DNA of 64,000 nucleotides. It comes from Pedobacter schmidteae. Its GTDB lineage: Bacteria > Bacteroidota > Bacteroidia > Sphingobacteriales > Sphingobacteriaceae. Where the stretch lies: positions 4,461,097 to 4,525,096 of the forward strand of contig NZ_LS999839.1 in assembly GCF_900564155.1 (NCBI RefSeq), read 5' to 3'. Every line of letters starts with the position of its first letter. Position 1 is the stretch's first letter. Position numbers and translations under genes: made by a program. Below are positions 1-64,000 of this stretch, one piece after another. Below the pieces are notes generated by a model. It did no database searches and was not told the DNA's origin. It saw only the letters and a program-made list of their open reading frames with translations.

Positions 1-50
1 TCATGGTGTAAAATTAATTAGAGTTCGTCGCTTAATCCAATATTCTTCTA

Positions 51-1769
51 TTAATTAAAAATACTGGAAGAGGATGTGATTTTTGTGTCTGCATATTTCC
101 ATGACTGGTTAAAATCAGATTTAACACTTTGTGCATCACCCGGCTTTTTTTGCAGCATCAAAGCATTGTACAATCCAATCAGCGCCCAACCGTTTTTTTT
201 CCATTTATGTAAGTCCTGTCTGTATATTTTTTCCGCTTCATTGTATTTTCCAGCTTTTATCAGCACGGTCCCCAGATGATGCCTTATCGAGAAAAACCAG
301 TCTGGAGGCTCATTGTAGTTGAGATTATCTTCTATCGCAATTGCCTCATTCAATAAGGTAATACTTTCGCTTAAATGATTTTGTTTTGCGGCAATACCTG
401 CACTTAAAACATGATCAGCAATCTTGGCCAGGTCGGCCGTGGTATTGATATCCCAAACCGTTAGTCGCTGTAAACTTGTGTCGACAGATAACGTACGTAA
501 AACATTCGATTCTTTTTGCGCATTGATGATATCATTTTTACCCAAATAAGCTAATCCTCGTGCATAATGCCAAATGGCTTTAGGATAGATGAGGTCCTTA
601 GGTGGGGTTGAAAAACTAAAGATACTATCCCACATGGCAAACTTAGTAGCAATGTAATAAGGGATAGTGTAATAGTGTTGCAATGTACCCCATTTTGGCT
701 GGTCCATAATGTCAGTTGCCGTGTGTTTCTGTATTTCTTTTGCGGCCATCCATGCCAGTTTAGAATTCCCTTCCAAAGTAGCGGTGGCGGCCAGAAAATG
801 ATAATTATGAGGAAAGTAGGCGAGTGGATAAACTCCTTGCGCATTGCAGGCCGTCGTATAAACGCTGTCTATAGCAATTGCGCGTAAGTTGGAAAGTGTA
901 CCGAGGTGATAATCTCCTGTGTTAATGTAGATGTGCGAGGGCATATGCAATAAATGTCCGGATCCAGGCACCAGGGTCGACAGCAAGCTGGCACTCTCCA
1001 GCGCTTTTTCGGGAGTGGCAGAGGCTTCTAACGCATGAATATAGAAATGGTGTGCACCGGGATGCTTAGGATTGGACTGTATCAGGCGTTCCAATACCGT
1101 GATAAGTTCCGGTGTCCATGCCTTGGGCTTCTTTGTTTGTTTTTCATATAAGTCCCATGGATGTAAGTTCATCATTGACTCTGCGTATAGGGCACCTACG
1201 TCCGGATCAGTAGGGTATTGCGCATATACCTTTTTCATCGCCGCTGCATATGCTATGTCCAGATGTGTTCTGTCGGCAGGTGGGCGGGCTTCATATCGCG
1301 TTAACAAAGCATTAATCAGTGCGATTTCCATAGGGCTACAATTTCCGGAAAGGGATTGAGCCTTAATTGCTGCATCGTAGGCCCGTTGATAATTATCTTC
1401 TTCCATTCCACCATTATAGTTGGGTCCCAAAACGTAGGCATACCCCCAATAAGCCATTGCACAGTTCAAATCCAGACGCGTAGCTTCATAAAACGATCTG
1501 GCAGCCTCAGCATGATTAAATCCGTAAGCGAGCATCATTCCCTGGTTAAAATATTCCTTCGCTTCTTTGTTGGGCGTCGAAATTTTGAAACTAATACCAT
1601 CAAGACCTTTAAATAAAGGCGCCTTTTTCCCAGATGCATACCAGTCTTTGTCGGTGGTTTTTGTACCAGAACAGACGGCAACTTGCCCAGCCCGTTCTTT
1701 GGTCTTATTAGCATTGGTACAGGAAAGAAAGATGGTTGCGATAAACAGAGAGAGGAAAAATCTAGTCAT
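51..1769 (-). CDS. TPR-repeat lipoprotein
   Basis: Predicted outer-envelope lipoprotein of about 572 residues; its molecular function is not known to me. I chose the ATG at 1769 rather than the longer frame to 1823, because it places a classical signal peptide (MTRFFLSLF) directly before the lipobox FLSC. The mature part has many helical, TPR-like repeats, for example around FNHAEAARSFYEATRL and a C-terminal GKYNEAEKIYRQDL. A conserved-looking HHFYIHALEAS and a HMPSHIY stretch lie in the middle. Such proteins are common in Bacteroidota and are assumed to mediate protein contacts. It stands alone: the next gene (VOC protein, same strand) ends over 200 bp away. Function is inferred only from the fold. 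Confidence 0.75.
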   Translation of the reverse strand: MTRFFLSLFIATIFLSCTNANKTKERAGQVAVCSGTKTTDKDWYASGKKAPLFKGLDGISFKISTPNKEAKEYFNQGMMLAYGFNHAEAARSFYEATRLDLNCAMAYWGYAYVLGPNYNGGMEEDNYQRAYDAAIKAQSLSGNCSPMEIALINALLTRYEARPPADRTHLDIAYAAAMKKVYAQYPTDPDVGALYAESMMNLHPWDLYEKQTKKPKAWTPELITVLERLIQSNPKHPGAHHFYIHALEASATPEKALESASLLSTLVPGSGHLLHMPSHIYINTGDYHLGTLSNLRAIAIDSVYTTACNAQGVYPLAYFPHNYHFLAATATLEGNSKLAWMAAKEIQKHTATDIMDQPKWGTLQHYYTIPYYIATKFAMWDSIFSFSTPPKDLIYPKAIWHYARGLAYLGKNDIINAQKESNVLRTLSVDTSLQRLTVWDINTTADLAKIADHVLSAGIAAKQNHLSESITLLNEAIAIEDNLNYNEPPDWFFSIRHHLGTVLIKAGKYNEAEKIYRQDLHKWKKNGWALIGLYNALMLQKKPGDAQSVKSDFNQSWKYADTKITSSSSIFN

Positions 1770-1979
1770 AACAAACTTTTTAAACTTGTTGATTGATAAA
1801 TTTCTCGAACAGCAGTTCGGCAACCTAGCAGAGCGGCAGACTAAATAAGAAAATATTCAAATAAAAGCTTCTAAGTCCTTCTTTTATATAAAGATAAAAA
1901 ATATTAATCGGTTGCTGCAAGAAAATAGAGTTGCGGATAATATAATGAGTTGAAGCCTGGATGAAAAGCTCATATAGGG

Positions 1980-2369
1980 CTATCCTTCATATTTATGATA
2001 TTCAGTAACTGTCAAAAAATACCCGTCGGGATCACGGAATGAAAACTCTTTTCTCAAAGAATTTGGATTCATGTGGATGTCTTCTTCTATTGCACAGCCG
2101 GCTTCAATGACTCTTTTGTAGATATCAACCATATTATCTGTTCTAAAATAAAGCAATAGTCCATTTCCTGATGTTATCATAGGATTCGTCATGGTCGGGT
2201 GATGATGTTCACCCCATTTGTGAAGGCAGAGCATGATTTCGTTATCGGCAGAGACTAAAACTGAAAAATTATCCCCACCATGATTATTGATAAGTCCAAA
2301 TATTTTTTGATACCAAGCGGAGCTGGCTTCAACATCTTTTACTGCAATTATTGGGTCTAGTCTCATCAT
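1980..2369 (-). CDS. VOC (glyoxalase/bleomycin-resistance fold) protein
   Basis: A 129-residue single-domain protein of the vicinal-oxygen-chelate superfamily. Evidence is the opening DPIIAVKDVEASSAWYQKIFG, the central LLLYFRTDNMVDIYKRVIEAG, and the closing FSFRDPDGYFLTVTEY, which are the typical paired beta-alpha-beta signatures. Members bind a metal or a small hydrophobic ligand and include glyoxalases, dioxygenases and antibiotic-binding proteins; the substrate here cannot be read from sequence. A second, more divergent VOC gene lies just upstream on the same strand, so the two may form a small unit. The start has two adjacent Met codons and either would serve. Confidence 0.8.
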   Translation of the reverse strand: MMRLDPIIAVKDVEASSAWYQKIFGLINNHGGDNFSVLVSADNEIMLCLHKWGEHHHPTMTNPMITSGNGLLLYFRTDNMVDIYKRVIEAGCAIEEDIHMNPNSLRKEFSFRDPDGYFLTVTEYHKYEG

Positions 2370-2465
2370 AGTTTACTGAATTTAATATAATCCTATTTAT
2401 TACCATAGCATCCAAGCTGTACTAAGTTACAAAGAGGGGAGGCGTGATACCCATTTTAGGGATGG

Positions 2466-2822
2466 CTAAACCGGCTGTTGAAAGATAATGCAAACCGAAG
2501 TTGGATCAAGGGTAGCGAATTCTTTCAGCCCCCATGGTTTGTGGGATACCACTTTGGAATTGGGATGTAAGATTTCGGGAGCCCGTGATTTAATTTCTTC
2601 GTAGATGTTCTCAATATCATCGGTCGCTATCCGGATTTCGGGGCGATCCTTTATGGCAAATTCTTCGCTTTCTACCAATAGAAAAGTGATAGCATCCCGG
2701 CTGACTATATATAAAGTATCGTCATGATACCCAAGGGTGAAGCCCATGTTATCGATAAAAAATTTCAGACCAACTTTGATGTCTGTATAAAATACTTTGG
2801 GCAAAATCTGATTTAATGCCAT
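2466..2822 (-). CDS. VOC-family small protein
   Basis: A 118-residue protein with a VOC-type layout: LPKVFYTDIKVGLKFFIDNMGF at the start, a middle strand-helix unit (IRIATDDIENIYEEIKSR), and a closing KEFATLDPTSVCIIFQQ. It resembles the bleomycin-resistance-like members that lack obvious metal ligands, so binding or sequestration is as likely as catalysis. It sits about 95 bp upstream of the other VOC gene on the same strand, which hints at co-transcription. Family assignment is fairly sure; function is open. Confidence 0.7.
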   Translation of the reverse strand: MALNQILPKVFYTDIKVGLKFFIDNMGFTLGYHDDTLYIVSRDAITFLLVESEEFAIKDRPEIRIATDDIENIYEEIKSRAPEILHPNSKVVSHKPWGLKEFATLDPTSVCIIFQQPV

Positions 2823-2900
2823 AACAATATAAATTTTAACTTATACTAAGTTACATCCCTTGCACCAGATCCCAACTACAAATCTCTCATTTTATCATTT

Positions 2901-2934
2901 TTTAAGGTGCATAACAATAGTTATGCACCTTAAA
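2901..2934 (-). terminator. Perfect 15-bp stem-loop after tlpA-like gene
   Basis: An inverted repeat with 15-bp arms (2901-2915 and 2920-2934, built on AAGGTGCATAAC) and an AATA loop starts 6 bp past the stop of the minus-strand thioredoxin gene. No U-run follows on the minus strand (it is A-rich there), so this is not a textbook intrinsic terminator. It may act as a 3'-end stabiliser or a weaker terminator for the SusC-SusD-TlpA transcript. Confidence 0.6.
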
Positions 2935-2940
2935 TTGAAA

Positions 2941-3942
2941 TCAATTGTGTTTCCCCAGAATTTCAGCGAGCTTGGCTGCCAGCTCGGCTCCCTTAAGGTT
3001 TTTCGCTACAATGCGGCCATTGGGGTCAATTAAAAAGCTTTGTGGAACAGCGGTAACGCCATACAGTTGTGCTGCAAAATTTTCTGCTTTTAAATCAGAA
3101 ACCTGCGGCCAGGTCAGGCCGTCAGTCCGGATAGCTTCCAGCCAATCACTTTTTCCCGATGCATCATCCAGTGATACACCTAAAATGGTGAAATTTGAAT
3201 TTTTATAAGCCTGATATAATTTAATCAGATTTGGATTCTCCTTCCGGCAAGGTACACACCAGGAAGCCCAAAAGTCAAGCAATACATATTTTCCGCGAAA
3301 TGAAGAAAGCGCTATTTGTTTCCCTTCGGTGTCGGCTTGTGAAAATTCAGGTGCCAGCTGCCCAATAGCTACTTTTTTGAGCGACTGCAACATGGCAAAA
3401 AGACCTTTACCATCACTACTGTTGCGAATGGCCGGTGATAAATTCAAAAACAAAGCTTCCAGTTTTTGAGGTTCGACATTAGAAATATCAGCGTACAGTG
3501 CCCTTAAACAAATGATGGAGGCAGGGTGGGTTTTAATGAACTGATCAACAGTGCCCTGCTCCAATGCCGCTTTGTACTCAATATCTTCCTTTACAATTTG
3601 GGTACCCGAAGCTGTGGCATCCTTGGCCATTCCGGTACTGTTTACTACTGTAGTGCCCTTATCAACGTACAGATAACGGTAATCCTCACGTGATGGCCCG
3701 GTGCCTTTGGCATTTACATAAAATATCGCCCGGTTGATTTGGCTTAAATAACCGCGAAGCTCAAACTTTCCATTACGAAGAACGGCCGAGTCAATTTTGG
3801 TTTGTTTGCCGGTATAATATTTAAGGTAGACTTTGGCAGGCGCATTTAATTGCCCTATGGTACCTTTGATAACAAAATTATTGGCTTGCGAGAAGCCCAT
3901 GTAGGGCATCATGGCGAACAGGATAAAAAGAATTCTATACAT
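2941..3942 (-). CDS. TlpA-family thioredoxin-like protein with DUF4369-like N-domain
   Basis: A 333-residue exported thiol-disulfide protein. It has a signal peptide (MYRILFILFAMMPYMGFSQA), then a beta-rich DUF4369-like domain (FVIKGTIGQLNAPAKVYLKYY, about residues 22-115), a helical linker, and a C-terminal AhpC/TSA-type thioredoxin domain from about residue 195. The redox motif is WASWCVPC, with C229 and C232, and a cis-Pro loop (GVTAVPQSFLID) follows. Such proteins reduce periplasmic or surface disulfides. It is the last gene of a SusC-SusD-TlpA series, 20 bp after the SusD gene, an arrangement frequent in Pedobacter, so it probably serves the same uptake locus. A paralogue lies at 55059-56207. 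Confidence 0.88.
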   Translation of the reverse strand: MYRILFILFAMMPYMGFSQANNFVIKGTIGQLNAPAKVYLKYYTGKQTKIDSAVLRNGKFELRGYLSQINRAIFYVNAKGTGPSREDYRYLYVDKGTTVVNSTGMAKDATASGTQIVKEDIEYKAALEQGTVDQFIKTHPASIICLRALYADISNVEPQKLEALFLNLSPAIRNSSDGKGLFAMLQSLKKVAIGQLAPEFSQADTEGKQIALSSFRGKYVLLDFWASWCVPCRKENPNLIKLYQAYKNSNFTILGVSLDDASGKSDWLEAIRTDGLTWPQVSDLKAENFAAQLYGVTAVPQSFLIDPNGRIVAKNLKGAELAAKLAEILGKHN

Positions 3943-3962
3943 TTTTTGTCGTGTTAAACGGA

Positions 3963-5375
3963 TTAGTGATAACCATGATTTTGAACAATATTGGGGTTTA
4001 CATTGATTTCGCCCAATGGAATGGGCATAATCCTGCGGTAATCGCCGGCCGGAATGATGCCAGTCGGATATTCTTCGGTACGCGGGATGTCCTGGTTCAA
4101 CCGGTTCAGGTCAAAATAGCGGTCGCCTTCAAAAGCCAGCTCCTTACGTCTTTCTTTTACAATATCAGCCAATAAGGCCGTACCGGAAGAGCTGTAAGTC
4201 AGCGATGGATCTCTTCGCGTCATCAATGCGTTTAAAAGTGTTAATGCATCCCCTTTGTTGGTCCGGTATGCTGCCTCTGCAGCAATCAGCTGAACCTCTG
4301 ATAAACGGATCACCTTCTTCTCATTGAAATCGCCGTTTAACACCGGATATTTGTTCACGATATAGGCTGGATCTTCGCCGCCAACCCGGTTTCTAACCCC
4401 CACAAGGATCAGGCTTTTCCGCACATCGGTAGCCGAATAGGTATCGTACAGTGATTTAGTGGTCAGCATTTCGCCGTCGCTGTTATCGGCCTGCACATAA
4501 TGCATAGACAGTTCGTCTATCCCGTTATGATTAAAGGCATCAGATACCAGCTCAAAAAGGGTTTCTACTTTGTTGCTTTCATCATGAGGGGTAGCTGCAG
4601 CCCAATAACCGGCCAGATCAGTACGACCAACCAAGGTAAAGCCGCTGTTGTTCAGTACGTCTTTGGCTTGTGTATAGGCCAGCTCGTAATCGCCTTTGTA
4701 CAAGTTTACTTTAGCTTTTAAAGCCAGGGCTGCATATTTAGAGAATCGCCCGGAGCCCTTGTATTGCGTCATCAATGTGGTGGCCTGGTCCAGATCGGAA
4801 AGGATTTGGGCATACACCTCGGCTACAGTATTTCGTCTAGGTAGAGCTGCAGGGTCGTAATGCAATACGATGGGTACTCCAGGCGAATTGGCGTCAATGG
4901 TATAAGCTTTTCCAAAAAAACGCACCAGGTCAAAATAAACCAATGCGCGGATGGCATAGGCTTCGCCTTTATATTGCATCACCTCATCTCCTTGTTTCAA
5001 AGGGGCGTCAATAATGTTGTTGGCCTGCAAAATGTTGGCATAACCGAAAGTCCACACCCGGTTGCTATAAGCGCCATCGGTAGTAATGGAGTAGGCATTT
5101 TCGCCATTAAACAAACCAATATTGATGGTAGACAGGTAAATGTTATCGGCCAGCAAGTCGCCCAGCAACGGAACCGCACCACCACGCAGTTCGCCACTGC
5201 GTAAATTGGCATAAGTACCGTTTAAGGCGGTTTTGATATCGGCAGCAGTTTTCAGGGCATCTTCGCGCGCAATGCTCGTATAAGGTTTTTGATCTAAAAA
5301 GTTCTTGGAACAGGAAGCCATGGAAAGTACTGCTGCAAGGCCTCCGGTTAGTATATAATGATTAAAATTTTTCAT
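3963..5375 (-). CDS. RagB/SusD-family outer-membrane lipoprotein
   Basis: Surface glycan- or nutrient-binding lipoprotein, 470 residues, partner of the SusC transporter encoded 13 bp upstream. It has a signal peptide ending in the lipobox MASC, then the typical SusD opening KNFLDQKPYTSI. TPR-like helices include NIIDAPLKQGDEVMQYKGEA with AIRALVYFDLVRFFG. The C-terminus carries the family end motif RIMPIPLGEINVNPNIVQN. Known SusD proteins form a lid over the SusC barrel. The ligand cannot be told: no glycoside hydrolase sits next to this pair. Confidence 0.93.
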   Translation of the reverse strand: MKNFNHYILTGGLAAVLSMASCSKNFLDQKPYTSIAREDALKTAADIKTALNGTYANLRSGELRGGAVPLLGDLLADNIYLSTINIGLFNGENAYSITTDGAYSNRVWTFGYANILQANNIIDAPLKQGDEVMQYKGEAYAIRALVYFDLVRFFGKAYTIDANSPGVPIVLHYDPAALPRRNTVAEVYAQILSDLDQATTLMTQYKGSGRFSKYAALALKAKVNLYKGDYELAYTQAKDVLNNSGFTLVGRTDLAGYWAAATPHDESNKVETLFELVSDAFNHNGIDELSMHYVQADNSDGEMLTTKSLYDTYSATDVRKSLILVGVRNRVGGEDPAYIVNKYPVLNGDFNEKKVIRLSEVQLIAAEAAYRTNKGDALTLLNALMTRRDPSLTYSSSGTALLADIVKERRKELAFEGDRYFDLNRLNQDIPRTEEYPTGIIPAGDYRRIMPIPLGEINVNPNIVQNHGYH

Positions 5376-5388
5376 GTGATGGCTTAAA

Positions 5389-8300
5389 TTAAAACTTCAG
5401 GTTAGCACCCAGGGTAAACACTTTTGGCATAGGGATATTGTAGTTGGATTGCCCGGTTAGTCCGGCTTCAGGATCGTATGGCAACTTTTTATCTCTAACC
5501 CAGGTGGCCAGGTTGGTTCCCCGTACATAAATACTCAGGCCATCAATTTTTGCTTTGGATAAAAAGGCCTTCCTGAAAGCATAGCTCAATGTCAGCTCCC
5601 GTAAACGGATGTAATCACCTTTATATAAAAAGCGGCTCGAAGCCCGGCTGGAGTTGTTGGTATTGTTAAAAATGTAAATTGGATTGTCGGTCACATCGCC
5701 CGGTTTTTGCCAGGCATTCATTTGCGAAGCAAAGTGGTTAAATGAACTGTTGTCGCCATCAGATTGAGTATAGCGCGACCATAAATCCATTACATGATTG
5801 CCAAAGTTGTAGTACAGCAATCCATCCAGGCTAAGGCCCTTATAGCTAAACGAGGAGGTAAAACTTCCAAACACCTTAGGTGTAGCGGTATAATTGGGCA
5901 CCAGCTTGGCCAGATTGTAATTGCTGGTAGTTTGGCTCATGGTTTCGTCGGTATACCAAAGTGGTTTACCATTGGCAGGATCAACACCGGCCCACTGGCG
6001 CAGGTAAAAAGTTTGAAAATCAAGGCCAACTCTTCTGATTACTGATGAACCTTTCATGTCCTTCCCATCAACCAAGGCAGTAATTTTGTTGATGTTATGG
6101 GAAATGTTAAAGCCTGCAGTCCATTTAAAATCTTCAGTTTGAACCGGTGTTCCACTCAGCGTAAATTCAACCCCACGGTTGCGCATAGAGCCGATATTAT
6201 TTAAGAAAGCACCTGAACCGGTGGTTGCAGAAGTAGGCTGGCTAAGCAATAATTTGGTTGCCGCCCTGTTGTAATAGTCGAAGGTAAAAGACAACCTGTT
6301 ATTGAATAAGCCCACATCTAAGCCCAGATCCAATTGTTTATTGGTTTCCCAAGTCAGGTAAGGGTTTCCAACTGAAGTAGGTCCGCTGCCAACCTCGCCA
6401 TCGTAGTTGAAATTGTAGTAGGATACTGCGTAATCGCTGGATGCTCCGTAGCTATACAATTGCCTCCATCCATAATCGTCAATATTGGCATTGCCCGTAA
6501 GGCCATAACTGGTCCTGACTTTCAAAAGGTTAATGAAACCAAGGGATTTGATAAAAGTCTCGTCCTGTGCGTTCCAGGAAGCACCTACAGACCAAAAATT
6601 TCCGTATCTGTTTTTTTCGCTGAAACGGGATGAGCCGTCACGACGGAAACTTCCCGAAAGGACATATTTTCCTTTGTAGGAGAAGTCGGCCAAACTGAGC
6701 AGGGAAGCAACGGTATAATCAGAATTGGCGCCCGAGGCCTCGTAAGGCTTGGTACCATTTGATGGAACGGTAACTGCCGGGTTTAAAGGCAAGCCCGTAG
6801 TAGCGGCCGTAGAAGTATAATTTTGTGATTTTTGCGCCTCGTAGCCTACTTTTATATTTCCTACCCAGGTTTGATCGCGTTTCAAGTCCAGATGGTAGTC
6901 AACCATATTGGTCCAGGTCCAATTAAAATAACGGGTATAGCCACGTGACGAGAAACCACTGTCATAAAACGTTCCAGCGCCATGTTTTGGGTTGTAATAG
7001 GTATCCTCTTCCAGGTTGTTATAATCGGTACCCAGTCGCGATGTAAAGCTCAGGTTGTCGGCAATTTTATATTCAGCCGATAAGCTACCCAACCCTTTAA
7101 ACTGGTTCATTTTATTTTTGTTGTATTTGGAGACATACAGCGGGTTCGACTTGGAACCAAAAACTGCAACATCTATGTTGTAGGTGCCATCGGCGTTATA
7201 CGGCGAAATAAAAGGGAACAGGTGTATGGCAGCATCAATGGGATTGTCGGCCGAACTACCATTTGGTGGCGAATTCTGCCCATTCGCGCCTACAATGATA
7301 CTGGTAGCCAATGAAAAGCGTTCATTCAGCTTGGTTTTTAAATTAACCTTAAATGAATAACGGCTAAAATCTGATGCGATTACAGTCCCTTGCTGGTTAA
7401 AATAGCCACCGGAAACATGATATTGCGTGTTGCTGGTACCACCGCTGATGCCCAGGTTGTACTGCTGCTGCCGGCCATCTCTTTGTACCAAATCGAGCCA
7501 ATTGGTATTGACGCCGTTTCCGGCATTAAATTTTTGATCCAGGTACTGGAACACGTTGGCTGCCGTAAGCCCATTTTGTTTGGCATAGCTGGCATTGTTT
7601 AACATACCCTGGGCAGTAATGGTACGCCATTGCTCGGTAGTCAGCAACTTACCTGCCTCTGGAGTAGTGCCCAGCTTGGTCAAGCCGTATTCGGTATCAA
7701 AAGTTACTTTTGTTTTGCCCTGAACGCCCTGCTTGGTGGTGATGATGATGACACCATTGGCCGCCCGTGATCCGTAAATGGCCGAGGCCGCGGCGTCCTT
7801 CAATACGTTGATGCTTTCTATATCATTAGGGTTGATGGCAGATAAGACATTGGAGGTAGTGGTTGACCGCGACAACTGCCCAGAGCTGACGATGATACCA
7901 TCGATAACAAACAAAGGATCGGACCCAGCCGAGATGGAGCCAATTCCGCGGATGCGGATCTGTTGCAAGGCCCCCGGTTGGCCCGATGAACCCACAGACT
8001 GCAAGCCGGCAACGCGGCCCTGTAGGGCTTGGTCGACCGAAGTATACGAACGGTTTTCCAATTCCTGTGATTTGACCAGACCTACTGCTCCGGTGCTGAT
8101 AGCCTTGGCCTGTTTGCCATAGCCGTTAATCACCACTTCGCTCAATAAACCGCCCAATGGCTTCAGGCTAATCTTCAGATCGCCCTCAACCGGCAATTGT
8201 TGTTCATATTTCTGGTAACCTATGAAGCTAAAAATAAGCACATCGGATGCGCCGGGCAAGGTAATTTGAAATTGTCCTTTGCCGTCGGTAACGCTACCTA

Positions 8301-8775
8301 TAGCTGGGTGTTGCTGCGACCTTACGTTTACACCCGGCAGGGGTAGGTTTTGATCGTCGGTTACGATACCCCGCACTACTATCGTTTCGGCAGCATTACT
8401 TTCTGCCGAAGGTTGATCTTTAGCACTGATGACTACTACATTTTTGATCACCTTATAGGTTAGCGGCAGGTTATTCAGTAATTTGGCCATTACTTCGGCA
8501 ATCTCCGCATCCTTAACGTCGATGCTGACCAGCTTTTTAAAAGGCACCACCTCATTGTTATAGGCAAAGCGGTAATTGGTTTTCTGCTCTATTTTTCTAA
8601 GCACAGTGCTCAATGCAGTTTGCTTAGATTCAATGGTGATCCGCGTTTGAGAATATAGCGCCGCCTGGGTATGAATAGTGAGCAACGCAAGTATTAAAAG
8701 TAGCTTCATTTTTAGAAAATGTTTTCGATAGCACGTGGCAAAATGGTTCTGAAAGAAAAGTTTGTTTTTCTTCAT
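5389..8775 (-). CDS. SusC/RagA-family TonB-linked outer-membrane transporter with STN domain
   Basis: TonB-dependent transporter of 1128 residues. After the signal segment (about 1-42) comes an STN/secretin-like domain (RITIESKQTALSTVLRKIEQ, about 45-115) that in related proteins contacts an anti-sigma factor. Next are a carboxypeptidase-regulatory beta-sandwich (VRGIVTDDQNLPLPGVNVRS, about 133-215), a plug (ALQGRVAGLQSVGSSGQPG with RIRGIGSISAGSDPLFVIDG) and a long beta-barrel ending in aromatic-rich FTLGANLKF. The STN domain and the FecR and ECF sigma genes directly upstream indicate substrate-induced surface signalling. A shorter signal start is possible at an internal Met near residue 23. 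Confidence 0.94.
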   Translation of the reverse strand: MKKNKLFFQNHFATCYRKHFLKMKLLLILALLTIHTQAALYSQTRITIESKQTALSTVLRKIEQKTNYRFAYNNEVVPFKKLVSIDVKDAEIAEVMAKLLNNLPLTYKVIKNVVVISAKDQPSAESNAAETIVVRGIVTDDQNLPLPGVNVRSQQHPAIGSVTDGKGQFQITLPGASDVLIFSFIGYQKYEQQLPVEGDLKISLKPLGGLLSEVVINGYGKQAKAISTGAVGLVKSQELENRSYTSVDQALQGRVAGLQSVGSSGQPGALQQIRIRGIGSISAGSDPLFVIDGIIVSSGQLSRSTTTSNVLSAINPNDIESINVLKDAAASAIYGSRAANGVIIITTKQGVQGKTKVTFDTEYGLTKLGTTPEAGKLLTTEQWRTITAQGMLNNASYAKQNGLTAANVFQYLDQKFNAGNGVNTNWLDLVQRDGRQQQYNLGISGGTSNTQYHVSGGYFNQQGTVIASDFSRYSFKVNLKTKLNERFSLATSIIVGANGQNSPPNGSSADNPIDAAIHLFPFISPYNADGTYNIDVAVFGSKSNPLYVSKYNKNKMNQFKGLGSLSAEYKIADNLSFTSRLGTDYNNLEEDTYYNPKHGAGTFYDSGFSSRGYTRYFNWTWTNMVDYHLDLKRDQTWVGNIKVGYEAQKSQNYTSTAATTGLPLNPAVTVPSNGTKPYEASGANSDYTVASLLSLADFSYKGKYVLSGSFRRDGSSRFSEKNRYGNFWSVGASWNAQDETFIKSLGFINLLKVRTSYGLTGNANIDDYGWRQLYSYGASSDYAVSYYNFNYDGEVGSGPTSVGNPYLTWETNKQLDLGLDVGLFNNRLSFTFDYYNRAATKLLLSQPTSATTGSGAFLNNIGSMRNRGVEFTLSGTPVQTEDFKWTAGFNISHNINKITALVDGKDMKGSSVIRRVGLDFQTFYLRQWAGVDPANGKPLWYTDETMSQTTSNYNLAKLVPNYTATPKVFGSFTSSFSYKGLSLDGLLYYNFGNHVMDLWSRYTQSDGDNSSFNHFASQMNAWQKPGDVTDNPIYIFNNTNNSSRASSRFLYKGDYIRLRELTLSYAFRKAFLSKAKIDGLSIYVRGTNLATWVRDKKLPYDPEAGLTGQSNYNIPMPKVFTLGANLKF

Positions 8776-8900
8776 ATATTTGTTTTGAATAGTTGATAAT
8801 AAAAGGTTGATATATTCTCTTTTCCGGGGAAATCATCAGGCTTCAATTATTTGATAACGGGGAATGGCTTCAACATTTCCCGTTTATAACCAGCCTGAAA

Positions 8901-9941
8901 TCAGTTGCTTATCATTAGTTTTTTTCCATTCAGTTTGTAGTTAAAGGGTTTAGAAATTTTCATTATATTTAGTATATCTTGTATGTTTTCTTCTTCAAAT
9001 ATGCCAGTGTAGCGGTATTGCATTACCTCCTGGTTTTTAAACTCCACCTGGATATCAAACCGTCTTTCCAGCATCTGGGCAACATCAATCATAGCACAAT
9101 TGGAAAATGCCAGCTTATTGTCCATCCAGGCGGTTTCTGCCAATGGGGTATGCCGACTCAAATGCGAAAGATTGTCGAGTTTAATTTTAGGTGTGTTTTC
9201 TGTTCCTATGCCAGGTTCCGACTGATCTTTGCGTACGGTAAGCTTCTCGTTTGGACGTAAAATAATATTTTCGGCAGGCCTGTCGTTAAAGCTCACCTCA
9301 ATCCGTCCCCTGATCAGTGAAGTTTCAATCACCTGATCACTGGGATAACTTTTTACATTGAATGCCGTACCTAGCACTTTGATGTTTATTTTATCGGTAT
9401 AGATCACAAAAGGATGCTCAGGATCTTTCTTTACATCAAAAAAGGCTTCACCATCCAACCATACTTCGCGCAATTTGCCTTTAAAATTATCGGCATATTG
9501 CAGCCGGCTATCCGAATTTACCCATACCGAAGTACCATCGGGAAGTTTGACCATAGTTGTAGACCCTTTTTTGGTCACCACCTGGCTTTTAGACAAGCTA
9601 TCGCTTGCAAAAGGAGAGAAACGCCAGATAAAAACGGCACAAATCAATAAAAAACTTATGGCTGCAAGGGCAACCAATTTAGGGCGGTTGCGGCCACCTA
9701 AATAAGTAGCAGGGGAAGGAGGCACATGCAGATGCATTTTTAAAGAATGCAAGGCAAAAGCCTGCTCGGCCTTGCTCAGCTCTTCTTCTGTCGCTTCTTC
9801 TTCAGGGGCATTAAACGACAGATATACTTTTTTCAGCTCCGGATCGGCATCAATCATTTTTTTCAATTGCTGCAAATCTTTTTCACTGGCTTCGCCCGCT
9901 AGCTGCCTGCTCAAAAGTTTAAAAAAAATATCTTCGGCCAT
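8901..9941 (-). CDS. FecR-family anti-sigma factor
   Basis: Inner-membrane sigma regulator, about 346 residues. I prefer the ATG at 9941 (MAEDIFFKLL), because the upstream extension would begin at TTG. The cytoplasmic N-terminal part (about 1-85) precedes a single membrane helix (LVALAAISFLLICAVFIW). The periplasmic FecR domain follows, with family motifs TTMVKLPDGTSVWVNSDSRL, EVWLDGEAFFDVKKDPEHPF and VLGTAFNVKSYP. A C-terminal FecR_C-type domain ends in FNYKLNGKKLMISN. It should hold the sigma factor encoded just upstream inactive until the SusC STN domain signals substrate binding. It lies 70 bp from that sigma gene, same strand. Confidence 0.92.
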   Translation of the reverse strand: MAEDIFFKLLSRQLAGEASEKDLQQLKKMIDADPELKKVYLSFNAPEEEATEEELSKAEQAFALHSLKMHLHVPPSPATYLGGRNRPKLVALAAISFLLICAVFIWRFSPFASDSLSKSQVVTKKGSTTMVKLPDGTSVWVNSDSRLQYADNFKGKLREVWLDGEAFFDVKKDPEHPFVIYTDKINIKVLGTAFNVKSYPSDQVIETSLIRGRIEVSFNDRPAENIILRPNEKLTVRKDQSEPGIGTENTPKIKLDNLSHLSRHTPLAETAWMDNKLAFSNCAMIDVAQMLERRFDIQVEFKNQEVMQYRYTGIFEEENIQDILNIMKISKPFNYKLNGKKLMISN

Positions 9942-10011
9942 GGATTTCCTGTTGTTTCCATGATAAGACAATAAAATGGGAGGGAACCACCGGTCTGCCT
10001 GAAAAAATATT

Positions 10012-10572
10012 TTAAGAATTTAAATGCTGCTGCATGTATTGGGTAATCTTTTTGAGTGCATTGCTCATGTGCCCTTCAATGGTATTGGTTGAAATACTTA
10101 AAATTTCGGATACCTGCTTATAACTGAAACCTTCATTTTTAACCAGACGGTAAACGATCTCGCATTTAGGAGGCAGCATATCGATAGCTTTTTTTAAGCT
10201 CAGCTGCAGTTCTTTTTCTATGATATAGTCTATTGGTGTAGCATTGCTGGCAGGTAGCAGTTCCAGATCATCTAAGCCAACATTGTACCGACCTTTATTT
10301 TTTTTCAAATGGTTGAAAGCCGAATTTTTAACCAGGGTAAAAAGATAAACCCTAAAATCTATCACCTGCTCCAATTTTGGGCCCATCAGCCAGATTTTCA
10401 TCATCGCATCAGCATACAATTCCTCAGCAACTTCGTCAGAATGTACTATGGCGGTAGCAAAACGGATTACAGGTGTATAAAAACATACAAATAGCTTACG
10501 GTAGGCAGCTTCATCCGCATAAACGGCTACGGCATGTTTTAGGTTGGCTATATCTGTAAGTTTGGGCACCAT
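10012..10572 (-). CDS. ECF RNA polymerase sigma-70 factor
   Basis: Extracytoplasmic-function sigma factor, 186 residues. The sigma2 region is visible as YRKLFVCFYTPVIRFATAIV with EVAEELYADAMMKIW. The sigma4 helix-turn-helix is LPPKCEIVYRLVKNEGFSYKQVSEILSISTNTIEGH. It is the standard Bacteroidota type paired with FecR, whose gene follows on the same strand. It should switch on the SusC/SusD/TlpA genes downstream. A 12-bp palindrome TTTTCCGGAAAA lies at 10629-10640 in its upstream gap; whether it is an operator is unknown. Confidence 0.92.
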   Translation of the reverse strand: MVPKLTDIANLKHAVAVYADEAAYRKLFVCFYTPVIRFATAIVHSDEVAEELYADAMMKIWLMGPKLEQVIDFRVYLFTLVKNSAFNHLKKNKGRYNVGLDDLELLPASNATPIDYIIEKELQLSLKKAIDMLPPKCEIVYRLVKNEGFSYKQVSEILSISTNTIEGHMSNALKKITQYMQQHLNS

Positions 10573-10673
10573 GCTTTGGTATCGAATTTATGGTCAAGGC
10601 GCTCAAACTTACAGATTTCTAACTAATATTTTCCGGAAAACTATGTAAAACGATATTAACTTGTCTGAATACC

Positions 10674-12551
10674 TTAATATCCCGGGTTCTGTACCATGTT
10701 CCGGTTCAACATCATTTCCATTTGAGGTATAGGCATTAGCTTTTGATACGATTGAATCCCTAAAGTTGATTCGGACAGGTTGTTGCGCTTTAAGAAAGCA
10801 AAAAACACTCCTTCATTACTCAGATCAGCTTTTAATTCTTCCTGCAGTAGCGGTAAAACATTATTCTCGCTCAATGACACAGGTAATTTTCCATTTCTTA
10901 CCCGTACCAGATTCAACAAATCAATTGCTTCATCTTTGTTGTTCAACTTCAAATTCACTTCCGAAGCAAGCAACAATACTTCCGTATATCTGGTCAAACT
11001 ACGATAATTTCCCTTTCCGTAGAACTGGTCATAGTCGCTCGGTTTTGTAATGTAACCTGAAGATTGATTATAATCAATGCCAAAAATACTTTCGTTAGCC
11101 GTGGTATGAATCAGCGTTTTGCTCGCCAAAGTATATTTGCTTGCATTAATAATCTGACTCAGGTATTTTTTAGCAGTTGCATAATCACCATTATCGGCAG
11201 CTATTCTTGCCGCAACAGACCTGGCCATATCAGCTTCTTTATCGCCCGTCGCCAGGTTTTGGATGCTTGCCTCTAAGCCAGCCAATAACGCCTCCGATAT
11301 TGTTTTTTTGTCTGTCCGGGCAGGAGGATTAGTGTCCCTATAATTCTCAGTATGCATAAATGGGGTATCTCCCCAAAAATTCATCAGCATCCAGTAACTG
11401 TAAGCATAAAATGGATAGGTTTTGTGCTTAAATGATTTAAAGGAAGATGATTTAGCAGCATTATCCATGACGGTATTTGCCCTGTTAATGGTAACGTAAA
11501 GACTGCTAAACAACGTATTGATACTGGCACTACCCGAACCAACATCATGCCTGTAAAAATCATGTTGTGGCATACCAGAGATGGTTTTACAATATAATCC
11601 TTCCAATTTGAAATAAGTTTCAGTTGCTTTTATATTTGCAGCTAACACCGCATTATAAGCTGCCAAAAATTGTGCTTCAGTGTTGAAAAAATCATCTACT
11701 ATCACCACCACTTCAGTTCCTTTCAGCTCAACCGAAAAAACTTTATCCATAGCAAAGTCGGCCAAAGTAATATTGAGCCCTTTATAACGGTTTTTCATGT
11801 TATCGGATATCGCTTTGGCATTTAAACGCTCTAACCCCTCCTTTATCGATTGTTTTAAAGCTGCATCTACCGAGCCGTCGTTTTCTATATCTGCCGAGAT
11901 GATGCTCAAGAGCTCTGTTAACCGGGCATTGTCTGATGATGAGATTTGCAATAATGCCGCAGAGATACCCAATAAAATATTAGCATTGTCATCATTCTTT
12001 GTTAATGAAACCAATTCACTGCTGGTGTTTGGCGCTGTTTTAACAAAAAAAGCAGCATAAATTTCAGTCAGTGCCTGTTTTTTGGCTTCACTAAAACTTT
12101 TCTTATCCTTCTTCATCAACGACCTTACTCTTTTCTCTTCCAGATGGCTCAGTACATTGACATTGATGGATTTGTTGTTGCTGATATCAGCAATTGCATT
12201 TAATGTGATGGGAGATCCGGAAAGACTCCCGTTAATTTCATTGAAATAATATCCGTCAACCGAAAGCTGCACATAGTTAGATGATAACTCCACGTCGGCT
12301 AAAGAAAAGCTTCCTTTATCGTCTTGTATTTCTGACTTAAAAGATCTTCCTGTTGGATTCAGTTCTGCATTGAGTTCATAAATGGTAACTACAGAGCCCC
12401 GAACAAACGGCCCCTTTTCTACTGCGCCCTGAATAGTGGTCTTTTGATGTGCACCATCAGTCGGATCATTCTTTTTGGAGCATGCCAAAATGCAAGTCAA
12501 CGCAAACAACAGGAAAAACGGTCGGATAAATGAAATGGTAGAAAACGTCAT
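10674..12551 (-). CDS. SusD-like lipoprotein with unusual N-terminal domain fusion
   Basis: A 625-residue predicted surface lipoprotein (signal peptide, lipobox ILAC, then SKKND). The C-terminal part from about residue 290 is SusD-like: a run of helices (TLFSSLYVTINRANTVMDNA, YSYWMLMNFWGDTPF), YTEVLLLASEVNLKLNNKDEA, and the family end LMPIPQMEMMLNRNMVQNPGY. The first 270 residues are not SusD. They contain GPFVRGSVVTIYELNAELNP, then a YVQLSVDGYYFNE beta segment and a helical part with INVNVLSHLEEKRVRSLM. I recall similar stretches in stand-alone lipoproteins of other bacteria, but could not check. There is no SusC of its own; it lies 101 bp upstream of the sigma/FecR/SusC/SusD genes. A role as an accessory binding protein is inference. 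Confidence 0.8.
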   Translation of the reverse strand: MTFSTISFIRPFFLLFALTCILACSKKNDPTDGAHQKTTIQGAVEKGPFVRGSVVTIYELNAELNPTGRSFKSEIQDDKGSFSLADVELSSNYVQLSVDGYYFNEINGSLSGSPITLNAIADISNNKSINVNVLSHLEEKRVRSLMKKDKKSFSEAKKQALTEIYAAFFVKTAPNTSSELVSLTKNDDNANILLGISAALLQISSSDNARLTELLSIISADIENDGSVDAALKQSIKEGLERLNAKAISDNMKNRYKGLNITLADFAMDKVFSVELKGTEVVVIVDDFFNTEAQFLAAYNAVLAANIKATETYFKLEGLYCKTISGMPQHDFYRHDVGSGSASINTLFSSLYVTINRANTVMDNAAKSSSFKSFKHKTYPFYAYSYWMLMNFWGDTPFMHTENYRDTNPPARTDKKTISEALLAGLEASIQNLATGDKEADMARSVAARIAADNGDYATAKKYLSQIINASKYTLASKTLIHTTANESIFGIDYNQSSGYITKPSDYDQFYGKGNYRSLTRYTEVLLLASEVNLKLNNKDEAIDLLNLVRVRNGKLPVSLSENNVLPLLQEELKADLSNEGVFFAFLKRNNLSESTLGIQSYQKLMPIPQMEMMLNRNMVQNPGY

Positions 12552-12588
12552 ATTTGATTTTTTTTGCGAAGATATAAAAAAAGAGAAC

Positions 12589-12644
12589 GACGAGGTTAAA
12601 AAGGGGGTGTATCAAATCTGATACACCCCCTTTTTAACCTCGTC
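12589..12644 (-). terminator. Long perfect hairpin terminator after efp
   Basis: Arms of 26 bp (12589-12614 and 12619-12644) match perfectly around a 4-nt loop and include a GGGGGTGTAT core. The repeat begins 10 bp past the efp stop. On the minus strand it is followed by CTCTTTTTTT, as expected of an intrinsic terminator. It also lies only 38 bp before the SusD-fusion start, so it insulates that gene from efp transcription. Confidence 0.85.
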
Positions 12645-12653
12645 ATTTACAGC

Positions 12654-13214
12654 CTATTTTACACGCTCAACATAATCGCCTGTACGGGTATCTACTTTAA
12701 TTTTATCTCCCTGATTCACAAACAGAGGGACTTTTAATTCGATACCATTTTCGGTAGTGGCAGTTTTTTGCGCTCCCGAAGAAGTATCACCTTTAACAGC
12801 TGGCTCGGAATAAGTAATTTCCAACTCCACAAAATTTGGTGCCTGTGCCATAATCGGCTCTTCACTTTCAAAAGAAACAATCACATCCATTCCTTCTTTC
12901 AGGAATTTTGCCGAAGTACCAAATAATGCTTTGGGAACATTAAACTGATCAAATGAAACATTGTCCATCACCACAAAATAATCGCCTTCTTCGTATAAAT
13001 ATTGATAGTCATTAGTCTCTACACGGCAAATCTCTACCGCTTCATCGGTTCCCAAACGGGCCTCTACAATTTTTCCGGTTTTGATGTTTCTAAATTTGCC
13101 CAGATAAAAAGCGCCACCTTTGCCGGGGGTGCGGTGTAAAATTTCGGTAACGGTTACCAGTTCACTATTAAAGCGTAATATATTTCCTACTTTAATTTCA
13201 GATGCCTTTGCCAT
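12654..13214 (-). CDS. efp: Translation elongation factor P
   Basis: EF-P binds the ribosome between the P and E sites and relieves stalling at polyproline stretches. The 186-residue product has the three expected beta-barrel domains: KOW-like N-domain (KVGNILRFNSELVTVTEILH), OB domain (VMDNVSFDQFNVPKALFG) and C-terminal OB domain (IELKVPLFVNQGDKIKVDTRTGDYVERVK). The tip loop RTPGKGGAF carries the lysine (K32 here) that is post-translationally modified in many bacteria. No modification gene (epmA/earP/ymfI type) is seen nearby. It is transcribed divergently from the HipA-like gene and closed by a very long hairpin terminator. Confidence 0.97.
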   Translation of the reverse strand: MAKASEIKVGNILRFNSELVTVTEILHRTPGKGGAFYLGKFRNIKTGKIVEARLGTDEAVEICRVETNDYQYLYEEGDYFVVMDNVSFDQFNVPKALFGTSAKFLKEGMDVIVSFESEEPIMAQAPNFVELEITYSEPAVKGDTSSGAQKTATTENGIELKVPLFVNQGDKIKVDTRTGDYVERVK

Positions 13215-13323
13215 AAAATGTAATTGTATTTTTTTGCTGCCAAAGATATGTTTTTTTTGATCGCATTATTTTCAGTTTCTATATCTTTATTCCCGATTGT
13301 TAAATAATGAATAAAGCGACGAT

Positions 13324-14121
13324 ATGAATAACAGCGAACTGGCATTAAGGTCAGTTAAGGTAACCAGATATGTAACTCCCTTGAGGGAAGGTGGGTCGAT
13401 GCCTGCGATAGCGGAAGCCGACGATGGCTTTTTATATGTACTTAAATTTAGAGGCGCAGGACAAGGCACAAAGGCTTTGATAGCAGAAATAATAGGTGGC
13501 GAAATTGCTCGGGCATTGGGTTTTAAAGTGCCAGAAATTGTGTTTGCTTCCTTAGATGAGGCTTTTGGACGGATAGAACCTGATGAGGAAATACAGGATT
13601 TGCTAAGGGCAAGTGAAGGCTTAAACCTGGCTTTGCACTACCTTTCGGGAGCCATTACCTTTGATCCGGTGGTCACTACCATCGATGCCAGACTGGCTTC
13701 ACAGATTGTTTGGCTGGATTGCTTGCTGACCAATATGGACCGCACCGCCAGAAATACCAATATGCTGATCTGGCATAAAGAACTGTGGTTGATAGACCAT
13801 GGTGCATCTTTATATTTTCACCACTCCTGGCAAAACTGGAAGGAGCAGGCGCTGCGCCCTTTTGCATTGATTAAGGATCATGTTTTGCTGCCCTGGGCTA
13901 CTGAACTGGAACAGGTGGACCGGGAATTTACCAGCATACTGACCCCAGAACTGATTGCAGCGGTGACAAACCTAATCCCGGCAGAGTGGTTGACTGATGA
14001 ATCCTCATTTGACCATGCAGAGGAGCACAGGCAAGCTTATATTCACTTTTTAGAAACCAGAGTGGCCAATTCGGCGATTTTTGTAAAAGCAGCACAAGAT
14101 GCAAAAGCAGCACTTATTTGA
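13324..14121 (+). CDS. HipA-like kinase-fold protein
   Basis: A 265-residue HipA-family protein much shorter than classic HipA toxins (about 430). It has an N-terminal lobe (RYVTPLREGGSMPAIAEADD, FLYVLKFRGAGQGTKALIAE) and a kinase-like core with TNMDRTARNTNML, where D139 and N144 fit the HipA catalytic Asp and metal-binding Asn. LIDHGASL supplies D158 as the second metal ligand. HipA kinases phosphorylate proteins such as aminoacyl-tRNA synthetases; this subfamily's target is unknown. It overlaps the following DUF3037 gene by 23 bp, a pairing I recall as widespread. No HipB-type DNA-binding antitoxin is adjacent. The kinase fold is fairly sure; toxin activity is only possible. Confidence 0.8.
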   Translation: MNNSELALRSVKVTRYVTPLREGGSMPAIAEADDGFLYVLKFRGAGQGTKALIAEIIGGEIARALGFKVPEIVFASLDEAFGRIEPDEEIQDLLRASEGLNLALHYLSGAITFDPVVTTIDARLASQIVWLDCLLTNMDRTARNTNMLIWHKELWLIDHGASLYFHHSWQNWKEQALRPFALIKDHVLLPWATELEQVDREFTSILTPELIAAVTNLIPAEWLTDESSFDHAEEHRQAYIHFLETRVANSAIFVKAAQDAKAALI

Positions 14122-14482
14122 GTACGCCGTAATCCGCGTGGTACCCAGGGTAGAGCGCGAAGAATTCATCAATGTGGGGGTGATTGTTTACTGTAAGCCA
14201 CTGAAATTTCTGGAAGCAAAATTTGAATTGAACACAGCGCGGTTGCTGTCATTTTGTAAAGACCTGGATTTGGATGTTTTAAATGAGAACCTGGGATCTT
14301 TTGTGAAAATTTCGGCGGGGGGATTGCAAAGTGGACCAATTGGTCAACTGGACGCACCATCCAGGTTTCGCTGGCTAACCGCAACGCGAAGTACTGTTTT
14401 GCAAACCTCAAAAACACATGCCGGCTTTTGTGCAGATGCAGGGGAGACTTTAGAAAGACTATTTGTTGAAATGGTGATTTAA
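14099..14482 (+). CDS. DUF3037 protein
   Basis: A 127-residue protein with the DUF3037 signature FEYAVIRVVPRVEREEFINVGVIVYC near the N-terminus and GPIGQLDAPSRFRWLTATRSTVLQTS near the C-terminus. There is no signal peptide or membrane segment, so it is cytosolic. Its function is not known. The start codon lies inside the 3' end of the HipA-like kinase gene (23-bp overlap, different frame), so the two are almost certainly translationally coupled and act together, perhaps as kinase and regulator or substrate. Confidence 0.85.
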   Translation: MQKQHLFEYAVIRVVPRVEREEFINVGVIVYCKPLKFLEAKFELNTARLLSFCKDLDLDVLNENLGSFVKISAGGLQSGPIGQLDAPSRFRWLTATRSTVLQTSKTHAGFCADAGETLERLFVEMVI

Positions 14483-14549
14483 TTGATTTGCTTGCCGGAT
14501 TGAACTAATTTTGACTTAATATTGTACCAAGCAGAAAACAAGAATACAC

Positions 14550-15071
14550 ATGGAGGATAAAGTGATACTGGTGGATGTTAATGACCGGGCTATTGGCCTG
14601 ATGCCGAAAATGGAAGCTCATATACAGGGCAAGCTGCACAGGGCTTTTTCGGTTTTTATTTTTAATACCAAGGGTGAGCTACTTTTGCAGCAGCGGGCGC
14701 TAGACAAGTATCACTCGGCCGGAAAATGGACAAATACCTGCTGCAGTCACCCAAAACCCGACGAAGAAACCATCAATGCTGCCCACCGGAGATTAATGGA
14801 AGAGATGGGGATGGAGTGCGAACTGCATCCTGTTTTCAGCTTTCAATACCGGGCAGAGGTTACGGAGGGAATTATAGAAAATGAATATGATCATGTATTT
14901 TTTGGGATAACAGACCAGGTCCCGGTGATAAACCCACTGGAAGTTGCAGACTACAGATACATAAATATGAACGATTTGCCTGATGAAATTGCCACTCAGC
15001 CTGATCAATACACCGAATGGTTAAAAATCTGCCTCATTCGCGTAATGGAATGTTACGGCAGAATGTTTTAA
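14550..15071 (+). CDS. idi: Isopentenyl-diphosphate delta-isomerase, type I
   Basis: Interconverts isopentenyl and dimethylallyl diphosphate in isoprenoid synthesis. The 173-residue Nudix-fold protein shows the metal/substrate motif GKLHRAFSVFIFN, the catalytic-cysteine motif WTNTCCSHP (C64 or C65), the Nudix-like AAHRRLMEEMGM, and the acidic EYDHVFFG that carries the second catalytic residue. All key residues expected for type I Idi are present. It lies 67 bp after the DUF3037 gene and 58 bp before fabV on the same strand; the link to those genes is probably only positional. Confidence 0.95.
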   Translation: MEDKVILVDVNDRAIGLMPKMEAHIQGKLHRAFSVFIFNTKGELLLQQRALDKYHSAGKWTNTCCSHPKPDEETINAAHRRLMEEMGMECELHPVFSFQYRAEVTEGIIENEYDHVFFGITDQVPVINPLEVADYRYINMNDLPDEIATQPDQYTEWLKICLIRVMECYGRMF

Positions 15072-15129
15072 TATATAAAAACATTGATTATTTTACTCAT
15101 CCTTTTATTTTAAACTAAAGAAAATCAAT

Positions 15130-16323
15130 ATGATTATTGAGCCTAAAATGCGCGGCTTTATATGCCTTACTGCACATCCGGCAGGATGTGAACAAAATGT
15201 AGCGAACCAGATTAACTACGTAAAATCGAAAGGAGCCATAGCCGGGCCAAAGAAAGTGCTCGTTATCGGGGCTTCCACAGGATTTGGGTTGGCTTCAAGA
15301 ATCACCAGCGCATTTGGATCTGATGCTGCTACCATAGGTGTTTTTTTCGAAAAGCCACCTATGCCGGGCAAACCAGCATCACCAGGATGGTACAACAGCG
15401 CCGCATTTGAAAAACAGGCACATGCTGCCGGCTTGTATGCAAAAAGCATCAATGGGGACGCCTTTTCGGAAGAAATTAAACAAAAAACACTCAACCTGAT
15501 AAAAAACGATCTTGGACAGGTTGATCTGGTAATTTATAGCCTGGCATCACCAAGAAGGGTACACCCTAAAACCGGTGTGATCCATAACTCTGTGCTAAAG
15601 CCAATAGGCGATACAGCTTTTACCAATAAAACAGTCGACTTTCATACAGGAGCAGTTTCTGAGGTATCCATTTCACCGGCAAATGAAGAGGAAATTGAAA
15701 ATACGGTAGCTGTAATGGGTGGCGAGGACTGGGAAATGTGGATTGATGCTTTGAAGGCCGCAAACCTGCTTGCCGAAGGAGCAACCACTGTAGCTTATTC
15801 TTACATTGGCCCTTCGCTAACCGAAGCGGTGTACCGCAAAGGAACCATCGGACGTGCCAAAGATCACCTGGAAGCAACAGCATTTACCATTGCGGATAAA
15901 TTAAAAGCTTTGAATGGAAAAGCCTTTGTATCGGTAAACAAAGCCCTGGTTACACAAGCGAGTTCGGCCATACCGGTAATTCCGTTGTACATATCATTGC
16001 TTTACAAAGTCATGAAGGAAAAAGAGATACATGAGGGCTGTATTGAGCAGATACAACGTTTATTTGCCGAAAGGTTATACCGCAATCATGACATACCTAC
16101 CGATAAGGCAGGCAGAATCAGGATTGATGACTGGGAGATGCGCGAAGATGTGCAGCAAAAGGTTTCTGCCTTGTGGACAGAAGCCACTGCCGAGAGCTTA
16201 CCACAGATAGGTGACCTGGCCGGGTATAAAAAAGACTTTCTGAACCTGTTTGGTTTTGACGTGGCTGGCATTGATTACGGAAAAGAAGTTGATGAAATGG
16301 TAGAAATACCTGGGTTGGCTTAA
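15130..16323 (+). CDS. fabV: NADH-dependent trans-2-enoyl-ACP/CoA reductase FabV
   Basis: Catalyses the last reduction step of fatty-acid elongation (or reduces trans-2-enoyl-CoA). At 397 residues it has the usual FabV length. It opens with IIEPKMRGFICLTAHPAGC and has the Rossmann glycine motif VIGASTGFGLASR. The family's active-site Tyr-X8-Lys is visible as YRKGTIGRAK, with Y235 and K244 at the positions known for characterised FabV enzymes. The C-terminal part (GFDVAGIDYGKEVD) is also typical. FabV enzymes are known to be little affected by triclosan, unlike FabI; this property is from the family, not shown here. Confidence 0.96.
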   Translation: MIIEPKMRGFICLTAHPAGCEQNVANQINYVKSKGAIAGPKKVLVIGASTGFGLASRITSAFGSDAATIGVFFEKPPMPGKPASPGWYNSAAFEKQAHAAGLYAKSINGDAFSEEIKQKTLNLIKNDLGQVDLVIYSLASPRRVHPKTGVIHNSVLKPIGDTAFTNKTVDFHTGAVSEVSISPANEEEIENTVAVMGGEDWEMWIDALKAANLLAEGATTVAYSYIGPSLTEAVYRKGTIGRAKDHLEATAFTIADKLKALNGKAFVSVNKALVTQASSAIPVIPLYISLLYKVMKEKEIHEGCIEQIQRLFAERLYRNHDIPTDKAGRIRIDDWEMREDVQQKVSALWTEATAESLPQIGDLAGYKKDFLNLFGFDVAGIDYGKEVDEMVEIPGLA

Positions 16324-16397
16324 TTTTTTTTTGAAATGATATAGGACCTTTTGGATAATCTGTTGTCTCATGCATGTAAGTTGATAATTACCGATAC

Positions 16398-17207
16398 ATG
16401 TTTAAAGGGATATTTAGAAAATTTAAGTCAGACACCAGTACCAAATACGGTTGGTTTGGAGACTATCCGTCGTGGGAAGAGGCTATAGCTCAAACCGACG
16501 GATACGATTCAGGCATTATTTTACAAAGAACAAAAAACGCCTTACTGAAGGTAAAAAATGGAGATGCCGTTTACGAACGGGATTCAGTATTGTTTAGCAA
16601 AAAAGAGTATCCGTTTCCATTGCTGAGTTTTTTAATGCACAGTGCGGCCATCAAAGGCAGGGCACTTCATGTGCTTGATTTCGGTGGGTCGTTGGGCAGT
16701 AGCTATTATCAGATCAAAGAATTTCTGACACCAAATGTCTGTTTAAGTTGGAACGTAATTGAACAGGAGCATTATGTATCGGCCGGAAGGGCACATTTTG
16801 AAGACGAACAACTGAAGTTTTACCACTCTATTGACGAATGTTTGCAAAACAAACAGATTGATTTTGTATTACTTTCCAGTTCTGTACAATACCTGCAGCA
16901 ACCTCAACTTTTTCTGAGCCAGCTTGCGGCTTATAATTTTGACTTTCTGCTTTTCGACAGAACAGCGTTTCATTATGAACCAAATGACCGTTTGACCTTA
17001 CAATTTGTGCCACCAGACATTTACGAGGCTTCGTATCCGGCGTGGTTTTTTAATCAGGAGAAGTTTTTCGCCCATTTTTCTGAGAATTATGAGGTCGTTG
17101 CGGATTTCCCTTCTTATGTAGATGGCGAGTCGGTATTGTATATAGACGAAAATCCTTTGGGTTATGGAAGGGGATTTTACTTAACTAAAACATTAAAAGA
17201 TGGTTAA
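16398..17207 (+). CDS. TIGR04325-type methyltransferase
   Basis: A 269-residue protein resembling the TIGR04325 family of putative SAM-dependent methyltransferases. Signatures are the N-terminal YGWFGDYPSWEEAIAQTDGYDS and the SAM-binding motif LHVLDFGGSLGSSYYQIKEFL, followed by ECLQNKQIDFVLLSSSVQYL. The C-terminal half (EASYPAWFFNQEKFFAHF) is also family-like. These proteins are often found in surface-polysaccharide clusters, but no glycosyltransferases are seen here, so the substrate is open. It stands alone, with short gaps to fabV and to the CHRD-like gene. Confidence 0.8.
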   Translation: MFKGIFRKFKSDTSTKYGWFGDYPSWEEAIAQTDGYDSGIILQRTKNALLKVKNGDAVYERDSVLFSKKEYPFPLLSFLMHSAAIKGRALHVLDFGGSLGSSYYQIKEFLTPNVCLSWNVIEQEHYVSAGRAHFEDEQLKFYHSIDECLQNKQIDFVLLSSSVQYLQQPQLFLSQLAAYNFDFLLFDRTAFHYEPNDRLTLQFVPPDIYEASYPAWFFNQEKFFAHFSENYEVVADFPSYVDGESVLYIDENPLGYGRGFYLTKTLKDG

Positions 17208-17285
17208 ATAGAAAAAAGCAATTACCCGGCATACTTTTAAAATAAATTATAAAGTAGTACTTTAGTCCTCAGCTAAAAGGAGAAA

Positions 17286-17771
17286 ATGAGGGATATTAGA
17301 GCTACAACATTTAATTTATGGGGATTTGCAATGGGGATTGCATTATTTTTTTTCTCTTGTAAGAAAGATGGTAATGATGCGGAACAGCCTATGCTGAACC
17401 CGCCGGTAAAAAGTTACATTGTTATTGCAAGGATAGATAAAAAAGGCACAAACAGCAATTCGGAGGGGACGGCAGTATTAAAGGGTACTTATGATGAAGC
17501 AACTAAATTATTAAGCTATAAACTTGAATATAAAGATTTGATTCCGGAATTGATCACATTTAGGTACGGCTCGAAAGGATCGGCAGGTACATTGATAAAA
17601 GAGCTATACAGAAGCAGCGGAAAGGCCAATATCCTGACTGTTTCGGGTTCTGTATCGTTGACACCATTGCAGGAGCGGAATTTACTGAAAGGACTTTGGT
17701 TTGTTTCTGTAAATACATTGAAACTCTCGCCAGAGATTTCCGGTTATCTTACACTTAAACAAAAGCAGTAA
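17286..17771 (+). CDS. CHRD-like lipoprotein
   Basis: A 161-residue predicted lipoprotein (signal segment with lipobox FFSC, then KKDGND). The mature domain resembles the CHRD fold: NSEGTAVLKGTYDEATKLLSYKLEYKDL, then a glycine-serine loop and a closing GLWFVSVNTLKLSPEISGYL, matching the usual 'yvnvHT....GeirG' ending but without the His. An AAAAGGAG ribosome-binding site precedes the ATG. It is followed by an ECF sigma gene after only 8 bp, so it is probably the first gene of that operon, an uncommon place for such a protein. Function unknown; the domain call is moderate. Confidence 0.65.
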   Translation: MRDIRATTFNLWGFAMGIALFFFSCKKDGNDAEQPMLNPPVKSYIVIARIDKKGTNSNSEGTAVLKGTYDEATKLLSYKLEYKDLIPELITFRYGSKGSAGTLIKELYRSSGKANILTVSGSVSLTPLQERNLLKGLWFVSVNTLKLSPEISGYLTLKQKQ

Positions 17772-17779
17772 GATAAGCT

Positions 17780-18409
17780 ATGAAAGATCAGCAGAACAAT
17801 GGCTTATCCAACGAGGACCTCAATCTATTCAAATCTGTACGGGAGCGTGACAAGAAGGCATTTGAACTGTTTTATAAGCAGTATTACAAACAACTGTTTG
17901 CACTGGCTTATCGTTATGTTGGGCAAATGGAAGTTGCAGAAGAGCTGGTTCATGATTTATTTATAACCGTTTGGAACAAATCAGATCAACTAAATATTCA
18001 ACATTCGATTAAAAGTTATCTGTTTAAAGCCATTGTAAATTCGTCGCTGAATTATATAAAAAAAGAAAAAATGCAAACAGAAAAGCACTTAGCCTATCTG
18101 GCTGTCCAGGATCCTGAACCCGTTTCAGAAGAAAACAAAGGTATGGCCGATGAAAAAATGCTAAAAAGCCTGGAAGAGGCGCTGGAACTGTTGCCTGCCA
18201 AATGTAAACAGGTGATGTACCTGAGCCGTTTTGGAAAGCTGAAACAGCAGGAAATTGCCTTGCAAATGGATATTTCATTGAAAACGGTTAAAAATCATCT
18301 CACCTATGGTTTCCAAAAACTACGGGAGCATCTGGCCAGTAAACAAGAACTGATCACACTGCTGCTTATCTTTTTTAAAATCACCTTATTTAATACCGCT
18401 CTGTTATGA
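17780..18409 (+). CDS. ECF RNA polymerase sigma-70 factor with hydrophobic C-terminal tail
   Basis: Sigma factor of 209 residues. The sigma2 region is FELFYKQYYKQLFALAYRYV with EVAEELVHDLFITVWNK. The sigma4 region is LPAKCKQVMYLSRFGKLKQQEIALQMDISLKTVKNHL. After the DNA-binding part there is an extra hydrophobic tail (LITLLLIFFKITLFNTALL), which the other two sigma factors in this window lack. Its stop codon overlaps the FecR start (ATGA), indicating coupled translation with its anti-sigma factor. It should control the receptor operon downstream. The tail may touch the membrane; that is inference. Confidence 0.92.
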   Translation: MKDQQNNGLSNEDLNLFKSVRERDKKAFELFYKQYYKQLFALAYRYVGQMEVAEELVHDLFITVWNKSDQLNIQHSIKSYLFKAIVNSSLNYIKKEKMQTEKHLAYLAVQDPEPVSEENKGMADEKMLKSLEEALELLPAKCKQVMYLSRFGKLKQQEIALQMDISLKTVKNHLTYGFQKLREHLASKQELITLLLIFFKITLFNTALL

Positions 18410-19398
18410 AAAAATTTGAAACAAATGAGGAAATGATTTACGGACTGATTATAGATGATCTGGACGGAATCATATCGGCAAACGATAAAGCTACGCTGGA
18501 AAACTGGCGTAACACTTCAGCTGCCAATGAACAGGTATATCAGGAATTCCTGAATGTACACCTCAATATGAATAAATTGTTTGAACGTGGTGGCTATGAC
18601 ACACAATCTTCCTGGGAAGTGCTGGACAAAAAAATCAGTACTGCCCCTCTTGCCGAATCTGCAGATGCTAAGCGGGGCAGGGCCACAAAATTGTGGTACG
18701 GAATTGCGGCATCCATATTGATTGTTTTATCGGCAGGATACTATTTCACTTATAGCAATAAGTACGAGGAAATCAGCACAGGAAACAAGGGTACTTATAT
18801 TATATTACCCGATAGCACACGCGTTGACCTGAATTCGGCTACGACTATCAGATACCGCAAACAAACCTTTTTGAAAAACAGAAAGCTGGAACTGCTGAAC
18901 GGTGAAGTATTCATCAATGTAATAAATCATAAGCTACCTCAATTTAAGCTGGTTATAGGTGAGCTTGAAGCCCTGGACATTGGCACAAGCTTTAATGTGA
19001 TCAAAACCGACAACTCTGTTCATGTGATTGTAGAGAATGGAGAAATTGCCTTAAAAGAACCTTCAGCTGATAAACAAGTGATGCTAACCCCCGGTAAACT
19101 GGGCACCTATGATGTAGGTACCAAAGCCCTTTTGGCGGTGGATAACTTAAACCCCAATTACAAGTCCTGGCTAAATAAAGAATTTATTTTTAATGAAGTT
19201 CCACTAAAAGATGTGGCCAGTCAATTGTCAAAAGTGTACCAGGAACCTATCCTTGTAAAAGGCAACAGTTTAAAATACAGAAAATTAACTGCAAGACTAC
19301 ATTATCAAACTTTGGATAGCGTAATTGCCGTTATTTCTGCATCTTTACAATGTAAAGCAACTAAATCTAAGGCTACTTATATCTTATCTGAAGATTGA
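18406..19398 (+). CDS. FecR-family anti-sigma factor
   Basis: A 330-residue membrane anti-sigma factor. It has a cytoplasmic N-terminal region (about 1-95), a single membrane helix (LWYGIAASILIVLSAGYYF), and a periplasmic FecR domain with TYIILPDSTRVDLNSATTIRY, LELLNGEVFINVINHKLPQF and ALDIGTSFNVIK. A C-terminal domain matches the region that binds the receptor STN domain. It overlaps the sigma gene by 4 bp and is followed after 26 bp by the cognate TonB receptor. It transmits ligand binding at the outer membrane to the sigma factor. Confidence 0.92.
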   Translation: MKKFETNEEMIYGLIIDDLDGIISANDKATLENWRNTSAANEQVYQEFLNVHLNMNKLFERGGYDTQSSWEVLDKKISTAPLAESADAKRGRATKLWYGIAASILIVLSAGYYFTYSNKYEEISTGNKGTYIILPDSTRVDLNSATTIRYRKQTFLKNRKLELLNGEVFINVINHKLPQFKLVIGELEALDIGTSFNVIKTDNSVHVIVENGEIALKEPSADKQVMLTPGKLGTYDVGTKALLAVDNLNPNYKSWLNKEFIFNEVPLKDVASQLSKVYQEPILVKGNSLKYRKLTARLHYQTLDSVIAVISASLQCKATKSKATYILSED

Positions 19399-19424
19399 CA
19401 GGCTGCTTTTCAATTTAGCAGACA

Positions 19425-21968
19425 ATGAGATTTTTCAGAGCAATTGGGTTTTTACTTTTTTTATCGTGTTTAGTTAGCAACCTGCAAGCGCAGGTTGGAA
19501 ATATTCTGGAGCATAAAATCACCGTTAATTTACCTGCCGACTCGTTAATTAAAACGATTCGCAGACTGGAATTAAAGACACGAAATAGCTTTGCTTTCGA
19601 TCCCGACCAACTGCGGCCGGTTCATGTGACGGCGCATAGGTTTGTTCAGACTCCCTTATCGATAGTATTGGAAAAGCTACTGACAGGCACTGCCTTAAGT
19701 TACAAACTGGTGGGCAATGACATAGTCATCATTCCTAAGAAAATAAGTAACTGGACCATAAGAGGGCATGTCAGGGACAAATCGAATGGGGAAGAACTAA
19801 TTGGAGCAACTTTTTACATTCCCGCTATCGACGCCGGGGTAACCACCAATCAATATGGCTTTTATGCGATATCTGTCCCGGAAGGCACTTATCAGGTAAT
19901 GGTTTCCGGCTACGGCTACCAAACCAGCACCCAAACGATTTATCTGAACAGCGATAAGGAACAGGAAATAGAATTATCCCTTAAAACACGACAGCTGAAA
20001 GAGGTAGAAATTAAACAATCTGTTTTGACACCAAATCCGATATTGATGAATGAACAGAATTTTACTGTTAAACAGCTGAGTCGCACTCCTTACTATGCCG
20101 GAGAAACAGATGTGGTAAAGAAGCTGCAAATGGAAAATGGCATCAAAGCACTATCAGAAGGAAGCTCAGGTTTGTTTGTAAGAGGGGGGAATACCGATCA
20201 AAACCTCGTTTTATTGGATGAGGCGGTGGTGTATAACCCATCCCATCTGTATGGATTGATTTCTGTTTTTAATCCTGATGCGGTAAACAATATACAGATA
20301 TACCGTGATTATATCCCTGCAAATTTTGGTGGCCGGCTGTCTTCGGTAATTGTAAACAGAATGACGGAAGGTAACAGCAAAGCCTATCATCTCACAGGTG
20401 GAATCAATTTCATGTCGGCGCGCTTAGCTGCAGAGGGGCCGATTGTAAAAGAAAAGGGCTCTTTTATTGTAGCTTTCAGACGAAGCCTGTTAGATGTATT
20501 CCATAATAGATTCAAGTTATTCAACCCTAAATCAGTCTATTACGATATAAATGCTAAAGCAAACCTAAAAGTAGATAAAAACAACAGTTTATTTTATTCC
20601 ATCTACCTTGGCAAGGACAAATTGTTATCAGAAAATAGCTATACCAATAACTGGGGCAATTTAACTTCTACTTTGCGATGGAACCATATTTTTAATTCCC
20701 GCGTATTTTTGAATGTTTCGGCGGTGTACAGTGATTATAGTAATTTGCTGGACCTGAACGCCGATACACTTTCTAAAAAAAACCAATGGAATACCGGAGT
20801 CAAGGACCTGACCCTGAAAACCGATTATACCTATTACAGGAGTCCCACCAATCAAATTAAATTTGGGATTTCGGGAACCTATCACAGGTTTACACCTGGT
20901 GAGAGTAGCAGGTTGCAATCTGCTGATTTTAATATCCCCCGCGACCGTTCATTGGAATCGGCCATATATTTTGCGCAGCAGCTGACCTTAAACAAAGTGT
21001 TTGAATTGAACTACGGGTTAAGGCTTGGTGTTTTTGTAAATGCACAACAAAAGAAGAATGTATTTGACCCGCAGGGTTATCCGGTAAACGTGGAAGATGT
21101 GAAAACCTTTGTGAACCCCGAACCAAGGATTAACATCAGCTACCTGCCTGGTGTTACCCAACGTATTTTTGCTACCTATAACCGCAACTATCAATACCTG
21201 CAGTTGTTGCAAAACAGTACACTAGCTTTTTCTTCACTTGAACCCTGGATTCCGGCTTCGGCAACAATAAAACCTCAGCGTGCCGACTACTTTTCATTAG
21301 GGTATATGAATATGCCTTCGGATTATATCTTTTCTGTCAATGCTTACTATAAGAAACTGAGCAATCAGCTGGAATTAACAGGACATGCCCAGATCATTAG
21401 AAATCCTGACATCAGAACTCAACTAAGAACCGGGAAATCTGATGCATACGGCTTTGAAACGCAAATCACCAAAACGGAGGGCAAGTTTACCGGATCAATA
21501 GCCTACAGTTATTCAAAAGTTTTCCGCAAAATTGATGGGCTGAACTCGGGCAATAGGTTTGTGGCCAATTATGACATCCCACACGAATTAAAGCTCAGTG
21601 CCAGGTACGAGTTTAATAACCAATTCTCCGTTCAATCCTTCTTTATTTATTCTACCGGCAGGCCACTTACCCTGCCAATAGGTTATTATCAGCACGACGG
21701 CTTAAACGTACCAATATATGAGGACAGGAATACCTCCAGATTTCCGGACCTCAGTAGATTGGATATTTCTGCTCAATACCGTTTTCAGGCTAAAATAGCC
21801 AAAAACCGCTTCCTGTCAAATGTAGTCTCCGTGGGCATATATAATTTATATAATCAGAAAAATCCGCTATATTACCACCTTAATCCAAATACAACGGGTT
21901 CGGCCAGAGCAAGTATAGAATATGGTTTTGGCATTTATCCATGGATAGCCTATAGTTTTAAAATTTAA
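19425..21968 (+). CDS. TonB-dependent receptor with STN and carboxypeptidase-like domains
   Basis: Outer-membrane receptor of 847 residues. It has a signal peptide (ending NLQAQ) and an STN domain (ITVNLPADSLIKTIRRLEL). A carboxypeptidase-regulatory-like domain follows (IRGHVRDKSNGEELIGATFY), then a plug with GLFVRGGNTDQNLVLLDEAV and the conserved VYNPSHLYGLISVFNPDAV. The barrel ends in IYPWIAYSFKI. It is shorter than SusC types and is followed by a DUF4249 lipoprotein rather than SusD, a pattern I know for a distinct class of Bacteroidota receptors. The ligand is unknown; the STN domain plus sigma/FecR genes indicate self-induction. Confidence 0.93.
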   Translation: MRFFRAIGFLLFLSCLVSNLQAQVGNILEHKITVNLPADSLIKTIRRLELKTRNSFAFDPDQLRPVHVTAHRFVQTPLSIVLEKLLTGTALSYKLVGNDIVIIPKKISNWTIRGHVRDKSNGEELIGATFYIPAIDAGVTTNQYGFYAISVPEGTYQVMVSGYGYQTSTQTIYLNSDKEQEIELSLKTRQLKEVEIKQSVLTPNPILMNEQNFTVKQLSRTPYYAGETDVVKKLQMENGIKALSEGSSGLFVRGGNTDQNLVLLDEAVVYNPSHLYGLISVFNPDAVNNIQIYRDYIPANFGGRLSSVIVNRMTEGNSKAYHLTGGINFMSARLAAEGPIVKEKGSFIVAFRRSLLDVFHNRFKLFNPKSVYYDINAKANLKVDKNNSLFYSIYLGKDKLLSENSYTNNWGNLTSTLRWNHIFNSRVFLNVSAVYSDYSNLLDLNADTLSKKNQWNTGVKDLTLKTDYTYYRSPTNQIKFGISGTYHRFTPGESSRLQSADFNIPRDRSLESAIYFAQQLTLNKVFELNYGLRLGVFVNAQQKKNVFDPQGYPVNVEDVKTFVNPEPRINISYLPGVTQRIFATYNRNYQYLQLLQNSTLAFSSLEPWIPASATIKPQRADYFSLGYMNMPSDYIFSVNAYYKKLSNQLELTGHAQIIRNPDIRTQLRTGKSDAYGFETQITKTEGKFTGSIAYSYSKVFRKIDGLNSGNRFVANYDIPHELKLSARYEFNNQFSVQSFFIYSTGRPLTLPIGYYQHDGLNVPIYEDRNTSRFPDLSRLDISAQYRFQAKIAKNRFLSNVVSVGIYNLYNQKNPLYYHLNPNTTGSARASIEYGFGIYPWIAYSFKI

Positions 21969-21992
21969 GCAGCCGGTTGAAAGAAGATCCAA

Positions 21993-22835
21993 ATGAGAAG
22001 TATACTGTTTATATTGATTGTTGTTGTGGTTTTGCCGGCGGCTTCAGGCTGTAAAAAAGGTAATCTGAACGAGGGTTTTATAAAGCCCGCACGGGTATAC
22101 GATATGGCGGTTGAAGGTGGTTTTAATACGAATCAGCCCAGTCAATATATCCGGTTGACAAAACCTTCATTAAATCCGGATTCGGTTCCAAAACCCATCA
22201 GCAAGGCTTCGGTAGTAATTAATGATGGTAAAACAAATATTGTATTTAAGGAAACTCCTGCCGCTTCGGGAATATATGTGGGGCAAAACAGAAATGATCC
22301 AAATTATAACGGTGCCTATACGCTAACCATTAAATATAACAATAAAACCTATACCGCCGTTGATACCCTGCGCCAGGTGATCAACATCATCGATGACTTT
22401 TTGCCTTTGTCTACCAAGGTACTTCCGGATTCAAAAATAGCCGGAAATATTCCTAAACATACCTTTGGATATCTTAACGCCAACAAGTGGTACATTTCTT
22501 ATCCGGACATCCCGAGCTGGGACCTTTCAAAATTTGATCAATCTAAATTTTATACCTATACGCACGTTTTGGGTTCACCTAACTCGCTTTACCCACTAAA
22601 CAACCTAAAAAGAACATTTACATTGGGCAAAGAGGATGTTATCTTTATTTATAAAATATCGCTTTCGGAGAATTATGCAAAATACCTGTATTCGGTATTT
22701 ATGGAAACCGATTGGAATGGATTGTTCTCGGGCGTACCTGTCAATGCCAACGGAAACATATCGGGCAATGTTCAGGGTTATTTTTCGGCCGTAGATATTG
22801 ATAAGAGAAGCTATAAAGCTAAAGAATTACGATAA
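21993..22835 (+). CDS. DUF4249 lipoprotein
   Basis: A 280-residue lipoprotein with a signal peptide and lipobox (AASGC, then KKGNLNEG). The body has the DUF4249 layout: a first beta-sandwich (DMAVEGGFNTNQPSQYIRLTK, SKASVVINDGKTNIVFKE) and a segment GAYTLTIKYNNKTYTAVDTLRQV. It lies 24 bp after the TonB receptor and is the last gene of the CHRD-like/sigma/FecR/receptor operon. DUF4249 proteins regularly accompany such receptors and probably serve as their surface partner, as SusD does for SusC; that role is inference. Confidence 0.85.
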   Translation: MRSILFILIVVVVLPAASGCKKGNLNEGFIKPARVYDMAVEGGFNTNQPSQYIRLTKPSLNPDSVPKPISKASVVINDGKTNIVFKETPAASGIYVGQNRNDPNYNGAYTLTIKYNNKTYTAVDTLRQVINIIDDFLPLSTKVLPDSKIAGNIPKHTFGYLNANKWYISYPDIPSWDLSKFDQSKFYTYTHVLGSPNSLYPLNNLKRTFTLGKEDVIFIYKISLSENYAKYLYSVFMETDWNGLFSGVPVNANGNISGNVQGYFSAVDIDKRSYKAKELR

Positions 22836-22956
22836 TATGGCATTCGGTTTAAGCCTTAATAGTGTATTAACTACACTTTAAGCATCTGATAATAAATGGA
22901 TTTGCGAGTTGCGATTTCAAAGTATTATAATATTTTTACGGCAAAACACCAGAACC

Positions 22957-25900
22957 ATGAATATTAAGAAAGTACTTATTGCCAATCGGGGCGAAATAGC
23001 CATCCGTATTGAGCGCGCCTGTAGTGAACTCAACATTCAGACAGTAGCGATTTATACTTACGAGGACAGATATTCTTTGCATCGTTACAAAGCAGACGAA
23101 GCGTACCAGATAGGGCAGGACCATGAACCACTGAAACCTTATCTGGACATTACAGCTATTATTGAGATGGCTAAATACAGCGGAGCTGATGCCATTCATC
23201 CCGGCTATGGTTTCCTTTCTGAAAATGAAGAGTTCGCAAAAAAGTGCGCTGAAAATGAGATTACTTTTATCGGGCCAAGGCCGGATGTGATGCTGGCACT
23301 GGGAGATAAGGTTACCGCTAAAACGGTTGCCAAAGCTGCAGGTTTGCCTATTATTGAAAGTAATGAACAAGACCTGGATTCGATTGAAATTGCACTTGCT
23401 GAAGCAGCCAGAATTGGTTACCCCCTGATGATTAAAGCGGCATCGGGTGGGGGCGGTCGCGGGATGCGTATTGTGCGTAATGACGAGCAGTTGGAAAAAG
23501 GTTTCTTTGAGGCCAGAAGTGAAGCCAAAAATGCTTTTGGTGATGATACGGTGTTCCTTGAAAAATTTATAGACCGGCCTCGTCATATTGAAGTACAGGT
23601 TGTGGCCGACAATCATGGTGCCGTAGTTCATCTTTACGAAAGAGACTGCTCCGTTCAACGGCGTTTTCAGAAAGTTGTAGAGGTAGCCCCCTCCCTGAAT
23701 TTAACTGAGCAAACCAAAAAACAGCTATATCATTATGCTACTGCTATTGCAAAAGCGGTGAAATATAACAATGTGGGAACCGTTGAGTTCCTATTAGATC
23801 AGCAGGAAAACATTTACTTTATTGAAGTAAATCCCAGAATACAGGTTGAACATACGGTTACAGAAATGATTACTGGTATTGACCTGATCAAATCGCAGTT
23901 ATTTATTGCCGACGGATATCAACTTTCGGATCCGGAAATTGGCCTTAATGATCAGGAATCCATCAGGTGCAATGGCTTTGCCATGCAATGCCGCATTACT
24001 ACAGAGGATCCAGCGAATGACTTTAAACCCGACTATGGTACGTTGATTACCTATAGAAATGCCACAGGTTTTGGCATCAGGCTGGACGAAGGGAGCACCT
24101 ATCCCGGGATGAAAATCAGTCCGTTTTTCGACTCGATGCTTGTTAAGGTAAGCACTAGCGGTAAAACGCTGGAAGATGCCTCCAGAAAGATGAACCGTGC
24201 GCTAAGAGAATTCAGGATAAGAGGGGTGAAGAACAATGTGCAGTTTCTGGAGAACCTGATCAACCATCCAACTTTTATACAAGGTAAAGCCACGGTCAAT
24301 TTTATACAGGAACATCCGGAACTTTTCGAATCCAAAAAACGATTGGACAGAGGCACAAGGATTTTGACCTACCTGGGCGAAGTTTCTGTAAATGGAAACC
24401 CTGATGTAATATTTGTTGATCCGAATAAACGTCTGGAAAAGCCTGAAATACCAAAGATAGATCCTTATATGCCTTATCCGAAGGGGACCAAAGACCTGCT
24501 TACTGAACTTGGCCCTGATGGATTTTCAGCCTGGCTTAAAACAGAAAAGAAGATACATTATACCGATACCACACTGCGTGACGCACATCAGTCTTTGCTG
24601 GCCACACGTATGCGTACTTACGATATGCTTAAGGTGGCCGAAGGATTTGCCAGACATCATCCGCAAACGTTTAGTATGGAGGCCTGGGGCGGGGCAACGT
24701 TCGATGTTTGCTTGAGGTTCCTCCATGAAGATCCATGGCGACGTTTGGAAAAACTGAGGGCGGCGATGCCCAACATACTAATACAGATGTTGATAAGAGG
24801 CTGTAATGGAGTAGGGTATGCTGCTTACCCCGACAACCTGATCGAATCCTTTGTAGAAAAGAGCTGGGAAAAAGGAGTGGATATTTTCAGGATATTTGAT
24901 TCACTAAACTGGATGGAAAATATTGCCCCATGTATAGAAATGGTACGCAAAAAAACACAGGGACTTGCCGAAGGTTCGTTGTGCTATACCGGAGATATAC
25001 TTGATCCAAAACGAAGTAAATATAGCCTGGACTATTACCTGAAACTGGCGAAAAACCTGGAGGATGCCGGCAGCCACATTCTTGGGGTGAAAGATATGTC
25101 AGGTTTACTGAAGCCCTATGCGGCAAAAATATTGATAGAGGCTTTAAAAGACACAGTTAAAATACCAATACACCTGCATACCCACGATACCTCTTCTTTA
25201 CAGCCCGCCACCTATTTGATGGCCATAGAAGCTGGTGTAGATGTAATTGATTGCGCTTTAGGCGCCCTATCAGGAACCACTTCGCAGCCCAACTTCAATG
25301 CAATTGTAGAGATGATGCGTTTCCATGAACGGGAAAACCCATACGATCAAAAATCATTAAATGCTTATTCTAATTATTGGGAAACAGTTCGGGAATACTA
25401 TTATCCATTTGAATCAGGATTAAAAGCAAGTTCGGCCGAGGTATATGAACATGAAATTCCGGGCGGACAATATTCCAACTTAAAACCGCAAGCTATAGCG
25501 CTTGGGCTTGGCGACCAGTTTGAATTGATTAAGCAACGATATGCGGATGTGAACCAACTTTTCGGAGACATTGTTAAGGTCACCCCAAGTTCGAAGGTAG
25601 TAGGAGATATGGCCCAATTTATGGTAGCCAATCAAATCAGTCCCGAAGATATTTTTACACGGGGCGAGCAGCTTTCGTTTCCGGAATCGGTTATTTCCTT
25701 TTTTATGGGTGAAATAGGGCAGCCGGAGGGAGGCTTTCCGGAAGCTTTACAACGTATTCTGCTCAAAGGAAAAACTCCTTTTACAGACCGTCCAAACAAG
25801 CACCTGGCACCACTTGATCTGGATCAGGAATTTGATGACTTTAAAAAGGAATTTGGTGATGACCTGAGTTATACTATGTACCTGGCTTATAAATTTTATC

Positions 25901-26400
25901 CGAAAGTGACCGCTGAAGCGATAAAAAGTTTCAGGCTGTACGGCGATGTATCGGTGATACCAACCCGGTATTTTTTCTACGGTATGAAACCAGGTGAAGA
26001 AACCACCATAGAAATCGCCAAAGGAAAAACACTGTTGATACGTTTGCTTTCGATTGGGCCGGCCGACGACAATGGTATGTGTACCGTATTTTTTAAATTA
26101 AATGGACAGACCAGGAATATCGAAATACTGGACAAATCTGTAAAAGTAGTTAAGTTGGAAAACCGCAAGGTAGACAAAGATTCGGCCCATCATATAGGAT
26201 CTCCGTTACAGGGTTTATTGTCAAAAGTTTTTGTTAAACCCGGCGATCAGATTAAAAAGAACCAACCCCTGTTCATGATAGAAGCCATGAAAATGGAATC
26301 CAATATTTCTGCTATCGCTGATGGCGTGGTTAAATCAATTACTTTACCTGCAGGTACAATGGTGAACACCGACGACCTGGTGATTGAATTGGCTAATTAA
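22957..26400 (+). CDS. pyc: Pyruvate carboxylase
   Basis: Biotin enzyme making oxaloacetate from pyruvate, bicarbonate and ATP, an anaplerotic step. From the ATG at 22957 (the longer frame would start at TTG) the protein has 1147 residues, normal for single-chain Pyc. Domains in order: biotin carboxylase (KKVLIANRGEIAIRIERAC; ATP-grasp loop ASGGGGRGM; EVNPRIQVEHTVTE), and carboxyltransferase from about residue 534 (DTTLRDAHQSLLATRMRT, then the metal-site LHTHDTSS). The tetramerisation/allosteric region is next, and the C-terminal biotinyl domain has EAMKMES with biotinylated K1112. All hallmark motifs are intact. Monocistronic by position. Confidence 0.97.
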   Translation: MNIKKVLIANRGEIAIRIERACSELNIQTVAIYTYEDRYSLHRYKADEAYQIGQDHEPLKPYLDITAIIEMAKYSGADAIHPGYGFLSENEEFAKKCAENEITFIGPRPDVMLALGDKVTAKTVAKAAGLPIIESNEQDLDSIEIALAEAARIGYPLMIKAASGGGGRGMRIVRNDEQLEKGFFEARSEAKNAFGDDTVFLEKFIDRPRHIEVQVVADNHGAVVHLYERDCSVQRRFQKVVEVAPSLNLTEQTKKQLYHYATAIAKAVKYNNVGTVEFLLDQQENIYFIEVNPRIQVEHTVTEMITGIDLIKSQLFIADGYQLSDPEIGLNDQESIRCNGFAMQCRITTEDPANDFKPDYGTLITYRNATGFGIRLDEGSTYPGMKISPFFDSMLVKVSTSGKTLEDASRKMNRALREFRIRGVKNNVQFLENLINHPTFIQGKATVNFIQEHPELFESKKRLDRGTRILTYLGEVSVNGNPDVIFVDPNKRLEKPEIPKIDPYMPYPKGTKDLLTELGPDGFSAWLKTEKKIHYTDTTLRDAHQSLLATRMRTYDMLKVAEGFARHHPQTFSMEAWGGATFDVCLRFLHEDPWRRLEKLRAAMPNILIQMLIRGCNGVGYAAYPDNLIESFVEKSWEKGVDIFRIFDSLNWMENIAPCIEMVRKKTQGLAEGSLCYTGDILDPKRSKYSLDYYLKLAKNLEDAGSHILGVKDMSGLLKPYAAKILIEALKDTVKIPIHLHTHDTSSLQPATYLMAIEAGVDVIDCALGALSGTTSQPNFNAIVEMMRFHERENPYDQKSLNAYSNYWETVREYYYPFESGLKASSAEVYEHEIPGGQYSNLKPQAIALGLGDQFELIKQRYADVNQLFGDIVKVTPSSKVVGDMAQFMVANQISPEDIFTRGEQLSFPESVISFFMGEIGQPEGGFPEALQRILLKGKTPFTDRPNKHLAPLDLDQEFDDFKKEFGDDLSYTMYLAYKFYPKVTAEAIKSFRLYGDVSVIPTRYFFYGMKPGEETTIEIAKGKTLLIRLLSIGPADDNGMCTVFFKLNGQTRNIEILDKSVKVVKLENRKVDKDSAHHIGSPLQGLLSKVFVKPGDQIKKNQPLFMIEAMKMESNISAIADGVVKSITLPAGTMVNTDDLVIELAN

Positions 26401-26418
26401 TCAATTTGCAAATGGCTG

Positions 26419-27219
26419 TTAGGGAATTTGCCTTTTCAGCCATTTCACCAATTCAACGGCACCGTTGTAGTTTTCGTACTCGGCAGGAATACGCGTACCA
26501 TCAACGTACTCATTATACAACCAGGGATCGCCCACAGCAAAAACAGTTCCTTTGCCATACTTTGCAGTAGCCATAACCACATCCTGCTGTTCAGTAATTA
26601 GCGCTTTGGCCGGTGAAGTAAGGCTAAGCACCGAAATTTCTTTCAAATAGAAGATTTTAGAAGTCGGAAAAACTTCATTGCCCTTTGGTACATGGACTTC
26701 GCCAATTTCCAGTTTTCCATTTTTAACCATATTCCGGCTTTGGTTGGTAAAGGTGATCCCAAATCTCTTAGACAGGTCATTTAACTGCACCAGATTGGTA
26801 TTGGAACTATCATTGGCAAATATCAACAATACTCCGCCAGCTTTAACCCAGGCTGTTATCGCTTTGATATCGGCAGGGGCAATCAAATTTGGTTTAGCAC
26901 TTTCTTTAGCATTATCGGGGTCGACAATAATATAGATGTCACTTCCTTTGAGGTTGGCCACTGTAGGAGCTGTTTCCAGACTTTTGGTCTGGATTCCATT
27001 GTCCCTGAACAATTTGCCCAACATGGAAAAACCATTTAGTGTTTCATCTTCCCAGGTATAATGAAACCTGTTTTCATTTCCCGATTTGTCTTTTTTTATT
27101 TCATGATTGAAATAATAATCAAGCAGAACAGTTTTTTGCTGAGCGCATACTGCCGTAATATTTAACGTAAAAATAAACAGCAGAAAAGTAGTTTTGGATA
27201 TGGATTTTTTAAAAAGCAT
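26419..27219 (-). CDS. Secreted DUF4350-like / glutamine-amidotransferase-fold protein
   Basis: A 266-residue exported protein (signal peptide ending AVCAQQ). The mature part resembles the class I amidotransferase-like DUF4350 fold: VLLDYYFNHEIKKD, IYIIVDPDN, ITAWVKAGGVLLIFANDSSN and a closing KYGKGTVFAVGDPWLYNEY. No catalytic Cys of true amidotransferases is visible. In other Bacteroidota I recall similar domains next to, or fused with, unsaturated uronyl hydrolases (GH88/GH105 type), which would fit the divergently transcribed hexuronate-type transporter, but the function is not established. The shared promoter region contains an operator-like site. Confidence 0.7.
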   Translation of the reverse strand: MLFKKSISKTTFLLFIFTLNITAVCAQQKTVLLDYYFNHEIKKDKSGNENRFHYTWEDETLNGFSMLGKLFRDNGIQTKSLETAPTVANLKGSDIYIIVDPDNAKESAKPNLIAPADIKAITAWVKAGGVLLIFANDSSNTNLVQLNDLSKRFGITFTNQSRNMVKNGKLEIGEVHVPKGNEVFPTSKIFYLKEISVLSLTSPAKALITEQQDVVMATAKYGKGTVFAVGDPWLYNEYVDGTRIPAEYENYNGAVELVKWLKRQIP

Positions 27220-27269
27220 GATTAAAACTATAAAATTATTTTTAAGTCGCTAAGCGCTAATCGATATAA

Positions 27270-27287
27270 TGATAAAATTGTTTATCA
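27270..27287. promoter_or_regulatory. TGATAAA-N4-TTTATCA palindrome
   Basis: Perfect 7-bp arms around ATTG in the divergent promoter region between the DUF4350-like gene and the MFS transporter. A second perfect palindrome, AGCCTTTAAAGGCT, lies at 27426-27439, about 65 bp before the transporter start. Either could be a regulator site; no repeat of them was noticed elsewhere. Confidence 0.35.
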
Positions 27288-27325
27288 AATTGCCAAAACG
27301 GCGCTGAAATGCTCAAAATCACGAT

Positions 27326-27340
27326 AACGATTGCGTAAAT
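27326..27340 (+). promoter_or_regulatory. Candidate hexuronate operator AACGATTGCGTAAAT
   Basis: This 15-mer differs by one base from AACGATTTCGTAAAT at 44830-44844, which lies in the divergent kdgK / UxuB-like promoter region. Both sites are between divergent genes of hexuronate metabolism, so a shared regulator, perhaps the LacI protein at 47008-48048, is likely. Confidence 0.55.
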
Positions 27341-27504
27341 ATTTTCGGATGAAGACTGTTTTTACTTATAATTATTATGTAGAATTGCTCTATACGGTAA
27401 TAATTGTATGGAATTACATATATTGAGCCTTTAAAGGCTATTTTGAGCGTATAACGAGCAGCATATAATTTTTATTTAAATACATAAAGACTAAACCAAG
27501 TATA

Positions 27505-28878
27505 ATGAAAGAGACGAAAATGGGGAATTACAGGTGGACCATCTGTGCACTATTGTTTTTTGCAACCACCGTTAATTATCTTGATCGGCAGGTACTGAGC
27601 TTATTGAAGCCACATCTGGAAGAGATTTTTGGCTGGAGCAATAGTGATTACGCAGATATAGCAGCGGTTTTCCAATTTACCTATGCCATATCCATGTTAT
27701 TTGCCGGAAGAATAATTGATAAACTGGGCACGAAAAAAGGTTATGCATGGGCCATTGTCATCTGGTCGATAGGCGCTATTATACATGCACTGGCTATACC
27801 TTTGGGAGAAGGGATTGCAACGATATTAGGCTTTGTGGGCATTGGGGCCATATCGGTTTCAATGGCAGGTTTTATGTTCTCGAGAGCGGTATTGGGCTTT
27901 GGCGAGTCGGGAAACTTTCCTGCCGCGATTAAAGCTACGGCCGAATATTTTCCCAAAAAAGAAAGATCTCTTGCAACAGGAATATTCAATTCAGGTTCTA
28001 ACGTCGGCGCCATTCTGGCCCCTTTAACCGTTCCATTTATTGCAAAACATTGGGGTTGGGAAGCCGCCTTTTTGCTAATTGGAGCTGTTGGGTTCCTGTG
28101 GTTGATATTCTGGTTGAAATATTATGAAAAGCCAGAGCAACAGAAAAAGATGTCGGCCGAAGAACTGGCGTATATCAATAGTGATGAGGCAGAGGCAACA
28201 GCTCCTATGCAGGAAAATGTGGCTCCTGAAGAAAAGGTAACCTGGTTTAGACTGCTTGGTTACAGACAAACCTGGGCTTTTACTATTGGTAAGTTTATGA
28301 CTGATGGCGTTTGGTGGTTTTTCCTGTTCTGGTTGCCTGCATATCTTAAAGATCAATATGGTATGATTGATACACAAGTGATGATTCCTTTAGCTGTACT
28401 ATATAGTATGACTATGTTTGGCAGTATAGGCGGAGGTTGGTTTCCGATGTACTTTATCAAGAAAGGGTACGCTGTATATGACGGACGTATGCGCGCCATG
28501 CTTCTAATTGCATTGTTTCCTTTAGTAGTACTTGCCGCGCAACCACTTGGTCATATTACTTTCTGGATTCCTGTTATTTTGATAGGTATCGGTGCATCGG
28601 CACATCAGGCCTGGTCGGCCAATATCTTTACTACGGTGTCAGATATGTTCCCTAAAAAGGCTGTAGGGTCAGTTGTAGGTATAGGAGGTATGGCAGGTGG
28701 TATTGGTGGTGTACTGATTACCAAATTGGGTGGCTTCCTGTTTGATAAGTATAAAGCTTTGGGGCATATAGAAACCGGATATACCATCATGTTTACCATT
28801 TGTGCAGTTGCTTATCTGGTAGCCTGGGCAATAATGAAAACACTTGTACCGAAATACAAACCTATTACCGATTTATAA
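27505..28878 (+). CDS. exuT: MFS transporter, hexuronate (ExuT-like) type
   Basis: Inner-membrane proton-coupled transporter of the anion:cation symporter branch of the MFS, 457 residues, about 12 membrane helices. The start NYRWTICALLFFATTVNYLDRQVLS is the ExuT/GarP-type opening. The MFS loop motif is GRIIDKLGTKKGYAWAIVIW, and RAVLGFGESGNFPAAIKATAEYFPKKERS is the characteristic ACS-family signature. The likely substrates are glucuronate or galacturonate. This fits the uxuA/UxuB/kdgK/kdgA genes at 43-47 kb, which share a promoter motif with this gene. A GapN-like dehydrogenase gene follows after 36 bp. Confidence 0.85.
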   Translation: MKETKMGNYRWTICALLFFATTVNYLDRQVLSLLKPHLEEIFGWSNSDYADIAAVFQFTYAISMLFAGRIIDKLGTKKGYAWAIVIWSIGAIIHALAIPLGEGIATILGFVGIGAISVSMAGFMFSRAVLGFGESGNFPAAIKATAEYFPKKERSLATGIFNSGSNVGAILAPLTVPFIAKHWGWEAAFLLIGAVGFLWLIFWLKYYEKPEQQKKMSAEELAYINSDEAEATAPMQENVAPEEKVTWFRLLGYRQTWAFTIGKFMTDGVWWFFLFWLPAYLKDQYGMIDTQVMIPLAVLYSMTMFGSIGGGWFPMYFIKKGYAVYDGRMRAMLLIALFPLVVLAAQPLGHITFWIPVILIGIGASAHQAWSANIFTTVSDMFPKKAVGSVVGIGGMAGGIGGVLITKLGGFLFDKYKALGHIETGYTIMFTICAVAYLVAWAIMKTLVPKYKPITDL

Positions 28879-28914
28879 GAACCAATAAATTATACCTAAA
28901 CTAATATTACCTAA

Positions 28915-30540
28915 ATGTTGTTAGAAAATCAGCTCGATGCAATCTTCGTCCAAGAAGATGAAATCCCTGAGGAATTTAAACTATCCGAAGAAGTACACCA
29001 GCGCGAATACCTAAGCAATGGTGAAATGCGCCCCTGGAATGGGGAAATACACGAGGTTTTGTCGCCAATCTGTATCAGAACAGAAAATGGCTTGCAAAGA
29101 AAAGTAATTGGAACATATCCGCTGTGTAGCGAGAAAGAAGCTGATGAGGCACTTCAGGCGGCTGTAGCAGCTTATGACAATGGAAGAGGCGAATGGCCTA
29201 CGATGAGTGTGGCCAGCCGTATCAATTGTGTGGAGCGGTTTACGCATAAGATTATAGAAAAAAAGGCAATTGTGGTAAAGTTGCTGATGTGGGAAATTGG
29301 GAAGTCATATGCCGACTCTGTTAAAGAGTTTGACCGTACCGTTGAATACATCTATGCGACTATTGATGCGCTAAAAGATCTGGACAGACAGTCGTCTAAA
29401 TTTAGTATTGAACAAGGCATCGTTGCCCAAATCAGAAGATCGCCTTTGGGTGTGGTATTGTGTATGGGGCCATTTAACTACCCTTTAAATGAAACCTTTA
29501 CTACCCTGATCCCTGCGCTTATCATGGGGAATACCTTATTGTTTAAACCACCAAAACACGGTACTTTATTGCATTACCCATTGCTGGAAGCTTTTAGAGA
29601 TTGTTTCCCAAAAGGGGTAGTAAACACGATATACGGTAGGGGTAATAAAATTATTCCTGACTTGATGAAATCCGGGCAGATCAATGTTTTGACCTTGATT
29701 GGCTCCAGTAAAGTAGCCAACGAACTCAAGAAATTACATCCTAAGGTAAACCGCTTGCGGGCTATATTGGGTTTAGATGCAAAAAATGCAGCCATAATTA
29801 CGGCAAATGCTGACGTTACACTTGCCGTACAGGAAACCGTACTGGGATCTTTATCATTTAATGGCCAGAGGTGTACAGCACTCAAAATTATTTTTATACA
29901 CCGTAGCCTTGCCGATGTATTTTTGAAGGAACTATCGGCTGCCGTTGCCAAACTTAAATATGGTATGCCATGGGAAAATGGCGTTGCCCTGACTCCACTT
30001 CCTGAGCCACAAAAACCGGCATATCTGAAGGCTTGTATTGCCGACGCTATAGCCCATGGCGCCACAGTAATTAACGAAAATGGAGGAGACAGCGTTGAGT
30101 CATTTGTTTATCCGGCAATTGTTTATCCGGTAAATGCTAAAATGAAATTATATACGGAAGAGCAGTTTGGCCCTGTAATACCTGTAGTTGCTTTTGATGA
30201 CCTGGAGGAACCTATTCAATATTTAATTGATTCTACTCATGGACAACAAGTGAGTATATTTAGTGATGATGACGAAGAGGTAGCCCAATTAATCGACCCA
30301 TTAGTAAATCAGGTGAGTAGGGTGAACATCAATTGCCAATGTCAGCGTGGCCCGGACGTATTTCCGTTTACAGGCAGAAAAGACAGTGCCGAAGGAACAC
30401 TATCGGTAGTAGATGCCCTGCGTTCGTTTTCTATCCGCTCGTTAGTAGCCACAAAACTGAATGAAAGCAACAAACACCTGATCAACGAAATTGTAGACAG
30501 CAACAGTTCCAATTTCCTGAGCACAAAATATCTGTTTTAA
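28915..30540 (+). CDS. Aldehyde dehydrogenase, NADP-dependent (GapN-like) glyceraldehyde-3-phosphate dehydrogenase type
   Basis: A 541-residue ALDH-superfamily enzyme. The best fit is non-phosphorylating glyceraldehyde-3-phosphate dehydrogenase, which oxidises G3P to 3-phosphoglycerate. Visible motifs are the oxyanion/cofactor MGPFNYPLNETFTTLIPALI, the nucleotide-site LIGSSKVANELKK, the catalytic-cysteine motif SFNGQRCTALK (C320) and EEQFGPVIPV. Odd point: the general-base motif, normally ELGGK, reads GLDAK, so Gly286 stands where the catalytic Glu should be, exactly 34 residues before the Cys. It follows the hexuronate transporter by 36 bp, and KDPG cleavage yields G3P, so it plausibly completes that pathway. 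A CoA-acylating role is an alternative. Confidence 0.8.
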   Translation: MLLENQLDAIFVQEDEIPEEFKLSEEVHQREYLSNGEMRPWNGEIHEVLSPICIRTENGLQRKVIGTYPLCSEKEADEALQAAVAAYDNGRGEWPTMSVASRINCVERFTHKIIEKKAIVVKLLMWEIGKSYADSVKEFDRTVEYIYATIDALKDLDRQSSKFSIEQGIVAQIRRSPLGVVLCMGPFNYPLNETFTTLIPALIMGNTLLFKPPKHGTLLHYPLLEAFRDCFPKGVVNTIYGRGNKIIPDLMKSGQINVLTLIGSSKVANELKKLHPKVNRLRAILGLDAKNAAIITANADVTLAVQETVLGSLSFNGQRCTALKIIFIHRSLADVFLKELSAAVAKLKYGMPWENGVALTPLPEPQKPAYLKACIADAIAHGATVINENGGDSVESFVYPAIVYPVNAKMKLYTEEQFGPVIPVVAFDDLEEPIQYLIDSTHGQQVSIFSDDDEEVAQLIDPLVNQVSRVNINCQCQRGPDVFPFTGRKDSAEGTLSVVDALRSFSIRSLVATKLNESNKHLINEIVDSNSSNFLSTKYLF

Positions 30541-30549
30541 TTTTATCAT

Positions 30550-30595
30550 ATACGTTATACTGCAGCTTTTTCATGCAAGCCGCAGTATAACGTAT
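30550..30595. terminator. Bidirectional terminator
   Basis: Perfect 14-bp arms (ATACGTTATACTGC and its complement, 30550-30563 and 30582-30595) enclose an inner GCTT/AAGC pairing. It lies between the convergent GapN-like gene and the membrane-protein gene, with T-runs on the plus-strand side. Confidence 0.85.
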
Positions 30596-30597
30596 TT

Positions 30598-31089
30598 TTA
30601 TACCGGGTATTCGGTATCATCCTGATCTTCATTTTCTTCCTGCCTACGGTCGGCCTGAAAAAATAAGATACCCATAGGCACCAGAAAGGCAGTGTTAATC
30701 AGAATATGAGGAATAACATTAAGAAATGTAGTTGTCTCCAATAGTTTATCTACCAGTATCGAAACCGATACAATAACCAATACACCAAATATTAAAGCCG
30801 CAATTTTTCTATTAGGGGAGTAACTGATCAACTTTCTGATCACGTAAATGACAAGGGCAATCCCAAAAACAAACATAGCATACCAAAAAATGTCTGAGGC
30901 GGTTAGCTGAGCCCATATACTTTCTTTACTGTACTTAAATCTACTAACCTGAGATAGTGCAAATTTTGCAAGAACCAGGTACGAAAGTGCCCAGAAAATA
31001 TAGAATCCAATAATAAAGAGCAACCATTTGAGTGTGAGTGTAAATTTAGATGTATACATGCTTTTTACATATGTCTGGAAATTAAACAT
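30598..31089 (-). CDS. Four-helix membrane protein of unknown function
   Basis: I do not recognise a family. The 163-residue product has four likely membrane helices: WLLFIIGFYIFWALSYLVLA, DIFWYAMFVFGIALVIYVI, KIAALIFGVLVIVSVSILV and ILINTAFLVPMGILFF. It has a charged, acidic C-terminal tail (RRQEENEDQDDTEYPV). An internal Met at residue 11 is an alternative start. It is convergent with the GapN-like gene and divergent from the ECF sigma gene at 31248. The hydrophobic pattern and clean position support a real gene; function unknown. Confidence 0.65.
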   Translation of the reverse strand: MFNFQTYVKSMYTSKFTLTLKWLLFIIGFYIFWALSYLVLAKFALSQVSRFKYSKESIWAQLTASDIFWYAMFVFGIALVIYVIRKLISYSPNRKIAALIFGVLVIVSVSILVDKLLETTTFLNVIPHILINTAFLVPMGILFFQADRRQEENEDQDDTEYPV

Positions 31090-31247
31090 TTGTACTCAAA
31101 TTTAATTACAAAAACCGAAATTAACAATGTCTTTTGTTAAGATTAAATAATTATTATCATTTTATAAGCATCCGCCTTTTAGAGATAAAAGTATTTGGGT
31201 AAATGTCAGGAGATTTTCTTAACATTGCCTGTACCTAAACTAACCAA

Positions 31248-31802
31248 ATGGATAATAAACTCGTGCATCATCTGTTATGGGAGCGTTTGCGGATTGGAGA
31301 TCAGGATGCTTTTTTTGATCTCTACAAAGCTCTCTATTACGATCTTGTTAATTTTGGCATACGTGTATGCGGCGATACAGAAACAGCTGGTGAAGCGGCT
31401 GATCAGGTATTTATAACCGTCTGGGAGAAACACGAACAACTAACCCGGGTTGATAATGTCCCTGCCTATTTGCGGACCTTTTTAAAAAGAAAGATTTTAA
31501 GACTGTTGGAGCGGAAACGTAAAATTAACGATGCCCTTGCCAACGCCGGTGCCGAAGGAGAATGGATGGAAATGTCGTATGAGGAGTTTATTGTCAAAGT
31601 ACAAACAGACGAAATGGTACGCTATAAACTGAAAAGCGCATTACAAAAATTAACCTACAGACAGAAACAATTGATTCACCTGAAATTTTTTGATGGGCTT
31701 AGCTATGAACAAATTGCAGAGCAAAGTGAGCAGACCATTAAAACAGCTTACAACACCATTTACGACGCACTTAAAATTTTAAGAAAAGAACTGCGCGACT
31801 AA
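31248..31802 (+). CDS. ECF RNA polymerase sigma-70 factor
   Basis: A 184-residue sigma factor starting MDNKLVHHLLWERLRIGDQDAF. The sigma2 region is FFDLYKALYYDLVNFGIRVC with TAGEAADQVFITVWEK. The sigma4 helix-turn-helix is LTYRQKQLIHLKFFDGLSYEQIAEQSEQTIKTAYNTI. It is the first gene of the third sigma/FecR/TonB set in the window, followed after 126 bp by FecR. The gap to FecR holds an unusual pair of alternative hairpins. Confidence 0.92.
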   Translation: MDNKLVHHLLWERLRIGDQDAFFDLYKALYYDLVNFGIRVCGDTETAGEAADQVFITVWEKHEQLTRVDNVPAYLRTFLKRKILRLLERKRKINDALANAGAEGEWMEMSYEEFIVKVQTDEMVRYKLKSALQKLTYRQKQLIHLKFFDGLSYEQIAEQSEQTIKTAYNTIYDALKILRKELRD

Positions 31803-31852
31803 AATCAGTTTTTATAATCTTCATTTCCCTTCTTTTAACACACAATTTGTGG

Positions 31853-31898
31853 CCTAAGAAAAAAAACTTTTTTTTTTCTTAGGAAAAAAAAAAGTTTT
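31853..31898 (+). promoter_or_regulatory. Mutually exclusive A/T hairpins between sigma and fecR
   Basis: Hairpin 1 pairs 31853-31866 with 31870-31883 (CCTAAG plus eight A). Hairpin 2 pairs 31863-31877 with 31884-31898 (AAAAC plus ten T, loop CTTAGG). Both are perfect (14 and 15 bp) and share the central T-tract, so only one can form at a time. It lies 30 bp before the FecR start, so it could tune read-through or translation. Confidence 0.5.
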
Positions 31899-31928
31899 AG
31901 GGCACTGGTATTATAAAAGCCAAATATT

Positions 31929-32996
31929 ATGATAGATCGTAGTCTTTTCAATATTGAAGACTTTCTTGTAGACAATACCTTCCAACTCTACTGTGCCGGC
32001 AAGGACAAACTCTGTGTTACCTATTGGGAAAATTACATTAAGGCTCATCCGGAGCAAGCCCAAACGATAAGTGAAGCCAAACGTTTGTATGGGATATTAA
32101 GTGGTCATAAAAAGCCATTAAACAGCCAGATCGAGCGTATGAAAAATGAACTTCAGACAGAGCAGGGACACCTTACAATTCCAATAAAGCGACAGTATAC
32201 CTGGTTAAAAATTGCAGCTGTATTTTTGGTGTTTTTGGGTATAGCGGTGTTGTACAAAAACCAGACTACACCTCCTAAACCTGTAAATGACTTCATAACC
32301 AGCTATAGCACCGTTGCAGCAGAACGCAAAAAAGTGAAGTTACCTGACGGGACAGTGATACTATTGAATTCAAAAAGTTCCTTGAAGGTAAATAGGGATT
32401 TTAACATCAGCAACAGGGAAGTTACTTTAATAGGTGAGGCTTTTTTTGATGTAACCCATGACAAAAACAAGCCTTTTAAGGTGCTCACCCCCGATTTCGA
32501 TATTAAAGTATTAGGTACAACATTTAACGTAAAGGCCTATCCGGATGAACCTACGTCGGAAGCTGTATTGATAAAAGGGGTTATTGTAATGGAAGCCAGT
32601 GGTGGCAAGGGCAATTCCATTACCTTAAAACCAAGCCAGAAGGTTACCTTTTACAAAAAGGTACCTGAGTTGCGCAATTTAAAACCTCAAAATCCCATCA
32701 TAAAACATCCGGAAATTACGATTAATAGTTATACCAAAAAAAATGACAGCACTATTGTTGAAATGGCATGGATTCAAAACCGCCTGGAGATTCAGGACCT
32801 GAGTTTTGCGGAGCTGAAACATACGCTGGAAAGATGGTACAATGTAGAAATCGTGTTTGCCGATAAAGAAATTGAAAAATACCATTTTACCGCCACATTT
32901 AAAGGTGAGACATTAGTAGAAGTATTATACGCACTTCAATGTGCAGAACATTTTAAATATGAAATAAAAGGAAATCAAGTGATCATATCAAAATAA
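31929..32996 (+). CDS. FecR-family anti-sigma factor
   Basis: A 355-residue membrane anti-sigma factor. It has a cytoplasmic N-region (about 1-85), a membrane helix (WLKIAAVFLVFLGIAVLY), and a FecR domain with KKVKLPDGTVILLNSKSSLKV, EVTLIGEAFFDVTHDKNKPF and IKVLGTTFNVKAYPDEPTS. The C-terminal domain is YNVEIVFADKEIEKYHFTATF. It partners the sigma factor upstream and should sense the SusC STN domain encoded downstream. A hairpin at 33003-33030 separates it from the SusC gene. Confidence 0.92.
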   Translation: MIDRSLFNIEDFLVDNTFQLYCAGKDKLCVTYWENYIKAHPEQAQTISEAKRLYGILSGHKKPLNSQIERMKNELQTEQGHLTIPIKRQYTWLKIAAVFLVFLGIAVLYKNQTTPPKPVNDFITSYSTVAAERKKVKLPDGTVILLNSKSSLKVNRDFNISNREVTLIGEAFFDVTHDKNKPFKVLTPDFDIKVLGTTFNVKAYPDEPTSEAVLIKGVIVMEASGGKGNSITLKPSQKVTFYKKVPELRNLKPQNPIIKHPEITINSYTKKNDSTIVEMAWIQNRLEIQDLSFAELKHTLERWYNVEIVFADKEIEKYHFTATFKGETLVEVLYALQCAEHFKYEIKGNQVIISK

Positions 32997-33002
32997 TAAA
33001 AG

Positions 33003-33030
33003 AAGGGGCAGTGTTGACGCACCACCCCTT
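33003..33030 (+). terminator. Attenuator/terminator between fecR and susC
   Basis: Stem AAGGGG/CCCCTT with an inner GTG/CAC pairing, followed by TTAAATTTTTT. It begins 6 bp past the FecR stop and about 80 bp before the SusC start. It separates regulatory genes from the high-level SusC/SusD transcript, which probably has its own sigma-dependent promoter. Confidence 0.7.
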
Positions 33031-33112
33031 TAAATTTTTTGATATCAAGCATTGGCAGTTTATGCGCAAACAGATCTCTGCCAAATACTAAAGCAACCAA
33101 AAAAACAAAAAT

Positions 33113-36100
33113 ATGATTAATTCTTACTTAGTGCAAGAGTTCTTTAATTATAAAGTGCTCCTAAAATTCATTGTTATAATGAAATTAACGTGTATCTTCA
33201 TTTTTATAACCTGTCTGAATGTATCTGCATCGGTCTTTTCGCAGCAGAAGATTTCTTTGGATGTAAAGAGGACCAAATTGAGCAAGGTCTTAAAAATTAT
33301 TGAAGAACAAAGTGGCTACCATTTTGTATACAGTTCGGCCAATGTTCCTGTAAATAAGGATGTAACCTTAGCCGTTCAGAATACACCTGTTTCCGAAATC
33401 CTGTCGGCCATATTTAGCAGTACCAACCTCAAATATTCTATTTCTGAGGCTGGGTTAATTATCATTAGCCGTATTCAGGACATCAAAATTTCCGGTACAG
33501 TTAAAGATGAGCATGGCATAGCCTTGCCTGGAGCCACTGTCCGCATAAAAGGTAATGCCGGAGGTACTTCAACTGACATTAATGGCCGGTTTACACTTTC
33601 TGTGCAACCCAACGCTATTATTGTGATTTCGTACGCAGGCTTCCAGACAAAAGAAATAGCAGTCAACAACAAAACAACCCTCAGCATTACCTTATCAGAG
33701 GATACCAAATTGCTTACTGAAGTTGTGGTAACCGCTTTGGGTATTAAAAAGGAACGTAGGGCCCTGGGCTACTCTGTTTCTCAGGTTCAGGGCGAATCTT
33801 TAACTCAGGCCAGGGAAAACAACGTTGCCAATTCATTGGTTGGTAAAGTTGCGGGTTTGGACATCAACGCCACGGCCGGTGGTGTAGGTTCGGCTACCAA
33901 TATCACCATACGTGGTGTATCCAGTCTGAGCCAAACCAATCAGCCGTTATTTGTAATCAATGGTGTTCCGATGGAAAACAGACCGGTAGGCTTAAACAAC
34001 AGCAACCCAAATGGCAATACCGGTAGTCAGTACGACAATGCACCCGATTTTGGAGATGCGGTGGGAAATTTGAACCCCGACGATATTGAGAGTATTTCGG
34101 TACTAAAAGGCGCTGCTGCTTCGGCTTTATATGGTTCAAGGGCCAAAGCGGGTGTAATTCTGATCACCACAAAAAGTGGAAAGGGAAACAGCATTGATTT
34201 TAACAGCAACTATGTGGTAGAGCAGGTAATGGACAGAACTGACTGGCAATATGAGTACGGACAAGGTGGCGACGGCGTAAAACCTGCAACTGCTGTGGCT
34301 GCCGGAATGGTAGGCGGCGCCAGTTGGGGTGCTAAATTGGACGGGACTAATGTTGTTCAGTTTGACGGTGTTTCAAGACCTTATGTTGCACAGAAAAACA
34401 ACGTTAAAGACTTTTACAGAGACGGTGGAACCTGGACCAATACCATTGCCTTAAATAAGACTTTTGAAGGGGGAGCTATACGGTTCTCGGCAAATAATGT
34501 AACCAACAAATCTATTGTTCCAAATTCGGGCCTGGACAGACAATCATTTAATTTCGTTGGAACTTTTGATCCGATTAAACGACTGACACTCGACATACGT
34601 GCGAATTACATCCTGGAGCAGGCTAAAAACCGCCCATTCCTATCCGATGGTGCTGGAAATGCCAATTATAACTTAACGTTTTTACCAACCAGTCTTAGTG
34701 TAAACAGCCTAAAGCCTTATAAAACAGCATTAGGAAAAGAAATACTTTATAATACCAATAACACCTATGCTACCAATCCCTGGTTTGCAGCATATGAATT
34801 TATCAATAACACCACCAGAGATCGGTTGATCAGCTCAGTTAATGCCAGGTACACCTTGGATAACGGCTTATTTATACAAGGCCGGGCTGGAAGAGACGGC
34901 TATACCGATACCTACAAAAATGTTGTACCTTCTGGTACCGGATATGAGGAACAGGGAAAAATGGCTGAACAGAATACTAAGTTTGCCGATCTGAATGCCG
35001 ATATCCTGGTTGGTAAATCATTTAATGTAGAGGACAATTTTACCGTTACGCCTAACATAGGTGCCAGTTATAGAAATACCAAAACCTATCAAATTACCAA
35101 TAACGGTAGAGAGTTTGCGGTATTTGGTGTATACAATATTCTGAATGCAACAAAGAAAAGCGTTTCTGCATCTTCTTCGGAGGCTGAAACACAATCTGTT
35201 TATGGAACACTTGAATTTGCATATAAAGACATTTTCTATTTGACAGGCAGTGGCCGAAGCGATTGGTTTTCTACATTGGCTACTCCTGGTAAAGACAATA
35301 AGTTAAGTGTTTTTTATCCATCCGTAAGTAGTTCATTTGTGTTCTCCGAAATATGGAAACCATCATTTTTAAATTTTGGTAAGTTAAGAGCCGGTTATGC
35401 TGTAGTAGGACAAGCTACAGATCCGTTTCAAACGCAGCTTACCTACGGTTTTAGAAGTGAGACACTGAATGGTAAACCTTTGGGCATCATCAACAACTTC
35501 AACATACCAAACTCATCATTGAGAGCTTCAAAAGCAACCGAATTTGAAATCGGTACTGAGCTAAGATTTTTCAATAGTCGGCTGAATCTGGATTTGACTT
35601 ATTACAACAAACGTTCTAAGGATGAAATCTCTTCTATTACCACATCAAGCACCACAGGCTACAACGGAGCGGTCGTAAATTCAGGCGAAATTCAAAATAA
35701 AGGTTTTGAAGGATTAATTTCCGGTACGATTTTAAAAACGGATAATTTTAGTTGGGTATCCTCATTGAATGGTACATTTAATGATAATACGGTACTGTCG
35801 TTGGCTCCTGGAACCACTCAGCAATTATTAGCTACTTCACGTACCAACGTTGGTTTTTTAAGAAACGTTGCCGGCAGAGCTGCAGCCCAGGTAATGGCTT
35901 ACGACAATCAATATGATGCCAATGGAAATATTGTGCTAAATGCCAAAGGTGTTCCGGTACAAGGTCTCTCTAAAGCTTATGGCTCTGCCTTTCACAAATG
36001 GTTTGCCGGCCTGAATAATGAATTTAGCTACAAGGGAATAACCATGTCGTTCTTAATTGACGGTAAATGGGGCGGTAAGCTTTTCTCAGCCACTGATTAC

Positions 36101-36457
36101 TATGGCTATTTCTTTGGGCTTCATAAAGGAACATTGGCTATACGTGAGGCTCAGGGAGCTAATGCAGCAACATTTACAAATGAGTCGATACAATCAGTTT
36201 CTAAAGGCTTTGTACTTGATGCCAGTTTTATCAAATTGAGACAGTTTACCCTTGGATATAGTTTTCCTGGAAAATTGTTCAACAATAAGATCAAAAGCCT
36301 GAACGTAAATTTTGTTGGTCGTAACTTGTTCATCCTGATGAAAAAAACGGACAACATCGATCCTGAATCCAGTTACAACGCAACTTTCCCTGGCCTGGAG
36401 CTGGGAGGGGTTCCTCCATCCAGAACATTTGGTTTAAACCTAAGCGTTAAGTTTTAA
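33113..36457 (+). CDS. SusC/RagA-family TonB-linked outer-membrane transporter with STN domain
   Basis: A 1114-residue transporter. An alternative signal start is the ATG at 33179 (MKLTCIFIFITCLNVSASVFS). It has an STN domain (ISLDVKRTKLSKVLKIIEEQ), a carboxypeptidase-like domain (ISGTVKDEHGIALPGATVRI) and a TonB box region (TEVVVTALGIKKERRALGYS). The plug reads NSLVGKVAGLDINATAGGVG and ITIRGVSSLSQTNQPLFVING, and the barrel ends in FGLNLSVKF. It is followed after 21 bp by its SusD partner and preceded by sigma/FecR genes. The next downstream genes (kinase, LacI, GH109) suggest an N-acetylhexosamine-containing ligand, but they are on separate transcripts. Confidence 0.94.
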   Translation: MINSYLVQEFFNYKVLLKFIVIMKLTCIFIFITCLNVSASVFSQQKISLDVKRTKLSKVLKIIEEQSGYHFVYSSANVPVNKDVTLAVQNTPVSEILSAIFSSTNLKYSISEAGLIIISRIQDIKISGTVKDEHGIALPGATVRIKGNAGGTSTDINGRFTLSVQPNAIIVISYAGFQTKEIAVNNKTTLSITLSEDTKLLTEVVVTALGIKKERRALGYSVSQVQGESLTQARENNVANSLVGKVAGLDINATAGGVGSATNITIRGVSSLSQTNQPLFVINGVPMENRPVGLNNSNPNGNTGSQYDNAPDFGDAVGNLNPDDIESISVLKGAAASALYGSRAKAGVILITTKSGKGNSIDFNSNYVVEQVMDRTDWQYEYGQGGDGVKPATAVAAGMVGGASWGAKLDGTNVVQFDGVSRPYVAQKNNVKDFYRDGGTWTNTIALNKTFEGGAIRFSANNVTNKSIVPNSGLDRQSFNFVGTFDPIKRLTLDIRANYILEQAKNRPFLSDGAGNANYNLTFLPTSLSVNSLKPYKTALGKEILYNTNNTYATNPWFAAYEFINNTTRDRLISSVNARYTLDNGLFIQGRAGRDGYTDTYKNVVPSGTGYEEQGKMAEQNTKFADLNADILVGKSFNVEDNFTVTPNIGASYRNTKTYQITNNGREFAVFGVYNILNATKKSVSASSSEAETQSVYGTLEFAYKDIFYLTGSGRSDWFSTLATPGKDNKLSVFYPSVSSSFVFSEIWKPSFLNFGKLRAGYAVVGQATDPFQTQLTYGFRSETLNGKPLGIINNFNIPNSSLRASKATEFEIGTELRFFNSRLNLDLTYYNKRSKDEISSITTSSTTGYNGAVVNSGEIQNKGFEGLISGTILKTDNFSWVSSLNGTFNDNTVLSLAPGTTQQLLATSRTNVGFLRNVAGRAAAQVMAYDNQYDANGNIVLNAKGVPVQGLSKAYGSAFHKWFAGLNNEFSYKGITMSFLIDGKWGGKLFSATDYYGYFFGLHKGTLAIREAQGANAATFTNESIQSVSKGFVLDASFIKLRQFTLGYSFPGKLFNNKIKSLNVNFVGRNLFILMKKTDNIDPESSYNATFPGLELGGVPPSRTFGLNLSVKF

Positions 36458-36478
36458 TTATTTAAAAGACCCAGAACA

Positions 36479-38080
36479 ATGAAAACAAATATATTAACAA
36501 AATATAGCCTGAGTTTACTTGCCGCTATTGTATTAATGACCGGCTGTACCAAGGACTTTACCGATATCAACACGAACCCAATTGCATACGGGCCAAAAAG
36601 CTTTGACCCTAATTACACTTTAACCTCTGCTCAGCTAAACTATACCGGCAGCATCGACTTTGCCTTTGATACCTGGCGGGGAAACTTAATTTATGCTTCC
36701 ACAATGATGCAGGGCTTTTCAACCGTAGTAAGTTATTGGGCCGGCGATAAATATGCGTTAAACACAGATTATACAGGTGCATATTGGGGCTCTACATCTA
36801 CTACAGGGGCATATATTGAGCAGGTAAGGTTTATTTCAGATGTGGTAGAATACTCTAAGTCTGACCCTAAATTCAATAATGTGCATCAGATAGGACGCAT
36901 CTGGAAAGCATTGGTTTTTGCCCGCATTACTGACCTATACGGTGATTGCCCGTACAGCGAAGCTGGACTTTCCTATTACAACGGAATTTTGACTCCAAAA
37001 TATGATAGACAACAGGCCATTTATGCCGATCTGTTGAAGGAAGTTGATGAAGCTACCAATGCTTTGGTAGTAGGTGGTGATGCCGTGCGTGGTGATCTGA
37101 TTTATGGTGGTAATATTGATAAGTGGAAACGTTTTGGTAACTCCCTGCTACTGCGTTTGGCCATGCGATTGACCAAAATTGATGAAAACACCGCAAAAAC
37201 TTACGCCCAAAAGGTGGTTGGAAAAACCATGCTTGATAATAGTGACAATGCATTTATTAAACATGATTTGTCGGGTGCCAGGGTTACACAAAACAGAAAT
37301 AGCCAGGTATTAAATGGTGATGGCGGGCAGGAACATTATTATGTGAAATGGTCGAAAACATTTATCGACAGACTGAAAAATGCAAACGACCCACGATTGG
37401 GAAAAGTTGCCGTAACCAATCTTTTCCCTGTGCTGACATCAAAAGATCAAAACCCTAACTTTAATGCAACACCTGCTGTGCAGAAAGGAATGCCCAATGG
37501 CAAAGATTTGCTTGGCGTACCTGCTACGAATGTTACCCAAGATCCTAGTTATACTACTTTTGGTGACTATTCTTCACCAAATCCGGCCATGATTAAGAAG
37601 GATGGTATTGCTTTTATTTTAACCTATTCTGAAACCGAGTTTTTACTGGCCGAGGCCGCCCAGAGATGGGGGATTGGTGGTTCGGCTGCTGATCACTATA
37701 GGGAAGGGCTGGCTAAATCAATTACTTGCCTGGTACAATACGATCCTAGTCTGGAAGTAACTGATGCTGTAGCCAATGCCTATGCCAATGCCAACCCTTA
37801 TAACGCAGCTAATGGACTGGAAATGATCAATACACAATATTGGCTACATACCTGTACAACACTTGATTTTTACGAAACCTGGTGCAACTGGCGCAGAAGT
37901 GGTTTCCCGGTATTGACCCCTGTAAATCACAGAAATGGAGTAACCTCTGGAGTAATTCCCCGTCGTTTCCCATATCCACTGGCAGAGGCCGCCTCTAATG
38001 AAACCAATTATCGTGCAGCATCTGCGGCCGTTCCGGGAGGCGATAATTTAACCGGAAGAGTATGGTGGGATAAACCATAA
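36479..38080 (+). CDS. SusD/RagB-family nutrient-binding lipoprotein (SusD-like_2 type)
   Basis: A 533-residue surface lipoprotein (lipobox LMTGC, then TKDFTDINTNP). The DINTNP opening, GRIWKALVFARITDLYGDCPY, the RFGNSLLLRLAMRL helix and YSETEFLLAEAAQRWGIGG place it in the SusD_2-type branch that pairs with SusC proteins of this class. It lacks the usual MPIP...NPGY ending and finishes GGDNLTGRVWWDKP, as that branch often does. It is the last gene of the third sigma-controlled set and ends at a shared terminator hairpin. Confidence 0.92.
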   Translation: MKTNILTKYSLSLLAAIVLMTGCTKDFTDINTNPIAYGPKSFDPNYTLTSAQLNYTGSIDFAFDTWRGNLIYASTMMQGFSTVVSYWAGDKYALNTDYTGAYWGSTSTTGAYIEQVRFISDVVEYSKSDPKFNNVHQIGRIWKALVFARITDLYGDCPYSEAGLSYYNGILTPKYDRQQAIYADLLKEVDEATNALVVGGDAVRGDLIYGGNIDKWKRFGNSLLLRLAMRLTKIDENTAKTYAQKVVGKTMLDNSDNAFIKHDLSGARVTQNRNSQVLNGDGGQEHYYVKWSKTFIDRLKNANDPRLGKVAVTNLFPVLTSKDQNPNFNATPAVQKGMPNGKDLLGVPATNVTQDPSYTTFGDYSSPNPAMIKKDGIAFILTYSETEFLLAEAAQRWGIGGSAADHYREGLAKSITCLVQYDPSLEVTDAVANAYANANPYNAANGLEMINTQYWLHTCTTLDFYETWCNWRRSGFPVLTPVNHRNGVTSGVIPRRFPYPLAEAASNETNYRAASAAVPGGDNLTGRVWWDKP

Positions 38081-38108
38081 AACAAAATCAAACCGCTCTA
38101 TACATAAT

Positions 38109-38145
38109 AAAAAGGGTATTTCATCTGGTATGAAATGCCCTTTTT
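38109..38145. terminator. Bidirectional terminator overlapping a stop codon
   Basis: A 16-bp stem (AAAAAGGGTATTTCAT with its complement, one G-U pair, loop CTGGT) sits between convergent susD and kinase genes. Its right arm runs into the kinase stop codon. A/T ends give a U-run in both directions. Confidence 0.88.
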
Positions 38146-39199
38146 ATGAAGTTAATATACTGGCATAACTTGTCAATTCTGGTTCAGCTTTAATATATTC
38201 TTTTAACAAGGTAATTTGATTATTTGCCCTATTCAGGTTATGGCCTTCATACCTGGCACCATAATAAACATCATTCTGCAGATAATCGGCCAGAAAACGG
38301 ATGGCTTGCATATAAATAATGAATTTGCCCGAATAGGTAAAATACTGCTTCTCAGCCTCAGTCAGCACCTGCTGCATTTCTTCCATATAACCATCATAAA
38401 TGGCTTTAAAGAAATCCTGTCTCACCTCAATCTTACTAAAGTCTGTTTCTTCTTCACTTGCGGCACTTAAATAGGTCCTCATCATATCGCCTACATCACT
38501 TATAAAATAACCGGGCATCACAGTATCCAGATCAATTACACACAAACCTTTGTTATGCGCATCAAACAGAACATTGCTGATTTTTGTATCGTGATGGATC
38601 ACCCGCAAAGGGATATCAGGATGATTTAAAATTTCATGATAGGTATTTACAATTTCCTGATGTTCAATAATAAAACTAATTCCATCGGCGGCCTTTGTTA
38701 AGCGCTCGGCCGAGGCCTGGCTACAAGCCGTGGTAAATTGATCATATCTAAGTATCAGATTATGGAAATTCGGGATGGTGATATTTAATTCATCCGCTTT
38801 AAAACCATTCAGGATTCTCGAGAATTTTCCAAACTGCTTTGCTGCTTCGTAGGCTTCCTCTCTTTTACTTAACACATTAAGAGAAGTAGATCCTTCTACA
38901 AAAGGGAACAAGCGATAATAACTACCTTCAATATGCAACAACGAATCACCATTTGGGGCAATAACGGGAGAAACAAATAAATAATCAGGATTTTCGGTAC
39001 TTAAATATTTTCTAAGCAAAGAAAAATTGTGATCAATATCAGCAGGTTTTTTAAATACCTCACTATTTACCTTCTGTAAAATGTAGTTTTTATTGTCGGC
39101 ACTAACTTTCCAGGTATGATTAATCAGGCCATCACCAAATTGTTGAACAATTGCCCGATCAGGGTCGAGACCATAGATGCTTAAAATATTTTCGAACAT
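38144..39199 (-). CDS. APH-fold sugar kinase, N-acetylhexosamine 1-kinase-like
   Basis: A 351-residue kinase of the aminoglycoside-phosphotransferase fold. Motifs: N-lobe GDGLINHTWKVSADNKNYILQKVN, catalytic loop RVIHHDTKISNVLFD (Asp general base and Asn for Mg), and DLDT as the second metal site. Length and fold fit bifidobacterial NahK-type N-acetylhexosamine 1-kinases better than antibiotic-resistance enzymes. The neighbours support this: a LacI regulator and a GH109 alpha-N-acetylgalactosaminidase share its CAAACGTTTG operator. Its own copy lies 61 bp upstream of the start. Substrate specificity is inference. Confidence 0.75.
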   Translation of the reverse strand: MFENILSIYGLDPDRAIVQQFGDGLINHTWKVSADNKNYILQKVNSEVFKKPADIDHNFSLLRKYLSTENPDYLFVSPVIAPNGDSLLHIEGSYYRLFPFVEGSTSLNVLSKREEAYEAAKQFGKFSRILNGFKADELNITIPNFHNLILRYDQFTTACSQASAERLTKAADGISFIIEHQEIVNTYHEILNHPDIPLRVIHHDTKISNVLFDAHNKGLCVIDLDTVMPGYFISDVGDMMRTYLSAASEEETDFSKIEVRQDFFKAIYDGYMEEMQQVLTEAEKQYFTYSGKFIIYMQAIRFLADYLQNDVYYGARYEGHNLNRANNQITLLKEYIKAEPELTSYASILTS

Positions 39200-39259
39200 G
39201 TGTTTATTTGTAGTCGTTGATAAACCAAACTTAAATATTTAAGTAGGTAAAAACCTGTG

Positions 39260-39269
39260 CAAACGTTTG
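39260..39269. promoter_or_regulatory. LacI-type operator CAAACGTTTG (site 1)
   Basis: Exact palindrome in a longer GCAAACGTTTGC, lying in the 77-bp gap between lacI and the kinase gene, 61 bp upstream of the kinase ATG. Identical cores occur upstream of lacI and of the GH109 gene. Confidence 0.8.
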
Positions 39270-39276
39270 CGCGAAA

Positions 39277-40299
39277 TTACTTATGAGCGCTTAAAACCAG
39301 CTCTGATTCTACTACAACATTAAAAAATGCCTGTTCCGTTCCCGATTCATTGCGGGGTTTGTTGATGAGGTCTATCAGGATATCCGCTGCCTTTTTACCC
39401 TGTTTGTATGGAAACTGCTCGACAGATGCAATCGGAGTATGATCCATATAATTAATAATAGGCAAGTTGGCATAGCTCACAAAATCAATATCCTGAAGCT
39501 GTAGGGATTTGGCGTATCGCATGGCAAACAAAGCCACATAATCATTAAAAGTAACCATGGCGGTAGGCTTACGGCGGTGGTGGAGCAATGTGTCCATAGC
39601 CGCAATTGTGCCGTCTTCCGACAAATCGCACCCAACAAGTAAAGAAGGATCAAACTTTAACCGGTTTGCCGTCATTGCCCTGATATACCCTTCTTTTCTT
39701 TCATGACTTGCCACCAATGTACCAGGCCCGTTGATCATGCCAATGCTGCGATGTCCTTTTTTTAGCAAAAAATTTACTGCCTCAAAAGTTCCGGTTTCCA
39801 GATTGGAACTTACGTAATGAATATCTTTAATAGGAGGGATGCGATCAAAAAACACAACAGGTATATTTAATTTCCGGAATACCTCAAAATGTTCATATGT
39901 ACTGGTGGTTTTAGATACGGAAACCAGCAGTCCGTCTACCCGCTGCGTCTTCATTTTCGCAACCAAAAGCTTCTCTCTTTCAGCATCGTCATGCGATTGA
40001 GCTAATAAAACCGTGTAATTCCTTTTATAAGCAACATCTTCTATGCCGCTTATTGCAGCCGAAAAGAAAGACTCCGACAACTCGGGCAACACCACTCCAA
40101 TTACAAAAGATTTACCATGCAAAAATTGTATCGCTTTTTGATTGGGCTCATAGTTCATTTCGGCAGCCAGTTTCTTTACCCTCATTTTTGTGGTAAGGCC
40201 GATACTTGAATGGTCATTTAATGCCCTTGATACCGTAGACACAGAAATCTTCAGTATCTTGGCTATTTCCTTAATGGTAGTTGGTTTATCCGGTATCAT
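39277..40299 (-). CDS. LacI-family transcriptional regulator
   Basis: A repressor of 340 residues from the ATG at 40299 (the longer frame starts at TTG). It has an N-terminal helix-turn-helix (TIKEIAKILKISVSTVSRALND) and hinge (EMNYEPNQKAIQFLHGKSFVIGVVLPEL). The periplasmic-binding-protein-like sensor contains DGLLVSVSKTT, VVFFDRIPP and a C-terminal QFPYKQGKKAADILIDLI. It probably regulates the kinase (downstream, same strand) and the divergent GH109 gene, because all three promoter regions carry CAAACGTTTG, a typical CG-centred LacI-type site. Effector unknown, perhaps an N-acetylhexosamine or its phosphate. Confidence 0.93.
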   Translation of the reverse strand: MIPDKPTTIKEIAKILKISVSTVSRALNDHSSIGLTTKMRVKKLAAEMNYEPNQKAIQFLHGKSFVIGVVLPELSESFFSAAISGIEDVAYKRNYTVLLAQSHDDAEREKLLVAKMKTQRVDGLLVSVSKTTSTYEHFEVFRKLNIPVVFFDRIPPIKDIHYVSSNLETGTFEAVNFLLKKGHRSIGMINGPGTLVASHERKEGYIRAMTANRLKFDPSLLVGCDLSEDGTIAAMDTLLHHRRKPTAMVTFNDYVALFAMRYAKSLQLQDIDFVSYANLPIINYMDHTPIASVEQFPYKQGKKAADILIDLINKPRNESGTEQAFFNVVVESELVLSAHK

Positions 40300-40385
40300 G
40301 CTCAAATATTGAAATAAACTTTAACATTTCATTAAAAATTCAATAGCATTTTATACAATCCTCCCAAAATCAGACAAAAACGACG

Positions 40386-40395
40386 CAAACGTTTG
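40386..40395. promoter_or_regulatory. LacI-type operator CAAACGTTTG (site 2)
   Basis: Exact core in a nearly perfect 20-bp palindrome (40381-40400, CGACGCAAACGTTTGTGTCG, symmetric at 18 of 20 bases), 87 bp upstream of the lacI start. Its position suggests autoregulation. Confidence 0.8.
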
Positions 40396-40605
40396 TGTCG
40401 GCTACCGTCCTGTTAACGGTCACAATTCAACATTTCTAACTGATAGACATATCTGACAAAAGCTAACTTATCTTAATTTATTTCAGCGCTTCATTTGAGT
40501 AACAAATTCATCACCCTGATCAAAGTAAAAATTTACAGTTGAAAGTCAGATTGAAGCCAAAGATAGAGCTACACGCATCATCACACGTCAAAATAGCGGC
40601 AATAT

Positions 40606-40615
40606 CAAACGTTTG
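40606..40615. promoter_or_regulatory. LacI-type operator CAAACGTTTG (site 3)
   Basis: Exact core 130 bp upstream of the GH109 start and 220 bp from site 2, a spacing that would allow looping by a tetrameric repressor (inference). Confidence 0.75.
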
Positions 40616-40744
40616 CGTTCAATTTTTTAAGATTTATTAATCAGGTTAACTGGATTGTTCTATAACTTGGAAACATAATTCGTTACCTACTGAAAAAATA
40701 TATAGGTTAGTATAACTGAACTTACAAAATGAACCAAACACAAT

Positions 40745-42097
40745 ATGAACAGAAGAGAATTTGTTAAAAACAGCAGTATAACCGCTGCTGCTGCAACCGT
40801 TTTACCCGGAGGCTCCTTATTTGCTGCAACAGGAGCAGATAAAATTAAAGTGGCAATGATAGGCGTAGGGCTACGCGGACAAAACCATTTAAATTTATTG
40901 CTAAAAAGAGCCGACGTTGACCTTGTTGCCATATGTGATATAGACGACCGGATGCTGACTTCAGCAAAGGCGATGATTAGCAAAAGTGGTAAACCCATGC
41001 CAAAAATATTTACAGGCGATGATTATTCCTGGAAAAAAATGCTGGAAACCAAAGGCTTGCAAGCTATTGTTATAGCCACACCATGGGAATGGCATAAAGA
41101 AATGATCATTAAGTCTATAGAATCTGGACTCAAATATGTGGCTTCCGAAGTTATGATAGGTATTACCTTGCAGGATCATTGGGATGTAGTTCAGGCGGCT
41201 GAAAAATATAATGCACATGTAATGATGCTTGAAAATGTTTGCTATCGCAGAGATGTTATGGCAGCCTTAAATATGGTTAGACAAGGTGTATTTGGCGAAA
41301 TTCTTCATTTACAAGGAGGCTATCAGCACGATTTGAGAGAGGTTAAATTTAACGACGGCGTAAAACCATATGGAGGAGGTGTAGAATTTGGTGAAAAAGG
41401 ATTTTCTGAAGCTCGTTGGAGAACCAACCACTCTGTGCATCGCAATGGCGATCTTTACCCTACACATGGCATTGGCCCGGTAGCCAACTGCATCAATATC
41501 AACAGGGGTAACAAATTCCTGAAATTAAACTCCTTTGCAACAAAATCCAGAGGATTACATAACTATATTGTAGCCAATGGGGGAGAAAACCATCCGAATG
41601 CAAAAGTTAATTTCCGACTTGGTGATATTGTAACCACCACCATCGATTGCGCTAACGGTGAAACCATCATTTTGCAACATGACACTAATCTCCCAAGACC
41701 TTATTCATTAGGCTTCAGAGTTCAGGGGACTAAAGGCTTGTGGATGGATCTAAATAAAAGCATATATGTTGAAGGAGAGAGTAAACCACATCAATGGGAT
41801 AATCAGGATAAATGGCTCGAAAAATACGATCATCCGCTATGGAAAAAATATGGTAATGATGCTCAGGGTGCAGGTCATGGCGGTATGGACTTCTTTGTTA
41901 TACATGCTTTTATTGAAGCAGCAAAACGAAATCAGCCTACGCCAATGGATGTCTATGATGCAGCCGCCTGGAGCGCCATCACGCCACTTAGCGAGCAGTC
42001 TATAGAATTGGGCAACGAAACTATTGATTTCCCGGACTTTACAAGCGGAAAATGGATGTCGAGAAAACCTATTTTTGCATTAAATGATGATTACTAA
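40745..42097 (+). CDS. GH109-like NAD-dependent alpha-N-acetylgalactosaminidase (Gfo/Idh/MocA fold)
   Basis: A 450-residue exported enzyme. The Tat-type signal MNRREFVKNS with an Ala-rich segment suggests folding with bound NAD before export. The Rossmann motif is VAMIGVGLRGQNHLN. Signatures I know from GH109 are present: MLENVCYRRDVMAALNMVRQ, HLQGGYQHDLREVKFN and GDLYPTHGIGPVANC with the catalytic-region Tyr and His. GH109 removes terminal alpha-GalNAc by an NAD-dependent elimination-type mechanism. Context with a NahK-like kinase and LacI regulator supports GalNAc use. A general oxidoreductase role is less likely but not excluded. Confidence 0.87.
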   Translation: MNRREFVKNSSITAAAATVLPGGSLFAATGADKIKVAMIGVGLRGQNHLNLLLKRADVDLVAICDIDDRMLTSAKAMISKSGKPMPKIFTGDDYSWKKMLETKGLQAIVIATPWEWHKEMIIKSIESGLKYVASEVMIGITLQDHWDVVQAAEKYNAHVMMLENVCYRRDVMAALNMVRQGVFGEILHLQGGYQHDLREVKFNDGVKPYGGGVEFGEKGFSEARWRTNHSVHRNGDLYPTHGIGPVANCININRGNKFLKLNSFATKSRGLHNYIVANGGENHPNAKVNFRLGDIVTTTIDCANGETIILQHDTNLPRPYSLGFRVQGTKGLWMDLNKSIYVEGESKPHQWDNQDKWLEKYDHPLWKKYGNDAQGAGHGGMDFFVIHAFIEAAKRNQPTPMDVYDAAAWSAITPLSEQSIELGNETIDFPDFTSGKWMSRKPIFALNDDY

Positions 42098-42131
42098 AGA
42101 TATTTAAATAAGTTAATTCCATCTTGCAATA

Positions 42132-42169
42132 GACAAAGCCCTGCATTTTAACTCCGCAGGGCTTTTGTC
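42132..42169 (+). terminator. Intrinsic terminator after GH109 gene
   Basis: GACAAAGCCCTGC pairs with GCAGGGCTTTTGTC (one bulge), followed by ATTTTTAC. It begins 35 bp past the stop. Confidence 0.88.
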
Positions 42170-42241
42170 ATTTTTACACATAATACTGTCCAAAAATGCA
42201 AGTGTTAACATTAACTTAACATTGAATCCGCATCTTTGTGC

Positions 42242-42451
42242 ATGTTTATAAATATTCTGGCGATTACATTTGTGCTGTTCGCATTGGTTGCAGCATTTAA
42301 GATGGATAATTTTTTACAAGGGTTTTTATTTATCCTGGCATTGTTCGTGGTATCTGGCGTCCTCTTCTTATTTATTTCTTTTCCAGGCCTTTCGGGTCTT
42401 TCGGTTGCTATTATAATGGCTGCATTCATTTTCAGACAAACAAAAAAGTAG
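42242..42451 (+). CDS. Small membrane protein of unknown function
   Basis: A 69-residue, strongly hydrophobic protein starting at the ATG at 42242. Two to three membrane helices are likely: NILAITFVLFALVAAF, LFILALFVVSGVLFLFI and LSVAIIMAAFIF. The tail is RQTKK. No family is recognised. It stands between the GH109 terminator and the HTH gene. A TCTTTG stretch resembling a -7 element lies just before the start, so the transcript would have almost no leader. Coding is plausible but unproven. Confidence 0.5.
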   Translation: MFINILAITFVLFALVAAFKMDNFLQGFLFILALFVVSGVLFLFISFPGLSGLSVAIIMAAFIFRQTKK

Positions 42452-42676
42452 CTACAATTCGTTGCTCAACAGTATTTTACACTATTTTTCTTACGAAGAA
42501 TTTTGTATAGTAGCAATAAATATGGCTAAAATAATTATCTAAAAAATAATTATTTTAATCAAAAATGCACTATACAGCGTTTTATTTCACAATATTATAA
42601 GAATATTACAATATTTTATTAAATAATTCTTAATTTTATTATGTTATAAAGTTCACAAAAATATACTTCGTAAATT

Positions 42677-43006
42677 ATGAAAACTTTAGGTGAAAAATTC
42701 AGAATCTTACGTCAGAAAAAAGGGGTTAACCAAAAGGCCATGGCCGACTTATTGGAAATTTCGATCCCGGCGTATTCAAAGTTGGAAACAGGAATTACCG
42801 ATCCAAATTTTAGCAGAATAAATCAAATAGCACAGGTACACGACCTGACTCTAAGAGAGTTTTTGGATGTAGGAGAAGAGGGGGCTAGCGAACAGGAGCA
42901 AGTAGTTAAACAACTAAAAGAAAAGATCAATCAGTTAGAAAATTCTGTGATCAGGCTACAAAGTAAGCTCATAGACTTATACGATAGAGATGAGCAGAAC
43001 AAGTAA
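42677..43006 (+). CDS. XRE-family HTH regulator with coiled-coil tail
   Basis: A 109-residue protein. The N-terminal helix-turn-helix (FRILRQKKGVNQKAMADLLEISIPAYSKLETG) is of the Cro/C1 (XRE) class. Residues about 75-105 form a heptad-like coiled coil (VKQLKEKINQLENSVIRLQS) that would mediate dimerisation. There is no sensor domain. The 225-bp region before it is extremely AT-rich. It is not next to an obvious target; the following genes are convergent kdgA and kdgK. Target unknown. Confidence 0.85.
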   Translation: MKTLGEKFRILRQKKGVNQKAMADLLEISIPAYSKLETGITDPNFSRINQIAQVHDLTLREFLDVGEEGASEQEQVVKQLKEKINQLENSVIRLQSKLIDLYDRDEQNK

Positions 43007-43040
43007 GTTTAAAGAACCTATAGTTATTCTTTAAACTTAC
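43003..43040. terminator. Stem-loop between convergent HTH and kdgA genes
   Basis: Perfect 14-bp arms (GTAAGTTTAAAGAA and its complement) with a 10-nt loop. The left arm contains the HTH gene's stop codon, and the right arm ends 14 bp from the kdgA stop. No long U-run follows, so it may be a processing or stabilising structure. Confidence 0.6.
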
Positions 43041-43054
43041 CTTAAGTGATGTTA

Positions 43055-43705
43055 TTATCTGTTCACCATTTTTATCAATAGCTGACAACGTTCAGTTAAC
43101 CATTCATAACCAGTTGCATTTTCTGGTTGCTGAAATAGTTTCGAACCAAATCCCAAAGCCGTAACCCCCGCATTTAACCAATTGTCTATATTCTCTTTAT
43201 TTACATCAACCCCACCAGTTGGCATAAATTTAAGGTTCGGAAACAAAGGTTTAATTGCTTTTAAAAAGCCTATCCCCAAAGTATCACCAGGAAAAAGTTT
43301 AACTAAAGGTGCACCAAGTTCTTCAGCAAGGTTAATCTCCGTTGGTGTCATACATCCGGGGATCCATAGTGTATTATGTGTCGCCGTCACCTCAGCCAAT
43401 TCGGCCTTCACAATCGGACTCACAATGAAATCGGCTCCAAGTTTAATATACGCCTCAGCCTGCTCAACTGTTTTTATGGTTCCAATACCCAGCTGCATAT
43501 CTCCAAAGTGTTCATCTCTGTATGCCAGCAAGGCTTTGAAATTTTCGGGTGCCTGAGCTCCTCTGTTTGTAAATTCAAAAACCCTTATGCCACCGGCATA
43601 ACTAGCCTTTAAGACATCTATACAGGTTTGTACATTTTCGTTATAATAAACCGGAATAACGGGATAGTCTTGAATAACTTTTAAAGGATCTGTTTTTATT
43701 TTCAT
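43055..43705 (-). CDS. kdgA: 2-dehydro-3-deoxy-phosphogluconate (KDPG) aldolase
   Basis: Class I aldolase splitting KDPG into pyruvate and glyceraldehyde-3-phosphate (also 4-hydroxy-2-oxoglutarate in some members). At 216 residues it is the usual size. Motifs: VIPVYYNENVQTCIDVLKA, FEFTNRG with the catalytic Glu, the LGIGTIKTVEQAEAYIKLGADFIVSP segment, and the Schiff-base lysine in APLVKLFPGDTLG. The phosphate-binding MPTGGVDVNKENIDNWLNAG follows. It lies 49 bp downstream of kdgK on the same strand, forming the lower hexuronate pathway. Confidence 0.95.
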   Translation of the reverse strand: MKIKTDPLKVIQDYPVIPVYYNENVQTCIDVLKASYAGGIRVFEFTNRGAQAPENFKALLAYRDEHFGDMQLGIGTIKTVEQAEAYIKLGADFIVSPIVKAELAEVTATHNTLWIPGCMTPTEINLAEELGAPLVKLFPGDTLGIGFLKAIKPLFPNLKFMPTGGVDVNKENIDNWLNAGVTALGFGSKLFQQPENATGYEWLTERCQLLIKMVNR

Positions 43706-43754
43706 CTGTATATGGTTATTTATATCGTTACAAGCTTATTATTTATAATTGAAC

Positions 43755-44750
43755 CTAGATTGCACCATCACCGAAATCGCCTTTCACAAAAAGTTTCTGA
43801 TAGCCCGATGAGGTCGCTTTTCTTATAATTTCATCTCCATTTGTACTGGTCGAGAGCCCATAAATCAAACCTGCCATAAAAGCATCACCACTACCAATTC
43901 TATCTACCACTTCATGGGTTTCAAATACCTCAGAGATATAATTGTTGTCGCGGGTATGGTAGGTTCCATAGAAAAGGTTATGCTTTGGATTGTCCATAAA
44001 CCTGAATGTATTAGCAATGTGTTTGCATTGAGGAAAACGGTCGAAAACAGCATTAGCTGATGCATTGGCATGTATAGTATAGGTATCAACGCTGGTTTGC
44101 CTGTTTAAATTTTCGTCCACCGGTACACCTAGCATCTTATTTACAGCCCAGATATTTCCCATAATCACATCACAATAAGCCACCAATTCAGGCATCACCT
44201 CAATAGGTTGTTTACCATAATCCCAAAGTCTGCTCCTGTAATTCAGGTCTACGGATATTTTTAATCCTTTGGCCTTTGCCGCAACCAGGGCCTCTTTACA
44301 AACTGCAGCCATATTTTCGTTCAGGGCAGGAGTAAGGGCCGTCCAGTGAAACCAGGTGTGACCATCCAAAACTTTATCCCAATCCACTGTACCAGGTTTA
44401 AGACTGCTAAAGGACGAGAACTTTCTGTCATAAACAACCTCTCCACTCGTCAACCCATTTGCGGACAATAGAAAATACAAGCCCAATCTGCTTCCCTGCA
44501 GTAAAGTTTTGCTGGTATTTACCCCCAATCCTTGTAAAGATTGAAGTGCATTGGCAGCCAGTGCATTGTCGGGCACACAACTTACATACGAACATGGGAT
44601 TCCCCATTGGCCTAAGGAAGCGGAAACATTAGCTTCGGAGCCTCCGGGAAATAAAGAAACAGTGTGGTTCTTAGAAATAAATTGATCTTCGGCCGAACTA
44701 AACCGCAGTAAAAGCTCACCAAATACCAATATGTTTTCTTGATTTAGCAT
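43755..44750 (-). CDS. kdgK: 2-keto-3-deoxygluconate kinase (PfkB family)
   Basis: Phosphorylates KDG to KDPG. I take the ATG at 44750 (MLNQENILVFGE), since the longer frame begins at TTG; the product is 331 residues. PfkB signatures: LFPGGSEANVSASLGQWGIP near the N-terminus and the C-terminal catalytic VDRIGSGDAFMAGLIYGL, where the Asp of GDAF is the general base. Sugar-acid specificity is inferred from its position before kdgA and divergent from the UxuB-like and uxuA genes. The promoter region it shares with the SDR gene contains the candidate hexuronate operator. Confidence 0.9.
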   Translation of the reverse strand: MLNQENILVFGELLLRFSSAEDQFISKNHTVSLFPGGSEANVSASLGQWGIPCSYVSCVPDNALAANALQSLQGLGVNTSKTLLQGSRLGLYFLLSANGLTSGEVVYDRKFSSFSSLKPGTVDWDKVLDGHTWFHWTALTPALNENMAAVCKEALVAAKAKGLKISVDLNYRSRLWDYGKQPIEVMPELVAYCDVIMGNIWAVNKMLGVPVDENLNRQTSVDTYTIHANASANAVFDRFPQCKHIANTFRFMDNPKHNLFYGTYHTRDNNYISEVFETHEVVDRIGSGDAFMAGLIYGLSTSTNGDEIIRKATSSGYQKLFVKGDFGDGAI

Positions 44751-44829
44751 ATATTTATGGATTTCAGATTGCAATAATACAGGTTCTGACAATTAAATAG
44801 AAGTAAAGTAATTTATTTAATAAATTTCA

Positions 44830-44844
44830 AACGATTTCGTAAAT
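44830..44844 (+). promoter_or_regulatory. Candidate hexuronate operator AACGATTTCGTAAAT
   Basis: Matches 14 of 15 bases of the site at 27326-27340 before the hexuronate-type transporter. The core ACGATTTCGT has ACGA/TCGT arms. It lies between the divergent kdgK and UxuB-like genes, 80 to 95 bp from each start. Confidence 0.55.
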
Positions 44845-44923
44845 TTTTAATTCAGAATATGGTCCTGAGCAATTAAATTTCAGTAACATTGATAGAATTA
44901 ATGAACCGGATTAAATAGAAAGT

Positions 44924-45745
44924 ATGAAGAGCAAAGATCTGTTTTCGCTGGAAAACAAGGTGGTCGTAATTACCGGGGCCACCGGTGTATTGGGCGAATC
45001 TTTTGCACTGGCAGTGGCTGCTGCCGGCGCCAGGGTGGCAATTTTAGGAAGAAATGAACAAAAGGCCAACGAAAGAGTAAAAGCCATTACAACAAATGGA
45101 GGAGAAGCAATAGCTGTAATTACTGATGTCCTTGATGAAGCGTCGTTAATTGCAGCGAAAAATCAAATATTAAGTACCTGGGGTACAATTGATGGATTGG
45201 TAAATGCTGCCGGAGGAAACATTCCAGGTGCCACAATTGCCCCCAACCAAAACATATTTGACATCAATGTTGCTGATACGCAACAAGCGGTTGAACTTAA
45301 CTTATTTGGAACCGTATATCCAACCCATGTATTCGGACGTGTTATTGCCGAAAAGGGAAAGGGTTCTATTGTTAACATTTCTTCGCTGGCCGCACAACGA
45401 CCACTGACCCGGGTTTTGGGCTACACGCTTGGAAAAAATGCCATTGAAGGTTATACCAAATGGATGGCTGTAGAACTTGCCCAGCGTTATGGGGATAAAG
45501 TCAGGGTAAACGCATTGGCACCGGGCGTATTCTTAACAGAGCAAAACCGTTCGTTGCTGACCAATACTGACGGAACTTTTACCGACAGGGCGCAACGCTT
45601 TGTAAACCACACCCCATTTGGACGTTTGGGAAACCCGGAAGAACTAAATGGCACTTTAATTTACCTGCTTAGTGATGCTTCGGCTTTTGTAAATGGCGAA
45701 ACTATTATGGTAGATGGTGGATTCAATGCCTACAGCGGAGTATAA
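44924..45745 (+). CDS. SDR-family D-mannonate oxidoreductase (fructuronate reductase), UxuB-like
   Basis: A 273-residue short-chain dehydrogenase. It has the cofactor motif ITGATGVLGESFALAVAAAG, the NAG-type VNAAGGNIPG, and the catalytic Ser (IVNISSLAA) with YTLGK as the Tyr-X3-Lys pair. The C-terminus carries GETIMVDGGFNAYSGV. It replaces the long-chain UxuB found in E. coli, interconverting D-fructuronate and D-mannonate. The assignment to mannonate rests on the uxuA gene 27 bp downstream and the divergent kdgK/kdgA genes; SDR sequence alone would not give the substrate. Confidence 0.85.
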   Translation: MKSKDLFSLENKVVVITGATGVLGESFALAVAAAGARVAILGRNEQKANERVKAITTNGGEAIAVITDVLDEASLIAAKNQILSTWGTIDGLVNAAGGNIPGATIAPNQNIFDINVADTQQAVELNLFGTVYPTHVFGRVIAEKGKGSIVNISSLAAQRPLTRVLGYTLGKNAIEGYTKWMAVELAQRYGDKVRVNALAPGVFLTEQNRSLLTNTDGTFTDRAQRFVNHTPFGRLGNPEELNGTLIYLLSDASAFVNGETIMVDGGFNAYSGV

Positions 45746-45772
45746 GATTGAATAAAAATATAACCTATAAAC

Positions 45773-46948
45773 ATGAACACCACAAAACATAAATTATTAC
45801 AAACCTGGCGATGGTATGGACCGTCCGATCCTGTAAGTCTGCAGGATGTGAAACAGGCGGGGGCAACAGGAATTGTTACCGCATTACACCACATTCCACA
45901 TGGCGAAGTCTGGCCATTGGAAGACATCCAGGAACGGAAATCGATCATTGAGGCCGCGGGACTTCAATGGTCAGTTGTAGAAAGTGTACCCGTACATGAG
46001 GCCATCAAAACGCATAGGAGTGATGCCGACAGCTATATTGAGAACTATAAAACAACACTGAAAAACCTGGCACAATGTGGTATAAAGACCGTATGTTATA
46101 ATTTTATGCCGGTGCTGGACTGGACCCGTACGCAATTGGATTTAATAATGGCTGATGGTTCAAAAGCGCTTTATTTCAACTGGCTCGACCTGGCTATTTT
46201 TGATCTTTTCATTTTAAAAAGGGCAGAAGCAGAAGCGGATTATGCTGAAGAGTTAAAAAGCCGTGCAAAGGCACGTTTTGCAACCATGAGTACAGACGAA
46301 CTTAATGAACTAAGAATTAATGTATTGATGGGCATCCCTAATGAAAAGGAAATAGAACTGGAAGCTTTACGTGCCAGTATTGAAGAATATAAATCAATAG
46401 GCAGAGCTGGCTTAAAGAAAAACCTGGCCTATTTTCTAAATGGAATTGCCGGTGTTTGTGAGGAAACAGGTGTCCGGATGACCATACATCCTGATGATCC
46501 TCCATACGCCATACTTGGACTGCCTCGTATTGCCAGTACCAAAGAAGATCTGGTAGATATATTAAAAAGTGTAGACCGTCCCTTTAATGGTATTTGCTAT
46601 TGCACCGGCTCGCTTGGTGCAGGAATGTCAAACAACCTGACAGAAATTTTTGATGCAGTAAAGGAACGTGTTTATTTCCTTCACCTTCGTAATGTGACCA
46701 AAGACAAGGAAGGAAACTTCTACGAAGCAGATCATTTGGGTGGCGACGTAAATATGTATGAGGTAATGAAAGCAGTAGTTGCCGAAAATGAGCGCAGGGC
46801 GGAGCCTATTCCATTCAGACCGGATCATGGTCATCAGATGCTCGACGATTTAAATAAAGTAACCAATCCGGGATATTCGGCAATTGGCCGCTTACGGGGA
46901 CTTGCCGAACTTCGCGGATTAGAGCTTGGAATTACAGGAAACTACTGA
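45773..46948 (+). CDS. uxuA: D-mannonate dehydratase
   Basis: Dehydrates D-mannonate to 2-keto-3-deoxygluconate, a metal-dependent TIM-barrel enzyme. At 391 residues it has the usual UxuA length. Family motifs are clear: TWRWYGPSDPVSLQDVKQAGATGIVTALHH near the N-terminus, CYNFMPVLDWTRT, MTIHPDDPP, CYCTGSLGAG, FLHLRNV and the ending PFRPDHGHQMLDDL. His, Cys and Asp metal ligands are all in place. It is the second gene of the SDR-uxuA pair and ends at a hairpin shared with the convergent LacI gene. UxaC, which would act before, is not in the window. Confidence 0.97.
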   Translation: MNTTKHKLLQTWRWYGPSDPVSLQDVKQAGATGIVTALHHIPHGEVWPLEDIQERKSIIEAAGLQWSVVESVPVHEAIKTHRSDADSYIENYKTTLKNLAQCGIKTVCYNFMPVLDWTRTQLDLIMADGSKALYFNWLDLAIFDLFILKRAEAEADYAEELKSRAKARFATMSTDELNELRINVLMGIPNEKEIELEALRASIEEYKSIGRAGLKKNLAYFLNGIAGVCEETGVRMTIHPDDPPYAILGLPRIASTKEDLVDILKSVDRPFNGICYCTGSLGAGMSNNLTEIFDAVKERVYFLHLRNVTKDKEGNFYEADHLGGDVNMYEVMKAVVAENERRAEPIPFRPDHGHQMLDDLNKVTNPGYSAIGRLRGLAELRGLELGITGNY

Positions 46949-46956
46949 TTTCATTA

Positions 46957-47000
46957 AGCCGGCCATCCGAATTGATTTGTGCAATTTCGGAAGGTCGGCT
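46957..47000. terminator. Bidirectional stem-loop between uxuA and lacI
   Basis: AGCCGGCCATCCGAA pairs with TTCGGAAGGTCGGCT at all but two positions, in the gap between the convergent uxuA and LacI genes. Confidence 0.7.
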
Positions 47001-47007
47001 ATATAAT

Positions 47008-48048
47008 TTATCTTGGCTGTGATGAAGCTCTGACTTGCACTTCTGTCGGAAGCATAACAGTCTCAAAATCTTCTTCCCGGTTCTTTTTTTCAATTAAAGA
47101 GATGAGTTTCTCTGCAGCAAGCTGACCAATTTCAAAAGCCGGTTGATACACAGTACTTAACGGCGGGTGCATCGCCTCTGCCAGTTCAGTATTGGTAAAA
47201 CCAATCAATGCAATATCCTCCGGAATCCTGTAACCCAACTTATTCAGCAACATCAGACATCGCGTACTGATCTGATCTGTAGCCGTAAAAATAGCATCAG
47301 GCTTATGTTCCAGGCTCATATAATATTTGAGGGCTTCTTCTAAATTTTCATTTAAAGTTGTTGGCCCGGTATAGTTACACGACCGCAACAATTCGGGTCT
47401 GCATATCATACCATGATCCTCCAAAGCCTGCTTATAGCCATTCAGGCGATCAGTTGCTATACTTAATATGGTATTTGTATTGAGGTGGGCTATATTTTTA
47501 TAACCATTTTTTATCAGATGTACAGTCGCTTCATATGCACCTTTAAAGTTATCGGCACCTACTTTATGCGTATGGATCTGGTCAATCAGCCTATCGAAAA
47601 GAACTACAGGCAAGCCCGATTTCTGTAAAGAGATCAGATACCTAAAGTCAGTGGTTTCATAAGCCGGTGAAATCAGTATACCATCCACACCTCCAGCATA
47701 CAATAGTTCAATACAAGCATTTTCGAGCTTTTCAGATTCTTTACTTTGCATAATGATGATCTGATAAGATTGATCAGTGCTCACTTTATGAATGCCATCC
47801 AGCATTTGCGCAATTACATTATTATCTAAAGAACAAACGACCACTCCAATAGATCTGCTTTTGCCTTCCTTTAATCCTTTAGCCATCCTATTGGGCAAAT
47901 AATGATGTTTTTTTGCGTAGTCCAAAACCTTTTGTTTGGTTTCCGCACCAATTTCGTGACTATCATTTAATGCCTTGGAAATGGTAGAAATAGATAAATT
48001 AAGCGCTTTGGCAATATCTCTTAATGTGACGCTGTGGTTCATGCTCAT
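47008..48048 (-). CDS. LacI-family regulator of the hexuronate genes (probable)
   Basis: A 346-residue repressor. It has the helix-turn-helix TLRDIAKALNLSISTISKALND, the hinge YLPNRMAKGLKEGKSRSIGVVV, a sensor with DGILISPAYETTDF and VVLFDRLIDQ, and a C-terminal YQPAFEIGQLAAEKLISLI. It differs clearly in sequence from the other LacI protein, so it should have a different operator and ligand. Its place after uxuA and near kdgK/kdgA suggests control by a uronate-pathway intermediate. The motif shared by 27326 and 44830 is the best candidate site; I did not see a good copy before its own start. Confidence 0.9.
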   Translation of the reverse strand: MSMNHSVTLRDIAKALNLSISTISKALNDSHEIGAETKQKVLDYAKKHHYLPNRMAKGLKEGKSRSIGVVVCSLDNNVIAQMLDGIHKVSTDQSYQIIIMQSKESEKLENACIELLYAGGVDGILISPAYETTDFRYLISLQKSGLPVVLFDRLIDQIHTHKVGADNFKGAYEATVHLIKNGYKNIAHLNTNTILSIATDRLNGYKQALEDHGMICRPELLRSCNYTGPTTLNENLEEALKYYMSLEHKPDAIFTATDQISTRCLMLLNKLGYRIPEDIALIGFTNTELAEAMHPPLSTVYQPAFEIGQLAAEKLISLIEKKNREEDFETVMLPTEVQVRASSQPR

Positions 48049-48218
48049 TCCTCTTTAAAATAGAAACGCTAATTTGCGATTATTAAGGCGATAAGCTCTA
48101 TATTATTTTTGTTAATTTAAAAAATGTCCCTCATCACCGTATCCATCACTATCCGATTGCTTTTATTTATAAATGACAAAGCCATGATATGCACTTCAAT
48201 AACTGTTTATAAATTTGC

Positions 48219-48231
48219 TTAACGGTGTTAG
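48219..48231. promoter_or_regulatory. TetR operator-like element, site 0 (TTAACGGTGTTAG)
   Basis: TTAAC-N3-GTTA element 40 bp before the tetR start. With its flank it matches 20 of 25 bases of the site at 48999, before the adaptor gene. It suggests autoregulation. Confidence 0.65.
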
Positions 48232-48258
48232 ATTATTTACACATCTTAATTTATTGTA

Positions 48259-48858
48259 ATGGGAAGTAAAGAACGTATTCAACGACTAAAGGACGACACG
48301 AGGGCAAATATACTCGAAGCAGCCTTGCAAATCGTTAAGGAGGAGGGATGGCAATCGTTAAGCATGAGAAAAATTGCAGATAAAATAGAGTATACTGCAC
48401 CCATCATTTATGAGTATTTCCCCAATAAAGACGGAATATTATTTGAGCTGACCAGACAGGGTTACCTGATTTTAGGCAAAGAAATTAAAGCCGCCAAAAA
48501 TAAATATACCAAAACGGACGAACAGCTGGAGGCAATGTGGATTGCTTACTGGAAGTTCGCGTTTAAATATAAAGAGTTTTATCAATTGATGTTCGGCGTA
48601 GATATGGTTTGCTGCGAACAAAAGAAATCAATGCCTGAGACTGAATTTCTGGATAATCTTTTTTTCGATACCATCAAAGACCTGATGAAAGCCGATGAAC
48701 CGGAAGAAGGAGTTATTTGCCGAAAGTATTATACATTCTGGTCTATCATACATGGTTTGATTTCCATCAACATGGTAAACAGGGGCAGAGATGAAGAAAT
48801 GAACCAACATATTTTAAAAGACGCCTTAAAGGGCATTATAAAATACATAAACGATTAA
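48259..48858 (+). CDS. TetR/AcrR-family regulator
   Basis: A 199-residue repressor whose N-terminal HTH reads TRANILEAALQIVKEEGWQSLSMRKIADKIEYTAPIIYEYFPNKDGI in the sequence (typical TetR pattern, about residues 12-60). The C-terminal ligand domain is not specific. It lies in front of an RND efflux operon on the same strand. Three related TTAAC-N3-GTTA elements precede tetR and the efflux operon, so it most likely represses both. A hairpin terminator closes it. Confidence 0.92.
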   Translation: MGSKERIQRLKDDTRANILEAALQIVKEEGWQSLSMRKIADKIEYTAPIIYEYFPNKDGILFELTRQGYLILGKEIKAAKNKYTKTDEQLEAMWIAYWKFAFKYKEFYQLMFGVDMVCCEQKKSMPETEFLDNLFFDTIKDLMKADEPEEGVICRKYYTFWSIIHGLISINMVNRGRDEEMNQHILKDALKGIIKYIND

Positions 48859-48868
48859 AAAAATCAAC

Positions 48869-48895
48869 AAAGGGCTTTTAGCAGATCAGCCCTTT
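48869..48895 (+). terminator. Intrinsic terminator after tetR
   Basis: AAAGGGCT pairs with AGCCCTTT across an 11-nt loop, followed directly by a T-run. It begins 10 bp after the stop. Confidence 0.85.
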
Positions 48896-48910
48896 TTTTG
48901 GATCCGCTAT

Positions 48911-48924
48911 TTAACACCGTTAAA
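48911..48924. promoter_or_regulatory. TetR operator-like element, site 1 (TTAACACCGTTAAA)
   Basis: Near-symmetric TTAAC-ACC-GTTAA. Its reverse complement gives TTAACGGTGTTAA, the tetR-proximal site with one change. The first 17 bases match the site at 48999 at 16 positions. Confidence 0.7.
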
Positions 48925-48998
48925 TTACTTATACTCGTTATATTATAAAATTGTAAACTAAATAATCATGAATTATAAATCGTTCTACCCGCCATCAC

Positions 48999-49011
48999 TT
49001 AACACTGTTAA
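48999..49011. promoter_or_regulatory. TetR operator-like element, site 2 (TTAACACTGTTAA)
   Basis: Third copy, 88 bp after site 1 and 29 bp before the ATG at 49028. It would lie inside the coding region if translation began at 48968, which supports the later start. Confidence 0.7.
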
Positions 49012-49027
49012 ATTATCTACTCACGTT

Positions 49028-50161
49028 ATGAAGACAACTATATTACTTGCAGCATTATTTATAATGGGCTGCGCTAATAAAACTCCTCAGGCCGCCGCGC
49101 CTGCACCACCCGCATTACCGGTAGCAAGTATAACTACAGGATCGGAAACTACCTTTCAGGATTATCCGGCAGCCATAGAAGGTACGGTAAATGTGGAAAT
49201 CAGGCCACAGGTAAGTGGCATACTCGAAAAAGTATATGTTGACGAAGGTGCTTTTGTAAGTGCCGGACAGCCCATATTTAAAATCAATGATCAGCAATAC
49301 CGCGCTGCGTTAAACAACGCATTGGCAGCTCAACACTCAGCCGAGGCATCGTTAACCAATGCTCAGCTTGAAGTGGAACGTTTAACACCATTAGTGCAAA
49401 ACAAAGTCATTTCTGATTTCCAGTTAAAATCAGCCAAAGCAACTGCGCAGGCGGCAAAAGCTAATATTGAGCAGGCAAAAGCAAATGTAGCGACCGCAAG
49501 TATAAACGTAGGCTATACCTTAATTAAAGCGCCGGTAAGTGGATACATTGGTCGCCTTTTAAAGAAACAAGGAAGTTTGGTAGCTGCCACAGACGCCGAA
49601 GCTTTAACAAAGCTATCCGATGTACATGATGTACACGTATACTTCGCTTTGGGTGAAAAAGATTTTGTGAATTTTAAGGATCAGTATCCCGGCCAGACTT
49701 TAAATGAAAAAATCAAACAACTTCCTGCGGTAAAACTAATTCTTGCTGATAACACCGAATATGCCAGGTCAGGAAAAATAGATGTGATTGATGGACAGTT
49801 TGATAAAACAACCGGGGCAATAACAGTACGGGCTAAATTTCCAAATCCAGATGGATTATTGAGATCAGGAAACACCGGAAAAATCCGACTGAGCCTTCAA
49901 CATCATGATGCTTTAGTTGTGCCGCAAGTAGCAACAATTGAAGTACAGGACAAAGTATTTGTATTTGCGCTTGCAGATAGCAATAAAGTAAAAAAACAAG
50001 CCATCAACATTATTGGCAAATCCGGAAGTAATTACCTGGTGAAAGACGGTGTAAAAGCTGGTGATCAGATCGTGCTGAGTGGATTAGATCGTTTGCAGGA
50101 AGGGGTTGTAATTGCACCGCAAAAAGCGACAGATAAGGTTGTTGCGATAACAAAAAAATAA
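49028..50161 (+). CDS. RND efflux periplasmic adaptor (HlyD/AcrA family)
   Basis: Membrane-fusion lipoprotein linking the RND pump to the outer-membrane channel. From the ATG at 49028 it has 377 residues, with a signal peptide and lipobox (IMGC, then ANKTPQAA). The longer start at 48968 would bury this signal and an operator copy. It has a split lipoyl/barrel-sandwich domain (VEIRPQVSGILEKVYVDEGAF and APVSGYIGRLLKKQGSLV), an alpha-helical hairpin (AALNNALAAQHSAEASLTNAQL), a beta-barrel, and a membrane-proximal end (VKAGDQIVLSGLDRLQEGVV). It is first in a three-gene efflux operon, 25 bp before the pump. Confidence 0.93.
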   Translation: MKTTILLAALFIMGCANKTPQAAAPAPPALPVASITTGSETTFQDYPAAIEGTVNVEIRPQVSGILEKVYVDEGAFVSAGQPIFKINDQQYRAALNNALAAQHSAEASLTNAQLEVERLTPLVQNKVISDFQLKSAKATAQAAKANIEQAKANVATASINVGYTLIKAPVSGYIGRLLKKQGSLVAATDAEALTKLSDVHDVHVYFALGEKDFVNFKDQYPGQTLNEKIKQLPAVKLILADNTEYARSGKIDVIDGQFDKTTGAITVRAKFPNPDGLLRSGNTGKIRLSLQHHDALVVPQVATIEVQDKVFVFALADSNKVKKQAINIIGKSGSNYLVKDGVKAGDQIVLSGLDRLQEGVVIAPQKATDKVVAITKK

Positions 50162-50186
50162 ATAAACAAATTTTAACATTAAAGTC

Positions 50187-53100
50187 ATGTTCCAAAAATT
50201 TATAGAAAGACCGGTACTTTCTACAGTGATTTCCATTTTACTGGTTATCCTGGGCGTACTTGGTTTAACAAAATTACCCTTACAGCAGTTCCCGGATATC
50301 GCTCCGCCTGCTGTATTCGTTGCAGCGGTTTACCCCGGTGCCAATGCCGAAACCGTACTCCGTTCAGTAGCGCCATCATTGGAAGAATCCATTAATGGGG
50401 TAGAAAACATGAGTTATATGAGTTCCACCGCCAGTAATGATGGAACATTAGCTATTACTGTTTACTTTAAACAAGGTACCGATCCGGACCAGGCAGCTGT
50501 CAACGTTCAAAACCGGGTAGCACAGGCTACCAGTCAGCTACCTGCAGAAGTGGTGCAACAGGGGATCACCACAACCAAACAGCAAAATAGTTTCATTAAT
50601 GCTATTGGTATTTACACAGAAGATCCAAAAAAATACGATCAGACCTTTGTAGCCAATTATGCACAGATCAATATCATCCCCGAAATTAAGCGTATTCCTG
50701 GGGTTGGCTCGGCCAGCATATTCGGTGGAGTTAAAGACTATTCCATGCGTGTTTGGTTAAACCCAACACAAATGGCTACGTACAAGATTACCCCCAACGA
50801 AGTAATGGCCGCAATACAGGATAAAAGTCTGGAAGCTGCGCCAGGTAAACTGGGAGAAAGAAGTAACGAGGTATTTGAATATGTAATTAAGTACAAAGGC
50901 AAACTTAACAAACCGGAAGAATACGGAAATATTGCAATTCGTGCCAATGAAGATGGATCTGTTTTACATTTAAGAGACGTAGCCCGTATTGAACTGGGAG
51001 CTTATTCTTATACCAGCTCCAGCCGTTTAAATGGGAAGGATGGGATTGTAATTGGTGTAATTCAGTTAGCCGGTTCAAATGCTAACGAAATCCAGATTGC
51101 AGTTGATAAAGTAATGGAGAAGGCCGCAAAAGATTTTCCGGTAGGTATCAGTTACAACAGTTTTTATAAAACAAAAAATGCGCTTGATGAATCTATTGAA
51201 CAGGTAATACATACGCTGATAGAAGCCTTTATATTGGTGTTTATAGTGGTATTTATTTTCCTGCAGGATTTCAGGTCAACGTTGATCCCTGCAATCGCCG
51301 TTCCTGTATCCATTCTGGGCACATTCTTCTTTATGAACCTATTTGGCTTCTCTGTTAACTTACTGACACTATTTGCCCTGGTACTGGCAATCGGTATTGT
51401 TGTAGATGATGCCATTGTAGTGGTGGAAGCAGTTCACGCAAAGATGGAACAGAAACACCTGGGTGCTAAAGCTGCGACAACAGAAGCGATGCGTGAAATT
51501 ACAGGTGCACTGATCTCGATTACGTTGGTAATGGCGGCGGTATTCTTACCTGTAGGTTTTATGACGGGCTCCACAGGTATTTTTTACAGACAGTTTGCAT
51601 TTACCATGTCTATTGCCATTGTTATATCTGCGGTAAATGCTTTAACACTAAGTCCGGCGCTTGCTGCGTTATTTCTAAAAAGCAATCATACAGCTGACAA
51701 CAATACCACTGTTAAAAAGAGTTTCATACAAAAATTCTATGTTGGCTTTAACAGTAGCTTTAATGCAATGACCAACAGATATGTTGGTGGATTGAAATTT
51801 CTGATCAAACATAAATGGCTTAGTATGGGAGGCCTTTTTATAATTGTTCTGGCAACCATATTTTTAATGCAAAATACCAAGTCAGGGTTTATACCAACTG
51901 AAGATCAAGGCTTTGTAGCCATCGCTGTTTCTACACCATCTGGTACATCGTTAAATGGAACAACTAAGTTGCTTAAACAAGCAGAAGATGAGCTCAGTGC
52001 TTTACCATCATCAAGATTTGTTACGGCAATTTCCGGCTTCAATCTATTGACAAACTCCAATAGTCCCTCTGCTGCAGTAATTTTTGTTTTGTTGAAACCA
52101 AATAAAGAAAGAGGTGAGATTAAAGACATCAATGCCATCCAGGATATCATCAGAGGAAAATTAGGAGCGTTAACTGGTGGAAGTTTCTTTGTATTCAGTT
52201 TCCCTACAGTTCCAGGATTTAGTAATGTGGAGGCCTTGGATTTAGTCCTACAGGATAAAACCGGAGGTAAATTGGATAATTTTAGTGGTATAGCCAATAA
52301 TTTTATTGGCAAACTGATGGCAAAAAAAGAAATCGCCTATGCATTTACATCGTTTAAAGCAGATTATCCGCAATTACAGTTGGAAGTCGATGATGATAAA
52401 GCCAATCAACTGGGCGTTAATGTGAAAGATATATTGCAAACGATGCAGGCTTATTTTGGGAGTGCCCAAGCTTCAGATTTTAACCGTTTTGGCAAATATT
52501 ACCGGGTGGTAGTTCAGGCCGATATTGCTGATAGAACAGACCCAACATCTATTGATCGGATTTTCGTGAAAAGTAAAACCGGTGAAATGGTGCCCATCAA
52601 TACATTGGTCAAATTGACCCGGGTATTTGGTTCCGAAACCGCTTCGCGGTACAACCTATTCAATTCTATCCAGGTAAATGCCATCCCAAAACCAGGTTAT
52701 AGTTCCGGCGATGCCATTAGAGCTATTCAGGAAACCGCTAAGGAAGAATTACCATCAGGTTTTGCCTATGAATTCTCAGGACAAACCAGAGAAGAAATCT
52801 CGTCAGGTGGACAATCGACTGTGATATTCATATTGTGTTTGGTTTTTGTATACTTTTTATTGGCAGCGCAGTATGAAAGTTATCTTTTGCCTTTGGCCGT
52901 TATCTTATCTATTCCAACAGGTATCCTCGGTGTATTTGTGGTATTGGGCATAACAGGTATTGAAAACAATATCTATGTTCAGGTTGCACTGATCATGCTT
53001 ATCGGGCTTCTTGCTAAAAATGCTATTCTAATCGTTGAGTTTGCTGTACAGCGACGTAAAGCAGGCCGAGGTTTGATAGATGCCGCCATCGAAGCCGCAA

Positions 53101-53381
53101 GACTAAGGATCCGTCCGATCATCATGACTTCACTGGCCTTCGTCTTCGGATTGTTCCCTATGAGTATCGCCACCGGGCCATCTGCTCAGGGTAACCATTC
53201 CATCAGTATAGGTGCAGCCGGTGGGATGGTGTCGGGCGTTCTATTAGGACTATTCCTGATTCCTGTGTTGTTTGTGATCTTCCAGCATTTACAGGAAAAG
53301 ATTTCCGGTAAACTACCAGTGTCTGAAAATGAAAAACAGCCTGCACCTGTAAAAGTCAACTCCGAAATTATCTACTCTTAA
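50187..53381 (+). CDS. RND multidrug efflux pump (HAE1/AcrB type)
   Basis: Inner-membrane proton-driven exporter, 1064 residues, the usual AcrB length. It opens with FIERPVLSTVISILLVILGVLG and PDIAPPAVFVAAVYPGANAETV, the HAE1 signature. The proton-relay aspartates are in TM4, GIVVDDAIVVVEA (about residue 407). FIPTEDQGFVAIAVSTPSGTS and LLAKNAILIVEFAVQRRKAG mark the second half. Twelve membrane helices and two large periplasmic loops are apparent. It works with the adaptor upstream and TolC-like channel downstream. Substrates are unknown but HAE1 pumps usually export hydrophobic drugs or detergents. Confidence 0.95.
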   Translation: MFQKFIERPVLSTVISILLVILGVLGLTKLPLQQFPDIAPPAVFVAAVYPGANAETVLRSVAPSLEESINGVENMSYMSSTASNDGTLAITVYFKQGTDPDQAAVNVQNRVAQATSQLPAEVVQQGITTTKQQNSFINAIGIYTEDPKKYDQTFVANYAQINIIPEIKRIPGVGSASIFGGVKDYSMRVWLNPTQMATYKITPNEVMAAIQDKSLEAAPGKLGERSNEVFEYVIKYKGKLNKPEEYGNIAIRANEDGSVLHLRDVARIELGAYSYTSSSRLNGKDGIVIGVIQLAGSNANEIQIAVDKVMEKAAKDFPVGISYNSFYKTKNALDESIEQVIHTLIEAFILVFIVVFIFLQDFRSTLIPAIAVPVSILGTFFFMNLFGFSVNLLTLFALVLAIGIVVDDAIVVVEAVHAKMEQKHLGAKAATTEAMREITGALISITLVMAAVFLPVGFMTGSTGIFYRQFAFTMSIAIVISAVNALTLSPALAALFLKSNHTADNNTTVKKSFIQKFYVGFNSSFNAMTNRYVGGLKFLIKHKWLSMGGLFIIVLATIFLMQNTKSGFIPTEDQGFVAIAVSTPSGTSLNGTTKLLKQAEDELSALPSSRFVTAISGFNLLTNSNSPSAAVIFVLLKPNKERGEIKDINAIQDIIRGKLGALTGGSFFVFSFPTVPGFSNVEALDLVLQDKTGGKLDNFSGIANNFIGKLMAKKEIAYAFTSFKADYPQLQLEVDDDKANQLGVNVKDILQTMQAYFGSAQASDFNRFGKYYRVVVQADIADRTDPTSIDRIFVKSKTGEMVPINTLVKLTRVFGSETASRYNLFNSIQVNAIPKPGYSSGDAIRAIQETAKEELPSGFAYEFSGQTREEISSGGQSTVIFILCLVFVYFLLAAQYESYLLPLAVILSIPTGILGVFVVLGITGIENNIYVQVALIMLIGLLAKNAILIVEFAVQRRKAGRGLIDAAIEAARLRIRPIIMTSLAFVFGLFPMSIATGPSAQGNHSISIGAAGGMVSGVLLGLFLIPVLFVIFQHLQEKISGKLPVSENEKQPAPVKVNSEIIYS

Positions 53382-53404
53382 TCCCTAACTAATCATCAGA
53401 TAAA

Positions 53405-54811
53405 ATGAACGCCTATATAAATACATTAGCCGCAGTAGTCCTGATTGGGCTGGGCGGATGTAAAGTAGCTAAAGACACCCAGCTGCCCAAGGCTGTGCTT
53501 CCGGAAAATTTCAGGAATGCACAGCATACCGACAGTAAAGATATTGGCAGTCAATCTATTGCCGATTTTCTGACCGAGAAAGAGGTCAGAGATCTGGTAG
53601 ACACAGCCCTGGCTAGAAATTTCGATCTGCAAATTGCACTGAAAAATATTGAATCAGCAGGCTTATTACTTAAACAATCCAAATTTGGGAATGTACCTCA
53701 GCTGAATTTACAAATCACCGGCAACTCAAATCGTCCTTCAGATAACAGCTTAAATGGGTTAAGTACCAGCCAGTTTTTAAAAACCAATCATGTTGAAGAT
53801 TTCAATGCAAACCTCGGGTTAACCTGGGAGGCCGATATATGGGGAAAGATTAAAAACCAGCAACAGGCTGCCCTTGCTACCTATCTTCAAACCGAAGAAG
53901 CCAGAAAGGCGATACAAACTCGACTAGTGGCCAGTGTGGCACAAGGATATTACAGCCTGCTCATGATGGATGCACAAATGGGCATTGCAAAAAAGAACCT
54001 TGCTTTGAGCGATAGTACTTTAAAAATTGTACAATTACAATTTGATGCCGGACAGGTGACCTCGTTGGCCGTTCAGCAGGCTAAGGCACAACAACTTGTA
54101 GCTACCCAGCTCATCCCGAGGCTTCAACAGGATATTACCATTCAGGAAAATGCTTTGAGTTTGCTCACCGGTCGTTTACCAGGCCTGATCAACCGTTCCA
54201 TAAGCCTGGATAAGGCCCGGGTTCCAGAACAAGTTTCTGCAGGCTATCCATCTGCGGTAATCAGCAGAAGGCCGGATGTGAAAAGTGCCGAGCTGTCGCT
54301 AAACATTGCAAATGCTAAAGTTGGAGTAGCCAAAGCAAGCTTGTACCCGTCATTGAGCATTACCGCTTCAGCCGGATTAAATTCTTTTAAAGCGAGTAAC
54401 TGGTTCAATATACCGGCATCCTTGTTTGGCATGGTAGCAGGTGGAATTACCCAACCTTTAGTTCAGAAAAGAGCATTAAGAACACAATATGAACTGGCGA
54501 AAACAGAACGGGAAAAGAGTGTTATTCAATTTCGTCAAACTGTACTCACAGCTGTTAATGAGGTTTCTGATGAACTCGTGAAAATTGAAAAGCTCCAACA
54601 ACAGTACGATGCTTCAAGAGACAAGGTAAATACCCTGCAACAAGCTGTTAAAAACGCAAACTTTTTATTTGCAAGCGGCATGGCGAGTTATCTTGAGGTA
54701 ATTACCGCACAGAGCAATTCACTACAAAGTGAATTAGAACTCACAACCATCAAAACTGCACAATTGAATGCCACTGTAGAACTTTACCGCGCTTTAGGAG
54801 GGGGATTATAA
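53405..54811 (+). CDS. TolC-family outer-membrane efflux channel (NodT type)
   Basis: A 468-residue outer-membrane factor. The signal segment ends in a lipobox-like GLGGC (then KVAKD), so it is probably lipidated like other NodT-type channels. Two repeated OEP domains follow: NLGLTWEADIWGKIKNQQQAALATYLQT and the second-half motif ISRRPDVKSAELSLNIANAKVGVAKASLYPSLSI. The helical ends (LITAQ-like VITAQSNSLQSELELTTIK) close the trimeric tunnel. It is the last gene of the RND operon, 24 bp after the pump. Confidence 0.93.
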   Translation: MNAYINTLAAVVLIGLGGCKVAKDTQLPKAVLPENFRNAQHTDSKDIGSQSIADFLTEKEVRDLVDTALARNFDLQIALKNIESAGLLLKQSKFGNVPQLNLQITGNSNRPSDNSLNGLSTSQFLKTNHVEDFNANLGLTWEADIWGKIKNQQQAALATYLQTEEARKAIQTRLVASVAQGYYSLLMMDAQMGIAKKNLALSDSTLKIVQLQFDAGQVTSLAVQQAKAQQLVATQLIPRLQQDITIQENALSLLTGRLPGLINRSISLDKARVPEQVSAGYPSAVISRRPDVKSAELSLNIANAKVGVAKASLYPSLSITASAGLNSFKASNWFNIPASLFGMVAGGITQPLVQKRALRTQYELAKTEREKSVIQFRQTVLTAVNEVSDELVKIEKLQQQYDASRDKVNTLQQAVKNANFLFASGMASYLEVITAQSNSLQSELELTTIKTAQLNATVELYRALGGGL

Positions 54812-54839
54812 GGGGGATTTATTAGATATCACACAATTG

Positions 54840-54859
54840 TTACCCGACATAACGGGTAA
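54840..54859 (+). terminator. Short stem-loop after the efflux operon
   Basis: TTACCCG and CGGGTAA pair around ACATAA, 29 bp past the stop of the channel gene. No U-run follows, so termination is possible but not certain. The rest of the 247-bp gap holds no convincing gene. Confidence 0.4.
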
Positions 54860-55020
54860 TATACATTTGAACAAAAACCGGCAATTATGGTCAAAATATC
54901 CATCTGAACAAAGTTTCACAATGGTGATAAAGATGATATAGCCGGTTTTATCATTTAAAAAAGACAATCCATGTCCCACAGATGCCACAGTGTACCATTT
55001 AAAATTGTTGAATAAAATGA

Positions 55021-55028
55021 TAAGTTTG
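55021..55028 (+). promoter_or_regulatory. Bacteroidota-type -7 element TAAGTTTG
   Basis: Matches the TAnnTTTG consensus of the Bacteroidota housekeeping sigma factor, 31 bp before the TlpA-like start, with TTGTTG upstream. The same octamer occurs at 56349-56356, 27 bp before the DsbD N-domain gene. Confidence 0.55.
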
Positions 55029-55058
55029 CATTGAATAACTAACCATATTCGCAAAACA

Positions 55059-56207
55059 ATGAAAAAACTTACTTTAGCAGCTTTAATACTTGCTCCGGCA
55101 ATTGTTTCAGCTCAAACACCGGCTTATACCTTAAAGGGTACTATAGCAAATGCTAAATCGCCGGCCAAAGCTTACCTGAGTTATAGACTGAATGGTAAAA
55201 GTGTAATGGACTCGGCAATGGTCAGCAATGGAGCTTTCCAGTTTAACGGAAGCACTACTTCACCAGTTATGGCACAACTTATCCTGGATCACAAAGGTGA
55301 GGGGATAGCCAAACTTGGAAGATCGGCTGATGTGCTTGCCCTTTACATTGACAATGGCGTAATTACTGTAAATGGTACCGATTCTGTTAAACGAGCTACA
55401 GTGAGCGGATCAAAAATCAATAAGGAATTTGATGCTTATAAAGCTTTTATCGGTGCGCCCGACAAAATAATGGCTGCTGTAAACGCCGAATACGGAGCCG
55501 CTTCTGAAGATAAAAAGAAGGATCCATCATTTAGAAAAGAACTACAGACGCGGTACGAAAAAGCATCGGCAGAAAAAGCTGAATTGCAACAAAAATTTAT
55601 CAAAGCAAACCCAGCTTCTTTTTTCAGTTTAACCGCATTAACAGAAACTGCAGGTAGCAGCATGGATGTTGCTAAAATTGAACCTGTTTTCAAGGGCTTA
55701 TCTGCTGATTTGCGCAATAGTGTTTCAGGAAAAGCTTTTGCTGCGCAAATTGAAGCAGCCAGGGCCACATCGGTAGGAGCTATGGCACCTCAGTTTACTC
55801 AAAATGACGTAAATGACAAAGCGGTATCACTCGCTTCGTTCAAAGGAAAATATGTTCTAATTGATTTCTGGGCATCGTGGTGTGGACCATGCAGGGCAGA
55901 AAACCCCAATGTAGTAAATGCTTTTAACCAGTATAAAGATAAAAACTTTACAGTTTTAGGGATATCTTTAGATAACCCAGGCAAAAAAGATGCATGGTTG
56001 GCAGCAATTGAAAAAGACCAGTTAAATTGGACCCAATTGTCTGATTTAAATGGTTGGAACAATGCTGTGGCTAAGCAATATGGCATCAGGTCAATCCCTC
56101 AAAATTTCCTGGTTGATCCCAGCGGAAAAATTATCGGAAAAAACCTGCGTGGGGAGGTTCTACACCAGAAACTAAAAGAAGTACTTGGCGCAGGGTCGGG
56201 TAAGTAG
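55059..56207 (+). CDS. TlpA-family thioredoxin-like protein with DUF4369-like N-domain
   Basis: A 382-residue exported thiol-disulfide protein (signal peptide MKKLTLAALILAPAIVSAQ). A DUF4369-like domain follows (YTLKGTIANAKSPAKAYLSY, about 20-125), then a Lys/Glu-rich helical middle (about 130-210). The C-terminal AhpC/TSA thioredoxin domain has WASWCGPC (C275, C278) and the cis-Pro loop GIRSIPQNFLVD. It resembles the TlpA protein at 2941-3942 in layout but is not in a SusCD operon. Here it precedes the DsbD genes, which could supply its electrons. Confidence 0.9.
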   Translation: MKKLTLAALILAPAIVSAQTPAYTLKGTIANAKSPAKAYLSYRLNGKSVMDSAMVSNGAFQFNGSTTSPVMAQLILDHKGEGIAKLGRSADVLALYIDNGVITVNGTDSVKRATVSGSKINKEFDAYKAFIGAPDKIMAAVNAEYGAASEDKKKDPSFRKELQTRYEKASAEKAELQQKFIKANPASFFSLTALTETAGSSMDVAKIEPVFKGLSADLRNSVSGKAFAAQIEAARATSVGAMAPQFTQNDVNDKAVSLASFKGKYVLIDFWASWCGPCRAENPNVVNAFNQYKDKNFTVLGISLDNPGKKDAWLAAIEKDQLNWTQLSDLNGWNNAVAKQYGIRSIPQNFLVDPSGKIIGKNLRGEVLHQKLKEVLGAGSGK

Positions 56208-56348
56208 CTCTTTTTAAGCTGAATTGAAAATAAGGACAGCATTAAACTTAATGATCAAATCATAGTCAAACAGATGTAAAACAGCTAATATTTTCATTAT
56301 AAGTTCTGAATTGTAATTTCAGATGACCTGGATATTACTGGAAATACA

Positions 56349-56356
56349 TAAGTTTG
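56349..56356 (+). promoter_or_regulatory. Bacteroidota-type -7 element TAAGTTTG
   Basis: Second TAnnTTTG match, 27 bp before the DsbD N-domain gene and identical to the octamer before the TlpA gene. A clear -33 TTG is not obvious. Confidence 0.45.
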
Positions 56357-56382
56357 CTAACACATAAAAAAACAATTAAAAA

Positions 56383-56829
56383 ATGAAAAACCTAATCTTG
56401 TTAACCGTTGGAATACTATTTAGCCTTTCTGCGAGTAGTCAAATTTTAAAACCAGTGAAATGGAGTTATGCTGCAAAGAAAACTTCTAAAACCGAAGCAA
56501 CTTTGTACCTTAAAGCCACTATTGATGATGGATGGCACCTTTATTCGCAAAACATGGCTGATGGCGGACCTGTGAAAACAAGTTTTACATTTGCACCTTC
56601 AAAAGCGTACAAACCAGTAGGTAAAACTACTGAGCCTAAAGCAATCGTGAAGTTTGAGAAATCATTTGACATGAATGTAAGCTATTTCGAAAAATCGGTG
56701 ATATTCCAACAAAAAGTAAAACTTACCGGTGCTAATGCAACAGTAAAAGGAACACTTGAATATATGGTATGCGACGACTCTCAGTGTCTTCCACCAGAAA
56801 CTGTTCAGTTTTCTATTCCTGTAAAATAA
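56383..56829 (+). CDS. DsbD N-terminal (DsbC-like corrector) domain protein
   Basis: A 148-residue exported protein (signal peptide ending SASSQ). It corresponds to the periplasmic alpha domain of DsbD: VKWSYAAKKTSKTEATLYLKATIDDGWHLYSQ, then TSFTFAPSKAYKPVGKT and the C-terminal YMVCDDSQCLPPETVQFSIPV. Two cysteines in VCDDSQC are spaced like the redox pair of that domain. It lies 7 bp before the dsbD gene, so the alpha domain and the membrane/gamma part are separate proteins here, as is frequent in Bacteroidota. It passes electrons from DsbD to envelope partners (family knowledge). Confidence 0.9.
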   Translation: MKNLILLTVGILFSLSASSQILKPVKWSYAAKKTSKTEATLYLKATIDDGWHLYSQNMADGGPVKTSFTFAPSKAYKPVGKTTEPKAIVKFEKSFDMNVSYFEKSVIFQQKVKLTGANATVKGTLEYMVCDDSQCLPPETVQFSIPVK

Positions 56830-56836
56830 GCAAGTA

Positions 56837-58549
56837 ATGACCTTAAACAACTATTTGACAAGCATGAAAATGCTTGTCATTGGGCTTTTTCTATTTTTAG
56901 GTACGGCAACAGCTACCTTTGCACAGGCAGATACGTCGACGGCTGATCTGGAGTTTACCGAGATGGCTCCCGAAACTGCACCTGAGGTTGCCCCTAAGGA
57001 TACCCTGGCGAAAGTTGAAGCTGCTACTGCTGCCAAAGACAGCACAGCAGGCAGCACTGCTAAAGTTGAGGCTGGGGATGGCGCAGAAAAAACAGCCGAT
57101 CAATCGCTGATCGGGATTTTTGTAACCGGGTTTATAGGTGGGCTGGCCGCATTGCTGATGCCTTGCATCTTTCCAATGCTGCCCCTTACGGTCAGCTTTT
57201 TTACCAAAGGCAGTCAGACCAAAAGTAAGGCAGTAAGCCGTGCCATGTTCTATGGATTGTCCATCATTGTCATTTATGTGGTTTTAGGGCTGCTGGTGAC
57301 GGTGATATTTGGTGCTGATGCCCTCAACAGCTTATCTACCAATGGGATATTCAATTTTCTGTTCTTTGTACTGCTGATGATCTTTGCCATCTCTTTCCTT
57401 GGTGCGTTCGAAATCACTTTACCTTCTTCATGGGTAAACAAGATGGATGCCAACTCGGACAAAGGTGGTTTGGCCGGTCTGTTTTTTATGGCCGGAACCC
57501 TTGCCATGGTTTCCTTCTCCTGCACCGGTCCCATTATTGGTACCCTGCTGGTACAGGCAGCCACAAGCGGTGCTTTGTTAGGCCCTGCGGTAGGTATGTT
57601 CGGATTCTCCTTTGCACTGGCTATTCCATTTGCTTTGTTTGCCATGTTCCCATCCTGGTTAAGCGCATTGCCCAAATCAGGTGGCTGGCTCAACAGTGTA
57701 AAAGTTGTTTTAGGCTTTTTAGAACTGGCCCTGGCCATGAAGTTTTTAAGCAATGTGGATCTGGCCTATCACTGGAACTGGTTTGACAGGGAGATCTTCT
57801 TAGTGCTTTGGATTGTGATTTTTGGACTGATGGGCTTATACCTGCTGGGCAAACTGAAGTTCTCGCACGATAGTCCGGTCAACTTCATTTCCATTCCGCG
57901 ATTAATGATTTCCATCATCGTATTGGCCTTTACCATTTACATGATTCCGGGCTTATGGGGAGCACCTTTAAGATCAATTTCTGCCTTCCTGCCACCGCAG
58001 GGTACACAGGATTTTGATTTGTACACGCCTACTTTAACCGGCGGTAGCGGAGCACCTGCAGCAGCAAATCACCAGGAAAGCAAACATAAATATGCAGATA
58101 TTTTTCATGCGCCTTTAAACCTGAATGTGTTTTTTGATTATGATGAAGGTCTGGCCTATGCCAAAAAGGTAGGCAAACCGGTCATGATCGATTTTACCGG
58201 CCATGCCTGTGTCAACTGTCGTAAAATGGAAGCCAATGTATGGCCAGATAAAGCGGTATACAGCAAACTGAGCAATGATTATGTGCTTATCCAGCTGTAT
58301 GTAGACGATAAAACAGAGCTGCAGGCCAGTGAAAAATATAAATCGACCTTTAGCGGCAAGGACATCAACACCATTGGCAACAAATGGAGCGATGTACAGG
58401 CTTCAAAATTCAACTCCAACTCTCAGCCTTATTACGTATTGCTGGGACATGATGAAAAACCTTTGGTTAAACCTAGTGGAGCAAACTACGATCCTCAGGA
58501 ATACCTTCAATTTCTGGAAAGCGGATTAACAGCTTTTAAGAATAAGTAA
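56837..58549 (+). CDS. dsbD: Thiol:disulfide interchange protein DsbD (membrane and thioredoxin domains)
   Basis: Moves reducing equivalents from cytoplasmic thioredoxin to the envelope. The 570-residue protein has a signal-like start, an Ala/Glu/Lys-rich linker (about 35-85), and an eight-helix membrane domain with the two redox cysteines in LLMPCIFPMLPLTVSFF (C110) and SFSCTGPIIGTLLVQA (C229). A C-terminal thioredoxin-like gamma domain has TGHACVNCRKMEANVW (C458, C461). The N-terminal alpha domain is missing because it is encoded by the preceding gene. All four transfer cysteines are present. Confidence 0.95.
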   Translation: MTLNNYLTSMKMLVIGLFLFLGTATATFAQADTSTADLEFTEMAPETAPEVAPKDTLAKVEAATAAKDSTAGSTAKVEAGDGAEKTADQSLIGIFVTGFIGGLAALLMPCIFPMLPLTVSFFTKGSQTKSKAVSRAMFYGLSIIVIYVVLGLLVTVIFGADALNSLSTNGIFNFLFFVLLMIFAISFLGAFEITLPSSWVNKMDANSDKGGLAGLFFMAGTLAMVSFSCTGPIIGTLLVQAATSGALLGPAVGMFGFSFALAIPFALFAMFPSWLSALPKSGGWLNSVKVVLGFLELALAMKFLSNVDLAYHWNWFDREIFLVLWIVIFGLMGLYLLGKLKFSHDSPVNFISIPRLMISIIVLAFTIYMIPGLWGAPLRSISAFLPPQGTQDFDLYTPTLTGGSGAPAAANHQESKHKYADIFHAPLNLNVFFDYDEGLAYAKKVGKPVMIDFTGHACVNCRKMEANVWPDKAVYSKLSNDYVLIQLYVDDKTELQASEKYKSTFSGKDINTIGNKWSDVQASKFNSNSQPYYVLLGHDEKPLVKPSGANYDPQEYLQFLESGLTAFKNK

Positions 58550-58571
58550 ACAATACAACCTTTGTTCAGCA

Positions 58572-58631
58572 CCTTAAATACAATCTGTCCTTAAAAAGAC
58601 AATTGTATTTAAGGACTGTACAAACGTACAG
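58572..58631 (+). other. Two tandem stem-loops between dsbD and the protease gene
   Basis: First: CCTTAAATACAAT (58572-58584) pairs perfectly with 58602-58614, with an inner TGTC/GACA. Second: CTGTAC (58616-58621) pairs with GTACAG (58626-58631). Neither has a U-run. They fill most of the 122-bp gap, ending 40 bp before the protease start. Confidence 0.6.
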
Positions 58632-58671
58632 ATACTTACCAAACAATCTTATCCATCAACAAACAATTTAA

Positions 58672-61227
58672 ATGAAGAAATTAAGTTTGATCGCGCTGGC
58701 GCTCTTATGTAGCACCAGCTATCAGGGTTTCTCGCAAAAAAGAAATCCAAAAACCCCGCCTCAGGCACCTGTCGCCGCCCCAGGAAGCAATCCAAATGCA
58801 ATGAATAGACCGGCTACTCCGCCAACAGGACCTAAGCCTTACAACCAGGTCATCACTGCTAAGGCAAAAACTGACAAAGGATTATTTAAAGTTCACAATG
58901 TTGAAGACCGTTATTTCTTTGAAATCGCTGATTCTTTATTGGGCAGAGAAATCTTAACAGTTAACAGGATCAGTAAAGCAGCAGCCGGTAACCGTGCTTC
59001 TATGATTGGTTATGGTGGAGACCAGATTGGCGACAATGTAATTAGCTTTGAAAGAGGACCTGCCAATAAAATATACCTGAAAAGCATTTCTTATAGTGAA
59101 CGTTCTCAGGACACTACCGAGCATGGAATGTACAAATCAGTGATGAATTCAAATATACAGCCGTTGGTTGCTTCATTTGATATCAAGGCCTTAGCCAAAG
59201 ATTCCATCTCAGGTGTAAAAGGTGTGGTTATTGATGTCACTGACTATATGAACAGCGATAATGATATTTTCTTTTTTGATGCAGGCACAAAAAAATCATT
59301 AAACTTAACCGGACAAATATCGGATAGAAGTTATATCAAGGAGATTAAGGCTTATCCAATGAATATTGAGATAAGAACACTTAAAACTTATATGAAATCG
59401 GCTCCTCAAATGCCAGGTATGATGGGCGGTGGGGCACCAAGTTCCACTCCGGCAACTTATGAGCTGAACAGTTCAATGGTTTTATTGCCATCCAGACAAA
59501 TGAAGCCCAGGTTCTTTGATCCTCGTGTAGGTTATTTTGCAACCGGCTATGTTGATTTTGATGCGAATCCACAAGGAGTAAAAAACCAATCGTTAATTAC
59601 CCGCTGGCGCCTTGAGCCAAAACCAGAAGATGTAGAAAAATACAAAAGAGGGGAATTGGTAGAGCCTAAAAAACAAATTGTTTATTATATCGATCCAGCA
59701 ACACCAAAAAAATGGGTCCCTTACCTGATTCAGGGTGTAAATGACTGGCAGGTTGCTTTTGAAAAAGCTGGCTTCAAAAATGCAATTGTAGCTAAAGAAG
59801 CACCAAACGATCCAACATGGAATATTGATGATGCCAGGCATAGTGTAATTGTGTATAAGCCATCTGATATCGCAAATGCAAGCGGCCCACATGTACACGA
59901 TCCCCGCACAGGCGAAATCCTGGAAACACACATCAACTGGTACCACAACATTATGCAACTCCTAAGAAACTGGTATTTTATCCAGGCTTCTGCAATCGAT
60001 CCTCAGGCCCGTAAAATGAAGTTTGATGATAAATTAATGGGAGAGTTGATCCGCTTCGTATCTTCTCATGAAGTGGGACATACTTTAGGTCTACGTCACA
60101 ACTTTGGTTCATCAGCAACCGTTCCGGTTGAAAAACTAAGAGACAAACAATGGGTAGAAAAAAATGGGCATACCCCGTCCATCATGGATTATGCACGTTT
60201 TAACTATGTTGCACAACCGGAAGACAACATTACAGCCAAAGGTATATTTCCAAGAATCGGAGATTATGATATGTGGGCAATTGAATGGGGATACAAATGG
60301 TTACCTCAGTTTAATACCGCTAACGATGAGACAACTTATTCTAATCAAACCATCATCAACAGGGTAGGCGCCAATAAACGTTTAACTTTCGGTACAGAAA
60401 GCGACCCGAATGACCCTCGTAATCAAAGTGAAGATATTGGCGACAACGCCATGCTGGCATCTGCTTATGGTATCAAAAACCTTAAACGCATTTTGCCAAA
60501 TATCCTAACCTGGAGCAAAGAACCTAATGAAGGCTACCAAAATGCTAAAACACTTTATAGCGAAGTTGTTGGCCAATACAGCCGTTATATGGGACACGTT
60601 GTTAAAAACGTAGGTGGTATTTATGCAACTCCTAAAACTGTAGAAGAAAAAGGAGGGATGTATCAGGCTGTTCCTTTTGCAAAACAAAAAGAGGCTATGA
60701 CCTTCCTGAATACGCAATTATTTGCTACTCCAACTTGGTTAATCAATAAAGAACTGATAGAACGCACTGGAATAAATCCTGTTGATATTTTCCAGGGAGC
60801 TCAAAAAAGTACACTGGCTAAATTGCAAAATGCAGGTACACTTGGTAAACTGATCAATGATGAAGCATTAAACGGAGCTAAAGCTTATGCGCCTGCAAAC
60901 TTGTTCAGTGACTTAAAGGCTGGAATCTGGTCTGAATTGTATTCTCACAAAAACATTGACGTATACAGAAGAAACCTGCAAAAAGCTTATGTTGATAACA
61001 TGACTAAGTTAATTGCAGCACCTGCAGCTTCATCTGCCGGTCAGGGTTTCCCTGGCATGCGAGTGGCCGATCCAACCTCTTCAGATGTATCCAGCATCAG
61101 TCGCGCGCACTTGAGCACTTTAGCAAAAGATATCCGTGCAGCTATCCCTGCTGCAAACGGAATGAGCAAGTATCATTTACAAGATTTATTGGTCCGTATC
61201 AACTCGGCTTTAAATCCAAAATCTTAA
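58672..61227 (+). CDS. Zinc-dependent metalloprotease (DUF5117/DUF4953 type)
   Basis: A large exported peptidase, 851 residues. It has a signal peptide (ending GFSQK) and a Pro/Ala-rich linker. A DUF5117-like N-region follows (DKGLFKVHNVEDRYFFEIADSLLGREILTVNRI), then the catalytic domain with HEVGHTLGLRHNFGSS: H466, E467, H470 and a third ligand H476. A downstream Met (PSIMDYARFNY) fits the Met-turn of metzincin-like enzymes. The C-terminal helical part is family-like. The substrate is unknown. It follows the redox genes but has its own leader, and it ends at a perfect hairpin. Confidence 0.9.
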   Translation: MKKLSLIALALLCSTSYQGFSQKRNPKTPPQAPVAAPGSNPNAMNRPATPPTGPKPYNQVITAKAKTDKGLFKVHNVEDRYFFEIADSLLGREILTVNRISKAAAGNRASMIGYGGDQIGDNVISFERGPANKIYLKSISYSERSQDTTEHGMYKSVMNSNIQPLVASFDIKALAKDSISGVKGVVIDVTDYMNSDNDIFFFDAGTKKSLNLTGQISDRSYIKEIKAYPMNIEIRTLKTYMKSAPQMPGMMGGGAPSSTPATYELNSSMVLLPSRQMKPRFFDPRVGYFATGYVDFDANPQGVKNQSLITRWRLEPKPEDVEKYKRGELVEPKKQIVYYIDPATPKKWVPYLIQGVNDWQVAFEKAGFKNAIVAKEAPNDPTWNIDDARHSVIVYKPSDIANASGPHVHDPRTGEILETHINWYHNIMQLLRNWYFIQASAIDPQARKMKFDDKLMGELIRFVSSHEVGHTLGLRHNFGSSATVPVEKLRDKQWVEKNGHTPSIMDYARFNYVAQPEDNITAKGIFPRIGDYDMWAIEWGYKWLPQFNTANDETTYSNQTIINRVGANKRLTFGTESDPNDPRNQSEDIGDNAMLASAYGIKNLKRILPNILTWSKEPNEGYQNAKTLYSEVVGQYSRYMGHVVKNVGGIYATPKTVEEKGGMYQAVPFAKQKEAMTFLNTQLFATPTWLINKELIERTGINPVDIFQGAQKSTLAKLQNAGTLGKLINDEALNGAKAYAPANLFSDLKAGIWSELYSHKNIDVYRRNLQKAYVDNMTKLIAAPAASSAGQGFPGMRVADPTSSDVSSISRAHLSTLAKDIRAAIPAANGMSKYHLQDLLVRINSALNPKS

Positions 61228-61239
61228 TATAAAATGCAA

Positions 61240-61277
61240 ATAAAAACGCCTTCTCAAAATTGAGAAGGCGTTTTTAT
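61240..61277. terminator. Bidirectional terminator, 18-bp stem
   Basis: ATAAAAACGCCTTCTCAA (61240-61257) pairs perfectly with 61260-61277. It has A/T ends for both strands, and the right arm contains the stop codon of the convergent histidine kinase gene. Confidence 0.92.
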
Positions 61278-62362
61278 TTTAGTTCAATTCGTGCTACTGC
61301 ACTAAAATAATTATTAGCTCTTCTTTCGGTTTCTAAGGATGCCTTATCACCGTAAACCATATGTAATCGCTTCCTGGTATTCTCTAAACCAATATGGTGA
61401 CTTGTACTTGCCACAATCGGATTAATGTAGTTATCTGTTTCTATAATGACCGTCCGTCCATCAGAACAAATCGAAATACTGGCAGGACGCTCTTCCTTCA
61501 ATAAATCGCCGTGTTTAAACATATTCTCTACCAGCGTCATTAACACCAAAGGAATAATCTGAACATCTTCCAGATCAGGTTCATACTCAAAAGAAATATG
61601 GAAGGCATTTTCAGATTTGATCTGGTGAAGCCGGATAAAATTTTCAACCTGCTTAATCTCCAGGCTCAACGGCGTTAAGATCTGTTCGCCATCGTCTTGC
61701 AATGCATAACGCATCATTTCAGAAAGGGCCATTATAGATTCGGCCGCTTCCGGAACAACCTTACGAGTGTTCGCATAAATGAAACTTAAAGTATTAAACA
61801 GGAAATGCGGATTAATCTGCGCCTTTAAATAAGCATGTTGCGATTTAATCAGTTCAGCTTGTACATTTTGATTTTCAATGATCATCAACAACCGTTCTTT
61901 TTCAACAGCCTGCCCGTGTTTTCGTTCCCTGATATAATTCATCAGATAATAATAACCCGATGAAAAGAGAATAAAATATATCGTTCTCAAAACTCCATTT
62001 GCTATCGAGGCCTTATTAATTTCCGCTTCTGTAAAAACAGAAAGATTTGCATATTGCTGAAGGAAAGCAACAATATAAATGGTTAGCGGCACATAAACTG
62101 CTACCTCTATAACAATTAACAAAGGGAGCAACCAAATGGTATTTTTAGCTTTTTTTCTGGCTGCTGGTAAAACTACATGTGCATGCAAATAAAACAAGCT
62201 GATATTGCAGGCATAAAATACAAAGTAATTTCCAAAACTGGCAAAATAGCCTCTCAGCATTCCAGACAGGATCACTTCATAAAAGATAAAGAAAAGCCAG
62301 GCAACGAAATGAATACGGTATTCGACAAAAAAAAGAAGACATGCTTTTAAACGTTTTTTCAT
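61274..62362 (-). CDS. Sensor histidine kinase, LytS/YehU type
   Basis: A 362-residue inner-membrane kinase. Four membrane helices fill residues about 10-145. The His_kinase dimerisation motif is LKAQINPHFLFNTLSFI, with H186 as the phospho-acceptor. The ATPase part has the N-box LVENMFKHGD and the G-box GLENTRKRLHMVYG. It has no extracytoplasmic sensor domain; signals are probably read in the membrane. It follows the LytTR response regulator by 52 bp on the same strand, forming a two-component pair. Confidence 0.93.
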   Translation of the reverse strand: MKKRLKACLLFFVEYRIHFVAWLFFIFYEVILSGMLRGYFASFGNYFVFYACNISLFYLHAHVVLPAARKKAKNTIWLLPLLIVIEVAVYVPLTIYIVAFLQQYANLSVFTEAEINKASIANGVLRTIYFILFSSGYYYLMNYIRERKHGQAVEKERLLMIIENQNVQAELIKSQHAYLKAQINPHFLFNTLSFIYANTRKVVPEAAESIMALSEMMRYALQDDGEQILTPLSLEIKQVENFIRLHQIKSENAFHISFEYEPDLEDVQIIPLVLMTLVENMFKHGDLLKEERPASISICSDGRTVIIETDNYINPIVASTSHHIGLENTRKRLHMVYGDKASLETERRANNYFSAVARIELK

Positions 62363-62414
62363 TTCATGTAGGATAATCGGGTCATGGTGCTATAACTTGT
62401 TTCAGCAATACGCT

Positions 62415-63161
62415 TTACTCTGATATTCCCCGTGTAGATTTTAACGTTTTCTTTTCTAAAAAGGAGAAAAACTGTTTTCTGTAAGTTGTTCCCAGTGGGA
62501 CTTCCAATTTGTGGTTTAAAGTGATAAATGCGCCTTCCACTTTATTGATGTAATCCATTGAAATAATAAAGGATCGTTGCACCCGGGTAAAGGAGGGATT
62601 ATTTTCTAGTCTCATCTCCAGCTCTTTCATAGTCAGGTAGGCAATGTACATGCCGCCAACCGTATGAATTTTCACGTAATTATTCAACCCTTCAATAGCC
62701 ACCAGATCCTTCAGGTTAATCTTTACATATTTCTGAATCTGATCCGTTTTAACAAAGAAAAAGTCTTCTGCTGGTGTTTCTTTTCTTGTATTCAGTTCAG
62801 ACTTGATTAACCTGTTGATCATCAGCGCAAACTTACTCATTGAAATCGGTTTCAACAGGTACTCATTTGCCTGCACGCCAAAGGCATCAATAGCATACTT
62901 TGAATGTGCAGTGGTAAAAACAAGATATCTTGTTTTGTACCTTATGGCCATAGACAGATCAAGACCAGTCATTCCCGGCATATCTACATCCATAAAAATG
63001 ATGTCAATATTATCCTCCAGGGTAATACCCATCAATGCTTTCAGGGGATCGGTAAAAGATTTAACCAAATTCAGATTAGGCATGGCTTCTATGTAATCTG
63101 CAAGCAGATCAACCGCATGTTTCTCATCATCAATAATAACACAGTTCAATTTGCCATCCAT
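62415..63161 (-). CDS. LytTR-family response regulator
   Basis: A 248-residue regulator. The receiver domain (CVIIDDEKHAVDLLADYIE) has the phospho-acceptor D58 in IIFMDVDMPGMTG. It has a Thr at the FTTAHSKYAIDAF switch region and a conserved Lys at LLKPIS. The C-terminal LytTR DNA-binding domain is VKINLKDLVAIEGLNNYVKIHT with SFTRVQRSFIISMDYINKVEG. It is the first gene of the pair with the histidine kinase. The target genes are unknown; LytTR proteins bind paired direct repeats. Confidence 0.94.
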   Translation of the reverse strand: MDGKLNCVIIDDEKHAVDLLADYIEAMPNLNLVKSFTDPLKALMGITLEDNIDIIFMDVDMPGMTGLDLSMAIRYKTRYLVFTTAHSKYAIDAFGVQANEYLLKPISMSKFALMINRLIKSELNTRKETPAEDFFFVKTDQIQKYVKINLKDLVAIEGLNNYVKIHTVGGMYIAYLTMKELEMRLENNPSFTRVQRSFIISMDYINKVEGAFITLNHKLEVPLGTTYRKQFFSFLEKKTLKSTRGISE

Positions 63162-63489
63162 ATAAACCCAAATTTATTACTCCAATCTTCCTTAAACTTA
63201 CAAGTATTCACCCTAAATATCACGTCATTCACGTAATATATTTTATTTATTCAGGATGATTATTAGCACAAAGTTAACCGAAATGTCGTTAAAACCATAA
63301 TTTACAAAATAGCAAAAAAGGCTCTATTATACAAATAGAAGCATTTCATTTACAAAAAACTTGAAATTTCAATTTTCATTCACCACGTAAAAACAACTGT
63401 TAACCACGTAAACAAACAAGTTGGCGTAATATAATTGGATCAAACCTGTTTCTTTCCTACTTTTAGACAACCTCCCTATTAAAAACAAG

Positions 63490-63519
63490 ATCCCTGATGC
63501 ACGGAGGCGTGTCAGGGAT
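63490..63519 (-). terminator. Two-part hairpin, possible terminator of the methyltransferase gene
   Basis: ATCCCTGA/TCAGGGAT encloses CACG-GAGG-CGTG with a TG bulge. Read on the minus strand it is followed by CTTGTTTTTA, so it could end the methyltransferase transcript about 110 bp after the stop. A small RNA 3' end is an alternative. Confidence 0.5.
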
Positions 63520-63567
63520 TAATAGAAAGAAAAAAAGACGCTAGTACGTTCTCGTATATATTTAGTT

Positions 63568-63593
63568 CTAAAGGGAGTTCATCCTCCCTTTAG
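63568..63593. other. Perfect 10-bp hairpin
   Basis: CTAAAGGGAG pairs with CTCCCTTTAG around TTCATC, 35 bp past the methyltransferase stop. No U-run is seen in either direction; role unknown. Confidence 0.5.
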
Positions 63594-63627
63594 TTACTAA
63601 GTAGTAAAGTCTTAAAAATCCAAAATT

Positions 63628-64000
63628 TTATTTCTTAATACCGCCAAATGCAGCAAAGCATAAATTTTTGTGCAAAATCTCTACCTGATCAAAACCAACT
63701 TTTTTCATCAATTCTAATTGATAATTAACAGATCTTGGCGTGTCTTCATAGGCGATGTAATCAAATACTTTATCCCTGTATTCCATACCTCCAAGTGTTT
63801 CAAGGTACGCACCGTATTTCTGTTGGAAGAGTGCATTTAAGATATCAGAATCCTGAGTAACCAAATCTGAAATCCATAAACTCCCACCGGGTTTAAGTGC
63901 CTGGTAAAGCATAGAAAATAACTGTTCCCAATCTTCATCAGTCCGCAAGTGATGTAAAGTTGCAGCAGCCAAAATCACGTCGTAAGTATGAGCAGGTAAA
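63628..64000 (-). CDS. Class I SAM-dependent methyltransferase (5' end outside window)
   Basis: C-terminal 124 residues of a methyltransferase. The frame stays open to the edge: before the GTG that could be taken as a start, the codons read LPAHTYD, giving YDVILAAATLHHLR, the conserved strand-4 motif. The gene therefore continues beyond 64000. Post-motif LKPGGSLWISDLV is the usual strand-5 region, and MKKVGFDQVEILHKN the closing strands. The SAM-binding glycine motif is outside the window. The substrate cannot be told. Confidence 0.85.
   Translation of the reverse strand, partial: LPAHTYDVILAAATLHHLRTDEDWEQLFSMLYQALKPGGSLWISDLVTQDSDILNALFQQKYGAYLETLGGMEYRDKVFDYIAYEDTPRSVNYQLELMKKVGFDQVEILHKNLCFAAFGGIKK

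Follow-up and report, generated by a model that had tools for sequence, protein, structure and literature searches.

A lipoprotein of Pedobacter schmidteae with a compact SusD module behind a domain of PgcA-like predicted fold and no SusC of its own

Introduction

In the usual account, SusD closes the SusC transporter as a lid and binds glycan. What, then, is a SusD-type protein doing when its SusD part stands at the end of another lipoprotein and no SusC belongs to it? This question was raised by one gene in a stretch of 64,000 nucleotides of Pedobacter schmidteae DNA (the window), for which the initial annotation had proposed a fusion of a SusD C-terminus to a non-SusD lipoprotein domain. 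We describe here the architecture of the protein, its relatives and their neighborhoods, and a tree-supported group of SusD modules lacking both a neighboring transporter and the glycan loop. The two-part architecture, an N-terminal domain (N-domain) followed by a compact SusD module, is near certain; the function that we assign to it is inferred.

Results

The gene and its locus

An ORF scan gave a single open reading frame of 625 codons with an ATG start on the minus strand (Table 1). A simple scan and inspection by eye located a hydrophobic stretch and a lipobox-like Cys24 within residues 1-24, a signal of the lipoprotein type, and Cys24 is invariant among six aligned fusions. The gene is followed on the same strand by sigma, FecR, SusC and SusD genes and then by a TlpA-like gene. 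By Pfam, the locus has two SusD-type proteins and one SusC, and this SusC already has its own SusD. The spacer between the fusion gene and the sigma gene measures 101 bp, and no terminator was found in it; co-transcription with the sigma set in the source genome is therefore possible. The hairpin on the other side of the gene folds at -50.6 kcal/mol, a value equaled by none of 200 shuffles, and is absent from the listing of our simple terminator scan. It is probably the terminator of efp, and the fusion gene is thus probably transcribed from its own promoter. A link to efp itself was rejected, as the fusion gene occurred in none of 24 other efp neighborhoods, each read with flanks of at most about 1.5 kb. 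No carbohydrate-active enzyme family was found among the nine neighboring window proteins tested (a set without the small ORF at 2466-2822), and PADLOC returned no match for the whole window protein.

Table 1. Positions of the fusion gene, its parts and its neighbors in the window
Feature	Position	Strand	Evidence or remark
Fusion gene (lipoprotein of 625 aa: N-domain, then compact SusD)	10674-12551	-	ORF, Pfam, structure model
Signal peptide and lipobox, residues 1-24 (...CILAC)	12480-12551	-	Simple scan and by eye
N-domain, residues 38-275	11727-12440	-	pLDDT 91.6 when folded alone; no Pfam/NCBIfam family; PgcA fold match
Compact SusD module, residues 286-625	10677-11696	-	Pfam, VIA, 22-module comparison
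Shared deletion site, residues 488-520 (33 residues)	10992-11090	-	Alignment; tryptophan stretch of 6gcz aligns there
Retained SusD end motif, residues 605-625, LMPIPQMEMMLNRNMVQNPGY	10677-10739	-	P607, P609, Q621, N622, G624 and Y625 match canonical near-invariants
Perfect 26-bp hairpin with T-tract, between efp and fusion gene	12574-12644	-	Sequence; folding energy
efp	12654-13214		Upstream of fusion gene, hairpin between
Sigma gene (ECF)	10012-10572	-	After fusion gene
FecR gene	8901-9971	-	
SusC gene	5389-8775	-	Carries STN domain
SusD gene (second SusD-type protein of locus)	3963-5375	-	

Two separate folds

In the AlphaFold model of the whole protein (mean pLDDT 77.5), residues 36-132 form a beta-sandwich and residues 133-257 helices; the linker near 279-287 is weak, and the SusD scaffold starts at residue 292. 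In Pfam, nothing exceeded the curated cut-off within residues 1-290, while PF14322 was matched at residues 297-421 (1.7e-8, 35.4 bits, cut-off 27) and the match to PF07980 was best at 493-589 (6.5e-13, 49.4 bits, cut-off 23.1). VIA-align of residues 285-625 retrieved many SusDs, the best being 3jq1 (Z 29.3, 320 of its 462 residues aligned); the match to 6gcz had a Z of 27.5. Domain searches of the two parts and structure prediction thus agree on two separate folds. The claims that the first ~270 residues are unlike SusD and that the last ~330 are SusD with its end motif were borne out, Pfam and VIA placing SusD in the C-terminal part only. The fusion itself also stood, although its border, set at residue 270 by the initial annotation, lies nearer 280-290.

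The top structural match of the N-domain was the non-heme domain of PgcA, a cytochrome (9i0d, Z 11.9, rmsd 4.1, 164 residues aligned), followed by 9i0e (Z 9.8) and, far lower, by the next row (Z 5.1). A Foldseek search with the N-domain gave nothing at E 0.001 or better, and no PDB chain matched the N-domain profile in sequence. The likeness to PgcA is a resemblance of folds seen in a predicted model, from which homology and function do not follow. The VIA rows for the N-domain included no SusD, an absence that is uninformative there. As to known families, no Pfam or NCBIfam model reached its cut-off in any of 16 members of the N-domain family, which had scattered matches shared by one or two members each.

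The N-domain was found in 6 of 395 class genomes and in 8 of 301 family genomes, both counts including its own genome and the latter one weak, partial match (G651), as well as in 15 loci of genome contigs, Fibrobacter and a Chlorobiota bin among them. An uncatalogued stalk domain, as we interpret it, is thereby added for Bacteroidota, Fibrobacterota and a Chlorobiota bin. The earlier suggestion that it occurs elsewhere without SusD agrees with these class, family and contig profile matches: among those listed, the C-terminal parts were short beta-type tails or repeat regions, or a coiled coil stood in front. The repeat regions we take, by eye, to resemble InlB/BspA-type and FISUMP-type repeats. 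In the tree of the N-domain, 22 of 34 rows are proteins other than SusD fusions, one of them (L039) cut by a contig end so that its C-terminal part is not visible. The variety of partners indicates that the domain is modular and that the window protein is a true fusion. One branch (91/85) separates the 12 fusions from the 22 other proteins; duplicate copies of the same genes had been removed beforehand, and the placement of two long rows that meet, L066 and Phocaeicola, is unsure. A single fusion event would fit this tree without being proven by it.

A segment deleted from the SusD module

The module retains the canonical motifs of SusD (EG..F..L.R and PIP...QNPGY), with E580, G581 and R589 in the former and the six residues listed in Table 1 in the latter. 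What it has lost was seen in a comparison of 22 compact modules, 11 from N-domain fusions, 2 from intracellular proteins and 9 from a fasciclin group. These were gathered by their likeness to the window protein and are therefore no random draw from the SusC-free SusDs. The Phocaeicola fusion and one split over two contigs (G767) are outside the set. The distance from the E of the ESIF strand to the R of the last TPR was 26-33 residues in all 22, versus 73-154 in 28 canonical SusDs. In the window protein it is 33 residues, and the columns of D317, R319 and K342 are gapped. Aligned to a profile of the 28 canonical SusDs, every one of the 22 modules skipped approximately positions 275-340 of 458, with exact ends that vary (271-314 in L125), and the matches began only at positions 26-89; the compact module is without the N-terminal anchor that SusD has. 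Among canonical near-invariants, the columns of D317 and R319 were empty in all but one of the 22 modules and that of K342 in every one, R409 and D422 were replaced in all, and R425, P451, P453, Q465 and Y469 were retained in all.

The missing segment is the one that holds glycan-binding tryptophans in 6gcz, where GWGNWG stands 13 residues past ESILE and its tryptophans are positions 284 and 287 of the stored chain. W287 and W290 of this protein are named as substrate-binding in the excerpt of PMC9599597 available to us, and from the spacing we infer that they are the same two residues.

As a same-genome control we examined intact SusDs, all 21 of which had a SusC-like ORF (by BLASTP against two window SusCs) within 145 bp and a segment of 55-281 residues. 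The control came from 20 hand-picked regions out of 136 PF07980 matches, many picked for odd or short matches, and its 24 rows were reduced to 21 by removal of one gene truncated at a region edge and of a split gene that occupied two rows. For 10 of these SusDs, among them the shortest (55-72), the segment length is approximate because the anchor R was unaligned; the remaining 11 spanned 73-281 residues. We suggest as an annotation rule that a segment under about 40 residues separates such SusDs from transporter SusDs.

Conservation of the fusion

Pedobacter sp. ok626 has a full-length orthologue that is 74% identical. Full-length fusions were present in at least 11 of 399 family genomes, the own genome included (in G767 the fusion is split over two contigs); this count and that of the class search with the module profile are lower bounds, as only 3-6 candidates were scored per genome. 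A far diverged fusion, 24% identical, was found in Phocaeicola massiliensis (OY726056.1), between alaS and a helicase-type gene; it scored 85.8 bits against the N-domain profile and 70.8 + 18.5 bits against the canonical SusD profile. The fusions thus range from Sphingobacteriaceae to Phocaeicola. A class search with the module profile found at least 1 of 350 genomes, the own genome only (E 1e-28); given the profile and limit used, copies as diverged as that of Phocaeicola probably escape it. Viral contigs were scanned with the compact module and with the Phocaeicola protein, and no relative was confirmed.

Between the window protein and that of ok626, dN/dS was 0.084 overall, 0.038 in the N-domain and 0.115 in the SusD module, with dS near saturation. 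In one relative (L120, genome G731) the ORF used has no in-frame lipobox; either damage at the 5' end or a wrongly called start may account for this. An assembly error is ruled out by the conserved fusion (in ok626, the family genomes and Phocaeicola) together with the low dN/dS, which also argues against decay.

Neighborhoods of the other fusion genes

By BLASTP against one or two window SusCs, no SusC-like ORF lay directly beside the fusion gene in any of 11 other loci (ok626, Parapedobacter, L064, L065, L066, L119-L123 and Phocaeicola, a list without G767); in L122 only about 0.5 kb of contig is present on one side of the gene. At larger distances, a SusC/SusD pair was seen at 2.5 kb in L121, a SusC-like piece at 7 kb in L123 and a TonB-receptor set at 4 kb in ok626. 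A SusC acting in trans on the fusion protein is conceivable.

The ok626 genome has an orthologous sigma/FecR/SusC/SusD/TlpA set, 76-86% identical, with no fusion gene ahead of it; its fusion gene lies elsewhere, between MFS and GNAT genes. This separation led us to reject a tie between the fusion and the ECF sigma/FecR/SusC/SusD set. An ECF sigma gene adjoined the fusion gene in none of 10 other loci tested (those above other than Phocaeicola). Of what the initial annotation had said about the locus, the two SusD-type proteins and the lack of a SusC of its own were upheld, with one SusC at the locus and none directly beside the fusion gene in the 11 other loci. The position ahead of the sigma set is real in the window but is not kept in ok626, and the suggested survey of homologues gave no ECF sigma neighbor at the 10 loci tested.

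In three relatives (L065, L119 and L121) the fusion gene is divergent from a GDP-mannose dehydratase (gmd) gene with a polysaccharide export gene beyond. Such neighbors would fit a glycan-related role and count against a reading as protein recognition. The neighbors differ in the other fusion loci examined.

The same module on other proteins

The N-terminal parts to which compact modules are fused are unrelated and at least four in number; two of them lack a signal peptide. One stands at the end of eight fasciclin (FAS1) lipoproteins (L126, L128-L134) and of one lipoprotein without fasciclin (L127). No SusC-type ORF was found beside any gene of this group. L127 has a SusC-like ORF 6 kb off; a weak SusC match beside L132 proved to be a redoxin, and a long ORF beside L126 a TRCF-type helicase.

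Two proteins without a signal peptide, one case each, carry the module behind other domains; they resemble virus-defense proteins, and both are encoded close to genes of defense type. The first (P0002, locus L124; 534 aa) has a complete DUF4062 domain (PF13271, 8.2e-30, residues 6-88) before the compact SusD. The first four plasmid matches listed share 45-50% identity with it; among the matches listed, the plasmid DUF4062 proteins cover at most a third of it, and none reaches 80%. Its E84, in LEYEYA (a conserved LEYxYA stretch), aligns with the E of two other DUF4062 proteins, and its gene lies 0.3 kb from an IetA-like fragment. The second (P0003, locus L125; 1082 aa) joins a P-loop NTPase (KAP/AAA) to the compact SusD and has, by eye, two hydrophobic segments and a nuclease-like stretch, as well as weak HEPN-like matches. 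Its gene is 4 kb from one with a Shedu C-terminal domain, and a sub-threshold Apea-HEPN gene lies between. PADLOC left P0002 unmatched and matched P0003 weakly, and a comparison of P0003 with phages gave no match. No second copy of either intracellular fusion turned up among relatives of G582 and G486 (0 of 6 and 0 of 5 other genomes).

In a SusD tree rooted on canonical rows, the compact modules, 23 with Phocaeicola added, formed one group (98/98). The fasciclin group was a separate clade (100/98). The N-domain fusions and the intracellular pair made up one group at 94/94, below the mark of the tool, in which the pair (98/88) was nested beside L065, L119 and L121 (99/98). As the intracellular copies nest among surface lipoprotein copies, they would be 'integrated decoys'. 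On this quite unlikely, wider proposal, the compact SusC-free SusD would be an exchangeable recognition module, used at the cell surface (the window protein and the fasciclin proteins) and as the intracellular sensor of immune effectors (the DUF4062 NADase and the P-loop NTPase with its HEPN-like and nuclease-like parts), where copies of the surface module would catch those phage proteins that bind it. Were the intracellular copies defense sensors, bacteria would offer an example of an immune receptor that incorporates a surface-protein decoy. Our literature searches returned no paper joining SusD and DUF4062, none with both words for SusD-fasciclin fusions among the matches listed and, for SusD with STAND NTPases, sensors or anti-phage functions, nothing pertinent among those listed; the excerpt of PMC8375218 available to us does not show SusD as a phage receptor. 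As far as searched, and judged from the papers listed, SusC-free SusD lipoproteins and integrated decoys of this kind are not in print.

Discussion

The proposed role

We consider the window protein, with a probability of about 0.5, to be a recognition module that works without SusC, is borne on a stalk of PgcA-like fold and more likely binds protein than glycan. The lipid-anchored N-domain, held at the outer membrane and presumably exposed at the surface, would serve as a stalk for exchangeable C-terminal payloads. In recombinant PgcA the non-heme domain precedes the functional heme domains, and the triheme form is what remains once the protein is cut at the C-terminus of that domain (PMC11520253, in excerpt); this arrangement fits a stalk bearing a payload. 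The payload of the window protein would be a SusD module that has left its SusC transporter. It would have kept the TPR scaffold and the end motif and lost the tryptophan-bearing loop segment and its own N-terminal anchor; with both gone, it has probably ceased to serve as the lid of a transporter. The role we think most likely for the module is that of an independent recognition domain, with a protein partner likelier than a glycan. Protein recognition is favored by the occurrence of the same scaffold in proteins that have no signal peptide and for which capturing a glycan would hardly be useful. On the other side, TPR folds have ligands of many kinds, and other surfaces of a SusD scaffold could serve for glycan binding.

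The alternative that survives best, possible though rather unlikely, is an accessory surface glycan-binding protein (SGBP-like) in which the stalk lifts the SusD module and glycan is passed to some SusCD pair, for example the adjacent one. A lipoprotein with a SusD fold that adjoins a SusCD set in the window would suit this role, as would the gmd and polysaccharide export genes near three relatives. Against it, the segment in which glycan-binding tryptophans are found is cut to 26-33 residues in all 22 modules, ok626 has the SusCD set without the fusion gene and the fusion elsewhere, and the nine window neighbors tested include no carbohydrate-active enzyme family. Of the two options left by the initial annotation, a new architecture is supported, and the accessory binder is possible, but with the tryptophan segment missing.

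Unlikely, in our estimate, is a role as an adhesin or in the attachment of exopolysaccharide or S-layer, by which the stalk and the SusD module would hold another surface macromolecule of the same cell. The repeat regions borne by the N-domain elsewhere, which by eye resemble surface or adhesive modules, point this way, and so do the three loci with gmd and export neighbors, but the neighbors differ in the other fusion loci examined. Far less probable is a sensor or partner of the adjacent sigma/FecR/SusC/SusD signaling transporter, co-regulated with it. STN domains are typical of signaling transporters, and the window SusC carries one; the fusion gene shares its strand with the sigma gene, which follows after 101 bp in which no terminator was found. 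Set and fusion are nevertheless apart in ok626, and none of the 10 other fusion loci tested has an ECF sigma gene alongside. The most improbable reading of all is that the module is a functionless SusD remnant in decay which happened to become fused to a lipoprotein: the missing large segment, the absence of several canonical residues, the patchy presence (at least 11 of 399 family genomes) and the L120 ORF without a lipobox would agree with it, but the overall dN/dS of 0.084, the branch that sets apart all 12 fusions, those of Sphingobacteriaceae and of Phocaeicola alike, the strongly kept core motif and the reuse of the module in other proteins speak against it.

The preferred reading, a recognition module on a stalk, leads to the general matter of what a SusD scaffold binds when it is not a sugar lid, which is testable with small soluble domains.

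Comparison with known systems

The non-heme domain of PgcA (9i0d/9i0e), a Geobacter protein, has a beta-sandwich followed by helices and aligned over residues 1-207 of the N-domain model. It differs from the window protein in its organism, in bearing hemes in place of SusD and in sequence, with 13% identity and no sequence match.

SGBP-A/B and SusE/F-type proteins, which are members of polysaccharide utilization loci (PULs) beside SusCD, are lipoproteins like the window protein. SGBP-A itself has a SusD fold, and 7kv1-7kv4 are among the VIA matches of the window protein. In contrast to these proteins, the window gene is tied to no PUL and the tryptophan loop of its product is missing. The fasciclin-SusD lipoproteins come with the same compact module, the same deletion and no SusC-type ORF found beside the gene, but with another N-terminal part and in a separate SusD clade.

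Swarozyc, a DUF4062 TIR-like NADase, is approached by the relative P0002, with its full DUF4062 followed by the compact SusD, and not by the window protein itself, which has no DUF4062. In the excerpt of PMC13174449 available to us, DUF4062 is described, recently, as a TIR-like NADase; KpSwz is reported there to need an auxiliary domain and the active-site E97 and to be triggered by a phage portal protein, and its auxiliary domain is a winged-helix portal binder, not SusD.

With SusD/RagB proteins (PF07980/PF14322; 3jq1, 6gcz) the window protein has in common the fold, the TPR scaffold and the C-terminal ...PIP...QNPGY motif. Unlike them, it is without a SusC partner of its own, its lipid anchor is about 260 residues away on another domain, the glycan-loop segment with D317, R319 and K342 is deleted, and R409 and D422 are replaced. 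It is a member of the SusD family by fold and profile, and by partner, anchor and loop it is unlike a SusCD lid.

Distribution of the compact SusD module

The compact SusD module constitutes the C-terminal part of fasciclin-domain lipoproteins at loci L126 and L128-L134; these lipoproteins form a clade of their own, and no SusC-type ORF was found adjoining their genes. The module also occurs behind a DUF4062 domain (L124) and behind a P-loop NTPase (L125), and HEPN-like matches within the latter protein were weak. An IetA-like fragment adjoins the DUF4062-SusD gene, and a gene approximately 4 kb from the NTPase-SusD gene encodes a Shedu C-terminal domain.

Coordinates of the features (L-numbers are loci from other genomes, except L165, a region of the own genome)
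Feature	Locus	Position	Strand	Remark
DUF4062 domain, then compact SusD module	L124	7651-9255	+	without signal peptide
P-loop NTPase, C-terminal compact SusD module	L125	5127-8375	-	
Far diverged fusion copy	L177	6971-8947	+	Phocaeicola massiliensis (gut species)
Stretch with fusion gene divergent from GDP-mannose dehydratase gene	L065	4919-10699		
Same	L119	8480-14287		
Same	L121	3971-10198		
SusD gene broken into two ORFs	L165	5833-7225	-	intact SusC adjoining
Further sigma/FecR/TonB-receptor set	window	17780-21968	+	BLAST
Further sigma/FecR/TonB-receptor set	window	31248-36457	+	BLAST
HipA-like kinase	window	13324-14121	+	adjoins efp, opposite strand; PF20613, 1.3e-18

Surroundings of the fusion and relatives of its N-domain

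In the three genomes with the divergent GDP-mannose dehydratase gene, a Poly_export/SLBB gene lies past the dehydratase gene. The Phocaeicola copy is flanked by alaS and a helicase-type gene; its source record is labeled a plasmid, yet housekeeping genes are present. Proteins sharing the N-domain of the fusion were observed in Fibrobacter (L061 and L063), two per locus, with repeats following the N-domain. Judged by eye, these resemble FISUMP repeats.
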